This document shows positions 1 to 64,000 of a stretch of 64,000 nucleotides of DNA, one piece after another. This stretch comes from an uncultured Tropicimonas sp. (GTDB lineage: Bacteria > Pseudomonadota > Alphaproteobacteria > Rhodobacterales > Rhodobacteraceae). The stretch is taken from contig CANMIP010000003.1 of the NCBI GenBank assembly GCA_947497945.1, positions 124,001 to 188,000 on the forward strand. Reading direction: 5' to 3'. The notes under the pieces are model-generated. The model worked only from the letters and a program-made list of their open reading frames with translations. It was not told the DNA's origin and made no database searches. How positions within the stretch are numbered: position 1 is the stretch's first letter; every line of letters begins with the position of its first letter. Made by a program: the position numbers and the translations under genes.

Positions 1-445
1 CGGCGCGCGATCTCCTCCCCGCTCTCACCGCCACGCGCCGCAAGACGGACGGCCCGTTCCGGCACGAAAGACCGCATGAGGATCACGCGCGAGAGCCGGC
101 GAAGAGCAGGTTGCGTCCCTCCGACATCGCCCGTTCGACGCTGCGCGGGATGCCGTGGCACATCCCGCCCGACTGCCAGTCGACCAGGAGACCACCCTCC
201 GCCTCGCTCACCCCTTCACAGGGTTCCCTGCCCGCGCTCTCTGGCCGGGGCATCACCGGGCGCACCACATGAAGGTCCGGCCGACAGCGTTTCGCCTCGG
301 CCATCAGCCTATCCTTGCCCGCATCGGAGGGGCCGACCCCGGCAAAGCCCCGTCCCGCCATGGGGCCGGTCGCCGCTCCTGTCCGGTCAGACAGGACTGG
401 TTGCCGCCCGGTCCAGGCGAATTTTACGTAGATTTTTAAAGACAT
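1..445 (-). pseudogene. phnN: Degraded ribose 1,5-bisphosphate phosphokinase (PhnN-like), cut by window edge
   Basis: Minus-strand ORF 83..445 has a PhnN/guanylate-kinase-like P-loop (FAGVGPSDAGKDRLM) and ...HGIPRSVERAMSEGRNLLFAGSRA, then a stop. The expected C-terminal block (RLAARGGESGEEIARR) resumes in another frame at 1..86. Confidence 0.65.
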
Positions 446-916
446 TTCCGGGACCGCGGCCCGGTCCCGCGATCCCTCGCCCCAAAGGCCGCGACATGGC
501 TGGGCGATGCGCCAGGGCGCAGCTTCTCCCGAGGACCCGGCATTACCAATCTCAGGCCCCCGCGTCTTGCGCGCAACGCCGCCTCTCCGGTCTGGCGAAG
601 CCCCCCTGGCACCCCATTCGTTTTAAATACAAAACTCTCTCAGGCCGATTGCCGCCTCCGCCCTGACACACGGCCGGATGTGGCCACGCGCCAAGTGCCC
701 TGTCTCAAGCGCCGGTGCCGAGACTGCACTCGCCTCAACGGCGCACCGGGGCAACCATGTCGCGGGCCAGCGCGTCGCATGGCGTTGTGGCCCCCGACAA
801 GACCGGCGGGACAGCATTCCCATAAGCGGAATGGTAAGGTTTTTGTCCTTTCTTCGTCATGACGCCGCCCCAATTCGCTGCGAAACCACGGTCCGAAGAC
901 GCGTAAGGAGACTCTC

Positions 917-1063
917 ATGGAATGGATTGCCCAGATCACTATTGGCGACCTGATCCTGTCTTTCCTGACATGTTGCCTCATTCACGAGACGCTCATTGCC
1001 ATCCTGCCCGACGATATTGCCGGCCCCGGTGGCTGGTTCATCGACACGGGCGCTGATGACTGA
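917..1063 (+). CDS. Candidate 48-aa small protein (hydrophobic N-terminal half)
   Basis: ATG at 917 preceded by AAGGAG with about 6 nt spacing; MEWIAQITIGDLILSFLTCCLIHETLIAILPDDIAGPGGWFIDTGADD*. Below the cutoff of the ORF track. Confidence 0.4.
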   Translation: MEWIAQITIGDLILSFLTCCLIHETLIAILPDDIAGPGGWFIDTGADD

Positions 1064-1613
1064 ACAAAGGCCGCTGTTGCCGACCAGGTGACCTCGGCTT
1101 GCTGCGCGCATGCCTGGATCGAGCGGAACAGGCACATAACAGCCCCGGACACGAAGATTTTGTGAAATCCCGCCCGCATGATCGCGATGTCAAAACCGCG
1201 AAACCTCCGGCCCGGGCACTGCCGGCCCTCCTGATCAACAGGGGTCCGAGACCGGCGGAGACCCTCGCGCAACCGGCGGGCTCAAGGCGAGTGCCCACCC
1301 GACGCCTCTGTCGAACGTAGCGCATCAGGATCCGGACCGAATGGCTCATCACGGGACTTGCACCGAGCAACTGCCATCGAAGTCCCGGCCAACCTGCGGG
1401 CTGCCCTGCTCCCCTCGCCTCCAGTGGACAGCTCAAGACGGCAGGACGTCTTCGCCTTGGCGACAAGACCCGGCGCTCTGGAGCGTCGCAGCCGCCGGCG
1501 AGGCCAGGACGCGGCCTGCCCCCCCATCCAACGGACCGGTTCGCCCGTTCCGCGACCGGGCCAATCCCGCCCATTTTGCAGCGCGAGACCGGGCCGGCCT
1601 CCGACAGGGACGG

Positions 1614-1644
1614 AAAACCCCTGCCAGCGCGAGGCCGGCAGGGG
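1614..1644 (-). terminator. Intrinsic terminator of the sugar ABC operon
   Basis: CCCCTGCC...GGCAGGGG stem, followed on the minus strand by TTTTCC, downstream of the 1719 stop. Confidence 0.7.
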
Positions 1645-1718
1645 CATTCCCTTGAGACGTTCAAGGAACAGAGCGCGGTGCAACCCGTCGGGTTACATCG
1701 CTTTCCCGTCAAACCCGA

Positions 1719-2666
1719 TCAGAACGGGCTGTCCGGATAGTAGAACTTCTCGGCATTGTCCTGGGTGATCAGCACGGAGCCGATCACGAACTTGCCGGAG
1801 ACCGGCGCGTTGGAGACGAAGTTCAGCGCCGTCATTTCGATGGCCGTGGCGGACATCGACGGCGGATAGGTCACGTTGGCCTTGATCGTCGGGTCGCCAT
1901 CGGCCACGCGCTTGATCATCTCCTTCATGCCGGCGCCGCCAAGCACCCACATCTCGTCCGTGCGGTCTGCTTCCTTCATCGCGCCCAGCACACCGATGGC
2001 CATGTCGTCATCAGAGGCCCAGACGGCGTCGATTTCCGGGTACTTGGACAGGAAGTCCTGCATCACGGTGAAGGCGTCATCGCGGTTCCAGTTGCCATGT
2101 TCCATGGCCAGGATCTCGATGCCGGAGCCTTCGATCGCGGCCTGGAAACCCTCGACGCGCTCATTGTCGATCGTGGTCGGGATGCCGCGCAGAACGACGA
2201 TCTTGCCGCCATCGGGCATCATTTCCTTGAAGAACATGCCGGAGGTGGTGCCGAAGCCCGGATTGTCGCCGGCCACGTAAAGGTCTTCGATGCCGTCCTC
2301 GGAGAGGCCGCGGTCGATCACTGTCACCCATGCGCCGGAGGCCTTCACGCGCTTCACGGGGGCCGTCAGCGGCTCGGATTCGAAGGGCAGAACCACCAGC
2401 GCGTCGATATTGCGCGTGGCCATCATGTCCTCGATGTCATTGACCTGCTTGGCAGGATCCGAGGCGGTTGAGAGGACGAAATCCAGCTCCGGATAGGTGG
2501 CTTCCAGCCGCTCGATCGTGGTCTTGGCATGGAAGTTCATGCCGCCCGCCCAGCCATGGGTCGCGGCTGGAATGGACACGCCGATGATCGTGGTCTCGGC
2601 CATCGCCACGCCTGCTGCCAGAATGGTCGCAATCGCCGTGGCACCGAAAAGATGCTTCATTTTCAT
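1719..2666 (-). CDS. Sugar ABC transporter substrate-binding protein (ribose/xylose type)
   Basis: Signal peptide MKMKHLFGATAIATILAAGVAMAE; periplasmic-binding fold motifs; upstream of matching permease and ATPase. Confidence 0.85.
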   Translation of the reverse strand: MKMKHLFGATAIATILAAGVAMAETTIIGVSIPAATHGWAGGMNFHAKTTIERLEATYPELDFVLSTASDPAKQVNDIEDMMATRNIDALVVLPFESEPLTAPVKRVKASGAWVTVIDRGLSEDGIEDLYVAGDNPGFGTTSGMFFKEMMPDGGKIVVLRGIPTTIDNERVEGFQAAIEGSGIEILAMEHGNWNRDDAFTVMQDFLSKYPEIDAVWASDDDMAIGVLGAMKEADRTDEMWVLGGAGMKEMIKRVADGDPTIKANVTYPPSMSATAIEMTALNFVSNAPVSGKFVIGSVLITQDNAEKFYYPDSPF

Positions 2667-2709
2667 GGTCTTCCTCCCTAGATTGCCCCGCGACGGGGCA
2701 GTTTTCCCG

Positions 2710-3717
2710 TCAGCGGGATGACTTCCTGGCGCGCTGCAGCACAACCGCCAGAATGATGATCACGCCCTGGATCGCCCCGTTGAGATAGGGGGACACAAGG
2801 TCCGTGAGATTGAGGATATTGTCGATCAGCCCGAGGATGAGCACGCCGACCACCGTGCCCCAGACGCGCCCGAACCCGCCCGAGAGCAGCGTGCCGCCGA
2901 TAATGACCGCCGCGATGGTCTCCAACTCCCAGAGCAGGCCGGTGGAGTTCGAGGCCGAGCCGAGCCGTGGCACATAGAGCACCGAGGCCAACCCCACGAG
3001 CACGCCGAGCACGACATAGGTCATCAGGCGGACGTTCTTCACATGCACCGCAGAGTAGCGCGCGACCTGCTCGTTGGAGCCGATCGCGGCGCAATGGCGG
3101 CCATAGGCGGTGTGGCGCATGGCGATCTCGCCGAGAATGGCGACAATGGCAAAGACGATGATCGGCCAGCGGATGCCGAACAGCCCGCCGTAATAGACCG
3201 GCTCATAGATCGAACCGAGCGAGAAATTCAACGAGATCGTGCCGCCATCGGCCATCCAGGTCACGAGGCTGCGGAAGATCACCATCATCCCCAGCGTTAC
3301 GATGAAGGCCTCGATCCCCATTCGGGTGATCAGCAGCCCGTTCACGGCGCCTGCCGCCGCTCCAAGCATGAGCCCTGTGCCCATGCCGACAAGGATCACC
3401 GCCCAACTGGTGCCAAGCGCGGGGATCAGTGCGTTCATCACCATGATCATGATGCCGGCGATGAAAGCGGTCATGGAGCCAACCGAAAGGTCGAGCCCGC
3501 CGGCGGTGATGACGAAGGTCATGCCCACGGCCATGATGCCGATAAAGGCCGAGCGCGAGAGCACGTTGGTGATGTTTTTCGAGCCGAGGAAATCGGGGTT
3601 CAGCAGGTAGCCGACCACGATCAGCACGACCAGTGCCAGGATCGGACCGAGCGCCTGTATGTCGAACTTGAACCCTGCCTTGCCGGGGGCATTGCTGGTC
3701 GTCTCACTCATGGCCAT
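2710..3717 (-). CDS. Sugar ABC transporter permease (BPD_transp_2 family)
   Basis: Multi-TM protein with GGLDLSVGSMTAFIAGI and AVIIGGTLLSGGFGRVWGTVVG motifs. Confidence 0.88.
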   Translation of the reverse strand: MAMSETTSNAPGKAGFKFDIQALGPILALVVLIVVGYLLNPDFLGSKNITNVLSRSAFIGIMAVGMTFVITAGGLDLSVGSMTAFIAGIMIMVMNALIPALGTSWAVILVGMGTGLMLGAAAGAVNGLLITRMGIEAFIVTLGMMVIFRSLVTWMADGGTISLNFSLGSIYEPVYYGGLFGIRWPIIVFAIVAILGEIAMRHTAYGRHCAAIGSNEQVARYSAVHVKNVRLMTYVVLGVLVGLASVLYVPRLGSASNSTGLLWELETIAAVIIGGTLLSGGFGRVWGTVVGVLILGLIDNILNLTDLVSPYLNGAIQGVIIILAVVLQRARKSSR

Positions 3718-5254
3718 TGCCCTTCTTTTCCAGTCCCATTGCGAGGCGCACGATGCTGTCCTCGTTCACGTCATCCCCCGTCACCTGACCCGCGATCTCG
3801 CCGCGCCGCATGACGCAGACCCGGTCGCAGAGCCCGATCACCTCGGTCATCTCGGAGCTGATCACGATCACCGAATGCCCCTTCTCGGCCAGCTGGTGGA
3901 TGAAGGTGTAGAATTGCTGCTTGGTGCCGACATCGATACCGCGTGTCGGCTCGTCGATGATGACGATCTGCGGCTCGGCCAGCATGATCTTGGCCAGCAG
4001 CACCTTTTGCTGGTTGCCGCCCGACATGTTGCCGACAAGCACGTCGCGCGAGGGCGCACGAATGTCGAACTCCTCGATCGCCCTGTCGAGCGCGGCTTCC
4101 TCGGCCTTCCGGTCAATGACGATATTGCTGAACTTCTTCAGCGCCAGCAGCGTCAGGTTGCGCCGCATGTCCTGGGTCAGGATCAGCCCGTTTTCCTTGC
4201 GATCCTCGGGCAGGTAGACAAGCCCCGCCTTCATCGCGTCTTCCGCGTTGTGGATGCGCACGGGGGCGCCGTTAATGGCGACCGAGCCGGTGGAGGAGCG
4301 AACGCCGAACAGCCCCTCCATCAGCTCGGTGCGGCCGGACCCGACGAGCCCGGCAAAGCCGAGAATCTCGCCCCGTCGAAGGGTAAAGGAGACGTCCTTC
4401 ACGAGCGTTCCGATGGTGAAATCCTTCACCTCCAGAACCGGTTCGGCCCCGTCGGCCGGGTGTTTGGGCGGGAACATGTCGGAGAGGTCGCGCCCGACCA
4501 TCGCCTCGGCCATCTGGTCTTCGTTCAGCTCGCCGCGCCGTGCGGTGCGCACGATCCGCCCGTCGCGCATGACCGTGATCCGGTCGGCGATGCGGGCCAC
4601 CTCGTCGAGCTTGTGCGAGGTGTAGAGAATGGCGGTGCCTTCTTCCTTCAGCCGGTCGATCTGGCGGAAGAGCACTTCGGTCTCGCGCGTGGTCAGCGCG
4701 GCGGTCGGCTCATCCATGATCAGCACCCGCGCCTTGCGGCTGAGCGCCTTGGCGATCTCGACCATCTGTTTCTCCGGCACGGAGATATCGGCCGTCTTGG
4801 CGCGCGGATCGAGCGGGGTTTCCAGCCGGTCGAGCAGCTCGCGGGTCTGGGCGCGCATGGCGGTGTGATCGAGCAGCCAACCCTTCTTCAGCTCATGGCC
4901 GAGGAAGATATTCTGCTCCACGCTCAAAAGCTGCGCGAGGTTGAATTCCTGGTGGATGAGGGTCACGCCGCGCGCCTCGGCCTCGCGGGAGCGGGCGAAG
5001 GTTACCGGGGCGCCGTCCAGCACGATCTCGCCTTCGGAGGCTTCCAGATAGCCAGACATGATCTTCATCGTGGTCGATTTTCCGGCGCCGTTTTCGCCGA
5101 TCAGGGCATGGACCTCGCCCGGATAAAGCTCCATCGAGATGTCAAAAAGGATCTGGATGGGGCCGAAGGAGCGCTGCACATTGCTGAGCGCAAGGATGGG
5201 GGCCGCGGACTCGTTCCGCGGCACTCCCGTGATATTGGCGGCGGCCAGGCTCAT
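3704..5254 (-). CDS. Sugar ABC transporter ATP-binding protein (two NBDs)
   Basis: Walker A GENGAGKSTTMK, two ABC halves, signature MSGGNQQKVLLAKI. Start reassigned to MSLAAANITG. Confidence 0.9.
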   Translation of the reverse strand: MSLAAANITGVPRNESAAPILALSNVQRSFGPIQILFDISMELYPGEVHALIGENGAGKSTTMKIMSGYLEASEGEIVLDGAPVTFARSREAEARGVTLIHQEFNLAQLLSVEQNIFLGHELKKGWLLDHTAMRAQTRELLDRLETPLDPRAKTADISVPEKQMVEIAKALSRKARVLIMDEPTAALTTRETEVLFRQIDRLKEEGTAILYTSHKLDEVARIADRITVMRDGRIVRTARRGELNEDQMAEAMVGRDLSDMFPPKHPADGAEPVLEVKDFTIGTLVKDVSFTLRRGEILGFAGLVGSGRTELMEGLFGVRSSTGSVAINGAPVRIHNAEDAMKAGLVYLPEDRKENGLILTQDMRRNLTLLALKKFSNIVIDRKAEEAALDRAIEEFDIRAPSRDVLVGNMSGGNQQKVLLAKIMLAEPQIVIIDEPTRGIDVGTKQQFYTFIHQLAEKGHSVIVISSEMTEVIGLCDRVCVMRRGEIAGQVTGDDVNEDSIVRLAMGLEKKGNGHE

Positions 5255-5259
5255 GCGCG

Positions 5260-6405
5260 TCAGGCCAACTTGACCCAGGCCGCGTCGCGCGCCGAGCTGC
5301 GTACGCAGGCATCGACGAAGGACACGCCGGTCAGCCCGTCCTGCACGCTCGGGAAGACGACATCGGCCGGGATCTCCTCGCCCGCCAGCTTCGCCCGGAT
5401 CGCCCGTGCGGCCTCGGAATAGATATTGGCGAAGCCTTCGAGATAGCCCTCGGGGTGGCCGCCGGGCGTGCGCGAGACACGGTTGGCGACGTCGCGGGCG
5501 CCGGTCCCGGAGCGGGTCAGCAGCCGCTTCGGCTCGCCGAAGGGCGTGTACCAGAGATAGTTCGGGTCCTCCTGGGACCATTCCAGCCCGCCCTTGTCGC
5601 CATAGACACGCAGCTTGAGGGCGTTTTCATTGCCCGGCGCCACTTGCGAACACCAGAGCATGCCGCGCGCGCCGCCCTTGAAGCGGAGCATGACATGGCC
5701 ATTGTCGTCCACGCGTCGGCCATCGACGAAGCTCTGCAGATCGGCGGAGAGCGTTTCCAGTTCCAGCCCCGTCACGAAGCTCGCGAGGTTGAACGCATGG
5801 GTGCCGATATCGCCGGTGGAGCCCCCTGCCCCGGAGCGCTCGGGATCGGTGCGCCACTCGGATTGCTTGTTCTGGCCCGTCTGCTCCTCGGCCTCGGTCA
5901 GCCAGTCCTGCGGGTATTCGACCTGCACGACACGGAGGTTGCCAAGCTCGCCTTTCGCCACCATCTCGCGCGCCTGCCGCACCATCGGGTAGCCGGTATA
6001 GTTATGCGTTAGCACGAAGAGTGCGTCGCTCTCCTCGGCCAGTTTCACCAGCTTGCGGGCGTCCGGCAGGGTCGAGGTCAGCGGCTTGTCGCAGATCACA
6101 TGGATGCCGCGTTTGAGGAATTCACGCGCCGCCGGATAATGGACGTGGTTCGGCGTGACGATCGCCACGGCCTGGATGCCGTCCTTGATCCGGTTCTCGC
6201 GGATCGCCATCTCGCGGAAATCGCCATAGATCCGGTCCGGGGCGAGGCCAAGCGCTTCACCGCTCGCTTTCGCCTTCTCAGGCGTGGAACTCAGGGCACC
6301 GGCGACGAGCTGATACTCGCCGTCGATGCGCGATGCGATGCGGTGGACCGCGCCGATGAAAGCGTCATTGCCGCCGCCTACCATGCCAAGTCTGATAGGT
6401 GCCAT
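5260..6405 (-). CDS. Gfo/Idh/MocA family oxidoreductase
   Basis: N-terminal GMVGGGNDAFIGAVHR NAD-binding motif; VICDKPLT motif. Confidence 0.88.
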   Translation of the reverse strand: MAPIRLGMVGGGNDAFIGAVHRIASRIDGEYQLVAGALSSTPEKAKASGEALGLAPDRIYGDFREMAIRENRIKDGIQAVAIVTPNHVHYPAAREFLKRGIHVICDKPLTSTLPDARKLVKLAEESDALFVLTHNYTGYPMVRQAREMVAKGELGNLRVVQVEYPQDWLTEAEEQTGQNKQSEWRTDPERSGAGGSTGDIGTHAFNLASFVTGLELETLSADLQSFVDGRRVDDNGHVMLRFKGGARGMLWCSQVAPGNENALKLRVYGDKGGLEWSQEDPNYLWYTPFGEPKRLLTRSGTGARDVANRVSRTPGGHPEGYLEGFANIYSEAARAIRAKLAGEEIPADVVFPSVQDGLTGVSFVDACVRSSARDAAWVKLA

Positions 6406-6407
6406 GA

Positions 6408-7460
6408 TCAGATCCCCAGCATCTTCTTGTTGGCCTCTTCGTCGGTCCCGCCATCGGCGAAATCGTCAAAGGCCTTTTCGGTAACGCGGATGATATGATC
6501 CTTGACGAATTGCGCCCCTTCGCGCGCCCCGTCCTCGGGGTGCTTGAGGCAGCATTCCCATTCGACCACGGCCCAGCCGTCGAAATCATTGGCGGCCATC
6601 TTGGAGAAGATCGCGCCGAAATCGCACTGCCCGTCGCCCAGGGAGCGGAAGCGGCCGGCCCGGTCCGTCCAGCCCTGGTAGCCGGAATAGACGCCCTGAC
6701 GCCCTGTCGGGTTGAACTCGGCATCCTTGACGTGGAACATGCCGATCCGGTCCTTGTAGATGTCGATATTGTCCAGGTAATCAAGGCATTGCAGGACGTA
6801 GTGACTGGGATCGTAGAGCATCATAGCGCGCGGGTGATTGTTCACGCGCTCGAGGAACATCTCGAAGGTCACGCCGTCATGCAGGTCCTCGCCCGGATGG
6901 ATCTCGTAGCAGACATTGACGCCGCACGCGTCGGCATGATCGAGGATCGGCTTCCAGCGCCGGGCCAGCTCGTCAAAGGCGGTCTCGATGAGGCCGGCGG
7001 GCCGCTGCGGCCAGGGGTAGATATACGGCCAGGCCAGCGCGCCGGAGAAGGACGCATGCGCCGTGATCCCCATATTCTTCGACGCCGTCAGCGCCTTCTT
7101 GACCTGATCGACGGCCCATTCCTGGCGCGCCTTCGGGTTGCCGCGCACTTCCGGCGCTGCGAAGCCGTCAAAGGCGGTATCATAGGCGGGATGCACGGCC
7201 ACGAGCTGGCCCTGCAAATGGGTCGACAGTTCCGTGACCTCGACGCCGTTTTCGGCCGCCTTGCCCTTGAACTCGTCGCAGTAATCCTTGCTCTCGGCCG
7301 CTTTCGCCAGGTCGATGAGCCGACCGTCCCAGCTTGGGACCTGCACGCCGAGATAACCGCAATCGGCGGCCCATTTCGTGATGCTGTCCCAGGAATTGAA
7401 CGGCGCCTCATCACCGGCAAACTGGGCCAGGAAAAGGGCGGGTCCCTTGATCGTCTTCAT
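6408..7460 (-). CDS. Sugar phosphate isomerase/epimerase (AP endonuclease 2-like TIM barrel)
   Basis: CYEIHPGEDLHDG, MLYDPSHYVLQ, FHVKDAEF motifs. Start reassigned to MKTIKGPALFL. Confidence 0.85.
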   Translation of the reverse strand: MKTIKGPALFLAQFAGDEAPFNSWDSITKWAADCGYLGVQVPSWDGRLIDLAKAAESKDYCDEFKGKAAENGVEVTELSTHLQGQLVAVHPAYDTAFDGFAAPEVRGNPKARQEWAVDQVKKALTASKNMGITAHASFSGALAWPYIYPWPQRPAGLIETAFDELARRWKPILDHADACGVNVCYEIHPGEDLHDGVTFEMFLERVNNHPRAMMLYDPSHYVLQCLDYLDNIDIYKDRIGMFHVKDAEFNPTGRQGVYSGYQGWTDRAGRFRSLGDGQCDFGAIFSKMAANDFDGWAVVEWECCLKHPEDGAREGAQFVKDHIIRVTEKAFDDFADGGTDEEANKKMLGI

Positions 7461-7531
7461 CGCACAACCTCCTCGGCCGGCGAAGTGGCGCGCCATCGCG
7501 CAGCCCCTCCCCGGCATTTGCGAATCGCAGA

Positions 7532-7577
7532 TGTAATCCTTTACATCGTGAGCATATCCTGCATGTAATCGATTACA
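7532..7577. promoter_or_regulatory. Two LacI-type operator candidates in the divergent intergenic region
   Basis: TGTAATCCTTTACA (7532-7545) and perfect palindrome TGTAATCGATTACA (7564-7577) between the operon start (7460) and the lacI-family gene (7646). Confidence 0.7.
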
Positions 7578-7645
7578 AGATAGAAACTCAGCAATGTACG
7601 CATTACCCCATCCACGCTGAGAAAGCCCGGACAAAGGCTTGAAAC

Positions 7646-8692
7646 ATGGAAGAAATCGCTTCGCGCGCCCCTTCGATCCGTGATGTCGCGCAAGCCGCCG
7701 GCGTCTCCACGGCGACCGTGAGTCGGACGCTGACGACCCCGGACGTGGTTTCGAAGTCAACCCGCGAAGCGGTCTTCGCCGCGATCGAGGCAACGGGCTA
7801 CCGGGTCAATCTGGCCGCGCGCAACCTGCGCAAGCGCGAGACCGGCGCGATCGCCGTGCTGGTGCCCAACCTCGCCAATCCCTTCTTCTCCCGCATCCTC
7901 GCGGGAATCGCGGAAGTGATGATGGAAGCCGAGCTGAACGTGCTGATCGCCGACACCAAGCCGACGGCCGGCGGCGAGCACAGCTTCCCCGAATATGTCC
8001 GCCAGAACCATGTCGACGGGATCATCGTGCTGGACGGCAAGCTGCGGCACGAGAAACTGCTGGACCGCGGCAGCCCCGATATCCGTGCGCCGATGGTCTT
8101 TGCCTGCGAATGGATCGCCTCCATCGGCCGGCCGGTTGTGACCGTGGACAACCAGGAAGCCTCGGTGCGGGCCGTGCAACACCTGCTCAAGCTCGGGCAT
8201 CGGAAGATCGGCCATATCTGCGGGCCACAGGAGAATGTCCTCTCGTCGAGCCGCCTGGAGGGCGCGCTTGGCGCGATGCAGTCGGTCGGGCTGCGGATGA
8301 AGCCGGACTGGATCTATCCGGGCGATTTCTCGCTGCAATCGGGGGCGGAGGCCGCGAAACAATGGGTCCGGTCCGACGACCGTCCGACAGCCGTCTTTGC
8401 AGCCTGTGACGAGATGGCGCTCGGCTTCATGGGCGAGTTGATGCGGCGCAAGGTGAGGGTGCCGCGCGATGTCTCGGTGGTCGGCTTCGACGACCTCGAA
8501 ATGGCCGCCCACTTCGTGCCGGCGCTGACAACCGTGCACCAGCCGCGCGCCACAATGGGCCGGGCTGCGGCGCGGATGCTGCTGGAGCGGATGCGAATGC
8601 GCCCGGAAGATCGCGTTGCAGGCCCCGCCCCGCGCATTATCCTGCCGGTGAAACTGGCTGAGCGGGAATCCACCGCACCGCCGCCGGGCTGA
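7646..8692 (+). CDS. LacI family transcriptional regulator
   Basis: N-terminal HTH SIRDVAQAAGVSTATVSRTLTTPDVVSKSTREAV; GHRKIGHICGP; VSVVGFDDLEMA. Confidence 0.93.
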   Translation: MEEIASRAPSIRDVAQAAGVSTATVSRTLTTPDVVSKSTREAVFAAIEATGYRVNLAARNLRKRETGAIAVLVPNLANPFFSRILAGIAEVMMEAELNVLIADTKPTAGGEHSFPEYVRQNHVDGIIVLDGKLRHEKLLDRGSPDIRAPMVFACEWIASIGRPVVTVDNQEASVRAVQHLLKLGHRKIGHICGPQENVLSSSRLEGALGAMQSVGLRMKPDWIYPGDFSLQSGAEAAKQWVRSDDRPTAVFAACDEMALGFMGELMRRKVRVPRDVSVVGFDDLEMAAHFVPALTTVHQPRATMGRAAARMLLERMRMRPEDRVAGPAPRIILPVKLAERESTAPPPG

Positions 8693-8713
8693 GGAGAGGG
8701 ATACAGGCAAGCC

Positions 8714-10036
8714 ATGAAAATTGTTCACCTTATTGCCGCGACAAGCTGGCTTGCCGGGCAGTCCGTCGCCGGCGAGTTGCCGCCACCGGTGACGGACGAC
8801 ATGTATATGCCGGCCGATCCGGCCATGGTCGAGTTGGGGCGTCTGCTCTTCTGGGATCCAATCCTGTCGGGCAATCGCAATATCTCATGCGGCACCTGTC
8901 ATCACCCGAAATTCGGCACATCGGACGGGGTGTCGCTCTCCATCGGCGAAGGCGCCACCGGGCTTGGCCCGGAGCGCGTGCCGGACCCGGCGAACCCGCC
9001 CGAGCAACGCATCCCCCGCAACGCGCCGGCGCTGTTCAATCTCGGCGCGATGGAGTTCACCGTGCTCTTCCATGACGGCCGGATCGAGGCCGATCCCGAC
9101 GAGCCGAACGGGCTGCGCACCCCGCTCGACCAGGAGATGGTGCAAGGCTTTTCCGGCGTGCTCTCGGCCCAGACCATGTTCCCGGTGCTGAGCCAGGACG
9201 AGATGGCCGGGCATTACGGCGAGAACGAAATCTCCAAGGCCGTCCGCTCGGGACGGCTGACCGGTGAGGACGGTGCCTGGGACCTGATCGCGCAGCGGGT
9301 GCGGGCGATCCCGGAGTACCAGACTGGGTTCGAGGCGGCCCTGCCAGAGGTCGCGGCAGGCAAGCCGGTCTCCTTCACCGATATCTCCGACGCCATCGCC
9401 GAATTCATCAGCTGGGAGTGGCGCTCCGACGACAGCGCCTTCGACCGGCATCTGCGCGGAGAGGCGCCGCTGGAGGGGACGGCCTTGCAGGGCATGGAGC
9501 TGTTTTACGGCGATGCGGGCTGTGCGGACTGCCATTCCGGCCCGTTCCAGACCGATCACGCCTTCCACGCGATGGGCGTGCCGCAGCTCGGCCCCGGCAA
9601 GGCGGAACGCTTCGAGAGCCACGCGAAGGACGAGGGGCGGTTCCGGGTGACGGGGCGCGAAGAGGATCTCTATGCCTTCCTGACCCCGAGCTTGCGCAAT
9701 ATCGCGCTGACCGGCCCCTACGGGCATACCGGCGCCCATCGCGATCTTGGCGCCTTCATCTCCTATCACGCGGATCCGGCGACCGGTTTCGTCGCTTTTG
9801 ACCGGGGCCAACCGGTGTTGCAGGACTTCGAGGGCAAGCCCGTCTGGGCAGCAATCGACGAGGGGGGCGAAGGTGACGCGATCCTGGAGGCGCTGGATGC
9901 GGAGCCGGTCACGCTGACGGATGCTGAGACCGGCGCGTTGGTGACCTTCCTGGAGAGTCTGACCGGGGAGACCGGCGCCGACGGGCGGCTGGGGATTCCG
10001 GAAATTGTTCCGAGCGGGCTGCCGGTGGATCGTTGA
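8714..10036 (+). CDS. Di-heme cytochrome c peroxidase / MauG-like protein
   Basis: Signal peptide; two CXXCH motifs (CGTCH, CADCH); FLTPSLRNIALTGPYGHTGAHRDLGAFISYH. Confidence 0.88.
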   Translation: MKIVHLIAATSWLAGQSVAGELPPPVTDDMYMPADPAMVELGRLLFWDPILSGNRNISCGTCHHPKFGTSDGVSLSIGEGATGLGPERVPDPANPPEQRIPRNAPALFNLGAMEFTVLFHDGRIEADPDEPNGLRTPLDQEMVQGFSGVLSAQTMFPVLSQDEMAGHYGENEISKAVRSGRLTGEDGAWDLIAQRVRAIPEYQTGFEAALPEVAAGKPVSFTDISDAIAEFISWEWRSDDSAFDRHLRGEAPLEGTALQGMELFYGDAGCADCHSGPFQTDHAFHAMGVPQLGPGKAERFESHAKDEGRFRVTGREEDLYAFLTPSLRNIALTGPYGHTGAHRDLGAFISYHADPATGFVAFDRGQPVLQDFEGKPVWAAIDEGGEGDAILEALDAEPVTLTDAETGALVTFLESLTGETGADGRLGIPEIVPSGLPVDR

Positions 10037-10327
10037 GGCGGTCGGGTCCGGTGGATGTCGGATGCGATGCAGGGCGGCGAACCGAGGGGCGCGACGATCC
10101 GTTCGCGGTCATTGGGGTTGCGCGATGAAAGGCACTGACTCTCGGTCGAAGGCCGCCGTCTCTCGGCGATTGCTTGCAATGCCCTGTCGAAAGGGCATTG
10201 CCAACACTGCCCGAGAAGCAGCGCCGGACCGTCACAGCGGTCCGTCGCGGGCACGGCTAACGTCGGTGCGTATTGCAACGGCAGTGAAGGTCCGTTCCGT
10301 CCGCAGCGCGCATTTGTCCTGCCTGGC

Positions 10328-11884
10328 TCACTCGGCCGCGCGCAGCTCTGTCTGCCCGTCCGATTGTCTCCAGATCTGGTAGCTTCGCCCCGCCTCGGTC
10401 GTGACCCAGTCACCAACCTCGCCTGACGGCCAGATCACCCTCGCCTCGACCTCCTTCAGCGCGCCGAGCCCGAAATGCTCCGGCAGAGCGCGGCCGGAGA
10501 CATGCCCTCCGCCCGAGGTAATCTCCCGCGCCACAACCCGCCCGTCAGGCAGGCGCAGCTCGATCCAGGCGCCGATGGCAAACCCGTTCACGCCGTCCTG
10601 GCGCGGCAGCAGCCCGATCCAGTCCCCCGCCCCGTCTGTCGCGTTTCGATAGAGCTCCAACGGCGCGCGGCGGTTGTTGACCACCAGGTCGAGCAATCCG
10701 TCGCCATCGAAATCCGCCAGCGCCGCACCGCGAGACCGGTCCATCGTCGCCAACCCGGCCTCGACCGAGTGTTCGACAAAGCGCCCATCCTCTTGCTGAA
10801 TCAACAGGTTGTTCGGATCGTTGATGGCATTGCTCGGCATCTGGTCGACATTGCCCTTGGCGATGAAGAGATCGTCGCGCCCATCATTGTTCACGTCACC
10901 GAACTGCGCCGTCCAGCCGGTCGAGGGGCGGCCATCCTCGCCGATATGCGGCCGCTGTGCGAAGGTGCCGATGGAGAAAGGTGCCTGCGCGTAGCCAGAG
11001 CGCCCCTCCGACAGCAGCGTCAGCTGGTCCGCCATCGAGGTCAGCACAAGGTCGGGCCGGCCATCGCCGGAGATGTCGCGGCTGGCAATGCCCATTCCCC
11101 AGATGGAAATCCGCGTCCAGCCGTCTTCCTCGCCCAGCAGGCGCGGCTCGCCCTCCATGCGCCACATCTGCTCCTCGCCCGCGCGCACGTAGTAATGCCG
11201 GTCATTGGAGACGCGCAGATCCGCGCGCCCCTCCCGCATCCAGTCCGAGAACAGCATGGATAGAGCGCAGAAGCCCGGTTCGAGGATCATAGGCGGGCCG
11301 TAATGATCGCCGTCGGGACGGTGCAGCTCGTTGACATCGCAGGCCTCGAACGGGCCATCGGGATTGTCACGATCGACGTAATTGCCAATGGCCAGCGTCG
11401 GTAGGAGATTGCCCGCCTCCCAGGTCGCCGAAAAAGCCGTCGACCAGCGGTCCCCGCCCTCGAAACCGAGCTGCGCACCAACCTCCTCGAAGCTGCAGTC
11501 GCCCTGCCCTTTCAGCAGCGTGTTTGCGCCGACGCGCAGCACGGCGAGATCGAGGAGACCGTCGCCGTCGAAATCGAGCGGATAGGCTCCGGTCACCCGG
11601 GTCAGCTCTGGCAGGTCCTCGCCGGTTTCGAAGGCGAAAGGCGCCCCCGGCCCCGCGATCCGGTTCACGAAGAGCCGCGCCGGGTCCGCGCCGCCGGCGG
11701 CATAGATCTCCGGGCGGTGGTCGCCATTGCAGTCGAACACCGCCACGCCGCCACCGACGAAATGCTCCCATCCGCCAGAATAGACATGCTCGACCGGAAG
11801 GGCCGCGCGCTCATCCACGAACCGGACCTCCGCCATCGCCGGAAACGCCCCGGCCAGCAGGACGAGAACAGCAACCGTCCTCAT
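10328..11884 (-). CDS. CRTAC1 / FG-GAP (VCBS repeat) protein with ASPIC/UnbV-type C-terminus
   Basis: Repeated DxDGDGxxD motifs (FDFDGDGLLDLAV, DISGDGRPDLVL, DVNNDGRDDLFI, DFDGDGLLDLVV); signal peptide. Confidence 0.85.
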   Translation of the reverse strand: MRTVAVLVLLAGAFPAMAEVRFVDERAALPVEHVYSGGWEHFVGGGVAVFDCNGDHRPEIYAAGGADPARLFVNRIAGPGAPFAFETGEDLPELTRVTGAYPLDFDGDGLLDLAVLRVGANTLLKGQGDCSFEEVGAQLGFEGGDRWSTAFSATWEAGNLLPTLAIGNYVDRDNPDGPFEACDVNELHRPDGDHYGPPMILEPGFCALSMLFSDWMREGRADLRVSNDRHYYVRAGEEQMWRMEGEPRLLGEEDGWTRISIWGMGIASRDISGDGRPDLVLTSMADQLTLLSEGRSGYAQAPFSIGTFAQRPHIGEDGRPSTGWTAQFGDVNNDGRDDLFIAKGNVDQMPSNAINDPNNLLIQQEDGRFVEHSVEAGLATMDRSRGAALADFDGDGLLDLVVNNRRAPLELYRNATDGAGDWIGLLPRQDGVNGFAIGAWIELRLPDGRVVAREITSGGGHVSGRALPEHFGLGALKEVEARVIWPSGEVGDWVTTEAGRSYQIWRQSDGQTELRAAE

Positions 11885-13146
11885 TGACCCGCCTCCCGCA
11901 CAAGGGCCTCGCTCGCCGCCGCCAATGCCAGCGTTGCGGCGCCGCGCGCCCAGACAAGGTCGCCCCAGGCGAAGGCCTCTATCCGCGGCAGCACCCGCGC
12001 CTTGTTCAGCGTCAGCGCGCGGGCCTCGGCCAGCACATCCTCAGCATAGAGATAGTCGTATTTCATCCGCGCCCCCGACAGGATCACAAGCGATGGATCG
12101 AAGAGGTTGATGACATTGGCAATCCCGGCCGACAGGAACCGCCCTGCCCGACGGAAGATCGTCCGTGCCGCCTCGTTGCCGGCCTTGGCCTGGTCATAGA
12201 GGCTTTCGAGGATCACCTGCGCGGAGCCCGAGGCCGTCCGGTGCAGGTCCAGCGCCACCGATGCCTCGCGGACCAATGCGTAATCGGAGACATAGGCCTC
12301 AAGGCAGCCGCGCTGGCCGCAACGGCAGAGCGCCCCGTCGAGTTGCACCTTGGTATGGCCCAGCTCCATGCCGACTGAATGGGCGCCGCGATAGAGCTGG
12401 TGATTCATCACCAACCCCATCCCGACGCCATATTCCAGCGTGATCACCGCGAAATCGGCCAAGCCGCGCCCGGCACCATACCAGAGCTCGGCCAGGGTCA
12501 GCAGGTTGGCATCATTGTCGACCTGCACCGGCAGGCCGAGCCGCGCCGACATCAGCTCGGCGATCGGGATCTCGGTGCCGCGGATGATCGGCGACCAGAG
12601 CGCCATGCCGCGCGCATGGTCGACGATGCCCGGCACGCCGAGCCCTACCCCCGAAATCTGTGCCCGCTCCATCCCGGCCTTGTCCAGCAACTCGCGCAGC
12701 AGGCTCTCCGTCTCCTCGACAAGCAGCTCGACCTCGGCGCGCAGGCTCACGCGGTGCAGGCTCGCCTCAACCACGGTGCGGCCGGCAAAATCGATGATCA
12801 CGCCGGAATGGGTCAGGTCGCTGAGCTTGAGCCCGACGACATAGCCCGCCTCCGGACGCACCGCCAACGCCACTGGCGGCCGTCCACGCCCCCCCGGCTC
12901 GCGGGGCGCCTCGACCTCGGCCAGCAGCCCCGCCCCGAGCAGGTCGGAGACCAGGGTGGAAACCGAGGCCGGGCTCACGGCGAGATGCTTGGCGACATCG
13001 ATTCGCGGGATTTCCCCCTGCGAACGGACGCAGTCGAAGACCTGCTGGCGCAACGGCGGCGCCGTCGAATCATGGGCCGGAACGATCGGACCACAGCCCG
13101 CTCCAGGCAGAGTGATCTTGTCGGAGTCTCCAGCAAGGCCTTGCAT
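11881..13146 (-). CDS. ROK family transcriptional regulator (XylR-like)
   Basis: N-terminal wHTH; ROK motifs GVGLGVPGIVDHARG and CRCGQRGCLEAYVS; divergent from xylF. Confidence 0.87.
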   Translation of the reverse strand: MQGLAGDSDKITLPGAGCGPIVPAHDSTAPPLRQQVFDCVRSQGEIPRIDVAKHLAVSPASVSTLVSDLLGAGLLAEVEAPREPGGRGRPPVALAVRPEAGYVVGLKLSDLTHSGVIIDFAGRTVVEASLHRVSLRAEVELLVEETESLLRELLDKAGMERAQISGVGLGVPGIVDHARGMALWSPIIRGTEIPIAELMSARLGLPVQVDNDANLLTLAELWYGAGRGLADFAVITLEYGVGMGLVMNHQLYRGAHSVGMELGHTKVQLDGALCRCGQRGCLEAYVSDYALVREASVALDLHRTASGSAQVILESLYDQAKAGNEAARTIFRRAGRFLSAGIANVINLFDPSLVILSGARMKYDYLYAEDVLAEARALTLNKARVLPRIEAFAWGDLVWARGAATLALAAASEALVREAGQ

Positions 13147-13264
13147 ATTTCCTTCACTCCACCAATAAAATACCATTCTGCACTGCAGCAGATGTGACCG
13201 CAAACACGCAATACAGCTGGATTTTAGCCCAGAACTGCCCGAACAGTGCATGATGAGGCAATTT

Positions 13265-13280
13265 TTATTTTGACAAATAA
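13265..13280. promoter_or_regulatory. Palindromic operator candidate for the ROK regulator
   Basis: TTATTT-TGAC-AAATAA in the ROK/xylF intergenic region. Confidence 0.5.
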
Positions 13281-13370
13281 ATTAATTCGGTCAATCTTTT
13301 TATGCGCAGGCCAAGGGGGAGTCTCATGGTCTGCCTGCCCAACACGCAGGGCAAAATTCGGGAGGAATTC

Positions 13371-14396
13371 ATGCGTAATCTTTTCATCGCGGCTGCCGCA
13401 CTGACGACCGCTTTCACCACGACCGCGCTTGCGCAAGATCTTACAGTCGGCGTTTCCTGGTCGAACTTCCAGGAAGAGCGCTGGAAGACGGACGAGGCCG
13501 CCATGGTCGCCGCTCTTGAAGCCGCCGGCGCCAAATACGTTTCGGCAGACGCCCAGTCGTCCGCGTCCAAGCAGCTTGCCGATGTCGAGGCGCTGATTGC
13601 CCAGGGCATCGACGCGCTGATCCTGCTGGCGCAGGACACCGAAGCCGCCATCCCCGCCGTGGCCCTGGCCGCTGACGAGGGTATCCCGGTTGTCGGCTAT
13701 GACCGCCTGGTCGCCGATCCGCGCGCCTTCTACCTGACCTTCGACAATGTCGAAGTTGGCCGGATGCAGGCCCGCGCTGTCTTCGAAGCCATGCCCAAGG
13801 GCAACTACGTGATGATCAAGGGCTCGCCCACCGACCCGAACGCAGACTTCCTGCGCGGCGGTCAGCAAGAGATCATCCAGGCGGCTGTTGACAGCGGCGA
13901 CATCACCATCGTCGGCGAAGCCTATACCGATGGCTGGCTGCCCGCCAACGCACAGCGCAACATGGAGCAGATCCTGACTGCGCAGGACAACAAGGTCGAC
14001 GCCGTTGTCGCCTCCAATGACGGCACCGCCGGTGGCGTTGTCGCAGCCCTGACCGCTCAGGGCATGGAAGGTATCCCGGTTTCCGGTCAGGACGGCGACC
14101 ATGCCGCGCTGAACCGCGTTGCCCTGGGCACCCAGACCGTTTCGGTCTTCAAGGACGCCCGCGACCTCGGCCGCAACGCCGCGGAAATCGCTGTTGCTCT
14201 GGCCGGTGGCACCGCCATGGGTGATATCGACGGCGCGGCCGAGTGGACGTCGCCCGATGGCGTGACCATGACTGCCAAGTTCCTGGCCCCGGTTCCGGTG
14301 ACCCAGGAAAACCTCAGCTTCGTGACCGATGCCGGATGGATCTCGGTCGAGAAGCTCTGCCAGGGCGTCGAGAACGGCCCGGCCCCCTGTAACTGA
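13371..14396 (+). CDS. xylF: D-xylose ABC transporter substrate-binding protein
   Basis: Signal peptide MRNLFIAAAALTTAFTTTALAQ; TVGVSWSNFQEERWKTDEAA; followed by xylHGBA. Confidence 0.92.
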   Translation: MRNLFIAAAALTTAFTTTALAQDLTVGVSWSNFQEERWKTDEAAMVAALEAAGAKYVSADAQSSASKQLADVEALIAQGIDALILLAQDTEAAIPAVALAADEGIPVVGYDRLVADPRAFYLTFDNVEVGRMQARAVFEAMPKGNYVMIKGSPTDPNADFLRGGQQEIIQAAVDSGDITIVGEAYTDGWLPANAQRNMEQILTAQDNKVDAVVASNDGTAGGVVAALTAQGMEGIPVSGQDGDHAALNRVALGTQTVSVFKDARDLGRNAAEIAVALAGGTAMGDIDGAAEWTSPDGVTMTAKFLAPVPVTQENLSFVTDAGWISVEKLCQGVENGPAPCN

Positions 14397-14423
14397 CCCA
14401 CACTCACGTAACTGAAACGAACA

Positions 14424-14448
14424 GCCCCCGCCGATCACGGCGGGGGCA
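14424..14448 (+). terminator. GC-rich stem-loop between xylF and xylH
   Basis: GCCCCCGCC-gatcac-GGCGGGGGC inverted repeat, no T-run; probably an mRNA-stabilising or attenuating element. Confidence 0.6.
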
Positions 14449-14479
14449 CTCGAAACGCGCATCCCGGAGAGCGCCCATC

Positions 14480-15778
14480 ATGGCTGACCAGAACGCCCCC
14501 AGCGACCTGCCGCAGCACACCCGCCGGAACATCCTCGACACACTTGAAATAGACAGACGCCTGCTCGGAATGATCGGAGCCTTTGTCGTCATCTGTCTCG
14601 TGTTTCACTTCTGGACGGGCGGCAGATTCCTGACCCCTCGCAATATCTTCAACCTGACAATCCAGACCGTTTCCGTCGCCATCATGGCAACCGGCATGGT
14701 CTTCGTCATCGTCACCCGCCATATCGACCTCAGCGTCGGTGCCCTGCTGGCCACCTGTTCGGCCATGATGGGCATGACCATGACGACCTGGTTGCCGAAT
14801 GTCTTCGGCGTCGATCTCGGGTCCCCCATCATTGCCCCCATCGCGATCCTCGTCGGAGCGGTTGTCGGCACCGCCATCGGGGCCTTCCATGGCTGGTTGA
14901 TCGGGTATCTGACGATCCCGGCCTTCATCGTCACGCTGGGCGGCCTCTTCGTGTGGCGCAACGTCGCCTGGCACCTCTCGAGTGGCCAGACACTCGGCCC
15001 GCTCGACCCGACCTTCCTCAAGCTCGGCGGAACCTCCGGCACGCTCGGCGCGACCGGCAGCTGGATCCTCGGGATCATCGCGGCCGGGTTCGTCCTCTAC
15101 CTGCTGTTCAACGCCCGCCGCAGCAAGATCGCGCACGGTTTCCCGGTGAAACCCGTCTGGGCAGAGCTGACCATCGCGGGTGCTGTCGCAGGCGCCATCC
15201 TCGGCTTCGTCAAGATTCTCAACTCCTACGAGATCCCGACCCGGCGTCTGGCACGCGAGTTCGCCGCGGCAGGCCAGGAAATGCCCGAAGGCTACACCGA
15301 GGCCTATGGCGTTCCCTATTCCGTGTTGATCCTGATTGTCGTGGCGCTTGTCATGACCGTGGTCGCACAGCGTACCCGTCTTGGCCGCTACATCTTCGCC
15401 ACCGGTGGCAACCCCGAGGCGGCATCCCTCTCGGGTATCGACACCAAGCTGCTGACGGTCAAGATCTTCGCCATTGTCGGCTTCCTCTGCGCCATCTCGG
15501 CGGTCGTCGCCTCTGCGCGCCTGACTTATCACACCAATGATATCGGCACGCTGGACGAACTGCGCGTCATCGCGGCGGCTGTCATCGGCGGCACGGCCCT
15601 CTCGGGCGGCTTCGGCACGATCTACGGCGCCATCCTCGGCGCGCTGATCATGCAGTCGCTGCAATCGGGCATGGCCATGGTCGGCGTCGAAGCGCCCTAT
15701 CAGAACATCGTCGTCGGCATCGTCCTGGTGCTCGCCGTCTATGTCGACATCCTCTATCGCAAGCGGACGGGAGACTGA
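14480..15778 (+). CDS. xylH: Xylose ABC transporter permease
   Basis: 432 aa multi-TM; RHIDLSVGALLATCSAMMG; AAVIGGTALSGGFGTIYGAILGALIM. Confidence 0.92.
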   Translation: MADQNAPSDLPQHTRRNILDTLEIDRRLLGMIGAFVVICLVFHFWTGGRFLTPRNIFNLTIQTVSVAIMATGMVFVIVTRHIDLSVGALLATCSAMMGMTMTTWLPNVFGVDLGSPIIAPIAILVGAVVGTAIGAFHGWLIGYLTIPAFIVTLGGLFVWRNVAWHLSSGQTLGPLDPTFLKLGGTSGTLGATGSWILGIIAAGFVLYLLFNARRSKIAHGFPVKPVWAELTIAGAVAGAILGFVKILNSYEIPTRRLAREFAAAGQEMPEGYTEAYGVPYSVLILIVVALVMTVVAQRTRLGRYIFATGGNPEAASLSGIDTKLLTVKIFAIVGFLCAISAVVASARLTYHTNDIGTLDELRVIAAAVIGGTALSGGFGTIYGAILGALIMQSLQSGMAMVGVEAPYQNIVVGIVLVLAVYVDILYRKRTGD

Positions 15779-15781
15779 CCC

Positions 15782-16555
15782 ATGCCACTTGATACCTCAG
15801 AACGCGGCACGCCCCTGCTGGAGATGCGCAACATGCGCAAGAGCTTCGGCGGCATCCATGCCGTGGAAGACGTCTCGATCGATCTCTATCCGGGCGAGGT
15901 CATGGGGGTTCTCGGCCATAACGGCGCCGGCAAGTCGGTGCTGATGAAGATGCTCTCGGGCGCCTATCCGCGCGATGGCGGCCAGATCCTCATCAATGGC
16001 GAGGAAGCGCATATCGAGAACCCGCGGGATGCGCGCTCCTACAATATCGAGACGATCTACCAGACGCTTGCGCTGGCCGACAATCTCGACGCCGCCTCCA
16101 ACCTGTTCCTGGGGCGCGAACTGGTCACCCCTCTTGGCCTCGTGGACGACGCCAAGATGGAATCCGAGACGCGCAAGATCATGAACCGGCTCAACCCCAA
16201 CTTCCAGCGTTTCCACACGCCGGTCTCGGGGCTCTCGGGCGGCCAGCGGCAATCCGTCGCCATCTCCCGTGCGGTCTATTTCAACGCCAAGATCCTGATT
16301 ATGGACGAACCCACTGCCGCGCTCGGAGTCGAGGAAACGGCCATGGTGGCCCGCCTCATCGACGAGCTGAAGGCGCAGGGACTCGGCATCCTGCTGATCG
16401 ACCATGACATCCACCAGGTGAAGGCGCTCTGCGACCGGGCTTCGGTGATGAAGAATGGCAAGCTGGTCGGCACGGTGCGGGTCAATGAAGTCACCGAGGA
16501 TGACATCCTCGGCATGATCATCCTGGGCAAGAACCCGGAGAATGGAGTGGAGTAA
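15782..16555 (+). CDS. xylG: Sugar ABC transporter ATP-binding protein (single NBD)
   Basis: Walker [13 protein letters not shown]; signature [15 protein letters not shown]; position in xyl cluster. Confidence 0.88.
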
Positions 16556-17994
16556 TGTTTATCGGTCTGGACCTCGGGACATCTGGTCTCAAGGCGCTCT
16601 TGATCGACGAAGACCAGAAGGTCATCGCCGAAGCCACGGCGCCGCTTACCGTCTCACGCCCCGCAGCGGGCTGGTCGGAACAGGCGCCGGCGGATTGGCT
16701 GGCTGCTGCCTCGGCGGCGATGGACGGGCTGGCCGCCGCGTCCTCGCTGTCGGGTGTCAAGGGCATCGGGCTCTCGGGCCAGATGCATGGCGCCACGCTG
16801 CTGGACGCATCGGACGACGTGCTGCGCCCCTGCATGCTCTGGAACGACACGCGCTCCTATGAAGAGGCCGCGGTGCTCGACGCCGCCCCGCTCTGGCGCG
16901 AAATCTCCGGCAATATCGTCTTCCCGGGCTTCACCGCACCAAAGGTAATGTGGGTTCAGAAGAACGAGCCGGAAGTCTTTGACAAACTGGCAAAAGTCCT
17001 GCTTCCGAAAGACTATCTCCGGCTCTGGCTGACCGGCGAATATGTCTCCGAGATGTCGGATGCCGCCGGCACCTCCTGGCTCGACACCGGCAAGCGGGAC
17101 TGGTCGGACGCGCTGCTGGCCGGCTCCGATCTCAGCCGGGACCACATGCCGAGCCTCGTTGAAGGCGCCGAAGCCTCTGGAACGCTGCGCAAGGAGTTGG
17201 CGGATCGCTGGGGCCTGCCCGGCAATGTCGTGGTTGCCGGCGGCGGCGGCGACAATGCCGCGTCCGCCGTGGGCGTTGGCGTGGTCAATGCCGGCGAGGC
17301 CTTCATTTCGCTCGGCACTTCGGGCGTGCTCTTCGCCGCCTCGGATGCCTACCAGCCGGACCCGGCGACGGCCGTGCACACTTTCTGCCACGCCCTGCCC
17401 GACACCTGGCACCAGATGGGCGTGATCCTCGCGGCCACCGATGCGCTGAACTGGTACGCGAACCTCGTCGGCTCGGATGCGGCAACGCTCACCGGCACGC
17501 TGGGCGAGCTGCGCAGTCCCGGTCGCGCGATGTTCCTGCCCTATCTCGGCGGCGAGCGGACCCCGCATAACGACGCCCAGATCCGCGGCGCCTTCACCGG
17601 GCTGGAACATGCCACGGACCAGACAGCCGGCGCCGTTGCCGTGCTCGAAGGCGTGACCCACGCCGTGAAGGACAGCTATGACGCGCTGGCCTCGACCGGG
17701 ACGAAATTCGAGCGGCTCATTGCCGTGGGCGGCGGCTCGCGCTCGGTCTACTGGCTTCAGGCCATCGCCACCTCGCTCGACATGCCGGTGCAGGTGCCGG
17801 TTGCCGGCGATTTCGGCGGCGCGTTCGGCGCGGCACGCCTTGCGCTCATGGCCGCCACCGGCGCCGGGGCCGAGATCGCGACCATCCCGGAAATCTCCAA
17901 GGTGGTCGAGCCGGTCAAGGAACTCAAATCCGCTTTCGCCGATGCGCATGCGCGCTATCGCGACAGTTACCAAGCCCTCAGAGGTCTCTCATGA
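16555..17994 (+). CDS. xylB: Xylulokinase
   Basis: FGGY kinase: [49 protein letters not shown]. Confidence 0.95.
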
Positions 17995-19295
17995 CAAACT
18001 TCTTCGACGGTATCGCACCGGTCAAATACGATCCCTCCAGCGAAAGCGACCTCGCCTTCCGCCACTACAACCCCGACGAGATCGTCATGGGCAAACGGAT
18101 GGAAGATCAGCTTCGTTTTGCCGTCGCCTATTGGCACAGCTTCGCCTGGGAAGGCGGCGACCCGTTTGGCGGCCGCACCTTCGAGCGGCCCTGGTATCCG
18201 CAAGACAACATGGCCAATGCAAAGCTCAAGGCGGATGCCGCCTTCGAGATGTTCGACATTCTCGGCCAGCCCTTCTTCTGCTTCCATGATGCAGACATCG
18301 TGCCCGGCGGCAGCAATTTCGCCGAGTACAAGCGCAACCTCGACGAGATCATCGACTATCTCGCCGAGAAGATGGACGGCAGCAGCACCAGGCTCCTCTG
18401 GGGCACGGCGAACATGTTCACCGACCGCCGCTTCATGTCGGGTGCCGCGACCAACCCCGACCCGGATGTCTTTGCCTGGTGCGCGGCGACGGTGAAATCC
18501 TGCATGGATGCGACGCTGAAACTCGGCGGGCAGAACTATGTGCTCTGGGGTGGGCGTGAAGGCTACGAGACGCTGCTCAACACCGATCTGGTGAAAGAGC
18601 GCAACCAGGCCGGACGCTTCCTGCAGATGGTCGTGGAGTACAAGAAGAAGATCGGCTTCGAGGGCCAGATCCTGATCGAACCGAAGCCGCAGGAGCCGTC
18701 GAAACATCAATATGACTACGATGTGAACACGGTCTATTCCTTCATCAAGGAGTTCGACCTCGAAGGCGAAGTGGCGATGAATATCGAGCAGGGCCACGCG
18801 ATCCTCGCTGGCCACAGCTTCGAGCATGAGCTGGCCATGGCGGCCGCGTTCGGCATCCTCGGCTCCATCGACATGAACAAGAACGACTACCAGTCCGGCT
18901 GGGACACCGATCAGTTCCCGACCAATGTGCCGGAAGTGGCGCTGGCCTATTACGAGATCTTGAAAGCGGGTGGCTTCACCACCGGCGGGACGAATTTCGA
19001 CGCCAAGCTGCGGCGCCAGTCGCTCGACGCCGAAGACCTGATCGCCGGCCATGTCGGTGCGATGGATGTCTGCGCACGCGGGCTGAAGGCGGCGGCGGCG
19101 ATGCTGGAAGATGGCGGCCTCGAAGCGGCCCGCGATGCCCGCTATGCCGGCTGGGACACCGATGCGAACAAGGCGATGCTGGCCTCCGGCACGCTGGAAA
19201 GCATCGCCGAACGGGTGATGGCCGAGGATATCAATCCCGCGCCGCTCTCGGGCCGGCAGGAACGGCTGGAAAACTACGTCAATCGTTTCGTCTGA
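17991..19295 (+). CDS. xylA: Xylose isomerase
   Basis: [45 protein letters not shown] motifs. Confidence 0.97.
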
Positions 19296-19322
19296 CACGC
19301 CCTGTAACCAGGACAGACACAG

Positions 19323-19356
19323 CAGGTGCCCCTCCGGGCGCCTGTTTCCTTTTTTG
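19323..19356 (+). terminator. Terminator of the xyl operon
   Basis: CAGGTGCCC-ctcc-GGGCGCCTG followed by TTTCCTTTTTT. Confidence 0.75.
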
Positions 19357-19642
19357 GGGGCAGGCAAAAGCGCGGCTTGTCTCCGCCAGTTTCCGGAAAG
19401 GAACGGATGGACGGCGCCACTGGCGGCAGCTTCAGTCATGCGCCCACCCCTTCACCGCCCCGCCGCAAACGCCCCGATCAGCCCAACCGTTTCCCTCCGC
19501 CGGGAAGCTGACAGGCAAAGGCTTGCCCAGCCGTCAATTCCGGACACGCGATCACGTGACAGTCCCGAACAATAGGCGTATAACGGCCACAACCGGCCGA
19601 AGCGCCGGATACGAGGCAATTCAGGCAACCAGGGGCAGTCTC

Positions 19643-20212
19643 ATGGACACAGGCACCTTTCTCTCTCGACGCAGCTTTCTCGCATCCGCCGCGGCAGGCA
19701 CGGCGCTGCTCTCCGGCTGTTCCAACGGGGTGAACTCCCAGGGCGGCGCGCGGATCGACCAGCGGGTGGACGCGACACGCTCTTTCCTCTTCTCCACCTA
19801 TCCCGGCACGGCACAGCTCGAACAGAAGGCTTCCGGCGTGCTCTACATGCCGCTGATCACCAAGGCCGGCTTCGGCGTTGGCGGCAGCTACGGGACAGGC
19901 GCGCTGCGGATCAACAATTCCACCGTGGACTACTACGAAGCGCTGCAGGCCAATGTCGGCTTCCAGATCGGCGCCCAGCAATACGCCCATGCACTCTTCT
20001 TCATGACCGCCGACGCGCTGCGGAACTTCCGCACCTCGCATGGCTGGTCCGTCGGGGCCGATGCCGAATATGCGCTGGTCGACCAGGGCGGCAACCTCTC
20101 GGCGGAGACGCTGACGACGCTGGAACCGGTCGTGGCGCTGGTCTTTGCCCAGGCAGGCCTGATCGCCGGCGCGACGCTTGGCGGGACGAAATACCGCCGG
20201 ATCATCCCCTGA
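19643..20212 (+). CDS. SYLF/Ysc84-domain lipid-binding protein (Tat lipoprotein)
   Basis: LSRRSFLASAAAGTALLSGC (Tat motif and lipobox); YPGTAQLEQKASGVLYMPLITKAGFGVGGSYGTGAL. Confidence 0.75.
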   Translation: MDTGTFLSRRSFLASAAAGTALLSGCSNGVNSQGGARIDQRVDATRSFLFSTYPGTAQLEQKASGVLYMPLITKAGFGVGGSYGTGALRINNSTVDYYEALQANVGFQIGAQQYAHALFFMTADALRNFRTSHGWSVGADAEYALVDQGGNLSAETLTTLEPVVALVFAQAGLIAGATLGGTKYRRIIP

Positions 20213-20517
20213 GCACCCCCCGACCTGTCCGGCCGGACAGGTTCCTGAAGAGATTCACGGGCGCCCGGGCTTGGGGCGACTGTGTTTTTCTGGGGGCCGC
20301 AAACCGTGTTGGTCGCCGATGCCCGTACGCAATGCTCATCACTCAGGCTACAGGGTAAGTCCGTCCGGCAAAGGAGAAGTTCGCCACGCAATCGATTTGA
20401 GAAAAGAAGCCTTGCTGGCCCCGTAGAGGGACCCTTTCAGCTCCATTTCCTCAAGAAATCGCGTATTTGCGCGAAGTGGTGGATTTCGGTTCAGGTTTTA
20501 GGCAAACCACCGCGGGA

Positions 20518-21120
20518 TCACGCATACAGGTCGAATTGCTGCTCGCGCCAAAGCTCCGGGATGGGGTTTCCGCCCTTGATGGCATAGCCCAGCCCTCCAT
20601 CGCTCAAACCGCGGCTCATCGCCCATTCCCCGACATTGTACCAGATGTGAGGCCCCGGACAGTTGCTACGCCGATTGCCGGGCACGGTCTGCCGATGGGC
20701 GAAGACATGGGTGATGCCCACGGCATTCTGGAGATAATTCACCAGGCACCGTCCGGAGTGGATCTGAGCCCAGGTCGGCATGTCATGGCTGGAATTTCCC
20801 TTCCACCATCGCCCGCTATCCATTGGAAAGTTTCCGACAAACTCGACACCGACCGTGTAGGAGTTGAAACCTCCCGAGCAGGGACGGTTCTCAGTTTCGT
20901 CGAATTTGGTGACGGTCGTTCCATTCGGCAGGATGACAAAATGTGCATTGATCCTGTCATAGGCACCGGTGTCATTACCGCGGTTGAACGAGGTTTGGTG
21001 GAGCACGAGACCCGTCACATCGGAGATTTGTCGTAGCCTGCCCACAACGGTGTTTACCCCGTTGTTGATGCGGTCGTGCCAGTTGAACAGGTAGGTGGAA
21101 CGCTGCACGTGTGAAGTCAT
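20518..21120 (-). CDS. N-acetylmuramoyl-L-alanine amidase-like (PGRP) protein
   Basis: GLVLHQTSFNRG, GVEFVGNF, ITHVFAHRQTVPGNRRSNCPGPHIW zinc-amidase motifs. Confidence 0.75.
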   Translation of the reverse strand: MTSHVQRSTYLFNWHDRINNGVNTVVGRLRQISDVTGLVLHQTSFNRGNDTGAYDRINAHFVILPNGTTVTKFDETENRPCSGGFNSYTVGVEFVGNFPMDSGRWWKGNSSHDMPTWAQIHSGRCLVNYLQNAVGITHVFAHRQTVPGNRRSNCPGPHIWYNVGEWAMSRGLSDGGLGYAIKGGNPIPELWREQQFDLYA

Positions 21121-21405
21121 GTCTGCCCCTTCAATGTCTAAACAAAAATCATTCAATGGGGCAATGTAGCAGGTTCCGAGCCAAAACGGGAAACATCGTC
21201 ATCCTTGCTGTTTTGGCGGGCCAAGTTCGGCTTGAAGCCCTTGGTTGAAAGGCACGCAGTTCGACGATCAGGGGCAGACCATCTTACGCCTGGGTATGGC
21301 GTTGAGCGATTTCAACCTGGCCGCTCCGGGCTCACAGCCGACATCCTGAGGCAGCGGTGTGACGCCAGTATTCTCGTCTGACAACCACCTGTCCCTGCCC
21401 GCCCG

Positions 21406-22374
21406 TCACTTCAACATCCACTCTCCCTCCGGGAAGAAGGCGTGGAAGGCAAAGGCAAACAGCACGTCATGAGGCAGGTCCTTGCCCGCTTGGTCCCGCA
21501 CCCGGATCGAGCCGACATCCCGTCCGCGCGCGATCGACTGGCTGTCCAGCGCCGAAGCCTGCCCCGGCGTCCAGCTCAGCACGAGCCCGGCCTCGCGGAT
21601 CTCCTCGGCCTGCGCCAGGCGCTCCACCGGCCATGCCCGCTCCCCGACCCGAACCACCCGCGCCAGCGGCGCGATGCCATGCGGCGGCAGCTCTCCATTA
21701 TAGAGGAAGGGACGCGCGGCGCTGTCATAGCCGGAATAGGGGTTGCGGCCGTAGGATCGGTTATATTCCGGCTCGGCCATGACCAGCCCGTCCGGATTGC
21801 GGGCGCGAAACGCGTTCCAGCTTTCCATCCAGCTTGGCAACAGCTTCAGTTCGGTACCGGTATGAGCGCCGACGATCCCGGTGCCGATGGCCTGCTGCCA
21901 CCAGCTTTCGGTCTGGCGGTCGAACATGATCATGTCGGAGTTGCGCAGCTTTCCCGAGACGCCGAACTCCAGCACCTGCCCCGCGACCCGGCGGTCGAAG
22001 GTCAGGCCGGAATTGCACAAGGGGCAGAAGGTGACGGCCACCGGGATGCCGCCCACGTTGTCATTCACGATCTCATGCCAGGTCAGGTAGCGGATCGGAT
22101 AGGCGCGCGGCCGGGCGCCTTCGATCTCGACCGTGATCACGGGCTCGCGCCCGCCGATCCGGCTTTCCTGATCCGCCTCCATGAAACGCGGCGCCGAGAG
22201 CGCCGGGATGCCGTCCTTGGGCGGCCCGCCGGAGATGATCTCGACCCAGTTCCCGATGCTGGTCCTCGAAAAATCGGTCCGCGGCCATTCATGTTTCCAG
22301 AACTCGGGATCGGCGGCGGCGGCAAGCGGCGCAACGGCAAGCGCGGCGGCGAAGAGCAACGGGGCGAGACGCAT
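21406..22374 (-). CDS. DUF3179 domain-containing protein
   Basis: FCPLCNSGLTFDRRV...SGKLRNSDMIMFDRQTESWWQQ; signal peptide. Confidence 0.85.
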   Translation of the reverse strand: MRLAPLLFAAALAVAPLAAAADPEFWKHEWPRTDFSRTSIGNWVEIISGGPPKDGIPALSAPRFMEADQESRIGGREPVITVEIEGARPRAYPIRYLTWHEIVNDNVGGIPVAVTFCPLCNSGLTFDRRVAGQVLEFGVSGKLRNSDMIMFDRQTESWWQQAIGTGIVGAHTGTELKLLPSWMESWNAFRARNPDGLVMAEPEYNRSYGRNPYSGYDSAARPFLYNGELPPHGIAPLARVVRVGERAWPVERLAQAEEIREAGLVLSWTPGQASALDSQSIARGRDVGSIRVRDQAGKDLPHDVLFAFAFHAFFPEGEWMLK

Positions 22375-22481
22375 GGGGTGTCCTTCCTGTTCGGTCTCAC
22401 CAGCCTGCCAGCGCCAGGCCGCGCTGCACAGCCCCGCTCACGCAGGGTTCACAGAATGCGTTTTCGCGTGAAGAGCCGCCG

Positions 22482-23834
22482 TCAGAGCGACGGGCCGCGC
22501 TGAAGCCGCGTCCCATCGGTGAAGCGCGCATAGCGGAAGCGCGCGAGACCATGCTCCGGCCCCTGCCCCGTCACCATCCGCGCCAATGCCCGGCCAACGC
22601 CCGGACCAATGCCAAACCCGTGGCCGCTCATCCCCGTCGCCACGATCAGCCCCGGCAATCCCGGCGCCCGGTCGATCACCGGAACGACATCGGGCATGGT
22701 GTCGATCATGCCAGCCCAGCTGTCGCGGATGACGGGCGTGCCGAGCGCCGGGAAACGCTCGGCGAAACGCGACAGCATCAGCCCGACATGGTCCCCCACC
22801 GGCTCTGGCTCCAGCACCCGGACCCGTTCGAAGGGCGTGACCTCTTCGGCGCTCCAGCCACGCGGCGTCCGCCAGCCATCGGGGAAGCCCGCCGGCGCGC
22901 CCATCTCCAGGTCGGTATGGGCAAAACTGTCCCGGATCAGCGGCATGTAGCGATGCAGGTGGCGCAGGGCATCCGGTCCCAGGAAGAACCCATGCCGGTC
23001 GCCGAGCGCCAGCGAGTAGCCGCCATCCTCCCGCCGGCGCATCGCCAGCTCGCCATCGACCGCGTTTCCGGGCGCGAACCCCGCCATCGGATGGGTCTGG
23101 ACCACGCTGGCGCGCACGGCAAGCTGCGGAAGGTCCAGCCCGTGGCCGCGCAGGAACAGCGAGGACCAGGCACCGCCCGCCAGCACGACCTGATCACAGG
23201 CCACGGACCCCAACTCGGTCCGGACAGCACGCAGCCGCCCGGCCTCCAGTTCCAGCCGGCGCACAGCGCAATTCTCGATAATCCGGGCACCGGCGTCCCG
23301 CGCCAGCCGGGCCACGGCCGGAACCGCTGTCCAGGGCTCGCCGCGCGCGTCCGAGGGCGTTGTCACCCCGCCGATCCAGCGCCCGTCCGAGCGGCCGGAA
23401 AAGAGCGCGGCCGCCGCCCCGGCATCCAGCATATGCGACTGCACCCCGTGCCGTCGCGCCGTCTCGATCCAGGCCTCGAACCGCGCCATTTCGTCTTCGC
23501 GCGTGGTCAGGTAGCTCACCCCGACCGTCTTCACCCCGCAGGCCCCGCCCAGCCGCGCGTCGACCTCTTTCCAGAGCCGCAGAGCGTCGATCATCAGCGG
23601 CAATTCGGCCTCGTCGCGCCCCTGTTGACGAATCCACCCCCAGTTGCGCGAGCTTTGCTCGCCAGCCACCCGCCCCTTCTCGCACAAGAGGACGGACTGC
23701 CCGGCTTCGGCAAGATAGAGCGCGGTGAAGACACCGATGACCCCGGCCCCGATAATCACCGTATCGACGGCCTCGGGCAGTGGATCGGCGCAGTTGATCG
23801 GCGTGTCGATGGAAATGCGAGCGGGGTCTGTCAT
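22482..23834 (-). CDS. FAD-dependent oxidoreductase (D-amino acid oxidase/DadA family)
   Basis: VDTVIIGAGVIGVFTALYLAEAGQSVLLCEKGRVAGEQSSRNWGWIRQQGRDE; C-terminal GLIVATGMSGHGFGIGPGVGRALA. Confidence 0.88.
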   Translation of the reverse strand: MTDPARISIDTPINCADPLPEAVDTVIIGAGVIGVFTALYLAEAGQSVLLCEKGRVAGEQSSRNWGWIRQQGRDEAELPLMIDALRLWKEVDARLGGACGVKTVGVSYLTTREDEMARFEAWIETARRHGVQSHMLDAGAAAALFSGRSDGRWIGGVTTPSDARGEPWTAVPAVARLARDAGARIIENCAVRRLELEAGRLRAVRTELGSVACDQVVLAGGAWSSLFLRGHGLDLPQLAVRASVVQTHPMAGFAPGNAVDGELAMRRREDGGYSLALGDRHGFFLGPDALRHLHRYMPLIRDSFAHTDLEMGAPAGFPDGWRTPRGWSAEEVTPFERVRVLEPEPVGDHVGLMLSRFAERFPALGTPVIRDSWAGMIDTMPDVVPVIDRAPGLPGLIVATGMSGHGFGIGPGVGRALARMVTGQGPEHGLARFRYARFTDGTRLQRGPSL

Positions 23835-24137
23835 GGAGACGGGTCTAGCCCGTCCGGACTGGTCTTGGAAAGGCCGGGCCCGCCGGAATCGGCTGCCCGG
23901 TCCGCATGTTGCCGCCGCAGGCGGGCCCCTACCCGATCCCGCGCCCGGATTTCGGGCATTTGCGGTAGCGCGGACGGCGTGGCCAGGCCGAGATGGAACG
24001 CGGAAGGGGTGCGATCCGTCAAGGCGATCCTGGCGCCGAGCGCATTCCCGCATGGCGCGACTTGGCCCACGTCTTGGCGCAATTGTCGCAGCGCCCATGT
24101 CCCGATCGCCATCCCCCCCGCGCAGAGGAGAGGAAGA

Positions 24138-24344
24138 ATGAGCAAGGGCATTCTGAAGGGCGCAACCGAGGAGGAACTTGCGGAAGCGCTGACCTTCGCA
24201 CGCAATTTCAAGAAACCGGGCAAGGGGCTTGAAGCCGACAGCGGGACCACCCGCGCGCATGCCTGCAACGAGAATTGCGACTGCTATATCGAACTCGAGA
24301 TCATGCAGGCGGCCGGCATTGGCGGATATAGCTACGGCAGCTGA
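24138..24344 (+). CDS. Candidate RiPP precursor peptide (68 aa, Cys-rich C-terminus)
   Basis: ATG at 24138 after gaggagaggaag; MSKGILKGATEEELAEALTFARNFKKPGKGLEADSGTTRAHACNENCDCYIELEIMQAAGIGGYSYGS*; immediately upstream of a radical SAM/SPASM maturase-like gene. Confidence 0.7.
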   Translation: MSKGILKGATEEELAEALTFARNFKKPGKGLEADSGTTRAHACNENCDCYIELEIMQAAGIGGYSYGS

Positions 24345-24408
24345 AACAGGCGGGCAAGCCAGGACTGGCGCGCCCCGGCAGGCAAGCCACGCGGCCGGCC
24401 GGTATCCC

Positions 24409-25751
24409 GTGGCCCGTTTCCGGACCAGCCGGCATAGCGATGTCTTCGATGCCGCGACCAACGCCATCCTGCGCGTGCCCGAGGCGCTCTTGCGGGCATT
24501 GCCCGCGCTGATGCAGGGCGCCGCGCCCGATCCCGACGCGCTGGAGATCGCGCCCGACGAGGTGGACGCCGCGCTCCGCCTGTTTCGCAGCCTGCAGGAC
24601 GAGGCCGGGATCCTGGTGCCACAACAGCCGGACCGGTTCGTTGCCCGGCGTCCGGCGGATGCCGATGATGGGCAGAAGCTGTTTTCGCACCTGCTCAGTG
24701 TCACCGAAGCCTGCAATATCCGCTGCAGCAATTGCGTCTATGGCGGCGCTTATGACGGCAAGCGCAAGCACAACAATGCGCGGATGTCGCCGCAGACCGC
24801 CCGTCGGGCGATAGACCATCTCGCGGCACATTCGGCGCGGGCCGAATACCCGTTCCGCATGACCAGCATTGCGCTGCTCTGGACCGAGGAGATCCTGGAC
24901 TTCCTGGCCGAGTACGAGGTCGACCTCGTGGTCAGCCTCGACGGGCCGCGCGAGGTGCATGATCGCAACCGTGTCGGGCCGAAGCAGGACGGCACCTTCG
25001 ATCGTGTCATGGCGAACCTGGAGCGGTTGCAGCAGCGCCACCCCGACTATTTCCTGACCAGGGTCAGCCTGAACGCGGTGGCGACGGCGCCCCTGGACCT
25101 TGTTGCGCTGGACCGCTTCTTTTCCCGTTTTCCCATCCAGGTGTCGATCTCCTCGGTCGAGCCGCGGGGCTTTGCCGGGGCCGGACCGGCGCCCATCGAA
25201 GCGGTCGGTTGGCCGCAGATGCGGGAGAAATTCCTCAAGGGCTGCCTGGAGCGCGTCTTCGACCGGCCGAGCTTCAAGAGAGAGGGCTATAATTTCGTCT
25301 ATTACCTGTTCATTCGCGACATGCAGCGCCTGCGACACCGCGTGCCCATGGCGGGTTTCCCGGAGGAGCTGGCGAGTTTCGGAAATTGCGTTCCGGGCGT
25401 CGAGCGGGTCTTTGTCAACGCGCGGGGCGACTTCGAGACCTGCGAAAAGACCGATGGCTGCGCACTGATGACGCTGGGCGATCTCGAAACCGGCATCGAC
25501 CCCGCGAAGGGCCGCGAGATCCATGACCGGTTCAACGGCATGGCTTTCGAGCATTGCCGCAGCTGTTTCAATCTCCGGCAGTGCCGGATCTGCTTCGCCC
25601 ATGCCAGCTCGGCGACGGGTTCTCAGCCCGAAAACGGCGTCGGAACTGTTCGGTGATGCGCACGCGCTTCAAGGAGATGCTGTCGCTCTATTGCGAGATC
25701 CTCGAACGCGATCCGAAGGCGCTCGATTTCATCTCCCGGCCCCGGGCGTGA
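24409..25751 (+). pseudogene. Radical SAM/SPASM peptide maturase, apparently damaged (internal deletion and C-terminal frameshift)
   Basis: CNIRCSNC (CX3CX2C) after LSVTEA; VSLDGPREVHDRNRV; SPASM Cys CEKTDGC, CRSCFNLRQCRIC. Frame ends at 25656, while the expected tail ...RRRNCSVMRTRFKEMLSLYCEILERDPKALDF continues in another frame to 25751. GTG start at 24409 is a guess. Confidence 0.7.
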
Positions 25752-25772
25752 AGCCGCCCCGGGTCAAGAAAA

Positions 25773-25805
25773 ACGGCCGGCGCCCTCGCTGGGATCGCCG
25801 GCCGT
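25773..25805 (-). terminator. Hairpin terminator (PPIase operon; convergent region)
   Basis: ACGGCCGGCG...CGCCGGCCGT, followed on the minus strand by TTTTTC. Confidence 0.65.
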
Positions 25806-25825
25806 CCTGAACTGTAAATGCGCCG

Positions 25826-26443
25826 TCAGCGCTCGACCGTGACCTTCACGATCCGGTCCGGGTTCTTCACCGCGCCATTGGCCGCCGAGCTGCCCTTCTT
25901 GATGGAATCGACCACGTCCATGCCGTCGATGACGCGCCCGACAACCGTGTACTGGCCGTTCAGATGCGGCGCGGGCGCGAACATGATGAAGAACTGGCTG
26001 TTGGCCGAGTTCGGATTCTGCGAGCGGGCCATGCCGACCACGCCGCGATCGAAGTTCACATCGGAAAACTCCGCCGGCAGGTCGGGCTGCGCGGAGCCGC
26101 CCGTCCCGGCCCGGCGCGTATCGCCCCCGGCCTTGCCGAACTGCACGTCGCCGGTCTGCGCCATGAAACCGTCGATCACGCGGTGGAAGACCACCTCGTC
26201 ATATTCCCCGCCCTCGGCGAGCGACACCAGCCGGTCGGCATGTTTCGCGGCGACCTCGGGCAGCAGGTCGATCACGACCGTCCCGTTGGCCTCGCCGGCA
26301 ATCTCCAGCACCAGGTTCGGGCCCGGCCCGTCCTCGGCGGCCATCGCCGGCGAAACGGCGCCAAGCTCGACCGCGGCATAGCCCAGCACGAGGGCAACCC
26401 CGGCAGCAAAGATCCCGCCGGCGATCCAGCGATCACGCGACAT
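25826..26443 (-). CDS. Peptidyl-prolyl cis-trans isomerase, cyclophilin type (membrane-anchored/secreted)
   Basis: VVFHRVIDGFMAQTGDVQFGKAGGDTRRAG; N-terminal TM/signal. Confidence 0.92.
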   Translation of the reverse strand: MSRDRWIAGGIFAAGVALVLGYAAVELGAVSPAMAAEDGPGPNLVLEIAGEANGTVVIDLLPEVAAKHADRLVSLAEGGEYDEVVFHRVIDGFMAQTGDVQFGKAGGDTRRAGTGGSAQPDLPAEFSDVNFDRGVVGMARSQNPNSANSQFFIMFAPAPHLNGQYTVVGRVIDGMDVVDSIKKGSSAANGAVKNPDRIVKVTVER

Positions 26444-26936
26444 CGGCAGCCACCTTCACGGAGATCATCTTGTCGGGGTTCGCAGGCGGCTCGCCACGGG
26501 TGATCGCGTCTACATGCTCCATGCCCTCGATGACCCGGCCATAGACCGTGTACTGGCCGTTGAGGAAATCATTGTCGGAGAAGTTGATGAAGAACTGGGA
26601 ATTGGCCGAGTTCGGGTCCTGCGAGCGGGCCGCCCCCAGCGAGCCGCGCGCATGGGGCAGCTTGGAGAATTCCGCCGGCAGGTCCGAAAGCTCGGAGCCG
26701 CCGCGGCCAGCCATGCGAACATCGCCGGTCGACTTGCCGAACTGCACATCGCCCGTCTGCGCCATGAAGCCGTCGATCACGCGGTGGAAGACCACGCCGT
26801 CATAGGCTCCGGACCGGGCCAGTTCCTTCATACGCTCCGAATGCTTCGGCGCCACGTCCGCCAGCAATTCGATGACCACGTTGCCATCCTTCAGCTCGAT
26901 GATGACAGTGTTCTCCGGATCCTTGATCTCGGCCAT
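26433..26936 (-). CDS. Peptidyl-prolyl cis-trans isomerase, cyclophilin type (cytoplasmic)
   Basis: MAEIKDPENTVIIELKDGNVVIELLADVAPKHSERM; VVFHRVIDGFMAQTGDVQFGKSTGD. Confidence 0.93.
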   Translation of the reverse strand: MAEIKDPENTVIIELKDGNVVIELLADVAPKHSERMKELARSGAYDGVVFHRVIDGFMAQTGDVQFGKSTGDVRMAGRGGSELSDLPAEFSKLPHARGSLGAARSQDPNSANSQFFINFSDNDFLNGQYTVYGRVIEGMEHVDAITRGEPPANPDKMISVKVAADVA

Positions 26937-27083
26937 GTTTCGTTCCTTCCTTGGCTCGCATAGCGGGTATGCCTCCCGCGCTGTCGGCGCGACCCTAAAC
27001 CGCGTTAGCGGAAACCGAAACCCCATAGCTGCGCGTTAGCGCTTGCGGTATTGCAACGGCAACTTCATCCAAGGAGCATTCTC

Positions 27084-28259
27084 ATGAGCTGGAAGACCCT
27101 CGACGACATGGACATGGCCGGCAAGACAGTGCTGGTCCGCGTCGACATCAACGTTCCCGTCAAGGATGGCGTCGTCACCGACACGACCCGCATCGACCGC
27201 ATCGTGCCCACCGTCAAGGACGTGCTGGCCGCCGGCGGCAAGCCGGTTCTGATGGCGCATTTCGGCCGTCCCAAGGGCCAGGTCGTCCCGGAAATGAGCC
27301 TCGGCCAGATCGTCCCGGCGCTGGAAGCCGCCTTCGGTCAGCCGGTCAAGTTCGCCGCCGACAATTTCGAAGCCGCCGCCGCCGATCTCAAGGATGGCGA
27401 GATCCTGCTGCTCGAAAACGTGCGTTTCTTCCCCGAAGAGACCAAGAACGACCCCGAATTTGCCGCCAAGATCGCGAAGCTCGGCGACATCTATGTCAAT
27501 GACGCCTTCTCTTGCGCCCACCGTGCCCACGCCACGACCGAAGCCATGGCCCGCGCCCTGCCTGCCGCCGCCGGCCGCCTGATGGCCGCCGAGCTCTCGG
27601 CACTGGAAGCCGCTCTCGGCACACCCGAGCGTCCCGTGGTCGCCGTGGTCGGCGGCGCCAAGGTCTCGACCAAGCTGGACCTGCTTTCCAACCTGATCGA
27701 AAAGGTCGACCACCTCGTCATCGGTGGCGGCATGGCCAATACCTTCCTCGTCGCCAAGGGCGTCGAGATCGGCACCTCGCTGGCCGAGCGCGACATGGCG
27801 GACACCGCCCGCGCGATCCTGGAGAAATCCGAGACCACCGGCTGCACCATCCACCTGCCGATCGATATCGTCGTTGCCGGCGAGTTCGCCGCCGGGGCCG
27901 CCAACGAGACCCTGCCGGTCGATCAATGCCCGGCCGACAAGATGATCCTCGACGCTGGCCCGGCCACGGTCGAAGCACTCAAGGGCGTCTTTGCCGAATG
28001 CAAGACGCTGATCTGGAACGGCCCGCTCGGCGCCTTCGAGATCGAGCCCTTCCACAAGGGCACCTACGAGGCCGCCCTGGCCGCCGCCGCGCTGACTGCC
28101 GAGGGCAAGCTGAAGACGGTTGCCGGTGGCGGCGACACGGTTTCCGCGCTCAACAAGTCCGGCGCTGCCGAGAACTTCACCTATATTTCCACCGCCGGGG
28201 GCGCCTTCCTCGAATGGATGGAAGGTAAGGAATTGCCCGGCGTTGCCGCTCTTGGCTGA
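27084..28259 (+). CDS. pgk: Phosphoglycerate kinase
   Basis: [52 protein letters not shown]. Confidence 0.97.
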
Positions 28260-28278
28260 TACTCAATGAAAAAAATGA

Positions 28279-28309
28279 AGGAGGCCGGGCGTTTTGCCCG
28301 GCCTCTTTG
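28279..28309 (+). terminator. pgk terminator
   Basis: GAGGCCGGGC-gtttt-GCCCGGCCTC-TTT. Confidence 0.75.
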
Positions 28310-28526
28310 CATCTGAAGACCAGGGGGAGGCAGTTTCAGCGCCGCTGCTGCGCTCGGCCAAAGCCAGGCCTGCCGGCTCTCTGCCCATCCAATCCCTGCG
28401 CCGATACACGGTTTGACGCCGGATTTCCGGCTGTCGGGGTGAACCAATTCGACGCCGGCCTGCATCATTGTCGCCATCGCGCGAACCCCTCTTCAAATCC
28501 GCTCCCCAGCATGACTAGAAGAGGCC

Positions 28527-29765
28527 ATGAACCAGACACTGCCCGCCGATGACATCGCCGCGGGGCCCGTGCGCCACCGCCGGGTGATCTACGTGCCGGG
28601 CTATGATCCGTTCCACGCCCGGCGCTATCGCGAACTCTACCGGACAGAAGCCCGCGCACAGGCCGCCATCTCAGGCTATTCCATCGAGGTCGAAGGCCAG
28701 AAAGGCCGCGACCAGTATTCCTGGCATGTGACCGGCGAGATGGAGGGCGCGCGGGTCGAGGCGGATATCTCGCTCCTGGCCTGGTCCGATATCGTCAAGG
28801 GATCGATGGAGCGCGGGCTTTTCCAGACCTATATGCAGGCGGTGCGGACGCTGTGGGTCTATGGGCGCTCCGGTGCCTTGCGCGCGGTGATGCGGCTGAG
28901 CAAGGGGCCCGGGATCGCTGCTCTCTACCCGGCGACCTTCCTGACATTGCAATTGATCGCGGCGCTTCTGGTCGCCTGGGGGCTCGGCTGGGCGCTCTCG
29001 CTTGTTGCGCCCTGGTGGGCCGGTCTGGCAGCACTGGCCGTCGTGCGGCCGATCCTCGCCTGGTTCGCACGGCATGACAATCTTATCCTCGCCCGCTACC
29101 TGCTTCACAATTATGCGTTTTCCTCCGAGATCGGCGGCGCCAACCCGCCCGCGCTGGAAGCCCGCATCACCGAGTTCGAGGAGGTGCTGGCCGAGGCGAT
29201 GACCGGCGATTTCGACGAGGTGCTGGTCGTTGCCCATTCCTCCGGCGCCCATATCGCCGTCTCCATGCTCTCGGACCTGATCCGCGGCGGGCGCGCGCCC
29301 GAAGGCGGTCCGGTGCTGTCGCTGCTCACGGTCGGACAGGTGATCCCGATGGTCTCGCTGCTGCCGACGGCCGCAAGGCTGCGCGCGGACCTGAACTATC
29401 TCTCTGCCTCCGACCGGCTGACCTGGATCGACGTGACCGCCCCCGGCGATGGCTGCGCCTTCGCGCTGAGCGATCCGGTTGCCGTCTCGGGCGTCGCGCC
29501 GGAAAACCAGCGCTGGCCGCTCATCCTCTCCGGAGCCTTCACCCAGACCCTGAGCCCGGAACGCTGGAAAGAGCTGCGCTGGCGCTTCTTCCGTCTGCAT
29601 TTCCAGTATCTCTGCGCCTTCGACCGGCCGAACGATTACGACTATTTCCGCATCACCGCCGGCCCGAAAACGCTGGCCCAACGGCTGGGCCACCGCAAGC
29701 CGAGCCCGAGCGCCAAGCGCGACGCGGTGTCGAAGCAAAGGACAATGGAGCTTCGCGATGTCTGA
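28527..29765 (+). CDS. Alpha/beta hydrolase-like membrane protein of unknown function
   Basis: 412 aa; central TM pair; VLVVAHSSGAHIAVSML nucleophile-elbow-like motif; overlaps the P450 start. Confidence 0.7.
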   Translation: MNQTLPADDIAAGPVRHRRVIYVPGYDPFHARRYRELYRTEARAQAAISGYSIEVEGQKGRDQYSWHVTGEMEGARVEADISLLAWSDIVKGSMERGLFQTYMQAVRTLWVYGRSGALRAVMRLSKGPGIAALYPATFLTLQLIAALLVAWGLGWALSLVAPWWAGLAALAVVRPILAWFARHDNLILARYLLHNYAFSSEIGGANPPALEARITEFEEVLAEAMTGDFDEVLVVAHSSGAHIAVSMLSDLIRGGRAPEGGPVLSLLTVGQVIPMVSLLPTAARLRADLNYLSASDRLTWIDVTAPGDGCAFALSDPVAVSGVAPENQRWPLILSGAFTQTLSPERWKELRWRFFRLHFQYLCAFDRPNDYDYFRITAGPKTLAQRLGHRKPSPSAKRDAVSKQRTMELRDV

Positions 29766-31128
29766 CCTCCTGCCGCCCAAACCGCCGGCGCGCGCCGAGA
29801 AGGTCTCGCTGCTGAACCATGTTCGGCTCTTTCGGCGCGACATCCTCTCCGCCCAGCCCGAAAAGCTCTACCGCGCCTGGATGGCCGAATTCCGCACCCC
29901 CTTTTTCCGGTCTTTCATGATCAACCAGCCCGAGCTGGTGAAACGCGTACTCAACGAGCGCCCGGAGGATTTCCCGAAATCGGACCGGATCCGCGAAGGG
30001 CTGTCGCCGCTGCTCGGCAACTCGGTCTTCATCACCAATGGCGAGACCTGGAAGCGGCAGCGGCGCATCATCGACCCGGCCTTCGAGGGCGGGCGGCTGC
30101 GCGAGACATTCCCGGCGATGTGGGAAGCAACCGAGGCCGCCGTGGCGCGGCTCGCCGAACGGGCCGGCAAGGGGCCGATCGAGATCGAGGCCGAGACCAG
30201 CCATGCGGCGGCCGATGTCATCTTCCGCACGCTCTTCTCGATCCCCATCGATCACGAGGTCGCGGCCGAGGTCTTCGAGGAGTTCCGCGCCTATCAACGC
30301 ACACAGCCGCTGGTCAACATCGCCGCCTTCCTGCCCATCCCGCGCTGGTTCCCCCGCTTTCACAAGCGCGCCACCCGCGCGAGCGCGGCGCGGATCCGAG
30401 GGCTGATCGCGCAGCTGACCGCGGACCGAACGGTCGAGATCGCAGACGGAACCGCGCCCGACGATCTCGCGACCAAGATCATGACAACGCGCGACCCGGT
30501 GACCGGCGAAATCTTCGAGGCCGCCGAGATGGTCGACCAGGTGGCGATCTTCTTCCTCGCCGGCCATGAGACCTCCGCCTCGGCGCTGGCTTGGGCGCTC
30601 TACCTGCTTGCCTTGTATCCGGAGGTGCAGGAACGGGTGGCCGACGAGGCGCGCGATGCGATCGATCCCGCGCAGCCACGTTTCTCCATGGTCTCGAAAA
30701 TGGGCTATACGCGGGATGTGTTCCGCGAGGCGTTGCGGCTCTATCCGCCTGTGCCGATGATGGTGCGCGAGACCACGCGGGCGGAACGTTTCCGCGATCG
30801 GGACGCACCGGAGGGCAGCCAGGTCGTGCTCTCGCCCTGGCACCTGCATCGCCAGCCGCGCCTCTGGGACAATCCCGACGCGTTCGATCCCGCCCGCTGG
30901 AAGACGGAGAACGGCAAGAGTTGCCAGCGGGACGCCTATATCCCCTTCTCGGCCGGACCGCGCGTCTGCACCGGGGCCGGGTTCGCCATGCTCGAGGGGG
31001 TGTTGCTGCTGGGCATGCTCGCGCGCTCTTTCCGCATCACCCCGGTCGCGGGGCGCGAGCCGGTGCCGGTGGCGCATCTGACGGTGCGGTCCAAGGACGG
31101 GATCTGGCTGGAGCTTCAACCGCGCTGA
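29758..31128 (+). CDS. Cytochrome P450
   Basis: FFLAGHETSASALAWALYLLALYP I-helix; EALRLYPPVP; heme loop FSAGPRVCTGAGFAM. Confidence 0.95.
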   Translation: MSDLLPPKPPARAEKVSLLNHVRLFRRDILSAQPEKLYRAWMAEFRTPFFRSFMINQPELVKRVLNERPEDFPKSDRIREGLSPLLGNSVFITNGETWKRQRRIIDPAFEGGRLRETFPAMWEATEAAVARLAERAGKGPIEIEAETSHAAADVIFRTLFSIPIDHEVAAEVFEEFRAYQRTQPLVNIAAFLPIPRWFPRFHKRATRASAARIRGLIAQLTADRTVEIADGTAPDDLATKIMTTRDPVTGEIFEAAEMVDQVAIFFLAGHETSASALAWALYLLALYPEVQERVADEARDAIDPAQPRFSMVSKMGYTRDVFREALRLYPPVPMMVRETTRAERFRDRDAPEGSQVVLSPWHLHRQPRLWDNPDAFDPARWKTENGKSCQRDAYIPFSAGPRVCTGAGFAMLEGVLLLGMLARSFRITPVAGREPVPVAHLTVRSKDGIWLELQPR

Positions 31129-31212
31129 GACAAGGCTCGACCTCTCGGGGGCAGAGCGTTCGATTGCACTTGCCGTGGCGAGTTTGGCCGGAGCAAGCCC
31201 CTTTGTGGGTAT

Positions 31213-31249
31213 CTTCTCCTGCTTGTGAGAATTTCCCTCGCCGGAGGCG
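31213..31249. repeat. Dispersed intergenic element (divergent copy)
   Basis: cttctcctgcttgtgagaatttccctcgccggaggcg resembles the element at 40066-40099; both in convergent gaps. Confidence 0.35.
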
Positions 31250-31324
31250 TCGAGCCCGACACGGCCCCTGTCAGGCAAAACAGCGCCTTGAGGAACCACC
31301 CTGTCTGACGGGATCGGCGCGCCG

Positions 31325-31573
31325 TCAGCGCCAGGTGCGGATCATTGCGCTGTTGCAGATCGCCAGGACCCCCCTGGCCTCGCCGCGTGACTCCGCAGCG
31401 CAGTGCCGCATCGCCCGATCGAAGGTTGCATGGGTGGCTGACTGACCGAGCTCTCCGGGGACACGGCGGATCACGCCGCCCTGTCGGGTCGGTTTTGCAT
31501 TCAGCAAGCGGAGCAATCCTTGCTCCGGCGTCAGATTCGCAGGCATGGTTCGCATGGCCCCAGCTTGCGGCAA
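31325..31573 (-). CDS. Hypothetical protein
   Basis: 82-aa ORF in an intergenic gap; no recognised family. Confidence 0.35.
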   Translation of the reverse strand: MPQAGAMRTMPANLTPEQGLLRLLNAKPTRQGGVIRRVPGELGQSATHATFDRAMRHCAAESRGEARGVLAICNSAMIRTWR

Positions 31574-31578
31574 AGCGG

Positions 31579-31806
31579 TTAATCCTCTCCTAACCGCTGC
31601 TGATAATCTTTCAGCACGAAGAGACGGATCGCCGAGGCCAGCCCCATTTCCAACCCGCGATCACGGTCGATCCGGGCGGCCAGCGCATTGATCGTCTGGC
31701 CCTGACGGGCCGCGATGGCGCGAAAGGCGCGCCAGAATTCATCTTCCAGCGAAACCGAGGTCCGATGCCCGGACAATGTCAGCGAATGCTTGACCGGACG
31801 GCTCAC
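31579..31806 (-). CDS. Ribbon-helix-helix domain protein
   Basis: VKHSLTLSGHRTSVSLEDEFWRAFRAIAARQGQTINALAARID; ATGA overlap with upstream Hint gene. Confidence 0.8.
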   Translation of the reverse strand: MSRPVKHSLTLSGHRTSVSLEDEFWRAFRAIAARQGQTINALAARIDRDRGLEMGLASAIRLFVLKDYQQRLGED

Positions 31807-32495
31807 CGCGCCCGCTCCGCGCGCAGCCGCGCTTCCGGGCCAAACAGGTCGAGATCATGTTCGAGCCCCGGAAAACAGGCAAGGATCTCCGCGCGTTGGC
31901 TGCTATTGGCCGGTTCCGGCTGCAGCACATTGGGGTGGAAGCTCTCGATGGCCAACCCGTCGGCGGCGAGGATCGCGTGGCGCTCCAGCAGGAGCTGGAC
32001 ATAGGTGACCGGGCGGGCCGGAGCGAGCTGGATTCCCTTCAAGCCGACCATCTCGCGCGCTTCGATCAGCACGCCTTCCGGCGGTCCCCCCGGCAGGTTC
32101 AACAGGATCCCGGCCAGCGGCGAGAGGCGCAAATCGAGGCGAGGATTGCCACCCGAAAAGGCGTTGCGCGGCACCAGGATCGGAGCGAGGGCGGGTTGTT
32201 CGACCATCTGGCGCGTGCTGAGAGCGCGACGGCCGACCCATTGCAGCGGCAGGGCGCCGTGATCCACCGTGAGGACCAGGTCGCCCGGCGCCAACAGCCC
32301 GGCCGCGCGCGGGCCGCGCGGGGTCATGACCCGGGCTTCGGCCGAAAGTGCGGTCTGCAACCAGGCCCCGGCCACCACCGGCATTTGCGGAATGTCGCTC
32401 CGCTCGTCATGGCTCAAGAGATAAGGACGCGGCTGCCGACGCGGCGCGTTGATGGGGCGAGACCGCCCGAAAGCTCTCCTGGGGACGTTTTCCAT
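31803..32495 (-). CDS. Hint (Hedgehog/intein) domain-containing protein
   Basis: ARVMTPRGPRAAGLLAPGDLVLTVDHGALPLQWVGRRAL. Start reassigned to MENVPRRAFG. Confidence 0.8.
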   Translation of the reverse strand: MENVPRRAFGRSRPINAPRRQPRPYLLSHDERSDIPQMPVVAGAWLQTALSAEARVMTPRGPRAAGLLAPGDLVLTVDHGALPLQWVGRRALSTRQMVEQPALAPILVPRNAFSGGNPRLDLRLSPLAGILLNLPGGPPEGVLIEAREMVGLKGIQLAPARPVTYVQLLLERHAILAADGLAIESFHPNVLQPEPANSSQRAEILACFPGLEHDLDLFGPEARLRAERAR

Positions 32496-32815
32496 GCCCG
32501 GGTTCGTCCAATCTGCCTCGATCCGCTCTATCGGCGGCGGCGTCTGATGCGCCGTTGCTTTTCGCGAGCAGAATTCCCCCAACGATGCTCCCTGGCAATC
32601 GTGGAACGGGACAAAAGCCCGGTTTGTGACAGAAATGCATGGACCGCATACCAGGCTGCAAGCGGGCAGAACCAGACAGCGAGCGCGAAGACACACGCCC
32701 CGCCTCGTTTTTGCTGAAAGTCTTTTCGCGTTCTGCTGGCAATCCAGCATCAGCCATTTCTCGACAGCTTCAGGTGCAGCGGCTACGCACGAGAGACCAG
32801 CGACAGGAAAATGAT

Positions 32816-33424
32816 ATGGCCCGCGTTCTGCTCCTCTATGCCCATCCCGGACATCGCCACAGCCGCGTGAACCGCGCGTTGTTCCGCGCAGCGCGTGAGG
32901 TCGACGGGATCACCGCTATCGACCTCTACGCCCGCTATCCCCGCTTCGATATCCGCATCGACGACGAACAGGCCCAGTTGCTGGCGCATGACATCCTCGT
33001 CTTCCAATATCCGATCTTCTGGTATTCCTCGCCCTCCCTGATCAAGGAATGGCTGGACCTGGTGCTGGAACACGGCTTCGCCTATGGCCATGAGGGCACC
33101 CGGCTTGCCGGCAAGAAGATGATGCTGGCCGTCTCCGCCGCCGGCCCCGAGACTGCCTACTCTCCCGAGGGCTACCAGAACTTCCCGCTGCGCAGCTTCC
33201 TGTCGCCGATGGAACAGACGGCCAATCTCTGCAAGATGCCCTTCCTGCCGCCTTACGCGCTCTTCCACGCGCTGCAGGCGCCGGAGGACCGCACGCTGGA
33301 TGCCCATGTCGCGGGCTATGTCCGGCTGCTCGAAGCGCTGCGCGACGACAGCTACGATTTCGAGGCCGCCGACAGCCTGGCCCATGTCAGCCATGACACC
33401 CTGCCCATTCGAGCGGAGAGCTGA
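32816..33424 (+). CDS. NAD(P)H-dependent oxidoreductase (KefF/quinone reductase-like flavodoxin fold)
   Basis: LLYAHPGHRHSRVNRALFRAAREVDGI; DILVFQYPIFWYSSPSLIKEWLDLVLEHGFAYG; followed by a Kef antiporter gene. Confidence 0.88.
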   Translation: MARVLLLYAHPGHRHSRVNRALFRAAREVDGITAIDLYARYPRFDIRIDDEQAQLLAHDILVFQYPIFWYSSPSLIKEWLDLVLEHGFAYGHEGTRLAGKKMMLAVSAAGPETAYSPEGYQNFPLRSFLSPMEQTANLCKMPFLPPYALFHALQAPEDRTLDAHVAGYVRLLEALRDDSYDFEAADSLAHVSHDTLPIRAES

Positions 33425-33427
33425 GCC

Positions 33428-35374
33428 ATGGATTCCTTCCTTCTGACCGCCTTCCTCTTCCTCGCCGCCGGCGCGATTGCCGTTCCCATTGCCACCCGCC
33501 TCGGACTGGGCTCGGTGCTGGGATACCTGATCGCGGGGATCGTGCTCGGACCGGTCCTGTCGACGCTGGGAGTCGATGTCGTCGGACTGCAGCATTTCGC
33601 CGAGTTCGGCGTGGTCATGATGCTCTTCCTTGTCGGGCTGGAGCTGGAGCCGCGCCTGCTCTGGCAGATGCGCGGACGGTTGCTCGGCCTCGGCGGGCTT
33701 CAGGTCGCCGGCACGGCGGGGCTGATCATGGGGGCCGCGCTCTATTTCGGCCAACCCTGGACTATTGCCTTGGCTGTCGGCCTTGTTCTCGCTTTAAGTT
33801 CGACCGCTATCGTCCTGCAAACGCTAAGTGAAAAAGGCCTCATGAAAAGCGGCGGCGGGCAGGCCAGCTTCTCCGTCCTGCTGTTCCAGGACATTGCCGT
33901 CATCCCGATGCTGGCCCTGATCCCGCTGCTGGCCATGCCCGAGATGACCGGGCATGCCGCCGAAGCCGCGCAGCATGCTAGCGACGGGCATGGCGACACC
34001 CATGGCATCAGCCTGAACATCACCGAGGGCCTGCCCGGCTGGGCCACGGCGCTGGTCACACTCGCCGCCATCGCCGCCGTGATCGGCATCGGCTCCTGGC
34101 TCACCCGTCCGCTCTTCCGTTTCATCGCCATGGCCAACTTGCGCGAGCTTTTCGTCGGCGCCGCGCTGATGCTGGTCATCGGCATCGCGCTGCTGATGAC
34201 CATGGTCGGCCTCTCCCCCGCCCTCGGAACCTTCCTCGCCGGCGTGGTGCTGGCCAACAGCGAATACCGCCACGAGCTAGAAAGCGATATCGACCCGTTC
34301 CGCGGCCTCCTGCTCGGCGTCTTCTTCATGACGGTCGGCGCGTTGATCGATTTCGACCTGCTCTTCAGCCAGTTCGGAACCATTCTCGGCATGACCTTCG
34401 GGGTCATGCTGCTGAAGGCCGCCGTACTCTTCACGCTGGCCCTTGTCTTCCGCCTGAGAGGCGCGGATCGCAGCCTGTTCTCGCTCGGCCTCGCCCAGGC
34501 TGGCGAGTTCGGCTTCGTCCTGCTCTCCTTCACCGTCGCCAACAACGTGCTGCCGGAGGCGCTGGCAGACCGGCTCCTGCTCGTGGTGGCGCTCTCCATG
34601 CTGTTCACGCCGGGGCTCTTCATCCTCTACGAGCGCGTCTTCGCGCCCCGCAATGTCGAGGCGCAGAGTCGCGATGCCGACGAGATCGACGATGATGCGA
34701 AGGTCATCATCGCCGGATATGGCCGCGTCGGAGGTGTCATCAACCGGATGCTGCGCGCGAATGGATTCGAGACGGTGGTGCTCGATTTCAGCTCCGAACA
34801 GCTCGAGATCCTGCGCTCCTTCGGAAACAAGGTCTTCTTCGGAGACGCAACCCGCCCGGACCTGCTTCATGCTGCCGGGATCGAAGAGGCGACGCTCTTC
34901 ATCATCGCCATCGACGACAAGGAACAGATCACCGGCCTCGTTCATTACATGCACAAGCACTACCCGCAGGTTCACGTGATTGCCCGCGCGATCGACCGCC
35001 ACCATGTGTACGAACTCTATGCCGCGGGCTGTCGCGACATCATTCGCGAAACCTTCGACTCCTCCGTGCGGGCGGCGCGCTCCGCGCTTGAAGCGCTCGG
35101 CCTGCACCCGTTCGAAGCCGAACTGCGCGCCAAGAGCTTTACCCAGAGCGACCGCAAGCGGCTTGCCGATCTCGCGGGGCTCTACGATCCGGACATCCCC
35201 GCACATCTCAACGAAGCCTATGTTGCCCGCAGCCGACAGGCCCAGGAAGAAGAGCGCGGGGAACTCTCTGGCAAGATGCGGCACTTCTCCAACCGCGCCA
35301 ATCGAGGTTGGGTCCCGCCATCCGTGCAGGACCTGCAGGCGGAGATGGAGGCGAGCGCGCCGGAGGAGCGTTGA
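33428..35374 (+). CDS. Monovalent cation:proton antiporter-2 (KefB/KefC family)
   Basis: 12-TM Na/H exchanger domain; GLELEPRLLWQMR; TrkA-N domain VIIAGYGRVGGVINRMLRANGFETVVLD. Confidence 0.93.
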   Translation: MDSFLLTAFLFLAAGAIAVPIATRLGLGSVLGYLIAGIVLGPVLSTLGVDVVGLQHFAEFGVVMMLFLVGLELEPRLLWQMRGRLLGLGGLQVAGTAGLIMGAALYFGQPWTIALAVGLVLALSSTAIVLQTLSEKGLMKSGGGQASFSVLLFQDIAVIPMLALIPLLAMPEMTGHAAEAAQHASDGHGDTHGISLNITEGLPGWATALVTLAAIAAVIGIGSWLTRPLFRFIAMANLRELFVGAALMLVIGIALLMTMVGLSPALGTFLAGVVLANSEYRHELESDIDPFRGLLLGVFFMTVGALIDFDLLFSQFGTILGMTFGVMLLKAAVLFTLALVFRLRGADRSLFSLGLAQAGEFGFVLLSFTVANNVLPEALADRLLLVVALSMLFTPGLFILYERVFAPRNVEAQSRDADEIDDDAKVIIAGYGRVGGVINRMLRANGFETVVLDFSSEQLEILRSFGNKVFFGDATRPDLLHAAGIEEATLFIIAIDDKEQITGLVHYMHKHYPQVHVIARAIDRHHVYELYAAGCRDIIRETFDSSVRAARSALEALGLHPFEAELRAKSFTQSDRKRLADLAGLYDPDIPAHLNEAYVARSRQAQEEERGELSGKMRHFSNRANRGWVPPSVQDLQAEMEASAPEER

Positions 35375-35610
35375 ACGGGAGACGGGGGTGTTTGCCTCAA
35401 AACGGACCGCGGGAATGCCAATCCGCAGTCTGCCCGGCAACCCGCTTCGCGCCTGTCTTCCTCGCGTCACCGGCAGCGCCGGCCTTGGGCTGATGGCGCT
35501 TCAGAGACCGTCCGCAAAGGATTGGCAGGACCGCAATTGACGACCGAGCACGGACAGGTTCAGCATTTCACGGGATGGTTTGACAGGGAAGACAGGGTGC
35601 GGTCGCGACC

Positions 35611-36999
35611 CTACTCCTGCAGATCGGACTCCACGGAACCTGGCGCGGGCAGAAGCATCGCCTCGGCGAAGGCCACGGCCTTCTCGGCATCGGACCCGTC
35701 GCTTGCCTCGGCTAGCGAATAGCTCTCGGTCAGGGAGGCGGAGTTCAGCGCGATCTTGTCGACCACGGCGCCATTGGAGCCCGCCGGGCCGTAGGTCACG
35801 CCATTGACAGCGAAATAGACAGCCCCTGCCGCACCAGTGCGCAGGGTCGGCGGTTCTTCGGTCTGGGGCACGACATAGGTGTCGCCCGGGTTGAGTATCT
35901 TTTCCAGGAGCGTCGACCCGTCGCCTGCCCGCACCCGCACCCAGGCCGGGCGCACCGCAACCAGGACAACTTCCGGAACATCGACCGTCACCCGCGGCGT
36001 CACCGAGCCATCCGACACGGCTTCCGCCAGCGCGGCATCAATGGCCCCACCAAATGCGGGATCCGGCCTCAGGCCAGTCTCACCGGGCAGCGCGGCCGCG
36101 GTTCGAGTGGCATCCTCGCCGCGGATGCCAACCGAGGCCATGCCAGCCAGAGCGCCGACATCGCGCGGATCCAGTGCCGCGATCGGGCCATCGCGGGCGA
36201 TCATGACCGGGCTATCCAGCGCCTGCGGACGGTACAACCTGTCCAGCGAATCCAAAGGAGCCCCTGATGCCACATCGACCGCATCGGTCTCGGCCTCACC
36301 AGGACGCTTGACGTTGGCCAGAGGATCCACGACGGCGACAGCGGCAGGCGCGCGCTCGACCGGGGTCACGTTGACGCGCTGGATTTCTTGAAGAACGGAC
36401 CAGCCGCCATAAGATACAGCGCCGATCAGTGCCAACAGCACCAGCGTCGAACCGATGGCCCGCGGCTCGAGATTGGCCAGCGGGCTCGCAGGTTTGGGGG
36501 CAAAGGAGACGCGGGGATCCTTGAAGGGATCATATCCCTCCGAATTACTTCCGGGGGTTTTGCGATAGACCGGCTTGGCCGAGCCCGGCGCCGACAGCTT
36601 GTCGGCCGTGGAATGGGCGACGAAATTCGATTCGCGGCAGAAGGTCTCGAAGGCCCATTCCGGGTCGAGACCGAGATAACGGGAATAAGACCGCACGTAG
36701 CCGGCAACGAAACCGGGGGTTTCGAAGGCCGTCGGGTCGGCATTTTCGATTGCTGCAATAAAGGAGGCTTTGATCTTGAGTTCACGCTGAACGTCGAGGA
36801 GCGATTTGCCCATCGTCGCGCGCTCGCCGCGCATTACATCGCCAAGGCGAAGATCGAAGTCGTCAAAGCCCTTCGGCGGAGCTTGCCCTTCCTCCACCTT
36901 GGGCGGCTCGGTGCGCCCAATCATCTGCCCGTCCCCATACGCGTCAATTGTTGTCCCCACATCCGGATGATTCGACGACTCACCCGACGTTACCGGCAA
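35611..36999 (-). CDS. RodZ-like helix-turn-helix protein with DUF4115
   Basis: N-terminal HTH (GDVMRGERATMGKSLLDVQRELKIKASFIAAIENAD), single TM, C-terminal VRAGDGSTLLEKILNPGDTYVVP. Confidence 0.85.
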   Translation of the reverse strand: MPVTSGESSNHPDVGTTIDAYGDGQMIGRTEPPKVEEGQAPPKGFDDFDLRLGDVMRGERATMGKSLLDVQRELKIKASFIAAIENADPTAFETPGFVAGYVRSYSRYLGLDPEWAFETFCRESNFVAHSTADKLSAPGSAKPVYRKTPGSNSEGYDPFKDPRVSFAPKPASPLANLEPRAIGSTLVLLALIGAVSYGGWSVLQEIQRVNVTPVERAPAAVAVVDPLANVKRPGEAETDAVDVASGAPLDSLDRLYRPQALDSPVMIARDGPIAALDPRDVGALAGMASVGIRGEDATRTAAALPGETGLRPDPAFGGAIDAALAEAVSDGSVTPRVTVDVPEVVLVAVRPAWVRVRAGDGSTLLEKILNPGDTYVVPQTEEPPTLRTGAAGAVYFAVNGVTYGPAGSNGAVVDKIALNSASLTESYSLAEASDGSDAEKAVAFAEAMLLPAPGSVESDLQE

Positions 37000-37037
37000 A
37001 TTAACACAGCAAGGTTAACCTTGCACTTGCTGATAGG

Positions 37038-38273
37038 TCAGGCGGACATCTCTTGGCGATTTAGCGCGCATTGTGCCCAAAGGCTGTCCATCGCGCGCAC
37101 CAAACCATCCAGCATGTCCGGCGAATGGACCGGCGACGGCGTGAAGCGCAGACGCTCGGTGCCGCGGGCCACGGTCGGGAAGTTGATCGGCTGCACATAG
37201 ATACCAAAATCTTCGAGCAGCATGTCGGAGAGCTGCTTGCAGTGGACCGGATCCCCCACCATGACCGGCACGATATGGCTGCCATGGTCGATGATCGGCA
37301 GCCCCATGGACTTCAGTCGGGTCTTCAGGATCTTCGCATGGAGCTGCTGCGTGTCGCGCAGCGCCTGGTCCGTCTTGAGATGTTTCACCGACGCCGCGGC
37401 ACCGGCCGCAACCGCCGGCGGCAGCGAGGTGGTGAAGATGAAGCCCGGCGCGTAAGATCTTATCGCATCGCACATTTTTGCGCTGGCAGCGATATATCCA
37501 CCCATCACGCCATAGGCCTTTGCGAGCGTGCCGTTGATGATGTCGAGCCGCCCCATCAGACCATCCCGCTCGGCAACCCCTGCCCCGCGCGGACCGTACA
37601 TGCCGACCGCATGGACCTCGTCGATATAGGTCAGCGCATCGAACTCGTCGGCGAGGTCGCAAATCGCCTCGATCGGGCCGAAATCGCCATCCATCGAGTA
37701 GATCGACTCGAAGGCAATCAGCTTCGGCGCGTCCGGATCGTCGGCTTCCAGCAATTCGCGCAGATGCTCGACATCATTGTGGCGGAAGATCCGCTTGGCC
37801 CCGCCATTGCGGCGCACGCCCTCGATCATCGAGGCATGGTTGAACGCGTCGGAATAGATGATCAGGCCGGGCAGCAGCTTCGGCAGCGTCGAAAGTGTCG
37901 CATCATTGGCGATATAGGCCGAGGTGAAGATCAGCGCCGCTTCCTTGCGGTGCAGGTCGGCCAGTTCGGCCTCAAGCCGCTTATGATAGACCGTGGTGCC
38001 CGAGATGTTGCGCGTCCCGCCGGAGCCGGCGCCGGTCGCCGCAAGGGCCTCCTCCATCGCCGCGAGCACGACCGGGTGCTGCCCCATACCGAGATAGTCA
38101 TTCCCGCACCAGACGGTGATTTCCTTCTCCGAACCGTCCGGCTTGGTCCAGACCGCATGCGGAAAGCTCCCCTTGCGTCGCTCGATATCGATGAAGGTGC
38201 GATACCGCCCCTCCTCGTGCAATTTGTTGATCGCGGAGTCGATAGCGGCGCTGTAGCGGGCTTTGTTCGTCAC
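37038..38273 (-). CDS. hemA: 5-aminolevulinate synthase
   Basis: [66 protein letters not shown] start likely at 38273. Confidence 0.96.
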
Positions 38274-38310
38274 CTGGGATAACCTCGGTCTGTTAGTCGT
38301 TGTTCGCGCT

Positions 38311-38324
38311 TTGATACTAATCAA
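38311..38324. promoter_or_regulatory. FNR/FnrL-type box upstream of hemA
   Basis: TTGATACTAATCAA matches TTGATNNNNATCAA exactly. Confidence 0.8.
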
Positions 38325-38407
38325 ATCACAGTAACGAGCGGTTTGCACTTTGACATGGCGCAAATTGCCGCTCACTTTCCGTAACTTGAATATGTTTTAT
38401 GCACGGA

Positions 38408-39022
38408 TCAGTCTGCGATGACAATCCTGCAATCTGCGCTACCCTTGGCGCCGGCCTTGGCGTTGCAGGCCGAAAGCGCCCTGCCGCCATCGCCCCGATC
38501 GATCCCGAAAATGCCGGTGGTGGGAGAGGCAGCCATCGCCTTGGGCGCCTTGAGCTTGCGATACTGCTTGCCGAAGGCCTGCGTCGCCTCGGCAGAGAGT
38601 GTCAGCGAACGGGGCTTGTATTTCTTCGGTACGATCGTGGCAACGATGATGCAGGCCTCACCGACCGTCCGGCGCGCGTTGCACTCCGCCAACGCCGCCT
38701 TGGTCGCGGCTTCGACCGAATGCATGTTCGATATGGTCGGCATCAACATGGAAGAGGTTGGTTCGCCCGGCGAAAGGGCAATGGCGCCGTAATAGGGGAT
38801 TTGGCTGGCGATGCCCTTGATTGCCTTGCTGACGCCGGCACCGGCATCGGCATCGGTCCATTCGACATCCGCCATCTGGGCCGTCGATGCCTTGCCAAAC
38901 AACATCTTCTTGGCGGCCTTGCTGTCGACAACCTGCGCCAGGGCCATAGAGGACGTGAGCGCGAGCGCGCCCGCCAGCAACGGGGCCGCGAAACGGGCCG
39001 ATACGAAATATGGCTTGATCAT
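38408..39022 (-). CDS. Hypothetical secreted protein (possibly DUF4189-like)
   Basis: Signal peptide MIKPYFVSARFAAPLLAGALALTSSMALAQ; YYGAIALSPGEPT...AALAECNARR. Confidence 0.65.
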   Translation of the reverse strand: MIKPYFVSARFAAPLLAGALALTSSMALAQVVDSKAAKKMLFGKASTAQMADVEWTDADAGAGVSKAIKGIASQIPYYGAIALSPGEPTSSMLMPTISNMHSVEAATKAALAECNARRTVGEACIIVATIVPKKYKPRSLTLSAEATQAFGKQYRKLKAPKAMAASPTTGIFGIDRGDGGRALSACNAKAGAKGSADCRIVIAD

Positions 39023-39156
39023 AAAGGAGTCTCCCTCGTTTGCGCGCAATCTACGTCCAGCCCCGCGGCTTGTCGAGCCGCCACAACGCACGGGTGGGCG
39101 GGCTGGCCAGAACACTTTTCCGTGCTACGATGCGGCGACGTATTTGGAGAGCGTTC

Positions 39157-39900
39157 ATGACGATTACCCTGCAAGAGCATATTGCCCGTGTGAAACCGAT
39201 CACGCAGACCGACATGCTCTGGGAAGTGACACGCGACTTCTATTACTCGCATGGCGCCCGGATGATCGCCTATCGGCATTTCATTGGACGGCCCGAACAG
39301 GAACCCCGCGAGCAGATGATGTTCGTGTCAGAAGGGTTTCCGCAAGATTTCATCGACCGGCTCTTCGACGAGCGGCTGATCCTCGTAAATCCGATACCGG
39401 AACTTGCCAGCCGGACCGCCGATCCCTTCTTCTGGTCCGACATTCCCTCCATGACGGAGCTTGTCGACGAGGAAGAAGCCTTTCTCGACGTGCTGGCGGA
39501 GATGAAGATCGGGGACGGGCTGGCGATTCAGGTCTTCGGCCCGATGGCCCGCAATGGCATCTTCAATGTCGGCTTCGGCAAGACCCGGCCCGATCTCGAC
39601 ATGCGTGTGCTCAAGGAGTTGCAACTGGCCGGGCAGCTCAGCCATCTTGCCTTCATCCGCATGACGCCGGATTACATCCCGCCGGCCCATGGCGCGGCGA
39701 CGATGACCGAGCGCGAACGCGAAGTGCTGGAATGGATCGCACGCGGCAAGTCCAATTCGGTCATCGCAGACATCCTCGGCATTTCCGTGCATACGGTCGA
39801 TACCCATGTCCGCCGGATTTTCCGCAAACTCGAGGTCAATGACCGCACCACGGCGGCGGTCAAGGGGCTTGGCGCAGGGTTGTTCCCGTCTGCGGCCTGA
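39157..39900 (+). CDS. LuxR family transcriptional regulator (autoinducer-binding-like N-terminus)
   Basis: C-terminal HTH MTEREREVLEWIARGKSNSVIADILGISVHTVDTHVRRIFRKLEV; no luxI nearby. Confidence 0.9.
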   Translation: MTITLQEHIARVKPITQTDMLWEVTRDFYYSHGARMIAYRHFIGRPEQEPREQMMFVSEGFPQDFIDRLFDERLILVNPIPELASRTADPFFWSDIPSMTELVDEEEAFLDVLAEMKIGDGLAIQVFGPMARNGIFNVGFGKTRPDLDMRVLKELQLAGQLSHLAFIRMTPDYIPPAHGAATMTEREREVLEWIARGKSNSVIADILGISVHTVDTHVRRIFRKLEVNDRTTAAVKGLGAGLFPSAA

Positions 39901-40065
39901 TACCGGCACGACAAAAGGCAAGGCCAAGGAACAGGGACCTCCTCCTTGCGCGGAAATAGCCACTGTAAGGAGCGGCGCGCAAAAGGGCCGATCGCGGGCT
40001 TTGAGGGCTCTGCCCCCGCCCCACGCAAGGACCGCGGCAAGGACAAGTCGGCAAAGGCCAACCAG

Positions 40066-40099
40066 CTTCCTTTTTCAGGAAAATATCCCCGCCGGAGGC
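40066..40099. repeat. Dispersed intergenic element
   Basis: CTTCCTTTTTCAGGAAAATATCCCCGCCGGAGGC between convergent genes. Confidence 0.45.
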
Positions 40100-40215
40100 A
40101 CGATCCGCAGGATCGTTCCAGCGCGTCAGGCAGGCAAGGCGGATGACGGATGCTCCCCGGACCACCCTGCCCCCCAAGAAACCGTCCTTCGCCAATCGGA
40201 TGCCAAAACAGGAAA

Positions 40216-40245
40216 GCCCCGCGCGCGGTCGAGCGCACGGGGCCA
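40216..40245 (-). terminator. Terminator of class I aldolase gene
   Basis: CCCCGTGCGC/GCGCGCGGGG hairpin followed by CTTTCC on the minus strand. Confidence 0.55.
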
Positions 40246-40287
40246 ATCTCTGCATCGGGCGGCGCGATGCCGCCCGGCGGGAAAGGA

Positions 40288-41217
40288 TCAGGCCTTGCCC
40301 TTGTAGATGTCGATCAGGTCGGCAAAGAGCTTGAGCGCATCTTCGCGCGGACGCTGGAAGGCGTTCCGGCCGAGGATCGAACCGTTGCCGCCGCCGTCGC
40401 GGATGGCGCGAGCATCGTCATAGACGGCGTCGGAGCCCTTCGCGGCACCGCCGGAGAAGATCACGATGCGCTTGCCGGCGAAGCAGGCGTCGACGCAATG
40501 CTTGACGCGGGCAGCCTGGGTCGAGATGTCGACGCCGGTCTCTTCGATAACCTTGCGGGCCTCGGCCTGCATGATGTGGTCGGAGGGCAACTTGATCTTG
40601 ACGATATGTGCGCCGAGCAGGCAGGCCATATGGGCGGCGTAGCTATCGACGTCGATCGCGGTCTCACCTTCCTTGGTGATGCCTTCGCCACGCGGGTAGG
40701 ACCACAGAACGGTCGGCAGGCCCTTGGAGGCCGCTTCCTTGCGCAGTTCGACGATCTCTTCATACATGTCGAACATGGCGTCGGAGCCCGGGTAGATCGT
40801 GAAACCGATCGCGGCGGCGCCGATGCGCAGCGCATCATCCACGGAAGCCGTCACGGCCTGGTCCTTGGCGGCGGTGTCGGACATCAGCGAGTTCGCGGAG
40901 TTCATCTTGCAGATCGTCGGGATCTGACCGGCGAAAGTGTCCGAGCCGGCTTCCAGCGAGGCCAGCGGCGCGGCATAGGCGTTCAGGCCGGCATCGATTG
41001 CCAGCTGGTAGTGGTAATGCGGGTCGTAGCCAGCGGGGTTCGGGCCGAAAGAGCGCAGCGCGCCGTGCTCGAAGCCCTGGTCAACGGGCAGGACGATCAT
41101 CTTGCCGGTTCCGCCGAGCTTGCCGGTCATCAGCATCCGGCAGAGATTGGCCTTCACGCCGGGCGTCTCGCCTTCGTAATTCGCGAGAATCTTTTGAACG
41201 GCACGTGTGGCTTTCAT
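40288..41217 (-). CDS. Class I fructose-bisphosphate aldolase
   Basis: VLPVDQGFEHGALRSFGPNPAGYDP; VLWSYPRGEGITKEGETAIDVDSYAAHMA; IFSGGAAKGSDAVYDDAR. Confidence 0.93.
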   Translation of the reverse strand: MKATRAVQKILANYEGETPGVKANLCRMLMTGKLGGTGKMIVLPVDQGFEHGALRSFGPNPAGYDPHYHYQLAIDAGLNAYAAPLASLEAGSDTFAGQIPTICKMNSANSLMSDTAAKDQAVTASVDDALRIGAAAIGFTIYPGSDAMFDMYEEIVELRKEAASKGLPTVLWSYPRGEGITKEGETAIDVDSYAAHMACLLGAHIVKIKLPSDHIMQAEARKVIEETGVDISTQAARVKHCVDACFAGKRIVIFSGGAAKGSDAVYDDARAIRDGGGNGSILGRNAFQRPREDALKLFADLIDIYKGKA

Positions 41218-41828
41218 GGAATCGATCCCTATTGCTTGTGGATTTCATGAGCGACGTAAGAAAGCGGACGGGTTCGTGCAAGCAAGATTGCCGAAAGTGG
41301 ACGCCAAGTCGCAGTGTGAGCGCCTTGAAACGGCGTTTCGCGGCTACAAAACGCGGTTTCGGTCCATTTTGGAAATCCGGCTATGCCATCCGCGCATGGC
41401 CCTGTGGGGCCGTCTCGGCTCCGCCTCCCGTCACTGGCGGGCACGGTTCCCCCACCAGATCTCACCCGGGTCTTGCCGAGTTCCCCGGTGGACCGTCCCA
41501 CTGTTTCCGACCCTCCGACCTCAACCGCGTCGTGACGGCGCAGCAGGGCATTCGGCGGCGGAATGAGGTGGTACAATGACCCTGCCCCCTGCCGGCGCAA
41601 GCGGACGGCCGGCGCAGGCTCACAATGCACTCCGATCACACGGGCATCCTGCCCCTGTGATCGGAGCAGCAGAACGCCAACAGGATCGTGCAGCTTGGCG
41701 CGGCCGCCGCCTGATATCGCGAAATCGTCGAATCCGAAGTTCGCGTTCCAGCGCTCTGTAACTTTCTCAAGCACCAGTCCACGGTCCGGCTGCGACGGCA
41801 ATGGCCCCGCTCGGCCCGCGATCGTCCG

Positions 41829-43442
41829 CTATTTCAGGCCGAGCTGTGACGGCATGTCCGTTTCGACCCAAAGCGCCATGGCCTGCTGCGACGCCTCGGC
41901 AAGCTGGCTCTCCCAGAGCGCGGCGCCAGCCTCCGAGGCCAGCCGCGCGCGCTCATCCAGTTCCGAGAGCAGTGCCGCCCCTTCCGCGTCGCCAGCCGCC
42001 GCGGCGAGCATGGCCCAGAATGCGCCCGTCGCATAGGAGCGCGCCGCCCCGATCCCGGTGATGTGCGCGCGCGCCTTGGCCCGGATCTGCGACAGTGAAA
42101 GCGCTCCGGACATCTCCGAAACCACGGCGGCGCCTGACGCCCCTGCCTGCATTTGAAGGATCGTGTCGAAGGGCAGCGCCTGTTCGAGCCGGTCAAGCAG
42201 CGCAGCCGCGCCGGGCTGGCTGCCCTGCCCCGCCGCCAGGGCGAAGCCATAGGCCTGGTCGGGCGCACGGTCCCGCAATGTCTCTGCCAGAGCCAGCGCC
42301 GCCGCGCCATCGCCGCCAAGCGCGAGGTCACGCAGGATGCGCGTGCCGGCGGCGACATTGCGCGGCGCTCCCACGCCTTCGAGCAGCGCCAGGCCGAGCC
42401 TGCGACGCTCGGGGAGGGCAAGATCGGGCAGATCGCCGGCCAGCAACGCCGATAGCAGCGACAGGTCGATAAGGTCCGCCGCGCTGGCCGGGGCGAGCGT
42501 CAGGCGCGGTTGCAGGTCCTCGAAGATCGCGGAGGGATCATCCTCGTAATACTCGAAATCGATGAAGACCCCGTCCGGAATGTCGATATCGCTCTCCAGC
42601 ACCAGCCGCGTCGGATCGGCAAGGAAGGCCGGCCAGCTCTCCTTGACCGTGGCCAGGAAGGCGCGTTGCGGATCGTTGAGGCTGACCGCCCCGCCCTCCG
42701 ACGGGGACCGGTTCATCTCGAGCAGACCGGTGCCGACAAGCCCCTCGATGGCCAACGGCGATCCGTTCGGATCAGCGAAGGGAGGCGGGACAAGCGGCGC
42801 GACCTTGTCCCAGAGACCGAGATTTTCGACCGAGAGGCTGGCCCGCGACAGGAAGACGACCGGCAACGGTTCCTCGGGCGAGAAACGGGCGTCGAACCAG
42901 AGATACGGGAACTCGGCGACCAGATCGATCCCGGCGAGATCCTCGGCGGTGGCGGTCAGCGAGAGCGACGCCGCGCCGCTCGGGATGTCATAGGTCATCC
43001 GCAGCGAGACCTCGGGCAGCGACAGGTCCTTGATCCCGACCGCCTCCAGCGAGGCGCGCATGTCCGGCGGCAGGCAGATCATCGGCGCCCTGGCGCCATA
43101 GCCGGTCAGTTGAAACTCGAACCGGTCGGCAATGTCCAACGCGGTGCCGCGCAGCACCAGGCGGTCGATGGCGATCTCGCAATCGCTGTCCTCGTCCCAT
43201 TCCGGCAACGGCCAGAGACGGACATCATTGAGCGCATAGCGCTGCCCGCCCAGCCAGACGGACATGTCGGAATACTTCAGGTCGACCTGGGTGCGCAGCG
43301 CCAGGATCGCCGATTGCACGAGATGCTGGACCAGCCTTTCCGGCGTGAGCACATCAAGCAGCGTCGGCCCCTCCTGGGCGGCAAGCGGTGCGGGAAGGAG
43401 GGCGGCGGACAGCAGAAGAGCCGGGAATTTCTTGAACAAGGC
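41829..43442 (-). CDS. Hypothetical secreted protein
   Basis: Long ORF on minus strand; probable TTG start giving signal peptide LFKKFPALLLSAALLPAPLAAQE. Confidence 0.6.
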   Translation of the reverse strand, partial: ALFKKFPALLLSAALLPAPLAAQEGPTLLDVLTPERLVQHLVQSAILALRTQVDLKYSDMSVWLGGQRYALNDVRLWPLPEWDEDSDCEIAIDRLVLRGTALDIADRFEFQLTGYGARAPMICLPPDMRASLEAVGIKDLSLPEVSLRMTYDIPSGAASLSLTATAEDLAGIDLVAEFPYLWFDARFSPEEPLPVVFLSRASLSVENLGLWDKVAPLVPPPFADPNGSPLAIEGLVGTGLLEMNRSPSEGGAVSLNDPQRAFLATVKESWPAFLADPTRLVLESDIDIPDGVFIDFEYYEDDPSAIFEDLQPRLTLAPASAADLIDLSLLSALLAGDLPDLALPERRRLGLALLEGVGAPRNVAAGTRILRDLALGGDGAAALALAETLRDRAPDQAYGFALAAGQGSQPGAAALLDRLEQALPFDTILQMQAGASGAAVVSEMSGALSLSQIRAKARAHITGIGAARSYATGAFWAMLAAAAGDAEGAALLSELDERARLASEAGAALWESQLAEASQQAMALWVETDMPSQLGLK

Positions 43443-43594
43443 AGCCTCCAGTCGATTGGACCTGCCGGAAGTGAACGCCAGCCGCCGAGTCGGATCAAGG
43501 ACTTCCCGCCCGGTACGGGCGCACGCAGGGTTACAGGTCGCAGGCATCGCGCGGCACCGACGAACGAGACCGCCGGGGCCGCGCGATGACGGCC

Positions 43595-44581
43595 TCAATA
43601 AGCGCCGCGGATATGGGCCTTGACCTCGTCCTCGTAGAAGGCCGCCAACTCGGCATGCAGCGCTTTCGGAAGCGGTTCGAACCCGGAGGCCGCCGCGTTT
43701 CGAACGATCTGGTCCGGCGCGGACGCCCCCGGGATGATCGTCGAGACGGCCGGGTGGTCGAGAATCCAGCGCTGCGCCAGCTTGGCCACCGTCATGCCTT
43801 CCGGCAACATCCCCTTGAGCTTCTCCACCAGCGCCACACCGGTCTCGAAGGGCAGCCCGGCAAAGGTCTCGCCCACGTTGAACGCCGCGCCATCACGGTT
43901 GAAGTTCCGGTGGTCGCTTTCGGCAAAGACCGTCTGCGCCGAATAGCGGCCGCTCAGCAACCCGCTTGCCAGCGGCAGCCGCACGATGATGCCGACGCCT
44001 TTCGCCTGCGCCTGTGGCAACAGCTCGCTCACCAGTTTCTGGCGGAACAGGTTGAAGATCACCTGCAAAGACAACAGCCCCTCCTGCTCCAGGCAGATGA
44101 GGCCCTCCTCGACGGTCTCGACAGAAGCGCCGAAATGCCGGATCGCGCCCTCCGCCTGCAGCTTCCGCAGCCAGTCGAAGATCTCGCCCTGCCGCATCAC
44201 CTCGGTCGGGATGCAGTGCAGTTGCACCAGGTCCAGCGCCTCGACCCCGAGCCGCTCACGCGAGCCGTCGATCCCGCGGCGCAGCGCATCCTCGGTATAG
44301 CCATCCGGGTAGATGCCGGCCGCTCGGCCGAATTTCGTCGCCACCCGGATCTCGGGCCCGTCATAATGCTTGAAGAACTGCCCGATCAGATCCTCGCTGC
44401 GCCCATCGCCATAGACATCGGCCGTATCGAAGAACCGCACCCCGTTGCCGGCCGCCGTGGCCAGGATCTCCAGCGCGATCTCGCGATTGACACCCTCGCC
44501 CCAATTGCCACCGATCTGCCAGCAGCCCAGTCCCACTTCGCTGACCTCGAACCCTGCCGCGCCCAGTTGCCTCATCTTCAT
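43595..44581 (-). CDS. Aldo/keto reductase
   Basis: MKMRQLGAAGFEVSEVGLGCWQIGG; FFDTADVYGDGRSEDLIGQF; WILDHPAVSTIIPGA. Confidence 0.92.
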   Translation of the reverse strand: MKMRQLGAAGFEVSEVGLGCWQIGGNWGEGVNREIALEILATAAGNGVRFFDTADVYGDGRSEDLIGQFFKHYDGPEIRVATKFGRAAGIYPDGYTEDALRRGIDGSRERLGVEALDLVQLHCIPTEVMRQGEIFDWLRKLQAEGAIRHFGASVETVEEGLICLEQEGLLSLQVIFNLFRQKLVSELLPQAQAKGVGIIVRLPLASGLLSGRYSAQTVFAESDHRNFNRDGAAFNVGETFAGLPFETGVALVEKLKGMLPEGMTVAKLAQRWILDHPAVSTIIPGASAPDQIVRNAAASGFEPLPKALHAELAAFYEDEVKAHIRGAY

Positions 44582-45060
44582 GGGAAAACCCTTCCATTGC
44601 CGGATCCAGACAGGCCGCGCCTGCGCGTCAGCCCCGCTTGTGCGCCTTATCTGCCTCTCGAAAGGGCAGGTCAATCGGAGCGATCGACCACATGCGACAC
44701 GCCGCTCGGTGCGGTGCCTCGAATGATTGGCACCGGGGCCAGCAAGCGAAAGCCTCCCGGCAGGGTTTCAAGACAACCGCATCCCCCGTCATACACCGCG
44801 ACAATGAGCAGGTCCCGGGCTCAGCGGCGGAGCGCCTCCGGTCACGGAGTCAAGCCGAACGCGCCGTCTGTCGGCGCTTGCGCGGCTCTCGTTATTCATC
44901 TTTGCAAGCCAGTGAAGGTCCGCCCTGTCCGCTGGCTTGGCGTCCGAGTCCTTCGCAACGCGTCGTTGCTCCTTCTATGCCCGGCAAGGCGAAGATCGCC
45001 CCGCCTTGCGACAGATCTGGCAGACGGCTCGCGGCGGGCGCGGCGCCTTGATGGCAGGCG

Positions 45061-45096
45061 TGTTCCGGGGACGGGCCTCCCCTGCCCCGGAACGGC
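45061..45096 (-). terminator. Hairpin downstream of the 45101 gene
   Basis: GTTCCGGGG...CCCCGGAAC inverted repeat. Confidence 0.55.
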
Positions 45097-45100
45097 GTGT

Positions 45101-45526
45101 TCAGAGGCCGAACTTCACGTTCGTCCGGCTGCTCGGTTCCAGCATTTCGAGGCAGTCAGGGGCCTCACCGTCCGTCACCGCGCACTCGGCCGCGTCATTG
45201 ACCAGCAATCTCGAGATATCGCCGCAGTCCTGGCCGGCGATGTCGAACTGCACCACCTTCGTCTTGCCATTCTTGAGCGCGCCGAAATCGAGGATCAGCA
45301 GCTTGTTGACCGTGCCTTCGCCGTCGAACACCGCGACCTCGAAGGCCGCTGCCGAGAGGTCTGCCCCGGTCTCGTTCAGCGCCACATAGGTCAGCCGGCA
45401 CCCCATTTCCGCTGGCCTGAGGCTGTTCAACTCCAATGCGAAGCCGGCCTCCTGGGCCAGGCCCGGAGAGGCAGCAATACTCGCGGCCGCCGCAGCGGCC
45501 AGTGCAAAGGCTTTGGTCTTGTTCAT
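45101..45526 (-). CDS. Hypothetical secreted protein
   Basis: Signal peptide MNKTKAFALAAAAAASIAASPGLAQE; conserved-looking Cys residues. Confidence 0.65.
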   Translation of the reverse strand: MNKTKAFALAAAAAASIAASPGLAQEAGFALELNSLRPAEMGCRLTYVALNETGADLSAAAFEVAVFDGEGTVNKLLILDFGALKNGKTKVVQFDIAGQDCGDISRLLVNDAAECAVTDGEAPDCLEMLEPSSRTNVKFGL

Positions 45527-45814
45527 CGGGAGCGCCCTTTTCTTCGGCAATTCAATCCGTGAGACGAGTGCTAGCACGCTCCCGGAACGGCGCAAACCCT
45601 CGCTTCGGCCCCCTCGAGGACGTGCCGCGGTGCGGCATTTCCGCCCGAGACTGCCCGGACGTTGCGGATCGAAGCGTTTTCAACCCCCAGAAAGGGTTTC
45701 CTTCATCTTTTTGTCGTGCAAAACGGACAGCGGGGAGAGCGAGCCGACGGAGTGGTCATCCGGATCCCATCTGTCATGAGAACGGTTCCCGCGATCCGGA
45801 AACAGGATTGGATT

Positions 45815-47206
45815 ATGACCAAACTAACGAATACGCCTTGGGACAAGCTTGAGATCGGCATGGAAGCGGAGGTTCGCCGCATCTGCCGCGCCGACGATTT
45901 CTTCGTTTTCGCGAATATTACCGGCAACATGAATCCGAAGCACTTCCCGCGGATGAAGGAAATCGAGGGAGAGGCCGGGCTGCATGAGCCGGTGGCGCCG
46001 GCGATGTGGGTATCGACGCTCGTATCCTCTGCGCTTGGAAACAAGCTGCCGGGGCCGGGCACGCTCTACAAATCGCATAATGTCGAGTTTCACGAGCGGG
46101 CCCATGACGGGGACGAGTTGATCGTCAAGGTCCGCCTGACGGACAAGCTGGACGACAATGTCGCCCGCTTCGACTGCCAGATCGATACCACCGAGGGCAA
46201 ACACCTCATGGACGGGACGGTCGAGGTCTATGCACCGCTGGAGGCGATGGATTACGATGCCGGGGACATCCCGGGGATGATCGTCCAGAAGCACGTGCAT
46301 TTCGACAAGATGCTCGCCGAGGCCGAACCGCTTCCGCCGCTGAAGACGTCGGTTGTCGCGCCAGAGACGGAAGATTCGCTGCTCGGCCCGCTTCTGGCAG
46401 CGGACCACACCATTATCGATCCGATCCTTATCGGCGACGAAGCAAAGATCCACGCCGCGGCCAAGGCGATCGGCCGGGACATCTCCGGGTTCCAGCTGAT
46501 CCACGAGCCCAATCACAAGCTGGCCGCTGCCATCGGCGTCCGCCTGGTGCATGAGGGCAAGGCGCAATCGGTCATGAAGGGCAACCTGCATACCGACGAG
46601 CTGCTCGGCCAGATCGTCAAGCGTGACGGCGGGCTGCGCGTCGGGCGCCGTCTCAGCCATGTCTTCGTGATGGACGTTCCCGGCCTGACCCACCTTCTGC
46701 TGATCTCGGACGCGGCAATCAATATTGCGCCGGATCTGGAGACCAAGGTCGACATCACTCAGAACGCCATCGATCTCGGACATGCGCTCGGGCTTGCCGA
46801 ACCGAAAGTCGGCATTCTTTCCGCTGTCGAGACGGTGACGCCGAAGATCCCGTCCACGCTGGATGCCGCCGCGCTCTCCAAGATGGCCGAACGCGGCCAG
46901 ATCCGCGGCGCGCTGGTCGACGGTCCGCTGGCGATGGACAACGCGATCGATATCGAGGCAGCGCGCACGAAGGGCATTCGCTCCATGGTTGCGGGTCAGG
47001 CCGAGATCCTGATCGCGCCGAACCTGGAAAGCGCCAACATGCTGGCCAAGGAGCTGACCTTCATCGCCCATGCGGAAGCGGGCGGCGTTGTCATCGGAGC
47101 CAAATGCCCGGTCATCCTGACCAGCCGTGCCGATGACGAGAAGGCCCGCCTGGTCTCCTGCGCCTGCGCGGCGCTGTATGCCTACAGGAAATCGCCGCCG
47201 GCCTGA
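45815..47206 (+). CDS. Bifunctional enoyl-CoA hydratase (MaoC)/phosphate acetyltransferase
   Basis: N-terminal MaoC region (NITGNMNPKHFPRM...GTLYKSHNVEF); C-terminal Pta-like domain (VGRRLSHVFVMDVPG, GQAEILIAPNLESANML). Confidence 0.92.
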   Translation: MTKLTNTPWDKLEIGMEAEVRRICRADDFFVFANITGNMNPKHFPRMKEIEGEAGLHEPVAPAMWVSTLVSSALGNKLPGPGTLYKSHNVEFHERAHDGDELIVKVRLTDKLDDNVARFDCQIDTTEGKHLMDGTVEVYAPLEAMDYDAGDIPGMIVQKHVHFDKMLAEAEPLPPLKTSVVAPETEDSLLGPLLAADHTIIDPILIGDEAKIHAAAKAIGRDISGFQLIHEPNHKLAAAIGVRLVHEGKAQSVMKGNLHTDELLGQIVKRDGGLRVGRRLSHVFVMDVPGLTHLLLISDAAINIAPDLETKVDITQNAIDLGHALGLAEPKVGILSAVETVTPKIPSTLDAAALSKMAERGQIRGALVDGPLAMDNAIDIEAARTKGIRSMVAGQAEILIAPNLESANMLAKELTFIAHAEAGGVVIGAKCPVILTSRADDEKARLVSCACAALYAYRKSPPA

Positions 47207-47232
47207 GACGCGGCACATTTCCGACAGGATCG

Positions 47233-47259
47233 AAACGGGCGGCCTTGTGCCGCCCGTTT
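47233..47259 (+). terminator. Terminator after MaoC-Pta gene
   Basis: AAACGGGCGGC-cttgt-GCCGCCCGTTT. Confidence 0.6.
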
Positions 47260-47386
47260 GCAGTTCGGGGACCCGGAGCCCCTGTCGACCTGAAACGGGA
47301 CGAAGCCCCTTCCGCCGGTGCCCCCCGCCCCGCGGAGATCCCGGAGAGCGCGGCCGCAATCGGTGGGCCATTCTCAGGTCACCCCC

Positions 47387-48334
47387 TCAGTTCACCGGCG
47401 AGAGCAGCGCCACGCTGTCATGGAAGGCCGCGATATTGGCGCGTTGCAGCGCGCCCATCGCCTTCCGGGTCGAGATCGTCGCCGAGCCGATATGCGGCAA
47501 GGCCAGGACATTCTCCAGCTCCCGAAACCGCGGATCGATCTCCGGCTCGCCCCGGAACACGTCCAGCGCCGCTCCCCCGAGCCGCCCGTCCTCGAGCGCC
47601 GCGATCATGGCCGCCTCGTCGATCGTCGTGCCGCGCGAGATGTTGACAAGGATCCCCTCCGGCCCGAGTGCCTCCAGCACCTCGGCGGAAATGTAGCCCT
47701 CGGTCTCCGGCCCGCCGACAATGGCGACGACCATGAAATCCACCGCCCCCGCGAGCAGGACTGGATCGGCATGATAGCGCCAGCCTTCCGGCACCGGCTT
47801 GGGCGCGCGGGAATGGTAATGGATCTCCATCTTGAAGGCGGCCAGACGGTTGGCAATCTCGCGTCCGATCCGGCCGAGGCCGACAATCCCGACCCTGCCC
47901 CCGCTCACCCCCCGGGCCAACGGCACCGGGCCCTCTGTCGCCCAGCGACCGGCCTGCAGATACCGCGCCGCAGGCACCATCCGCCGCGCCTGCGCGATCA
48001 GCATCGCCACGGCGAGATCGGCGACGTCATCGGTCAACACCTCCGGTGTGTTGGTTACCCGAACCCCGCGCGCGCTGGCCGCGGCGACATCGACCGCCTC
48101 GAAGCCGGTGCCGAACTTCGCCACCAGCCCGAGCGCCGGCAGGAGATCCATCTCCGCCCCGCCCAGAGACACCTGGCTCCTGTAGGCGATTGCCCGAACG
48201 GACCGGCGCAGCGCCTCTTCGAGCCCGGCGATCTCTCCCGGCCCCGGCAGTTCCGTCGTCCGGTACGCCGCACGCATGGGTCCAAGATCCCAGTCCGGGT
48301 ATTTTCCGATGACGAGCAGGGATGGGCGGGACAT
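47387..48334 (-). CDS. 2-hydroxyacid dehydrogenase (D-isomer specific)
   Basis: GGRVGIVGLGRIGREIANRLAAFKMEIHYHSR; GILVNISRGTTIDEAAMIAALEDGRLGGAALDVFRGEPEI. Confidence 0.92.
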   Translation of the reverse strand: MSRPSLLVIGKYPDWDLGPMRAAYRTTELPGPGEIAGLEEALRRSVRAIAYRSQVSLGGAEMDLLPALGLVAKFGTGFEAVDVAAASARGVRVTNTPEVLTDDVADLAVAMLIAQARRMVPAARYLQAGRWATEGPVPLARGVSGGRVGIVGLGRIGREIANRLAAFKMEIHYHSRAPKPVPEGWRYHADPVLLAGAVDFMVVAIVGGPETEGYISAEVLEALGPEGILVNISRGTTIDEAAMIAALEDGRLGGAALDVFRGEPEIDPRFRELENVLALPHIGSATISTRKAMGALQRANIAAFHDSVALLSPVN

Positions 48335-48661
48335 GAAAACCTCCGGCGTTTTCCCCTCGCTATCCCGATCCGGCCGGCCCGAAAAGACTTCCCCCCCTGG
48401 CAATCGGCCAGATCGACGGTGCGCCCGCCCGCGCGGCGCCCTTCGGAGGGCAATAATCCCCGGCCGAAACCGGCACCCGTCCGGACATGCATGCCCGCAC
48501 AGACCGACGCCCCGGCTATCGCAGGCAGCTCCCTCAGAGCACAGCCACGAAATATTGTTTCGCGGCGCAGAACGGCTGCGACACTATATCCAAAATTGCC
48601 GTTGACGACCCTTCCGCCCCCACCTATGGTCTCCCGCACAAACGCAAGGGAACCCCAGAGA

Positions 48662-48709
48662 ATGGCACTCATTCTTGTACTCGTAGAGGAAAGGCGCATG
48701 GGCCGGTAA
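48662..48709 (+). CDS. ilvB leader peptide (15 aa, BCAA-rich)
   Basis: MALILVLVEERRMGR*, 88 nt upstream of ilvB and followed by alternative hairpins and a T-run. Confidence 0.75.
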   Translation: MALILVLVEERRMGR

Positions 48710-48761
48710 CGGTTGACCATAACGGTACCCCATGCGCCCTCGTCATCGACGGGGGTTTTTT
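48693..48761 (+). promoter_or_regulatory. Transcription attenuator of ilvB
   Basis: Perfect stem GGCGCATGGG (48693-48702)/CCCATGCGCC (48729-48738), overlapping an imperfect terminator CCCTCG-tcat-CGAcGGG followed by T6 (48756-48761). Confidence 0.7.
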
Positions 48762-48796
48762 ATTGCCGCAACGCCAGACCTAGATGGAGAAGCAAG

Positions 48797-50551
48797 ATGG
48801 CGCAGCAAATGACCGGAGCAAGAATGGTGGTTCAGGCCCTGAAGGACCAGGGCGTGGACGTCGTGTTCGGCTATCCCGGCGGTGCCGTGCTACCCATTTA
48901 TGACGAGATCTTCCAGGACCAGGGTATCAAGCACATCCTCGTTCGCCACGAACAGGGCGCCGCCCATGCCGCCGAGGGCTATGCCCGCTCGACCGGCAAG
49001 CCCGGCGTTGTCCTGGTCACCTCCGGCCCGGGCGCGACCAATGCTGTCACCGGCATCACCGACGCGCTGATGGATTCGATCCCGATGGTTGTGCTGTCGG
49101 GCCAGGTCCCGACCTTCATGATCGGCTCGGACGCCTTCCAGGAGGCCGACACGGTTGGCATCACGCGGCCCTGCACCAAGCATAACTGGCTGGTCAAGGA
49201 CACGGACGATCTCGCCGCCACGATCCACCAGGCCTTCCATGTTGCCACCTCCGGCCGTCCCGGCCCGGTGCTGATCGACGTGCCCAAGGATGTCCAGTTC
49301 GCCAACGGCACCTATCTGGCTCCGAACGAGATCCAGCAGGGCCATTACCGCCCCAAGGTCAAGGGCGACACCGAGATGATCACCGAACTGGTCGCGGCGA
49401 TGGAGACGGCGGAACGCCCTGTCTTCTATACCGGCGGCGGCGTGATCAATTCCGGCAATATCGCCAGCCAGCTGCTGCGCGAATTTGTCGAGGCCACGGG
49501 CTTCCCGATCACCTCGACGCTGATGGGGCTCGGCGCGTATCCGGCCTCCGGCCAGCACTGGCTGGGCATGCTTGGCATGCATGGTCTCTACGAGGCCAAC
49601 CTGGCGATGCATGGCTGCGACCTGATGATCAATGTCGGCGCGCGGTTCGACGACCGGATCACCGGCCGGATCGCCGATTTCTCGCCGAACTCGATCAAGG
49701 CGCATATCGATATCGACCCCAGCTCGATCAACAAGGTCATCCGCACCGACCTGCCGATCATCGGCGACGTCGCCCATGTGCTCGAAGATGCGCTGCGCAT
49801 CTGGAAGGCGCGCGGGCGCAAGGTGAACAAGGAAGGGCTGGCCAAGTGGTGGGCGCAGATCGAGGAATGGAAGGAGGTTCGCTGCCTGACCTTCAAGAAT
49901 TCCGACAAGATCATCAAGCCGCAGCACGCGCTGCAGCGGCTGGAAGCGCTGACCAAGAAATATGACCGCTATATCTGCACCGAAGTGGGGCAGCACCAGA
50001 TGTGGGCGGCGCAGTTCATGGGCTTCGAGGATCCCAATCGCTGGATGACCTCCGGGGGGCTGGGCACGATGGGCTACGGCCTGCCCGCCTCCATCGGCGC
50101 GCAGGTGGCCCACCCGGACAGCCTCGTCATCAACGTGGCCGGCGATGCTTCCTTCATGATGAACATCCAGGAGATGGGTACGGCGCGGCAATTCAACCTG
50201 CCGGTCAAGCAGTTCATCCTGAACAACGAGCGTCTGGGCATGGTCCGCCAGTGGCAGGAGCTGCTGCATGGTGAGCGCTATTCCCACAGCTGGTCCGAGG
50301 CACTGCCCGATTTCGTCAAGCTCGCCGAAGCCTTTGGCGGCAAGGGTTTCCAGGTCTCCGACCCAGCCGATCTCGACGACGCGATCATGGAGATGATCGC
50401 CTATGACGGGCCGGTGATCTTCGATTGCCTGGTCGAGAAGCACGAAAACTGCTTCCCGATGATCCCGTCGGGCGAGCCGCATAATTCCATGCTGCTCGGT
50501 GAGGCCTCGACCAAGGACGCCATCGGCAGCTCCGGCGCGGTCATGGTCTGA
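48797..50551 (+). CDS. ilvB: Acetolactate synthase large subunit
   Basis: MVVQALKDQGVDVVFGYPGGAVLPIYDEIF; LVTSGPGATNAVTGITDALMDSIP; NNERLGMVRQWQEL. Confidence 0.96.
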   Translation: MAQQMTGARMVVQALKDQGVDVVFGYPGGAVLPIYDEIFQDQGIKHILVRHEQGAAHAAEGYARSTGKPGVVLVTSGPGATNAVTGITDALMDSIPMVVLSGQVPTFMIGSDAFQEADTVGITRPCTKHNWLVKDTDDLAATIHQAFHVATSGRPGPVLIDVPKDVQFANGTYLAPNEIQQGHYRPKVKGDTEMITELVAAMETAERPVFYTGGGVINSGNIASQLLREFVEATGFPITSTLMGLGAYPASGQHWLGMLGMHGLYEANLAMHGCDLMINVGARFDDRITGRIADFSPNSIKAHIDIDPSSINKVIRTDLPIIGDVAHVLEDALRIWKARGRKVNKEGLAKWWAQIEEWKEVRCLTFKNSDKIIKPQHALQRLEALTKKYDRYICTEVGQHQMWAAQFMGFEDPNRWMTSGGLGTMGYGLPASIGAQVAHPDSLVINVAGDASFMMNIQEMGTARQFNLPVKQFILNNERLGMVRQWQELLHGERYSHSWSEALPDFVKLAEAFGGKGFQVSDPADLDDAIMEMIAYDGPVIFDCLVEKHENCFPMIPSGEPHNSMLLGEASTKDAIGSSGAVMV

Positions 50552-50629
50552 GCCGACCGGCTGACGCCGAAACGGACCGGCGGTGCGCTTTGGCCACCGA
50601 CCGATGCGCAAGGCACCGAGAACAGAACA

Positions 50630-50664
50630 CCCAGCCAGTCCTCCTGGCTGGGTGTTTTCATATG
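50630..50664 (+). terminator. ilvB terminator
   Basis: ACACCCAGCCAG-tcctc-CTGGCTGGGTGT-TTT. Confidence 0.85.
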
Positions 50665-51039
50665 TCTCGGGGCGTCTGGCGGGCGTGCGGATCGGATTTG
50701 GAAAGGATCGCCTTGAAAGATCTCTGCGACGACGCGCGGAGACTGTCTGTGCTTTTGTCGACACGCACGCCGCAAGAGGGCTTTACTGGCGAAGCATCCC
50801 CGTTTGATCCTGAAGCCCCCCTTATTCGCCGGCGCGGCGACGGGCAGTGCAGAGCCCTTCTTGCCCGAAGCTTCTGGTTGCACCCGTGATGGCCCTGCCG
50901 ACTTCGCGATGGGCGCAGCGAATGGAAGTTCACAGTCCAGACTTCCCGTTCTCTGGAACGACGGCGCGGCTGCCATGCCGACCTTGCGCCCAACCAACAA
51001 AATCAGTCGGATTTCTTGCTTCCGGGTATACGCGGACCT

Positions 51040-51207
51040 TTACGGAAAGTTGCACGCTGGAAGCCTCGCGCGCTCCCCCTCGGACAGATCAACAGGGCAA
51101 AGTGCTTTCACACTGGCTCTGGCAATTTCCTCTTCCGACTTGTGATGTCCCGAAGCGCAACCTGCGAGGAAGACGAACAGCATGACGTAGGAATGAACTC
51201 TCTTCAT
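51040..51207 (-). CDS. Candidate small lipoprotein (55 aa)
   Basis: MKRVHSYVMLFVFLAGCASGHHKSEEEIARASVKALCPVDLSEGERARLPACNFP*; lipobox LAGC; absent from the ORF track. Confidence 0.55.
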   Translation of the reverse strand: MKRVHSYVMLFVFLAGCASGHHKSEEEIARASVKALCPVDLSEGERARLPACNFP

Positions 51208-51423
51208 TGTCGAAGCGTTCCCGGCATCGAGCCGTTGGCGTCAGCTTGCCACAAGCGCGCTTTGTATCGCGAAGGACAGAACCGGTCGCCCAAAACCACA
51301 GTTGCACCAAGGGTGTGAGCCTGTCTGAGACTGGCACAACAACCGGAAAACACAGTGGCTTCGAAGTGAGTTCGACTGTCCGGCGCCCTGTTCAAGGCCG
51401 CCGGACGTTGCTCGATAAAACGG

Positions 51424-51948
51424 TTAACCGTTCTGTTCCATGTTGCACTTGCGGGCAGCTTCAATGGCCTTCAGCGTTCCGTCCAGGCTGACGGAGAACG
51501 CATAGGAATCTTCCGGGAAGACGATCATTTCATATTTCTTCATGACGTCTTCGACGAATTGCGGGTTGTTGGTCAGGAAGTACCCCCCAACATAACCATC
51601 GGCGAGGTTCTTGGTTTTCGGCATTGCCTCGGCGCTGTAGAGGTTGCCATCCAAAGACAGGACAATGGGTTTCTTCCGGTTCTTCACCTCGGCGTTCTGT
51701 GTGAACACTCCAAGATAGCCAAAATCGTGATCCTTGGTCAGGCCCATTTGCACGACGTTGGCATTTTCGTCCATTCGCTCGATCAGGCAGGCGCCGCGGC
51801 CTTCATCCACGTAGATCGTCCAACCCGATTCTTCACCCCATGAAGTAAAGGTAGAATCCTTCGACGGTAGAACGTCCGACGCAGCGAAAGCTTGCGCTGC
51901 AAATACGGTGGCAACGGCGGCAGGCGCCAAGAAACTGAATTTCAACAT
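51424..51948 (-). CDS. Hypothetical secreted protein
   Basis: Signal peptide MLKFSFLAPAAVATVFAAQAFAA; low-similarity single-domain ORF. Confidence 0.65.
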   Translation of the reverse strand: MLKFSFLAPAAVATVFAAQAFAASDVLPSKDSTFTSWGEESGWTIYVDEGRGACLIERMDENANVVQMGLTKDHDFGYLGVFTQNAEVKNRKKPIVLSLDGNLYSAEAMPKTKNLADGYVGGYFLTNNPQFVEDVMKKYEMIVFPEDSYAFSVSLDGTLKAIEAARKCNMEQNG

Positions 51949-52119
51949 GATTATCTCCCCATCGAGGCGATTCACAATCGAGACGCCTACACGCAAAAGT
52001 TGCACTGGATCCGCCAGCATCTCAAGGCGCATGTCAGTCCAGAACACTCAAAGAGGATTCAGTCGGACGAGGCGGCGACGCCACCTCTATTCGGTTCGTC
52101 GAGAAGCCCATCGGCCCAC

Positions 52120-52845
52120 TCAGTTCAGAGTGGGATCGACCCAGTATTTTGTTCCTGCGGCAGTGGCCGAGGCTTTCCAGCCCTGATCCGTGATGTAGAA
52201 GATCGCCCGCCCATCGACAAAAGTCTTGTTCAAGCTCGTCTTCTCATCTCCGAACATCGTTCCGGCGTCGGCCGTGGCGTCATACCCGGTGGTAACGAAG
52301 GCGTCGAAATCGTCCTGACGCTCAAAGAGGATGACAACCTTGGTTTCAAATCCACCAACACCCAGTGACAATCCGACACCGGCTGATCCCATGATCATGT
52401 AGATCGGCAGACGTTCGTCTCGAGACACGGCGACACCGCGACCGGTCCCCGCAGCCACACCGCCAATCACCAGCTTCCGTGTGTCAAACACGGCAACGCC
52501 AGCACTTCGTTCAATCAAGGACGCCGTTTCGGGCTGTTCCGTGAGCAGGCGTTCAAACGTGGCCCTGGCCATCTCGTCGAGTTCTGCTCGAGTTGCCTCC
52601 GGGGTCGCTTCGTTCGTCAGCAGATCGATTGAAGACTCGATGCTGTCTTCAACCTGGCCAGCGATCCGGCCCGCGCCTTCGATGGCGGCGTCGCCCGCAA
52701 TCGAGGCTCCCTCCTTCACAAGGTCGGCGCCCTCCTGAACCTTTTCGACGCCCTGCAGGAGCTTGTCGCGGAAAGACTGCGCGTTCACCGCTACCGCAAA
52801 TGCGAATAGCGAAGCTGAGAGGGCTATAGTCCGGAGAATGAGCAT
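52120..52845 (-). CDS. SYLF/Ysc84-domain lipid-binding protein
   Basis: Signal peptide; LIERSAGVAVFDTRKLVIGGVAAGTGRGVAVSRDERLPIYMIMGSAGVGLSLGVGGFETKVVILFE. Confidence 0.8.
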   Translation of the reverse strand: MLILRTIALSASLFAFAVAVNAQSFRDKLLQGVEKVQEGADLVKEGASIAGDAAIEGAGRIAGQVEDSIESSIDLLTNEATPEATRAELDEMARATFERLLTEQPETASLIERSAGVAVFDTRKLVIGGVAAGTGRGVAVSRDERLPIYMIMGSAGVGLSLGVGGFETKVVILFERQDDFDAFVTTGYDATADAGTMFGDEKTSLNKTFVDGRAIFYITDQGWKASATAAGTKYWVDPTLN

Positions 52846-53325
52846 ATGGAGAACCTGACGAGCGCTGATTTCAGAGTCATTCGCGCAGCGCCAGCCGTTC
52901 GCGTCAAGTCACCATGGTTTTACAAAGTACAGCTGTCACCGTTCTCTGTATTCTCTACGAGCGTCCGATCCTGGGACGCCAGTTGACTTGCTCGAATGCT
53001 GCGTATTCGAAACAGGCTCTACGGCTCAACGACAGGCACGCGCAGCAAGCCGACGCCCGGCCTCCTCACGCCAACGGCGGCAATGTCCGCTTCCGCGACC
53101 AGGAACCGTGTCATTGCAAAGCTTCGCTTGCGCTGCCTTCGCGGACGACCAGGGACGAAGCGGGCGCGGCCAAGACGTCAAGCCGATGCCGCGACGAAGG
53201 TGAGGCCCGCATCAGGCCCTGTCCGACCGGACCTGCCCGACCGGGTGCAGGCGGGCTGCGACCTCCTTGGGATGGCAATCACCCTGGCCGAGGACGTCCC
53301 CTGATTGTCCCGGAAGACCCCGCGC

Positions 53326-55236
53326 TCAATCCTGAAACGGCGGATATGCGAGGGCGAGCGCGGTCTCGATGATGTCCGCCCCGACGACGTCCAGAATCCA
53401 TTCCCGGACCATCGGCGTATCGATCCGCAGGACGTTGCGAGGGTATTGCACTTCCATCAGCTCCCGGCTCCCGTCGATGTTGCAATTGTTCAGATCGGTG
53501 TCGCCGGAAACGACAGCCATCAATACCCAATTTCCGTAGCCCTCGGGCGGGTTCTGGGCCCACTTGAACACACCGGAGCCGCTGTCGGCCGCACAAAGGC
53601 CCTTCTTGGGATCATGGAAAAGCATGTTCTGAATGCCGGTACACGTCGCAGCACCTGGCTCGGTCTCATGGAGGCAGTCCAGATGTTCCGTCATCGAGTA
53701 GTCCATCGTTCTCTTCAGACCATCGGCTCCGTTCGGACCGTCACCGAACCCGACCACCCTGAAGATATTGTGGGTGGTCGCCTCGAGGCTCCAGATCTCC
53801 TCGCCCATTTCCGGATCGGGAAGCGTTGCGCGGATGCGCTCTGCAAGTGCAGGCAGGATTCCCTTGTTGACGAGCTTGTTCTTGGCTTGCTCCAGTGCGC
53901 CATCCGCGAGCGTCAGGATCGCGAGGTCACCATGCTGCCGACGGGCTGCGTCCGGAACACCTGCATCGGCGCAGTAGGTTGATCCGGTCCTGTCGAAAAC
54001 GCGAACGCCATCCGGATCCAGCGCCATGCCGGCGTAGACATCCTGCACGCCGACCGAAGCGCGGATATCGGATGAGAGGCTCCCATTCACGATCTTGTCG
54101 CAGACGCAATGCGCCGCGGTCAGGATATGCCGATCCGAGATCAGGGTTCCGGTGCAGAACGTATGACCACTCGAAATCAGACGCGTTGCGTAGAACGAGC
54201 AATGCGTGAAACCCAGTCCGTTTGCGATAGAGCAGACGCCATTGACCGTACCCTGGCCGGATCCCAGTGCAAGCAGGTCCTCGATCGCTTGCCTGCCGAT
54301 TCCTTCGAGTCCCTCAGGCGGAATGACTCCCGGTTCCACCCCGAGATTCTTCAGGATGTCCAGGACTTTGCCGGGCGGAATGCTCCCCGGCTCGTTGCCG
54401 AGATTGAAATCGATGTTACGCAGTTGCTGTTCCAGTTCGGGCGGAATCTCTCCGGTCAGCTCGCCGAGCGACTTCGCGAGTCTGTCCAGTTCGCCGGCCA
54501 GGAAACCCTTGTACTCTTCCGGCAACCCTCCGCTTGGGTCTCCCAGGTTGTAAGACCGATACTCGTTGTCACGCCGGGCGATCAACTTCGCATAGGCGTC
54601 AAATCCTGAGACTTCCGGCAGCCGGGTGAACGCGTCGTATTGCATGAACAGATCATTCGTCTCCGTCCCGACCTTGCTCGCCCAACCGATGTCCGACCCT
54701 TTCTGGTGGTCGAAGGTCAATCCACCTACCGTCGACGCCGCATTCTTCAGCGTATCGGAGAAAACGATAGCGTGGGACGTGATCGCCGCGTCTGACACCG
54801 TGTCGAAGCCCGCACCGGGATCGAGCACCGACCCGGAAGGCTCGACGATCAGGACCTCTCCGCCAGCACGGACCATGAACTCCGATCCGCTGCGGAACCT
54901 GATCGTGGCCGGCGCCCCCCGGGTCGTGACGAGATCTTTAACGGTTGACCAGTCGTGGTCCGACAACACGCGCAGCAATCCAGTGTCTTGCCGGATCGAT
55001 CGCGTGACATGTGCGTTCGGATCGACTTGCATTGGGGAGAAGTCTTCGAACCAATGCAGGTTGCCCTGGCTCTCGAGGATGCCGGGGCTGCCCCAATTCG
55101 CAGCGGCCTTCTGGGTCTGCAGCGACTCCTTGATGAACGGCGTGACATACAGAACTTGCGTGTCATCAACCTGCGCACAGAGCGGCATCGTCAGGCCGAG
55201 AAGCAGGCCCAGGGCGGTTTTTCCAACTCGGGTCAT
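53326..55236 (-). CDS. Secreted trypsin-like (S1) serine protease with large N-terminal region
   Basis: GTLISDRHILTAAHCVC (His), HGDLAILTLAD (Asp), GLCAADSGSGVFKW (Ser); signal peptide. Confidence 0.85.
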   Translation of the reverse strand: MTRVGKTALGLLLGLTMPLCAQVDDTQVLYVTPFIKESLQTQKAAANWGSPGILESQGNLHWFEDFSPMQVDPNAHVTRSIRQDTGLLRVLSDHDWSTVKDLVTTRGAPATIRFRSGSEFMVRAGGEVLIVEPSGSVLDPGAGFDTVSDAAITSHAIVFSDTLKNAASTVGGLTFDHQKGSDIGWASKVGTETNDLFMQYDAFTRLPEVSGFDAYAKLIARRDNEYRSYNLGDPSGGLPEEYKGFLAGELDRLAKSLGELTGEIPPELEQQLRNIDFNLGNEPGSIPPGKVLDILKNLGVEPGVIPPEGLEGIGRQAIEDLLALGSGQGTVNGVCSIANGLGFTHCSFYATRLISSGHTFCTGTLISDRHILTAAHCVCDKIVNGSLSSDIRASVGVQDVYAGMALDPDGVRVFDRTGSTYCADAGVPDAARRQHGDLAILTLADGALEQAKNKLVNKGILPALAERIRATLPDPEMGEEIWSLEATTHNIFRVVGFGDGPNGADGLKRTMDYSMTEHLDCLHETEPGAATCTGIQNMLFHDPKKGLCAADSGSGVFKWAQNPPEGYGNWVLMAVVSGDTDLNNCNIDGSRELMEVQYPRNVLRIDTPMVREWILDVVGADIIETALALAYPPFQD

Positions 55237-55245
55237 CTGTCTCTC

Positions 55246-57996
55246 CTAGAGTTTTGTCAGATCGATCGCGCCATGGCCGACCTGATGTGGTGACGTTCCG
55301 GGGAGTGTTCGTCCTTGCTCCGATTCCGTGACCGGCGAGGTGCACAGCCCGATGAGTTCGGATCTCAGTGCGATCGGGTCCGGAAACCCGTTCTGGCGTC
55401 CCGCCAGCAGTGCCAGGACACCGGCGACCTGGGCCGCGGCGGCAGAGGTCCCGCCGAAGCCGTAGGGCTGGCCCGGGTGGCTGAAATTCGCGGCGGCATC
55501 GGTTGCAAATCCGCCAGGGCCTGCGATGTCCGCGGTTGCGACGGGCCGACGGTTCTGCCCAGAGGCGTAGCTCGCGAAACCGGGATTGAGATCGCCGCAC
55601 CGATAGGGAGGGTTATCGATGCTGTCCGAGGGTGCAAGAACACAGAGACCGGGGCCAAACTGGCTGTATTGCGCCCGATGATAGGCCGCGCGGTCAATGG
55701 GTGGCTGTCCTTGTTCGTCCGTGGCATCGGTCATGCGGTAGGTCGCACTTCCGACGACGACGATACCCGTCCCGAGAAACGGATCCCTGAGCGGCTCGTT
55801 GCTCTCGATCGCGGCTTGACCCGACAGCAGCAGGCTGTCGGCAGGCCCATCGGCAAAGCTGTCAAACGCCTTGCTCAGCGAGGCCCGTGTGACGCTTGAG
55901 TCGATCTGGCCAATCATCTCCGTCACAAGATCCAGCACGAGGTCGCGGCCATCCGTATCCTTGAGCAGTTTCAGCACCGGCAGGTAGTCTTCGAACCCTC
56001 CGGGATAGGCCAATCGGTCGCCACCCCGGTTCCCCGATGGGATAACGATGGGGACCGCCGTCTGGGCGATCAGGATCGCCAGAATGAAGGGATCGCAAAT
56101 CGGGCGCCCCTCTGCAGCCGCGCGGGCATGGAACGCCCGCACGCGGCGGCGTTGTTCGTCAGCGCCGCAAGCGCAGCCAGCCCGGGCCGTGTCGAGTTCC
56201 TCTATCGTGAGGTAGCCGTTCAGGTCCTTATCGGGCCGAGGGAAGTCGAGCGACAGAAGCACAGCGGCAACCCGCGCGCCGACATCCCTGCCCGGGGCGC
56301 AATCGCCCGAGGGATCTTTCCTGTGGCCCGCAAGTGCGACGGACAGGAGTTGCACACCGAGGTCGAAACGGTCGTCATCGTCGTCACGGGCATGGTTGGC
56401 CGCCCGTACCGGCAAGATCTTGGCATCCGGGGCAACGCCGAACCGACGGCCGTCGAGTTCGCCCGCGATCAGACCGGCCATTGCCGTACCGTGGCCGATC
56501 CCCTTGGACGACATCGCCCAGGTATCATTGAGCGGCATCGGGTAATCGAGGTTGACGAAGTCGAAATCGCTGTCGCCATCCCGGATGGCGGTCGAGATCG
56601 CCGGGTGCGTTACGTCGACAGCAGTATCGAACATTCCAACCACCGATCCGGCGCCGCGAATGGCCGGATCGACGCTATCAAGGCCGAGTGTTCTCAGGTT
56701 CCAGGACAGCTCTTCTTCCGGCAGTGCCCCCCGCGCCTCCGCTGACCTCAGATCTGCCAACTGTCCGAGGAGGTGGCAATTGCTGTCCGCAGAGGTGTTC
56801 AACTCGGCGATGGCATCCACGATGACCTCGTCGAAAACCAACCGCAAAATCGGAAAGGCAGCCCGAGCGATTATGACGCCGGCGTCGGTGTCGGAGGCGT
56901 AATGCACGCCCGCGTATTCTCGATTGATGCTGATTCTCTCTGCTATATCAAAGAATTGCCCGACGAGGGCGGAGTTCTCGTAAACCTCGGCAAGCCCGTG
57001 GGCGATCAGATGCGTTTGCACCGAATGGGCACTGGGGTAGGAGGAATGCGTCGGCACGTCGATGGCCGGCTTTATCCTCGGGTCGAACACATTCGGACGC
57101 GGGCGGCCAAAGAGCCGCTTGAAATAGTAAGCGATCACGTAACCCGCCATGTCCATGAGATTGAGGAGTCGCAATACAGCCCCTGGCGGCCCAGCAAGGT
57201 CGGCCACGGCGCGAAGGAAGGGCGTCGCGATGTCTTCGACCTCGGAATAGATCTCGGGCAAACGCTCCTTCCGCTCCTCAGCGTCCTGCATGTCCAGCAG
57301 GATTTCGATCTCACGCATGGGCTGAGGACCAACATAGAGCGGATCCGGCAGGTAGAATGGAGCCGTGGCCTGTTCCGTTCGCAGCAACTCCACGATTGAA
57401 GGCAGGACGGAAGAAAGGCGTTGCCGGTAGTGAGCGCGCTCCTCCTCGAACATGGTATCCAGGCGCAACTGCCTGTCCGTTTCCTGTTTGTTGAAGGCGT
57501 TGCGACCTCTCCCACGCCCACGCCCACGCCCACGCCCGCGGCCACGACCTCTGCCCCTGCCCCGTCCACGACCGGTGCCCTTGGCGTCGCCTACGGCGAA
57601 AAGACTTGGGGGAAATGATCCCGGCTCGCTAAGGCATGTCGAAAGGGGCGTATCGACCAGAAGATTGTCGGGCGGGTCCCCAAGAACGAACTGCGTCGTG
57701 AAGCCGGGCGCGCCGTCGCCATTGTCGCGCTTGACAACGTAGGTCGCGGTTCTGCCGAAGTAGAGTTCAGCCAGGTTCAGGGGTTTGGTGGAGGAACTCT
57801 TGTAGCAAGTGTTGAAAACTTTGGGAACGCGGGGGGGCTTGGCCCTCCGGATCACGTCGCGCAAGGTGTCGGCGAGGCTCTGCTCCGAGGCCGGAGGCAG
57901 GGCAAGGCATTGCTCGGCGGCCAACACCTTCGGCGCACCGGTCAGCAGGGCAGAACTCGCCGTGGTTGCAAGAAATTCGCGTCGGTTAAGCTGCAT
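55246..57996 (-). CDS. Tat-exported fusion: PAP2/vanadium haloperoxidase-like domain plus S8 subtilisin-like protease
   Basis: NRREFLATT Tat motif; KRLFGRPRP (KX6RP), YPSAHS, NREYAGVHYASD; subtilase GMFDTAVDVTHPAI (Asp), GHGTAMAGLIAG (His), GGTSAAAAQVAGVLAL (Ser); RG-repeat linker. Confidence 0.88.
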   Translation of the reverse strand: MQLNRREFLATTASSALLTGAPKVLAAEQCLALPPASEQSLADTLRDVIRRAKPPRVPKVFNTCYKSSSTKPLNLAELYFGRTATYVVKRDNGDGAPGFTTQFVLGDPPDNLLVDTPLSTCLSEPGSFPPSLFAVGDAKGTGRGRGRGRGRGRGRGRGRGRGRGRNAFNKQETDRQLRLDTMFEEERAHYRQRLSSVLPSIVELLRTEQATAPFYLPDPLYVGPQPMREIEILLDMQDAEERKERLPEIYSEVEDIATPFLRAVADLAGPPGAVLRLLNLMDMAGYVIAYYFKRLFGRPRPNVFDPRIKPAIDVPTHSSYPSAHSVQTHLIAHGLAEVYENSALVGQFFDIAERISINREYAGVHYASDTDAGVIIARAAFPILRLVFDEVIVDAIAELNTSADSNCHLLGQLADLRSAEARGALPEEELSWNLRTLGLDSVDPAIRGAGSVVGMFDTAVDVTHPAISTAIRDGDSDFDFVNLDYPMPLNDTWAMSSKGIGHGTAMAGLIAGELDGRRFGVAPDAKILPVRAANHARDDDDDRFDLGVQLLSVALAGHRKDPSGDCAPGRDVGARVAAVLLSLDFPRPDKDLNGYLTIEELDTARAGCACGADEQRRRVRAFHARAAAEGRPICDPFILAILIAQTAVPIVIPSGNRGGDRLAYPGGFEDYLPVLKLLKDTDGRDLVLDLVTEMIGQIDSSVTRASLSKAFDSFADGPADSLLLSGQAAIESNEPLRDPFLGTGIVVVGSATYRMTDATDEQGQPPIDRAAYHRAQYSQFGPGLCVLAPSDSIDNPPYRCGDLNPGFASYASGQNRRPVATADIAGPGGFATDAAANFSHPGQPYGFGGTSAAAAQVAGVLALLAGRQNGFPDPIALRSELIGLCTSPVTESEQGRTLPGTSPHQVGHGAIDLTKL
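56197..56232 (-). other. EF-hand-type Ca2+-binding loop inside the subtilase domain
   Basis: Encodes DKDLNGYLTIEE, a canonical 12-residue loop. Confidence 0.6.
57503..57575 (-). repeat. In-frame hexanucleotide tandem repeat encoding about 12 Arg-Gly dipeptides
   Basis: cccacg x4 plus degenerate units (cccgcg, gccacg, ...), translated as (GR)n on the minus strand. Confidence 0.9.
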
Positions 57997-58036
57997 GATC
58001 GCTTCCCCTTCAATCAGTGTAATCTATTTCGGGTTT

Positions 58037-59664
58037 CTAGGCGGCAACGCCCAGTGTTCGGAATGCTGCGGAAATCGCCTCCCGGCTGGCCGAGCTTGGC
58101 AGCGGATAATTCGGCTCAAGGATGCCGCGGGATTCGAATTGCTCGTCGTTCTCCCGGATATGACGGATCATCTGCAGGGCTTCCTCATGGCGACCAAGGC
58201 GCGCGAGACTGACGGAGCAGTGACGCATCACCGCAAGGAAATCCGGAATCTGGGTCAGGATTGATTGCGACATGCGCACCGCGCATTCGTGATCTCCCGA
58301 GAGTGTCGAAGCAATCGCAAGCGAGGACTGGAACAACGGACGATAGGCGCTGAATTGCCCCAGCTTCAGCGCGACGCGACTGTAATCCAGCGCGTGTTCG
58401 AAGTCGCCACGATACACCGCATTCATTGCCGAGAAGTCCCAGCAGATCGCCATATTGGGCGCCACCTTGCGGGCGAGCGCCTCCATCTCGTCTCCCAGTT
58501 CCATTTCGCGCAAGGCAAAGCCGTGCACATGCCCGGCCAGGGCCAGCACGAGCGGGTTTTGTGGATCAATCTCGCGGGACCGGATGGCATGTTCGCGTGC
58601 CTTCTCCAGATCTGCCGCCAATGCGTTCTCTTCTCCAAGCGTGTTGGCGATGGACAGGGCATAAGCGGCGTTCGCAACCGCCGAGTCCATCAGTTCGGGT
58701 TGCTGCGACAGGAAGGTTCGAACCTCGTGTTGGGCCCTTGCCGACATGCTGAACAACTTGTGCAGCACGCCGATCATCGAAGAAGGGCCGCCCACATGCA
58801 GTCCCTGACACAACTCGCGCCGCCGAAAGAGCACCGAGAGAACGGCATCAACCGCCATGTTTGCAAACTCAACGGCGTCATCGGCGGGAAAGGCCGTGAG
58901 CCGCGACAGGTCGGTGGTCAAACTGCGGTTCCACAAGACCTGCCGCCCCGCTGTCGAGACGACACCGAAACCGATCTGGGCGACATCCCCCGCCCCGACC
59001 GCAGTGAGTTCGATCAGCATTTCCGGATCCGCAATTCCGGTTGAATCCGCGCCATTGCCATCCACAAGAATATGCCGGAAATCGAAGATGTCGGCGACTT
59101 CGTAGGCGCGCAGCGCCTCGGTGACGATCTCGAGGATTGTTGCAGCCAGTGTCGAACACCGCGGATCGTTGCCGTACACTCTGATCGGAAGAATCCCGAC
59201 TCCCGGTCGCAATACCCTGTCCCGAACCCGTTCCGGCACAGGCGGCTGTATCGGATCGGCGAGCCGCGACCGCTCGGTCTGCAGCCAGTGGTCGAACTCT
59301 GTTCCGATCTTCGTGGGGGCGTCCTCGAAGAAGGTTTCCCGGGCGACCGGCAACGTTACCGAGATATCCGTGTGATCGAGCCAGACATAGGTGCGATCCG
59401 CCGCCAGCAGCTCCGCGACCGGTCCAAGTTGGCGCCGGATGGTGGTCAGCGCCGTCCGAAGGCTGCCGGCCGCCTGGGCCTCGGGGCTGCGCGGCCAGAG
59501 CATGGCCGTGAGGAACTCGCGGGCCTTCTTGTGTCCCGCGGCCGTCGCCAACAGGGCCAGTATTGCGCGTTGACGCCCACCCTGGATTTCAACGCGCGTT
59601 CCACATACGTCGAGACTGAAATTTCCGCAAAGACAGAAGTGTACCGTGGCGACAGACGTCAAGG
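58037..59664 (-). CDS. BTAD/SARP-like winged-helix transcriptional regulator with TPR-like C-terminus
   Basis: FCLCGNFSLDVCGTRVEIQGGRQRAILALLATAAGHKKAREFLTAMLWPRSPEAQAAGSLRTALTTIRRQLG; exact start uncertain (ORF open to 59887). Confidence 0.75.
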
Positions 59665-60010
59665 TGAACCCTCCTTGTGACTCCAAATGCAATCTAGGCC
59701 GGCGATGCAGGTAATCCGGCGACAGGAAACACGCGATCCTCACAAATAGACTTGACGCAAGGTAACCCAGAATCGGCGCAAAATCCATGTAGAAACACTT
59801 GCAGCAAAGACAACCGTCACTGCTTTTTCTAGGTTTTTCTTGTTTTAGAAACGCCTCGAAAGCATTTTTAACGGATTTTTCACGCACGATTACCGCACGA
59901 CTCGCGCTGCAATACCCAAAAACCGGAGACTTCTGGGTATTCCCGCCAATTCACGTTTCAGCCGGGCGGAGGGCGGGAGACAACGTCCCGGCATAAATCG
60001 AGGTAAAAAA

Positions 60011-60250
60011 ATGGATATTCGTAAAGCAACCCTGATCGTGGGCGCAATCTTCGTGGCGACCTCTTCCTTTGCGCAATCGTACTACCCGCAGGTCTCTCGG
60101 GCCATCGTGCTCGATCCGCTGGACCGCCCGTGCACCCAGCTCGAACTGGGCGCCGGGATCGACAAACAGGAGTGCGGAAGCATGACTCGCGCCGAGGTCG
60201 TGCGGATCTGGTCCGGCAAGAACTCCGGCAACGCGGAAGTGGAAAATTAA
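60011..60250 (+). CDS. Hypothetical small secreted protein (79 aa)
   Basis: Signal peptide MDIRKATLIVGAIFVATSSFAQ, two Cys in mature part; downstream hairpin. Confidence 0.55.
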   Translation: MDIRKATLIVGAIFVATSSFAQSYYPQVSRAIVLDPLDRPCTQLELGAGIDKQECGSMTRAEVVRIWSGKNSGNAEVEN

Positions 60251-60275
60251 TCCGGCCAAACGGGTCGAACGCCCA

Positions 60276-60316
60276 AGCGGGGAGCCGGTCCGCCGGCTCC
60301 TCCTGCTTCCTTTCCA
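60276..60316 (+). terminator. Terminator after the 79-aa ORF
   Basis: GGAGCCGG-tccg-CCGGCTCC followed by a pyrimidine/T-rich tract. Confidence 0.5.
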
Positions 60317-60597
60317 CGCGGCAAACCGAGGAGATCACCCCGGCCGGGGAAAGCTCCGGCCGGCTGGCATTCAAGAAGCGGCGGCGCGACAGCCTGTGTG
60401 GAATCGCTTGTTGGGGCGTATCGAGATCCTGTACCGCCCGATGAAGATGGTTCCGTCGTTCAACTGAACCTGGCAAGCGCCGCCCCGGACAGCCGGTCCC
60501 GGTTTGCGAACCGGAAGCTGGGCGACAATACCGGGTGAATGCTGCAATACGACGATTGTCCGCAATTACGCCTTCCTTGCCCAGCGACAAAAGCCGA

Positions 60598-61995
60598 TTA
60601 CTTGAGTGCTCGCCAGATTTCTTCAACTACGGTTCGCACCATCAGGACATCCTGGCGCGTGGTTTCGAACTGCCCGACCTGGACGCGAATTACCTTCCGT
60701 CCCTCAAAAGCTCCCTGGGTAAGATAAATGCGTCCATCGTCGTTGATCGCGTCTACCAGCCTTTGTTGATCCGCATCATCGCCGGGACAGCGGAAGGAGA
60801 ACAGGCTGAGCATGGGTTCTGTCACGATCTCGAATCCACTGAGTGCGCGAATTTTTTCTGCCAGTTCTTCGGCCCACATTACATGATTGCGAATGCGCGT
60901 TTGCAGTCCCTCCAGCCCATAGGACCGGATCAGGAACCAGAGTTTGAGCGCGCGGAAACGGCGGCCAAGCGGGATTGTCCATTCCGAGTAGTTGGTTACG
61001 GATTCTCCTGTGGTTTTCAGATATTCCGGCTCGATCTTGAGAGTGTTGAGCTGCGGCGTCGGGTCCCGCAGGAATTGGACCGAACAATCGAATTGCGCAC
61101 CAAGCCACTTGTGCGGGTTAAAGACGATGCTGTCGAACCCGGCTATTCCGTGCCAGTAGCGGTCCCGAAATTCAGGACAGATCATGGCGGCGCCCGCCCA
61201 GGCAGCATCGACATGGGTATAAAGATCATGGGCGCGGGCAACCGCAAGAATTGGGGCGAGGTCGTCAGAACCTCCCACGCCGGTTCCCCCCGAGATGGCG
61301 ATGATCCCGGCCGGGATATGCCCATTGGCCAGATCCGACCGGATCGCAGCATCCAGCGTCCTGGCGTCCATCCCGAATCGAGGCCCGGTGCCCTTGATCT
61401 TGACGAGGTTGTCCTGACCAATTCCGGAAACCCAACAGGCCCGGTCGATCGAGGAGTGGACCTGGTCGGAACAGTAGATGCGCAGCTGGCCTTGCCCGGA
61501 AAGGCCCGTCCGGTTACTCGTGAACCCGGTGGCCCTCTCGCGCATTGTCAGGACGGCCGAGAGCGTGGCTGACGAAGCACTGTCCTGGATGACGCCGGTC
61601 ATCCCATCCGGCAGCCCAAGGGCCTGGCGCAGCCAGTCGATCATGACCCCTTCCATCTCTGTCGCCGCTGGCGAGGTCTGCCAAAGCATGCATTGCGCGG
61701 CGACCGTGTTGACAAGTTGCTCGGCCAATATCGACGGTGGCGTAGCATTGGCCGGGAAATACGCAAAGAACCTCGGGTGCTGCCAATGCGTCATTCCCGG
61801 CATGACGATGGCATCGAAATCACTCAGGATCGTCGCCATGTCTTCCGGTTCTTTTGGCGGTGTCCTGGAGAGTTGGGCCGCGATGTCTCCGGGCTTGGTC
61901 TGGGCTCGAACGGGTCTGTCTCTCAGGGTCTTGTGATACCGCGCGCCCCAATCGGCGATCTCCTTGCTCCATTTTGCAAACTCGTCCCAGTTCAT
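60598..61995 (-). CDS. PLP-dependent amino acid decarboxylase (aromatic-L-amino-acid/tyrosine decarboxylase family)
   Basis: MTHWQHPRFFAYFPAN; YTHVDAAWAGAAMICPEFRD; SIVFNPHKWLGAQFDCS (PLP Lys). Confidence 0.92.
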   Translation of the reverse strand: MNWDEFAKWSKEIADWGARYHKTLRDRPVRAQTKPGDIAAQLSRTPPKEPEDMATILSDFDAIVMPGMTHWQHPRFFAYFPANATPPSILAEQLVNTVAAQCMLWQTSPAATEMEGVMIDWLRQALGLPDGMTGVIQDSASSATLSAVLTMRERATGFTSNRTGLSGQGQLRIYCSDQVHSSIDRACWVSGIGQDNLVKIKGTGPRFGMDARTLDAAIRSDLANGHIPAGIIAISGGTGVGGSDDLAPILAVARAHDLYTHVDAAWAGAAMICPEFRDRYWHGIAGFDSIVFNPHKWLGAQFDCSVQFLRDPTPQLNTLKIEPEYLKTTGESVTNYSEWTIPLGRRFRALKLWFLIRSYGLEGLQTRIRNHVMWAEELAEKIRALSGFEIVTEPMLSLFSFRCPGDDADQQRLVDAINDDGRIYLTQGAFEGRKVIRVQVGQFETTRQDVLMVRTVVEEIWRALK

Positions 61996-62288
61996 GACCT
62001 TGCCCCCTTGTGGATCGTTCGCGAACCGAACTTGGCCGGTCGTCGCGTAAATGTCACGCGCCGGGGGCATCAATAACGTCGGCATCATGACCTTCGACAA
62101 GGTGACGATCGGCCTGATCCAGCGAATGCCGGTTCAGTCCGCGGACCGGACCATGACGGGGCCCACGATGAACATCCGGTCTTGTCTGTGCAATCGGTGT
62201 CCAGACGAGATCAGGCCGGGACGCTGCGAGACAGAGAATGGCCGGAAACTCGGCCAAAAGGGCCATCCGGGAAGCGCTGCATTCCGGC

Positions 62289-62334
62289 AAGGGAGCCGGC
62301 CCGAAGGAGTCTGCCCGAAGGAGTCGGCTCCCTT
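62289..62334 (-). repeat. Stem-loop with internal direct repeat downstream of the peroxiredoxin-like gene
   Basis: AAGGGAGCC...GGCTCCCTT enclosing two copies of GCCCGAAGGAGTC(T/G)G. Confidence 0.6.
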
Positions 62335-62363
62335 CGACCTGCATCGCGGCGACGTCGCCGCTC

Positions 62364-62882
62364 TCAGGCGGTTCCGCGAACCGGGCGATTGTTGGTGATG
62401 TTGAATTTCATTCCGTCCAGCAGCTCCTCCAGATCCGGACGCGCGGCCGGACCGTTGGAAATATCCGCAAGCATCAATGTCCCATCCGGACGGATTGCAA
62501 AGCTTCCCGGTTCGGAAAACATCTCGGTCGTCTCCGCCTCGGAAAGTGGCTCAGAAACATAGAGGCCAAGCGCGCGCATCTGTGCCACGGTCATCCCGTA
62601 ACACAGGTCGAAATCCCAGCCGAACTCAGCCTTGTCGGCCACGGCCTTCTCCCGGATATCTGCCGAGACCACGACGACATCGGCAATCTCGGTCCAGTCC
62701 GCCAGGGCATCGTTCAGCTTGTTCAGGAAACGCTTGCAGCGCGGGCAGTGCCGGCCACGATAGACAAACAGCATTGTCCAGCGCTCCTTGGGCAGACCGA
62801 CCGAGATTGATCCGTCGCCATCGGCAACCGGAAAGCGGAGTTCATCGACTTTGGAACCAACGCGAGGCTTAGTGGCTGTCAT
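62364..62882 (-). CDS. Peroxiredoxin-like / AhpC-TSA redoxin family protein
   Basis: RWTMLFVYRGRHCPRCKRFLNKLND; DIREKAVADKAEFGWDFDLCYGM. Confidence 0.82.
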   Translation of the reverse strand: MTATKPRVGSKVDELRFPVADGDGSISVGLPKERWTMLFVYRGRHCPRCKRFLNKLNDALADWTEIADVVVVSADIREKAVADKAEFGWDFDLCYGMTVAQMRALGLYVSEPLSEAETTEMFSEPGSFAIRPDGTLMLADISNGPAARPDLEELLDGMKFNITNNRPVRGTA

Positions 62883-63087
62883 TTTTTGTCCTGTTCGAGT
62901 TCAATGGTGACTTTTGGGATTTGGGCGGCCGCAATCTGCCGTTGTCTCTTTCCATAACGATCCGGAGACGAAACCACAAAGGCGAGCTCGGATCTGTCCC
63001 GCGCGCCCGTCCGACCGGCTCGTCCGGAAGCTGGACCGGGTGGCCCCAGATCTGACACCCGGCTCCGAGCCGTTCGCCGCAGCCATA

Positions 63088-63120
63088 CGAAAACCGCCCG
63101 CCGGTTTCCTGGCGGGCGGT
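63088..63120 (-). terminator. fabD terminator
   Basis: On minus strand ACCGCCCGCC-aggaaacc-GGCGGGCGGTTTT. Confidence 0.75.
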
Positions 63121-63157
63121 CAAACGGAGTGTTCTGCCAAAGGTCTGGCGGGACGGG

Positions 63158-64000
63158 TCAGCCCGCGACGGCCTCTTTCGCCTTGGCAACATCTTCGGGG
63201 GTGCCGACATTCCGGATCGCAACCGACCGATCGATCCGCCGGACCATTCCGACCAGCGCCTTGCCCGCGCCGATCTCCCAGATCTCGTCAACGCCCTGCC
63301 CGGCCATCCAGGCCACGGACTCGCGCCAGCGCACGGCGGAGGTGACCTGCTCGACCAGAAGCTTGCGGATCTCGTCCGCATCGCTCACCGCCTCGGCCCG
63401 CACATTGGCCACGACCGGCACTTTCGGCGCCTTGATCTCGACCGCTGCCAGCGCCTCGGCCATCACATCCGCGGCCGGCGCCATCAGCGCGCAATGGAAG
63501 GGCGCGGAGACCGGCAGCAGGACCGCGCGCTTGGCGCCCTTGCCCTTGGCGATCTCGACCGCCCGTTCGACCGCCGCCTTGGTGCCGGAGACGACGACCT
63601 GCGCCGGGTCGTTGTCATTGGCCGCGGCACAGACATCGCCCAGCCCGGCCTCTTCGGCCACCGCACTCACGGCCGCATAATCCAGCCCGAGGATCGCCGC
63701 CATCGCACCGACGCCCACGGGAACCGCCTTCTGCATCGCCTGCCCGCGCGTGCGCAGCAGCCGCGCCGTATCCGAGACGCTCAGCGCGCCGGCCGCGGCC
63801 AGCGCCGAATACTCGCCCAGCGAATGGCCGGCGACATAGGCCGCGCTCTCCAGCGCGATCCCCTCGGCCTCCAGCGCCCGCAGCGCTGCAATCGAGGTCG
63901 CCATCAGCGCAGGCTGGGCATTCTCGGTCAGGGTCAGCGTCTCGATCTCGCCTTCCCAGATCAGCGAGGACAGGCTCTGCCCAAGCGCCTCGTCAACCTC
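63158..64000 (-). CDS. fabD: Malonyl CoA-ACP transacylase (5' end beyond window)
   Basis: AYVAGHSLGEYSALAAAGALS nucleophile motif; VSAPFHCALM; reading frame stays open upstream of 63904 to the window edge. Confidence 0.93.
   Translation of the reverse strand, partial: EVDEALGQSLSSLIWEGEIETLTLTENAQPALMATSIAALRALEAEGIALESAAYVAGHSLGEYSALAAAGALSVSDTARLLRTRGQAMQKAVPVGVGAMAAILGLDYAAVSAVAEEAGLGDVCAAANDNDPAQVVVSGTKAAVERAVEIAKGKGAKRAVLLPVSAPFHCALMAPAADVMAEALAAVEIKAPKVPVVANVRAEAVSDADEIRKLLVEQVTSAVRWRESVAWMAGQGVDEIWEIGAGKALVGMVRRIDRSVAIRNVGTPEDVAKAKEAVAG

Follow-up and report, generated by a model that had tools for sequence, protein, structure and literature searches.

A short cysteine-rich open reading frame (ORF) lies directly upstream of a radical SAM/SPASM-type gene in the window analysed here, a 64,000-nt stretch of DNA from an uncultured Tropicimonas sp. 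Do these two genes form a RiPP cassette, to which family would it belong, and could it still work? On the evidence below, we consider it likely that the pair is a two-gene, Cys-rich radical SAM RiPP cassette of the CLI_3235/CcpM kind, probably horizontally acquired and now decayed; it is strain-specific and probably a non-working relic, not a new kind of system. The features concerned are the following.

24138-24344, + strand: 68-aa Cys-rich precursor-like peptide ORF (translation, profile searches and shuffles)
24124-24136, + strand: ribosome-binding site AGAGGAGAGGAAG of the peptide ORF (sequence)
24409-25656, + strand: broken radical SAM/SPASM maturase gene (P0002), probable GTG start at 24409 (profile matches and alignment)
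25641-25751, + strand: C-terminal remainder of the maturase, RNCSVMRTRFKEMLSLYCEILERDPKALDFISRPRA, which is read in a different frame and includes the last conserved Cys (sequence and alignment)
23835-25825, no strand: stretch of about 2.0 kb between the genes for an FAD oxidoreductase and a peptidyl-prolyl isomerase, absent in the closest sequenced relative (locus comparison)

A coding-like ORF upstream of a maturase gene

The peptide ORF translates as MSKGILKGATEEELAEALTFARNFKKPGKGLEADSGTTRAHACNENCDCYIELEIMQAAGIGGYSYGS followed by a stop, exactly as the first-pass annotation had read it, and the good ribosome-binding site claimed there is indeed strong and ends directly 5′ of the ATG. Residues 1-24 form an N-terminal extension, residues 25-49 a CLI_3235-like leader/Cys motif (KKPGKGLEADSGTTRAHACNENCDC) and residues 50-68 a tail. 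The codon-position GC bias looks coding-like, because GC3 minus GC2 is 0.26, a value matched in no more than 18 of 10,000 base shuffles. The ORF had also been described as the tail of a longer spurious ORF. It is the end part of a longer open frame that runs antisense to the FAD-dependent oxidoreductase gene, and the 68-aa reading is therefore the sensible one. The maturase gene begins 65 nt downstream, and the NCBIfam match of this frame agrees with its earlier description as a radical SAM/SPASM gene. No sigma-70-type promoter and no convincing terminator was found, and positions 15000-35000 of the window gave no Rfam match.

Relation to the CLI_3235/CcpM family

The best of 47 NCBIfam matches of the maturase was TIGR04068 ('Cys-rich peptide radical SAM maturase CcpM'), at 190.7 bits; the match is fragmented into three pieces and stays below the cut-off of 500 bits. 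For the peptide, the sole NCBIfam match was TIGR04065 (CLI_3235 bacteriocin precursor), the precursor family paired with CcpM, at 16.0 bits (E 0.01, residues 25-50) against a curated cut-off of 26 bits. The same model gave scores of 37.5-55.2 bits for four peptides from related loci. The nearest family, which had not been recognized before, can thus be named from these two matches as CLI_3235/CcpM.

A scan of genome contigs gave no match when its patterns came solely from the window maturase; patterns derived from an alignment were needed, and these collected 80 loci with related maturases (≤32% identity, mostly Firmicutes). Many of them carry a Cys-rich MKKLGKK... peptide directly upstream of the maturase, the layout seen in the window, and weak matches of the window peptide against all ORFs of the related loci land on those peptides. 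Among 18,428 ORF segments from the relatives' loci, 15 of the 20 top phmmer matches of the peptide were among the 33 precursor ORFs. By comparison, 60 shuffles preserving the Cys positions placed at most 6 precursor ORFs in the top 20 (mean 1.4), and 60 full shuffles at most 4. A profile constructed from 26 precursors encoded next to maturases scored the peptide at 13.4 bits over residues 25-49, which 1 of 5000 composition shuffles equalled, and ranked the frame holding the peptide first among all window frames. This profile aligns KKlgKKnsnedgTleAYaCscnCvC to KKPGKGLEADSGTTRAHACNENCDC, and the shared part is KKxGK...GTxxAxACxxxCxC. Because the Cys-preserving shuffles fall short and the profile aligns the leader part, the relation between the peptide and these precursors is, by these comparisons, one that goes beyond Cys content.

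The family hallmark is presumably an MKKLGKK-type leader at the extreme N terminus, followed by [TS]xxA[YF]xC. In the window peptide, KKPGK...GTTRAHAC stands at residues 25-43 with 24 extra residues N-terminal of it, an extension missing from the aligned CLI_3235-type peptides. The core is short, with three Cys, and the tail is unrelated to the precursors. A search of small ORFs beside maturase homologs, as proposed in the first-pass annotation, therefore gave a divided answer: the Cys motif is shared, whereas the GGYSY tail, offered as a family signature, is unconserved in the precursors of related loci and was rejected as a family mark. A Chlorobiaceae peptide (L014:5203-5412) that also has GGY was rejected as a tail homolog, as it aligns at the leader only (BLASTP E 0.045).

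Together, these results support the initial reading of the pair as a RiPP-type precursor beside a radical SAM/SPASM maturase, given that homologous maturases in many bacteria adjoin peptides with the same Cys-rich motif. By sequence, the pair belongs with the CLI_3235/CcpM family but falls short of both formal cut-offs.

It is unlikely that the pair represents another radical SAM RiPP class (SCIFF, lachnocin, PapB-type ranthipeptide or sactipeptide) with a convergent resemblance to CLI_3235. The core has few Cys (CxxxCxC), and the maturase also matches the lachnocin (114 bits), PapB (92.6 bits) and SCIFF (70.2 bits) models, but all of these score far below CcpM, the peptide matches the CLI_3235 model alone, and that match takes in the leader part KKxGK...GTxxA beyond the Cys. 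Ranthipeptides, SCIFF and sactipeptides, compared by sequence alone, likewise have a Cys-rich core beside a radical SAM/SPASM enzyme, but their maturase models fit the window enzyme much less well. We consider it very unlikely that the ORF is a chance open frame with cysteines beside a decayed radical SAM gene, rather than a substrate. Such a frame could well be short, below the family cut-off and without a close homolog, as this one is, but the strong ribosome-binding site and coding-like GC bias, the location exactly at the precursor position of the relatives and a motif similarity far exceeding that of Cys-preserving shuffles all argue against chance.

Comparison with related loci

SacP23 from Paenibacillus polymyxa is an expressed member of the CLI_3235 family that is active against several Gram-positive bacteria, which it kills, and its 19-aa leader ends just before the Cys-rich core; an ABC transporter, a subtilase and TIGR04066/TIGR04069 proteins are encoded in the same cluster (PMC10731318). 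The window pair resembles such CLI_3235/CcpM systems in the precursor directly upstream of a radical SAM/SPASM maturase, the KKxGK...GTxxAxAC leader-to-core motif, the CxC-type core and the best maturase family match. It differs from them in its sub-threshold scores, the 24-aa N-terminal extension, a total of only three Cys, an unshared tail, a broken maturase and an alphaproteobacterial host. Unlike the SacP23 cluster, it has no linked transporter, subtilase or TIGR04069 partner: the genes examined around the cassette (a DUF3179 protein, the oxidoreductase, two isomerases and pgk) include no RiPP accessory gene, and TIGR04069 (acyl-carrier-like partner) had no match in the whole genome.

Several non-Firmicutes loci (Chlorobiaceae L014, Bryobacterales L015 and L143-L150) likewise have a small Cys-rich ORF adjoining a CcpM-like maturase. 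Their maturases show about 25-33% identity to the window enzyme and, unlike it, keep the GGE motif discussed below; their peptides show little similarity to the window peptide. The L014 peptide, from a Chlorobiaceae MAG, is a 70-aa candidate unannotated precursor (MEEKKEYTELIRTNFFAKSGKQHTKGISNCGSNCTGCDCPDGDIGAGGVSISLVAVGHAGGYAGDLSVQY) with a strong ribosome-binding site and without a meaningful NCBIfam match, encoded just downstream of its GGE-keeping maturase. Elsewhere, L063:3549-3704 (Aminicenantes MAG) and L091:1785-1937 (Acidobacteria MAG) encode small peptides that resemble each other (MLKKLT...ERTANL/ICxxxCLxYC...) and lie upstream of maturases from a common group; these peptides possibly form a separate precursor family. 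Locus L144 (minus strand, 143-301 and 319-507) has tandem Cys-rich small ORFs with CTCLSCECWC and CCPCQCWC cores beside a radical SAM enzyme.

Lesions in the maturase gene

The first-pass annotation was right about the neighbouring radical SAM/SPASM gene and did not mention that it is broken, although its reference to an 'intact maturase homolog' perhaps betrays a suspicion. TIGR04068 profile positions 5-137 and 172-264 abut in the window, followed by 342-432, so about 33 residues (profile positions 138-171) are missing at about 24843/24844. The deleted stretch would hold FYGGEP. All 87 aligned relatives keep this GGE, which makes contact with AdoMet in the structure of SkfB (PMC6231123). In the same alignment, in which CNxRC conservation is partly built in because the relatives were collected using that pattern, the window enzyme has Ile at the invariant Asn that follows the GGE stretch and Asn in place of the Tyr preceding the third cluster Cys. 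The CX3CX2C motif (C124, C128 and C131) and six SPASM cysteines (C349, C367, C405, C408, C414 and C417) are intact. Near the 3′ end, a frameshift leads to a premature end in the shifted frame and leaves the last conserved auxiliary-cluster Cys out of frame; this Cys and the C-terminal helix can be read in the other frame listed above.

As the AdoMet-contacting GGE is missing, the maturase as encoded is very probably a dead enzyme. Taken by itself, the frameshift might stem from an error in sequencing or assembly; the deletion, the Asn-to-Ile change and the frameshift jointly argue for a pseudogene. The decay may be recent, because the maturase frame is otherwise open and the Fe-S cysteines are kept.

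We regard it as highly improbable that the cassette still works, either because the maturase is unusual in doing without GGE (and the frameshift is bypassed or arose in assembly) or because another enzyme cross-links the peptide in trans. The intact cluster cysteines and an intact peptide ORF with a good ribosome-binding site would suit it. Against it stand the AdoMet-contacting GGE of all 87 relatives, the loss of the next invariant Asn, the out-of-frame C-terminal Cys and a genome in which no second CcpM-like enzyme was found; the one other radical SAM match there resembles an anaerobic sulfatase maturase. It is also very unlikely that the peptide represents an alphaproteobacterial branch of Cys-rich radical SAM RiPPs whose leader is extended at the N terminus, whose core is a minimal CxxxCxC and whose modification still proceeds through a GGE-less maturase or an enzyme in trans.

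A strain-specific stretch at a variable site

The oxidoreductase and isomerase genes are 1,991 bp apart here, compared with 110 bp in the closest sequenced relative (G773, locus L114). None of the other 8 genomes of the genus carries the cassette, and no match in them was better than 1e-8; at the insertion site, other members of the genus have different content or lack the oxidoreductase. No relatives of the peptide were found in 394 genomes of the family, and the family, phylum, class and genus samples held no close alphaproteobacterial homolog of peptide or maturase, the weak maturase matches in the phylum, class and genus samples being remote radical SAM enzymes. A plasmid search with the peptide gave matches at E 4-9 only, and a scan of viral contigs gave remote radical SAM enzymes only. 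No telling repeat was found at the ends of the 2-kb stretch, and its GC content (0.656; window, 0.638) does not betray a donor.

A tree of the maturases places the window enzyme, which has a long branch, outside the clade of 56 mainly Firmicutes rows (support 97/100), and it does not group with CcpM-type enzymes. Its neighbours are lineages of Acidobacteriota, Chlorobiota, Chloroflexota and others, with poor resolution among them; in the Acidobacteriota-side genomes, peptides next to such maturases likewise have CxC-rich cores. Horizontal acquisition followed by decay would fit these data best. The long branch outside the clade, together with the sub-cut-off peptide score, the 24-residue extension and the possible frameshift error, was counted against the reading as a decayed CLI_3235/CcpM cassette.

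Other features of the surroundings deserve mention. The stretch from ppi1 to the DUF3179/lipoprotein genes varies in almost every genome of the genus (L114-L121), making it a variable insertion site. A lone N-acetylmuramoyl-L-alanine amidase (Amidase_2) gene (20518-21156, − strand) lies between lipoprotein-like and DUF3179 genes and was not detected at the same place in the compared relatives from the genus. Further along the window, a 916-aa protein with PAP2 and Peptidase_S8 (subtilase) matches (55246-57996, − strand) comes before a 636-aa protein (53326-55236, − strand) that has a short trypsin-like match, an unusual-looking pair of predicted secreted proteases.

Proposed pathway and significance

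In working relatives, the radical SAM/SPASM enzyme would bind the Lys-rich leader (KKLGKK...) and cross-link cysteines of the CxC-rich core, most likely as thioethers; the leader would then be cut off by a protease, and export would fall to a transporter. By analogy with SacP23, the leader of the window peptide would extend to about residue 42 (...TRAHA), followed by the core CNENCDCYIELEIMQAAGIGGYSYGS. In this strain, the peptide most likely either stays unmodified or is not produced, because the maturase is without the AdoMet-binding GGE segment and its C-terminal end.

Cassettes resembling CLI_3235/CcpM, which were found here almost exclusively in Firmicutes plus a small number of other phyla, are now extended to an alphaproteobacterium, and the window peptide is a candidate precursor that standard models miss. 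The cassette is ordinary as a kind, and its host makes it mildly interesting. With its defective maturase, the cassette serves chiefly as a signpost to an intact version that the donor, or a relative not yet sampled, may carry.

Follow-up and report, generated by a model that had tools for sequence, protein, structure and literature searches.

On the reverse strand of the window (the whole 64,000-nucleotide stretch of DNA analyzed here), one open reading frame of 916 aa (55246..57996 (-)) runs uninterrupted from an ATG start to its stop and encodes a PAP2 domain fused to a subtilase of peptidase family S8. The protein begins with a Tat-like signal peptide, judged by eye (approximately aa 1-28, MQLNRREFLATTASSALLTGAPKVLAAE; 57913..57996 (-)), and continues with an N-terminal extension (aa 29-141; 57574..57912 (-)) that is in part common to two fused homologues, L054 and L055. 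A dipeptide array, (GR)12, written with nine different codons (aa 142-165; 57502..57573 (-)), sits between this extension and the PAP2 domain (approximately aa 229-395; 56812..57312 (-)), which is delimited by Pfam, alignments and an AlphaFold model. The subtilase domain, placed by Pfam and alignments, occupies the remainder (approximately aa 430-916; 55249..56709 (-)). Both domains exceed their Pfam cut-offs: PAP2 (PF01569) matches at aa 283-384 (E = 1.7e-9; 37.9 bits against a gathering cut-off of 27.2), and Peptidase_S8 (PF00082) matches in two stretches, the best at aa 448-534 (E = 3.4e-16), with 59.8 bits for the fusion protein against a gathering score of 21.8. The initial annotation had proposed a PAP2 domain and a subtilase in one protein, and the single open frame of 916 codons bears this out.

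The PAP2 signature reads K293-x6-R300-P301, P321-S-A-H324 (including S322) and R359-x5-H365-x3-D369. Its catalytic positions are invariant in alignments of 15 and of four sequences, and invariant or at least 90% conserved across 50 sequences. The S8 catalytic residues are D457, H502, N656 and S851, the same Asp/His/Asn/Ser set as in other subtilases (PF00082). The three PAP2 signatures and the complete triad with its oxyanion Asn had thus been read correctly, and a check for missing residues finds every PAP2 and S8 catalytic position occupied. Compared with known S8 subfamilies, the window domain differs in being fused to PAP2, in its long inserts and in its weak similarity; its best NCBIfam match is mycosin (58 bits, below the cut-off of 279). 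An insert lying between the His and Asn motifs of S8 contains an EF-hand-like loop (DKDLNGYLTIEE; window 56191-56226 (-), aa 591-602), with a similar loop in L054 (DYDRAGYLSAYE) and none in L055 or L056.

What kind of PAP2 enzyme is this? Its signature is common to phosphatases and vanadium haloperoxidases, and the initial annotation had named both. Class A nonspecific acid phosphatases (PF01569; the Pseudomonas aeruginosa enzyme of 7f17/7f18, PhoN, PhoC) have the same PAP2 fold and the same K-x6-RP, PS-x-H and R-x5-H-x3-D residues. Searched with phmmer against the PDB, the window protein finds acid phosphatase 7f18 (E = 5.5e-9), with subtilisins weaker. A profile of 50 homologues reaches 7f17 at E = 1.2e-20, and it also matches bromoperoxidase 1qi9 at E = 3.2e-10. 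The AlphaFold model of aa 170-404 (pLDDT 82.6, pTM 0.81) leads Foldseek to acid phosphatases first (7f18, E = 3.2e-7, TM 0.67-0.74, rmsd 7.3), the first haloperoxidase being iodoperoxidase 4cit at E = 6e-3. Acid phosphatases therefore rank far above haloperoxidases among the closest structural relatives, and by sequence and predicted fold the domain resembles the class A enzymes more. PAP2 membership stands while the haloperoxidase likeness loses ground, and a vanadium-dependent haloperoxidase joined to a protease is, in our judgment, extremely unlikely. The class A homologues examined differ from the window protein in being Sec-exported single-domain proteins without array, regulator or peptidase partner. 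The AlphaFold check proposed in the initial annotation succeeds for the PAP2 part; for S8 the model has low confidence (pLDDT 54.8), was left unused and gives no arrangement of the two domains.

Two further genes flank the fusion closely. Upstream by 40 bp lies a SARP/BTAD-like regulator with a winged helix and TPR repeats (58037..59887 (-)), recognized through weak Pfam matches to Trans_reg_C and TPR, whose true start is probably internal to the open reading frame. It has the N-terminal winged helix and C-terminal TPR of the SARP/BTAD and CadC/HilA-type regulators, from which it differs in its dedication to the array-PAP2 operon and in its weak family scores. Downstream by 9 bp is a trypsin-like (S1) protease with a Sec-type N-terminus and the motifs TAAHC and ADSGSG (53326..55236 (-)). 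In L054 and L055 a trypsin-like gene likewise follows the fusion; none was seen at the other loci examined. Farther out, the window genes resemble, by eye, housekeeping genes such as acetolactate synthase and acyl-carrier malonyltransferase. The (GR)12 array, the trypsin-like gene, the TPR regulator and the repeat-bearing PAP2 operon itself had gone unmentioned in the first reading of this DNA; that operon is a more unusual feature than the fusion.

The fusion is rare and real. When 397 genomes of the family were screened with a PAP2 profile, long frames appeared in three other genomes (G392, G159 and G348), all belonging to other genera of the same family: L054 (860 aa), L055 (926 aa) and L056 (699 aa, lacking the N-terminal extension), with 54, 36 and 36% identity to the window protein, respectively. 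All PAP2 and S8 catalytic residues are invariant in the four fused proteins. The architecture, called unusual at the outset, is accordingly found in four of the 397 family genomes, and 395 genomes at class level contain no fused copy beyond the window's own. An earlier scan of genome contigs with the window protein alone as query gave no matches. Maximum-likelihood analysis of 75 PAP2 domains places the four fused proteins together (support 100/99); this group recurs in 100% of bootstrap trees, and the fused state needs a single change. Since they form one clade, the fusion most simply arose once. An assembly or frameshift artefact was considered and is ruled out by the recurrence of the same fusion in genomes of other genera.

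In relatives without the fusion (G007, G015 and G012), the gene order is TPR regulator, PAP2, S8, with genes that overlap or almost touch. PAP2/S8 junctions in these split relatives include TGAGCCATG and TGAGGCATG; two of them read TGA-GCC-ATG and TGA-GGC-ATG, in frame, and one is preceded by a Shine-Dalgarno-like stretch. Programmed readthrough of the in-frame TGA is an unneeded assumption here, as TGA-GCC-ATG with a Shine-Dalgarno-like CAGGAG represents ordinary coupling. For Rhizobium ruizarguesonis plasmid pTA1_1, the publicly annotated genes are, in succession, a 'SARP family transcriptional regulator', a 'phosphatase PAP2 family protein' and an 'S8 family serine peptidase', and Phaeobacter plasmids show the identical order with a regulator of winged-helix type. 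Separate genes in relatives had been put forward as a sign of misassembly. Such genes do exist, yet with the fused form recurring across a whole clade they indicate gene fusion and not error, and the window frame is a real fusion of two neighboring module genes, most simply made once in one lineage.

How widespread is the unfused module? With a profile built from the PAP2 domain only, arrays left out, 154 of 397 family genomes contain homologues at E 1e-8, although the lowest-scoring matches are probably generic PAP2 proteins. Across species genomes the same profile confirmed no fewer than 545 candidate stretches, the best 80 of which come mostly from alpha- and betaproteobacteria. Partners were counted at the 95 distinct loci whose flanks measure 2 kb or more on each side. 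A TPR regulator adjoins PAP2 in 92 of them, as detected by a profile to which the window regulator itself contributed. An S8 subtilase is present in 84 (fusions counted in), a papain-like peptidase in three, and a class III cyclase-TPR protein without peptidase in six, these six being among the 92 regulator-bearing loci; two loci are unassigned as to partner. This gene association is well established across the set. PF00082 is matched by 42 of 43 aligned S8 proteins, in which His, Asn and Ser are invariant and Asp nearly so. The papain-like proteins match no recognized Pfam family; DQ..(R)xTCNAFA is common to all three, and GHTVCxVG with FRNSxG occurs in two, the third being truncated. In a further clade (L174, L175 and L177), the third gene encodes a glutamic peptidase of the Peptidase_A4 (eqolisin) family (E = 1e-20 to 1e-28), and the arrays are AGN, NTG or TSN. 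As one peptidase class replaces another in the same slot, proteolysis is likely part of the module's function.

The window genome itself harbors a second, clade-B copy with an FGG array (G000:C31, locus L061:2747-5424), in which the PAP2 gene is broken by an in-frame TAG. A regulator lies upstream of this PAP2 gene, which is possibly a pseudogene, and an S8-like frame follows it. In Rhizobium and Phaeobacter (loci L218-L231) the module is carried on large, often conjugative plasmids, so it can pass between strains. Compact regulator-enzyme-peptidase modules, often plasmid-borne, invite comparison with conflict systems, in which array-PAP2 or the regulator would unleash the peptidase upon infection, and PADLOC returns weak matches to a subtilase and to Avs1b. 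These matches reflect generic protease similarity and come from no system-specific model, the window neighbors look housekeeping by eye, and no phage copies of the module were found; we regard an anti-phage role as very improbable. No named family, defense system or paper describing the module or its array was found in the databases and open-access literature searched. The combination of regulator, array-PAP2 and exchangeable peptidase is widespread and apparently undescribed; its individual domains are all known.

A perfect short tandem repeat is present in 138 of 142 unique PAP2 homologues and spans at least 12 residues in 137 of them (median 25, maximum 57 residues), whereas only four of 326 partner proteins contain tandem repeats and five ordinary PAP2/acid phosphatase homologues (L185, L186, L187, L191 and L192) have none. 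There are 77 different units (e.g., NVG, GNQ, GWE, SNH, SR, NK, GRS, GGA, EAV), and their chemistry follows the clades: the split pairs of clade A have basic dipeptides, the fusions have basic units, the large clade has mainly tripeptides rich in glycine, and loci with the papain-like peptidase have histidine-containing tetrapeptides. In L011:1285-2580 (-), a GGF array lies in a different frame from PAP2, unlike in the 96% identical L010, which points to a frameshift or a sequencing error near the array.

Codon usage within the arrays argues that their periodicity is selected at the protein level. Differences between neighboring units are synonymous in 2267 cases and nonsynonymous in 19, the latter a lower bound, as perfect runs were picked first and the tally, even with their edges extended, leans toward perfect units. 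Neighboring units use the same codon less often than expected (0.295 against 0.376 when shuffled within unit position; z = -11.7; none of 500 shuffles as low), with 107 arrays lower than their shuffles and 30 higher, and control genes without arrays show no such anti-repetition at codon distance 3 (0.387 against 0.386). Besides selection, slippage deletion of identical neighbors could contribute. At a distance of two units, codon identity exceeds expectation, as if two-unit blocks were sometimes duplicated. The window (GR)12 array shows no anti-repetition, 8 of 22 adjacent codons being identical. In L152:1-90, a GMSG array is still perfect in DNA (GGT ATG AGT GGA, seven times), whereas the others are codon-scrambled, and is perhaps young. 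Within Rhizobium the unit NK is constant in 7-8 copies, and within Phaeobacter NSF is constant in 5-6 copies; in both, changes are confined to whole-unit indels and silent sites. Because the units stay constant and silent changes predominate, the array is an old, protein-level feature, whose unit varies between lineages and is stable within species. This constancy lends no support to phase variation of the array or to its hypervariability within populations, both of which were considered.

Export seems to be peculiar to the fused subclade. The window N-terminus (MQLNRREFLATT; MQLNRREFLATTASSALLTGAPKVLAAEQ) is Tat-like by eye, with the motif NRREFLATT, and L055 starts with MGMNVSRRHLLTTAAWGALAAS, which contains a clear RR signal (SRRHLL). 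In L054, SRRSVLLGG is found in frame ahead of the called start, with an in-frame TAA between it and the nearest ATG. Strongly hydrophobic N-terminal stretches are absent from 140 of 142 PAP2 homologues and from nearly all S8 partners, in a crude scan that would miss Tat signals like the window's. Judging from these N-termini, relocation of the module to outside the cytoplasm probably took place in the fused subclade. The Tat start of the initial annotation is thus a candidate signal, and it is only in this subclade that export of the folded protein is plausible. With one operon encoding three hydrolases and carrying Tat-like and Sec-type signals, and with acid phosphatases as the nearest solved PAP2 relatives, the acid phosphatase, subtilase and trypsin-like protease might simply free phosphate, peptides and amino acids outside the cell, the GR array being a basic linker. 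We consider such scavenging rather unlikely: most module members lack evident signals, the protein-level perfection of arrays across the family exceeds what a plain linker needs, and the locus is coupled to a TPR regulator.

The explanation that best fits the whole, to which we give an even chance, is a once-made fusion within a three-component module whose array serves as a multivalent element for the peptidase and/or the TPR protein. The first component would be the TPR regulator, which is winged-helix/BTAD-like except in the one clade that has a class III cyclase-TPR protein; the second, a phosphatase of the PAP2 fold whose short peptide array is perfectly periodic; and the third, a peptidase, S8 as a rule but papain-like or glutamic (A4) in other clades. 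The regulator would switch the operon on, the phosphatase would act on a phosphoester, the array may be a multivalent recognition element engaged by the module's own peptidase and/or TPR protein, and proteolysis would control or mature the phosphatase. The fused pair would then correspond to adjacent, co-transcribed genes of this module. In the window clade, where the pair is fused, a Tat-like signal added and a Sec-exported trypsin-like protease placed alongside, the work would probably take place outside the cytoplasm.

Several observations bear on what the array may contact. The TPR protein is a strong candidate partner, since nearly all variants keep it and the array, whereas a peptidase is sometimes missing. 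The six cyclase-type loci have array-PAP2 without peptidase, so peptidase cleavage cannot be the sole role of the array. Unit-specific co-diversification of the S8 protein or the regulator was examined in close pairs, and neither turns hypervariable when the unit changes. Their conservation argues against tight unit-specific co-evolution, and contact may therefore rest on periodic backbone geometry, not on side chains.

In multi-core and fused-precursor peptide systems, such as borosins and alpha-factor precursors, a repeated peptide lies beside or is fused to an enzyme and a subtilase. The module is alike in having a repeated peptide adjoining or fused with both, and the array could by analogy be a multi-copy precursor, cut by the peptidase, sensed by the TPR regulator or receptor and possibly modified. 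Three catalytic types of peptidase in the same slot and the almost constant TPR protein are consistent with this. So are the genes directly after the S8 gene in L232:7569-10111 (R. ruizarguesonis pTA1_1), which encode an aKG-HExxH peptide beta-hydroxylase (TIGR04267; 73.5 bits against a cut-off of 40) and a ThiF-like protein. The HExxH gene, however, is limited to Rhizobium and Neorhizobium loci (including Neorhizobium L218), and the ThiF-like gene is seen in Rhizobium. Moreover, the arrays differ from borosin and alpha-factor precursors in consisting of di- to pentapeptide units without processing sites between them, and a precursor role is putative; no exporter is seen at the loci, the cyclase loci have no peptidase, and the TPR part is conserved across unit changes. 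Peptide maturation or signaling is, on balance, a serious but unlikely rival.

The boldest reading is a new kind of bacterial module, and for this claim we put the chances a little below even: an enzyme of phosphatase fold bearing an array whose periodicity, not sequence, is selected, and acting alongside a TPR regulator and a peptidase that can be exchanged for another (serine, papain-like or glutamic). The window protein would be its fused and exported form. Annotations as 'PAP2 family' or 'S8 family' that look unrelated, hundreds in all, would thereby be united in one module. The array would be a rare case of an amino-acid periodicity visibly kept by selection while its codons are scrambled and its unit is lineage-specific, and it poses a question: what reads a repeat irrespective of its sequence? 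The natural fusion may offer a ready tool to purify and test the enzyme-peptidase pair.
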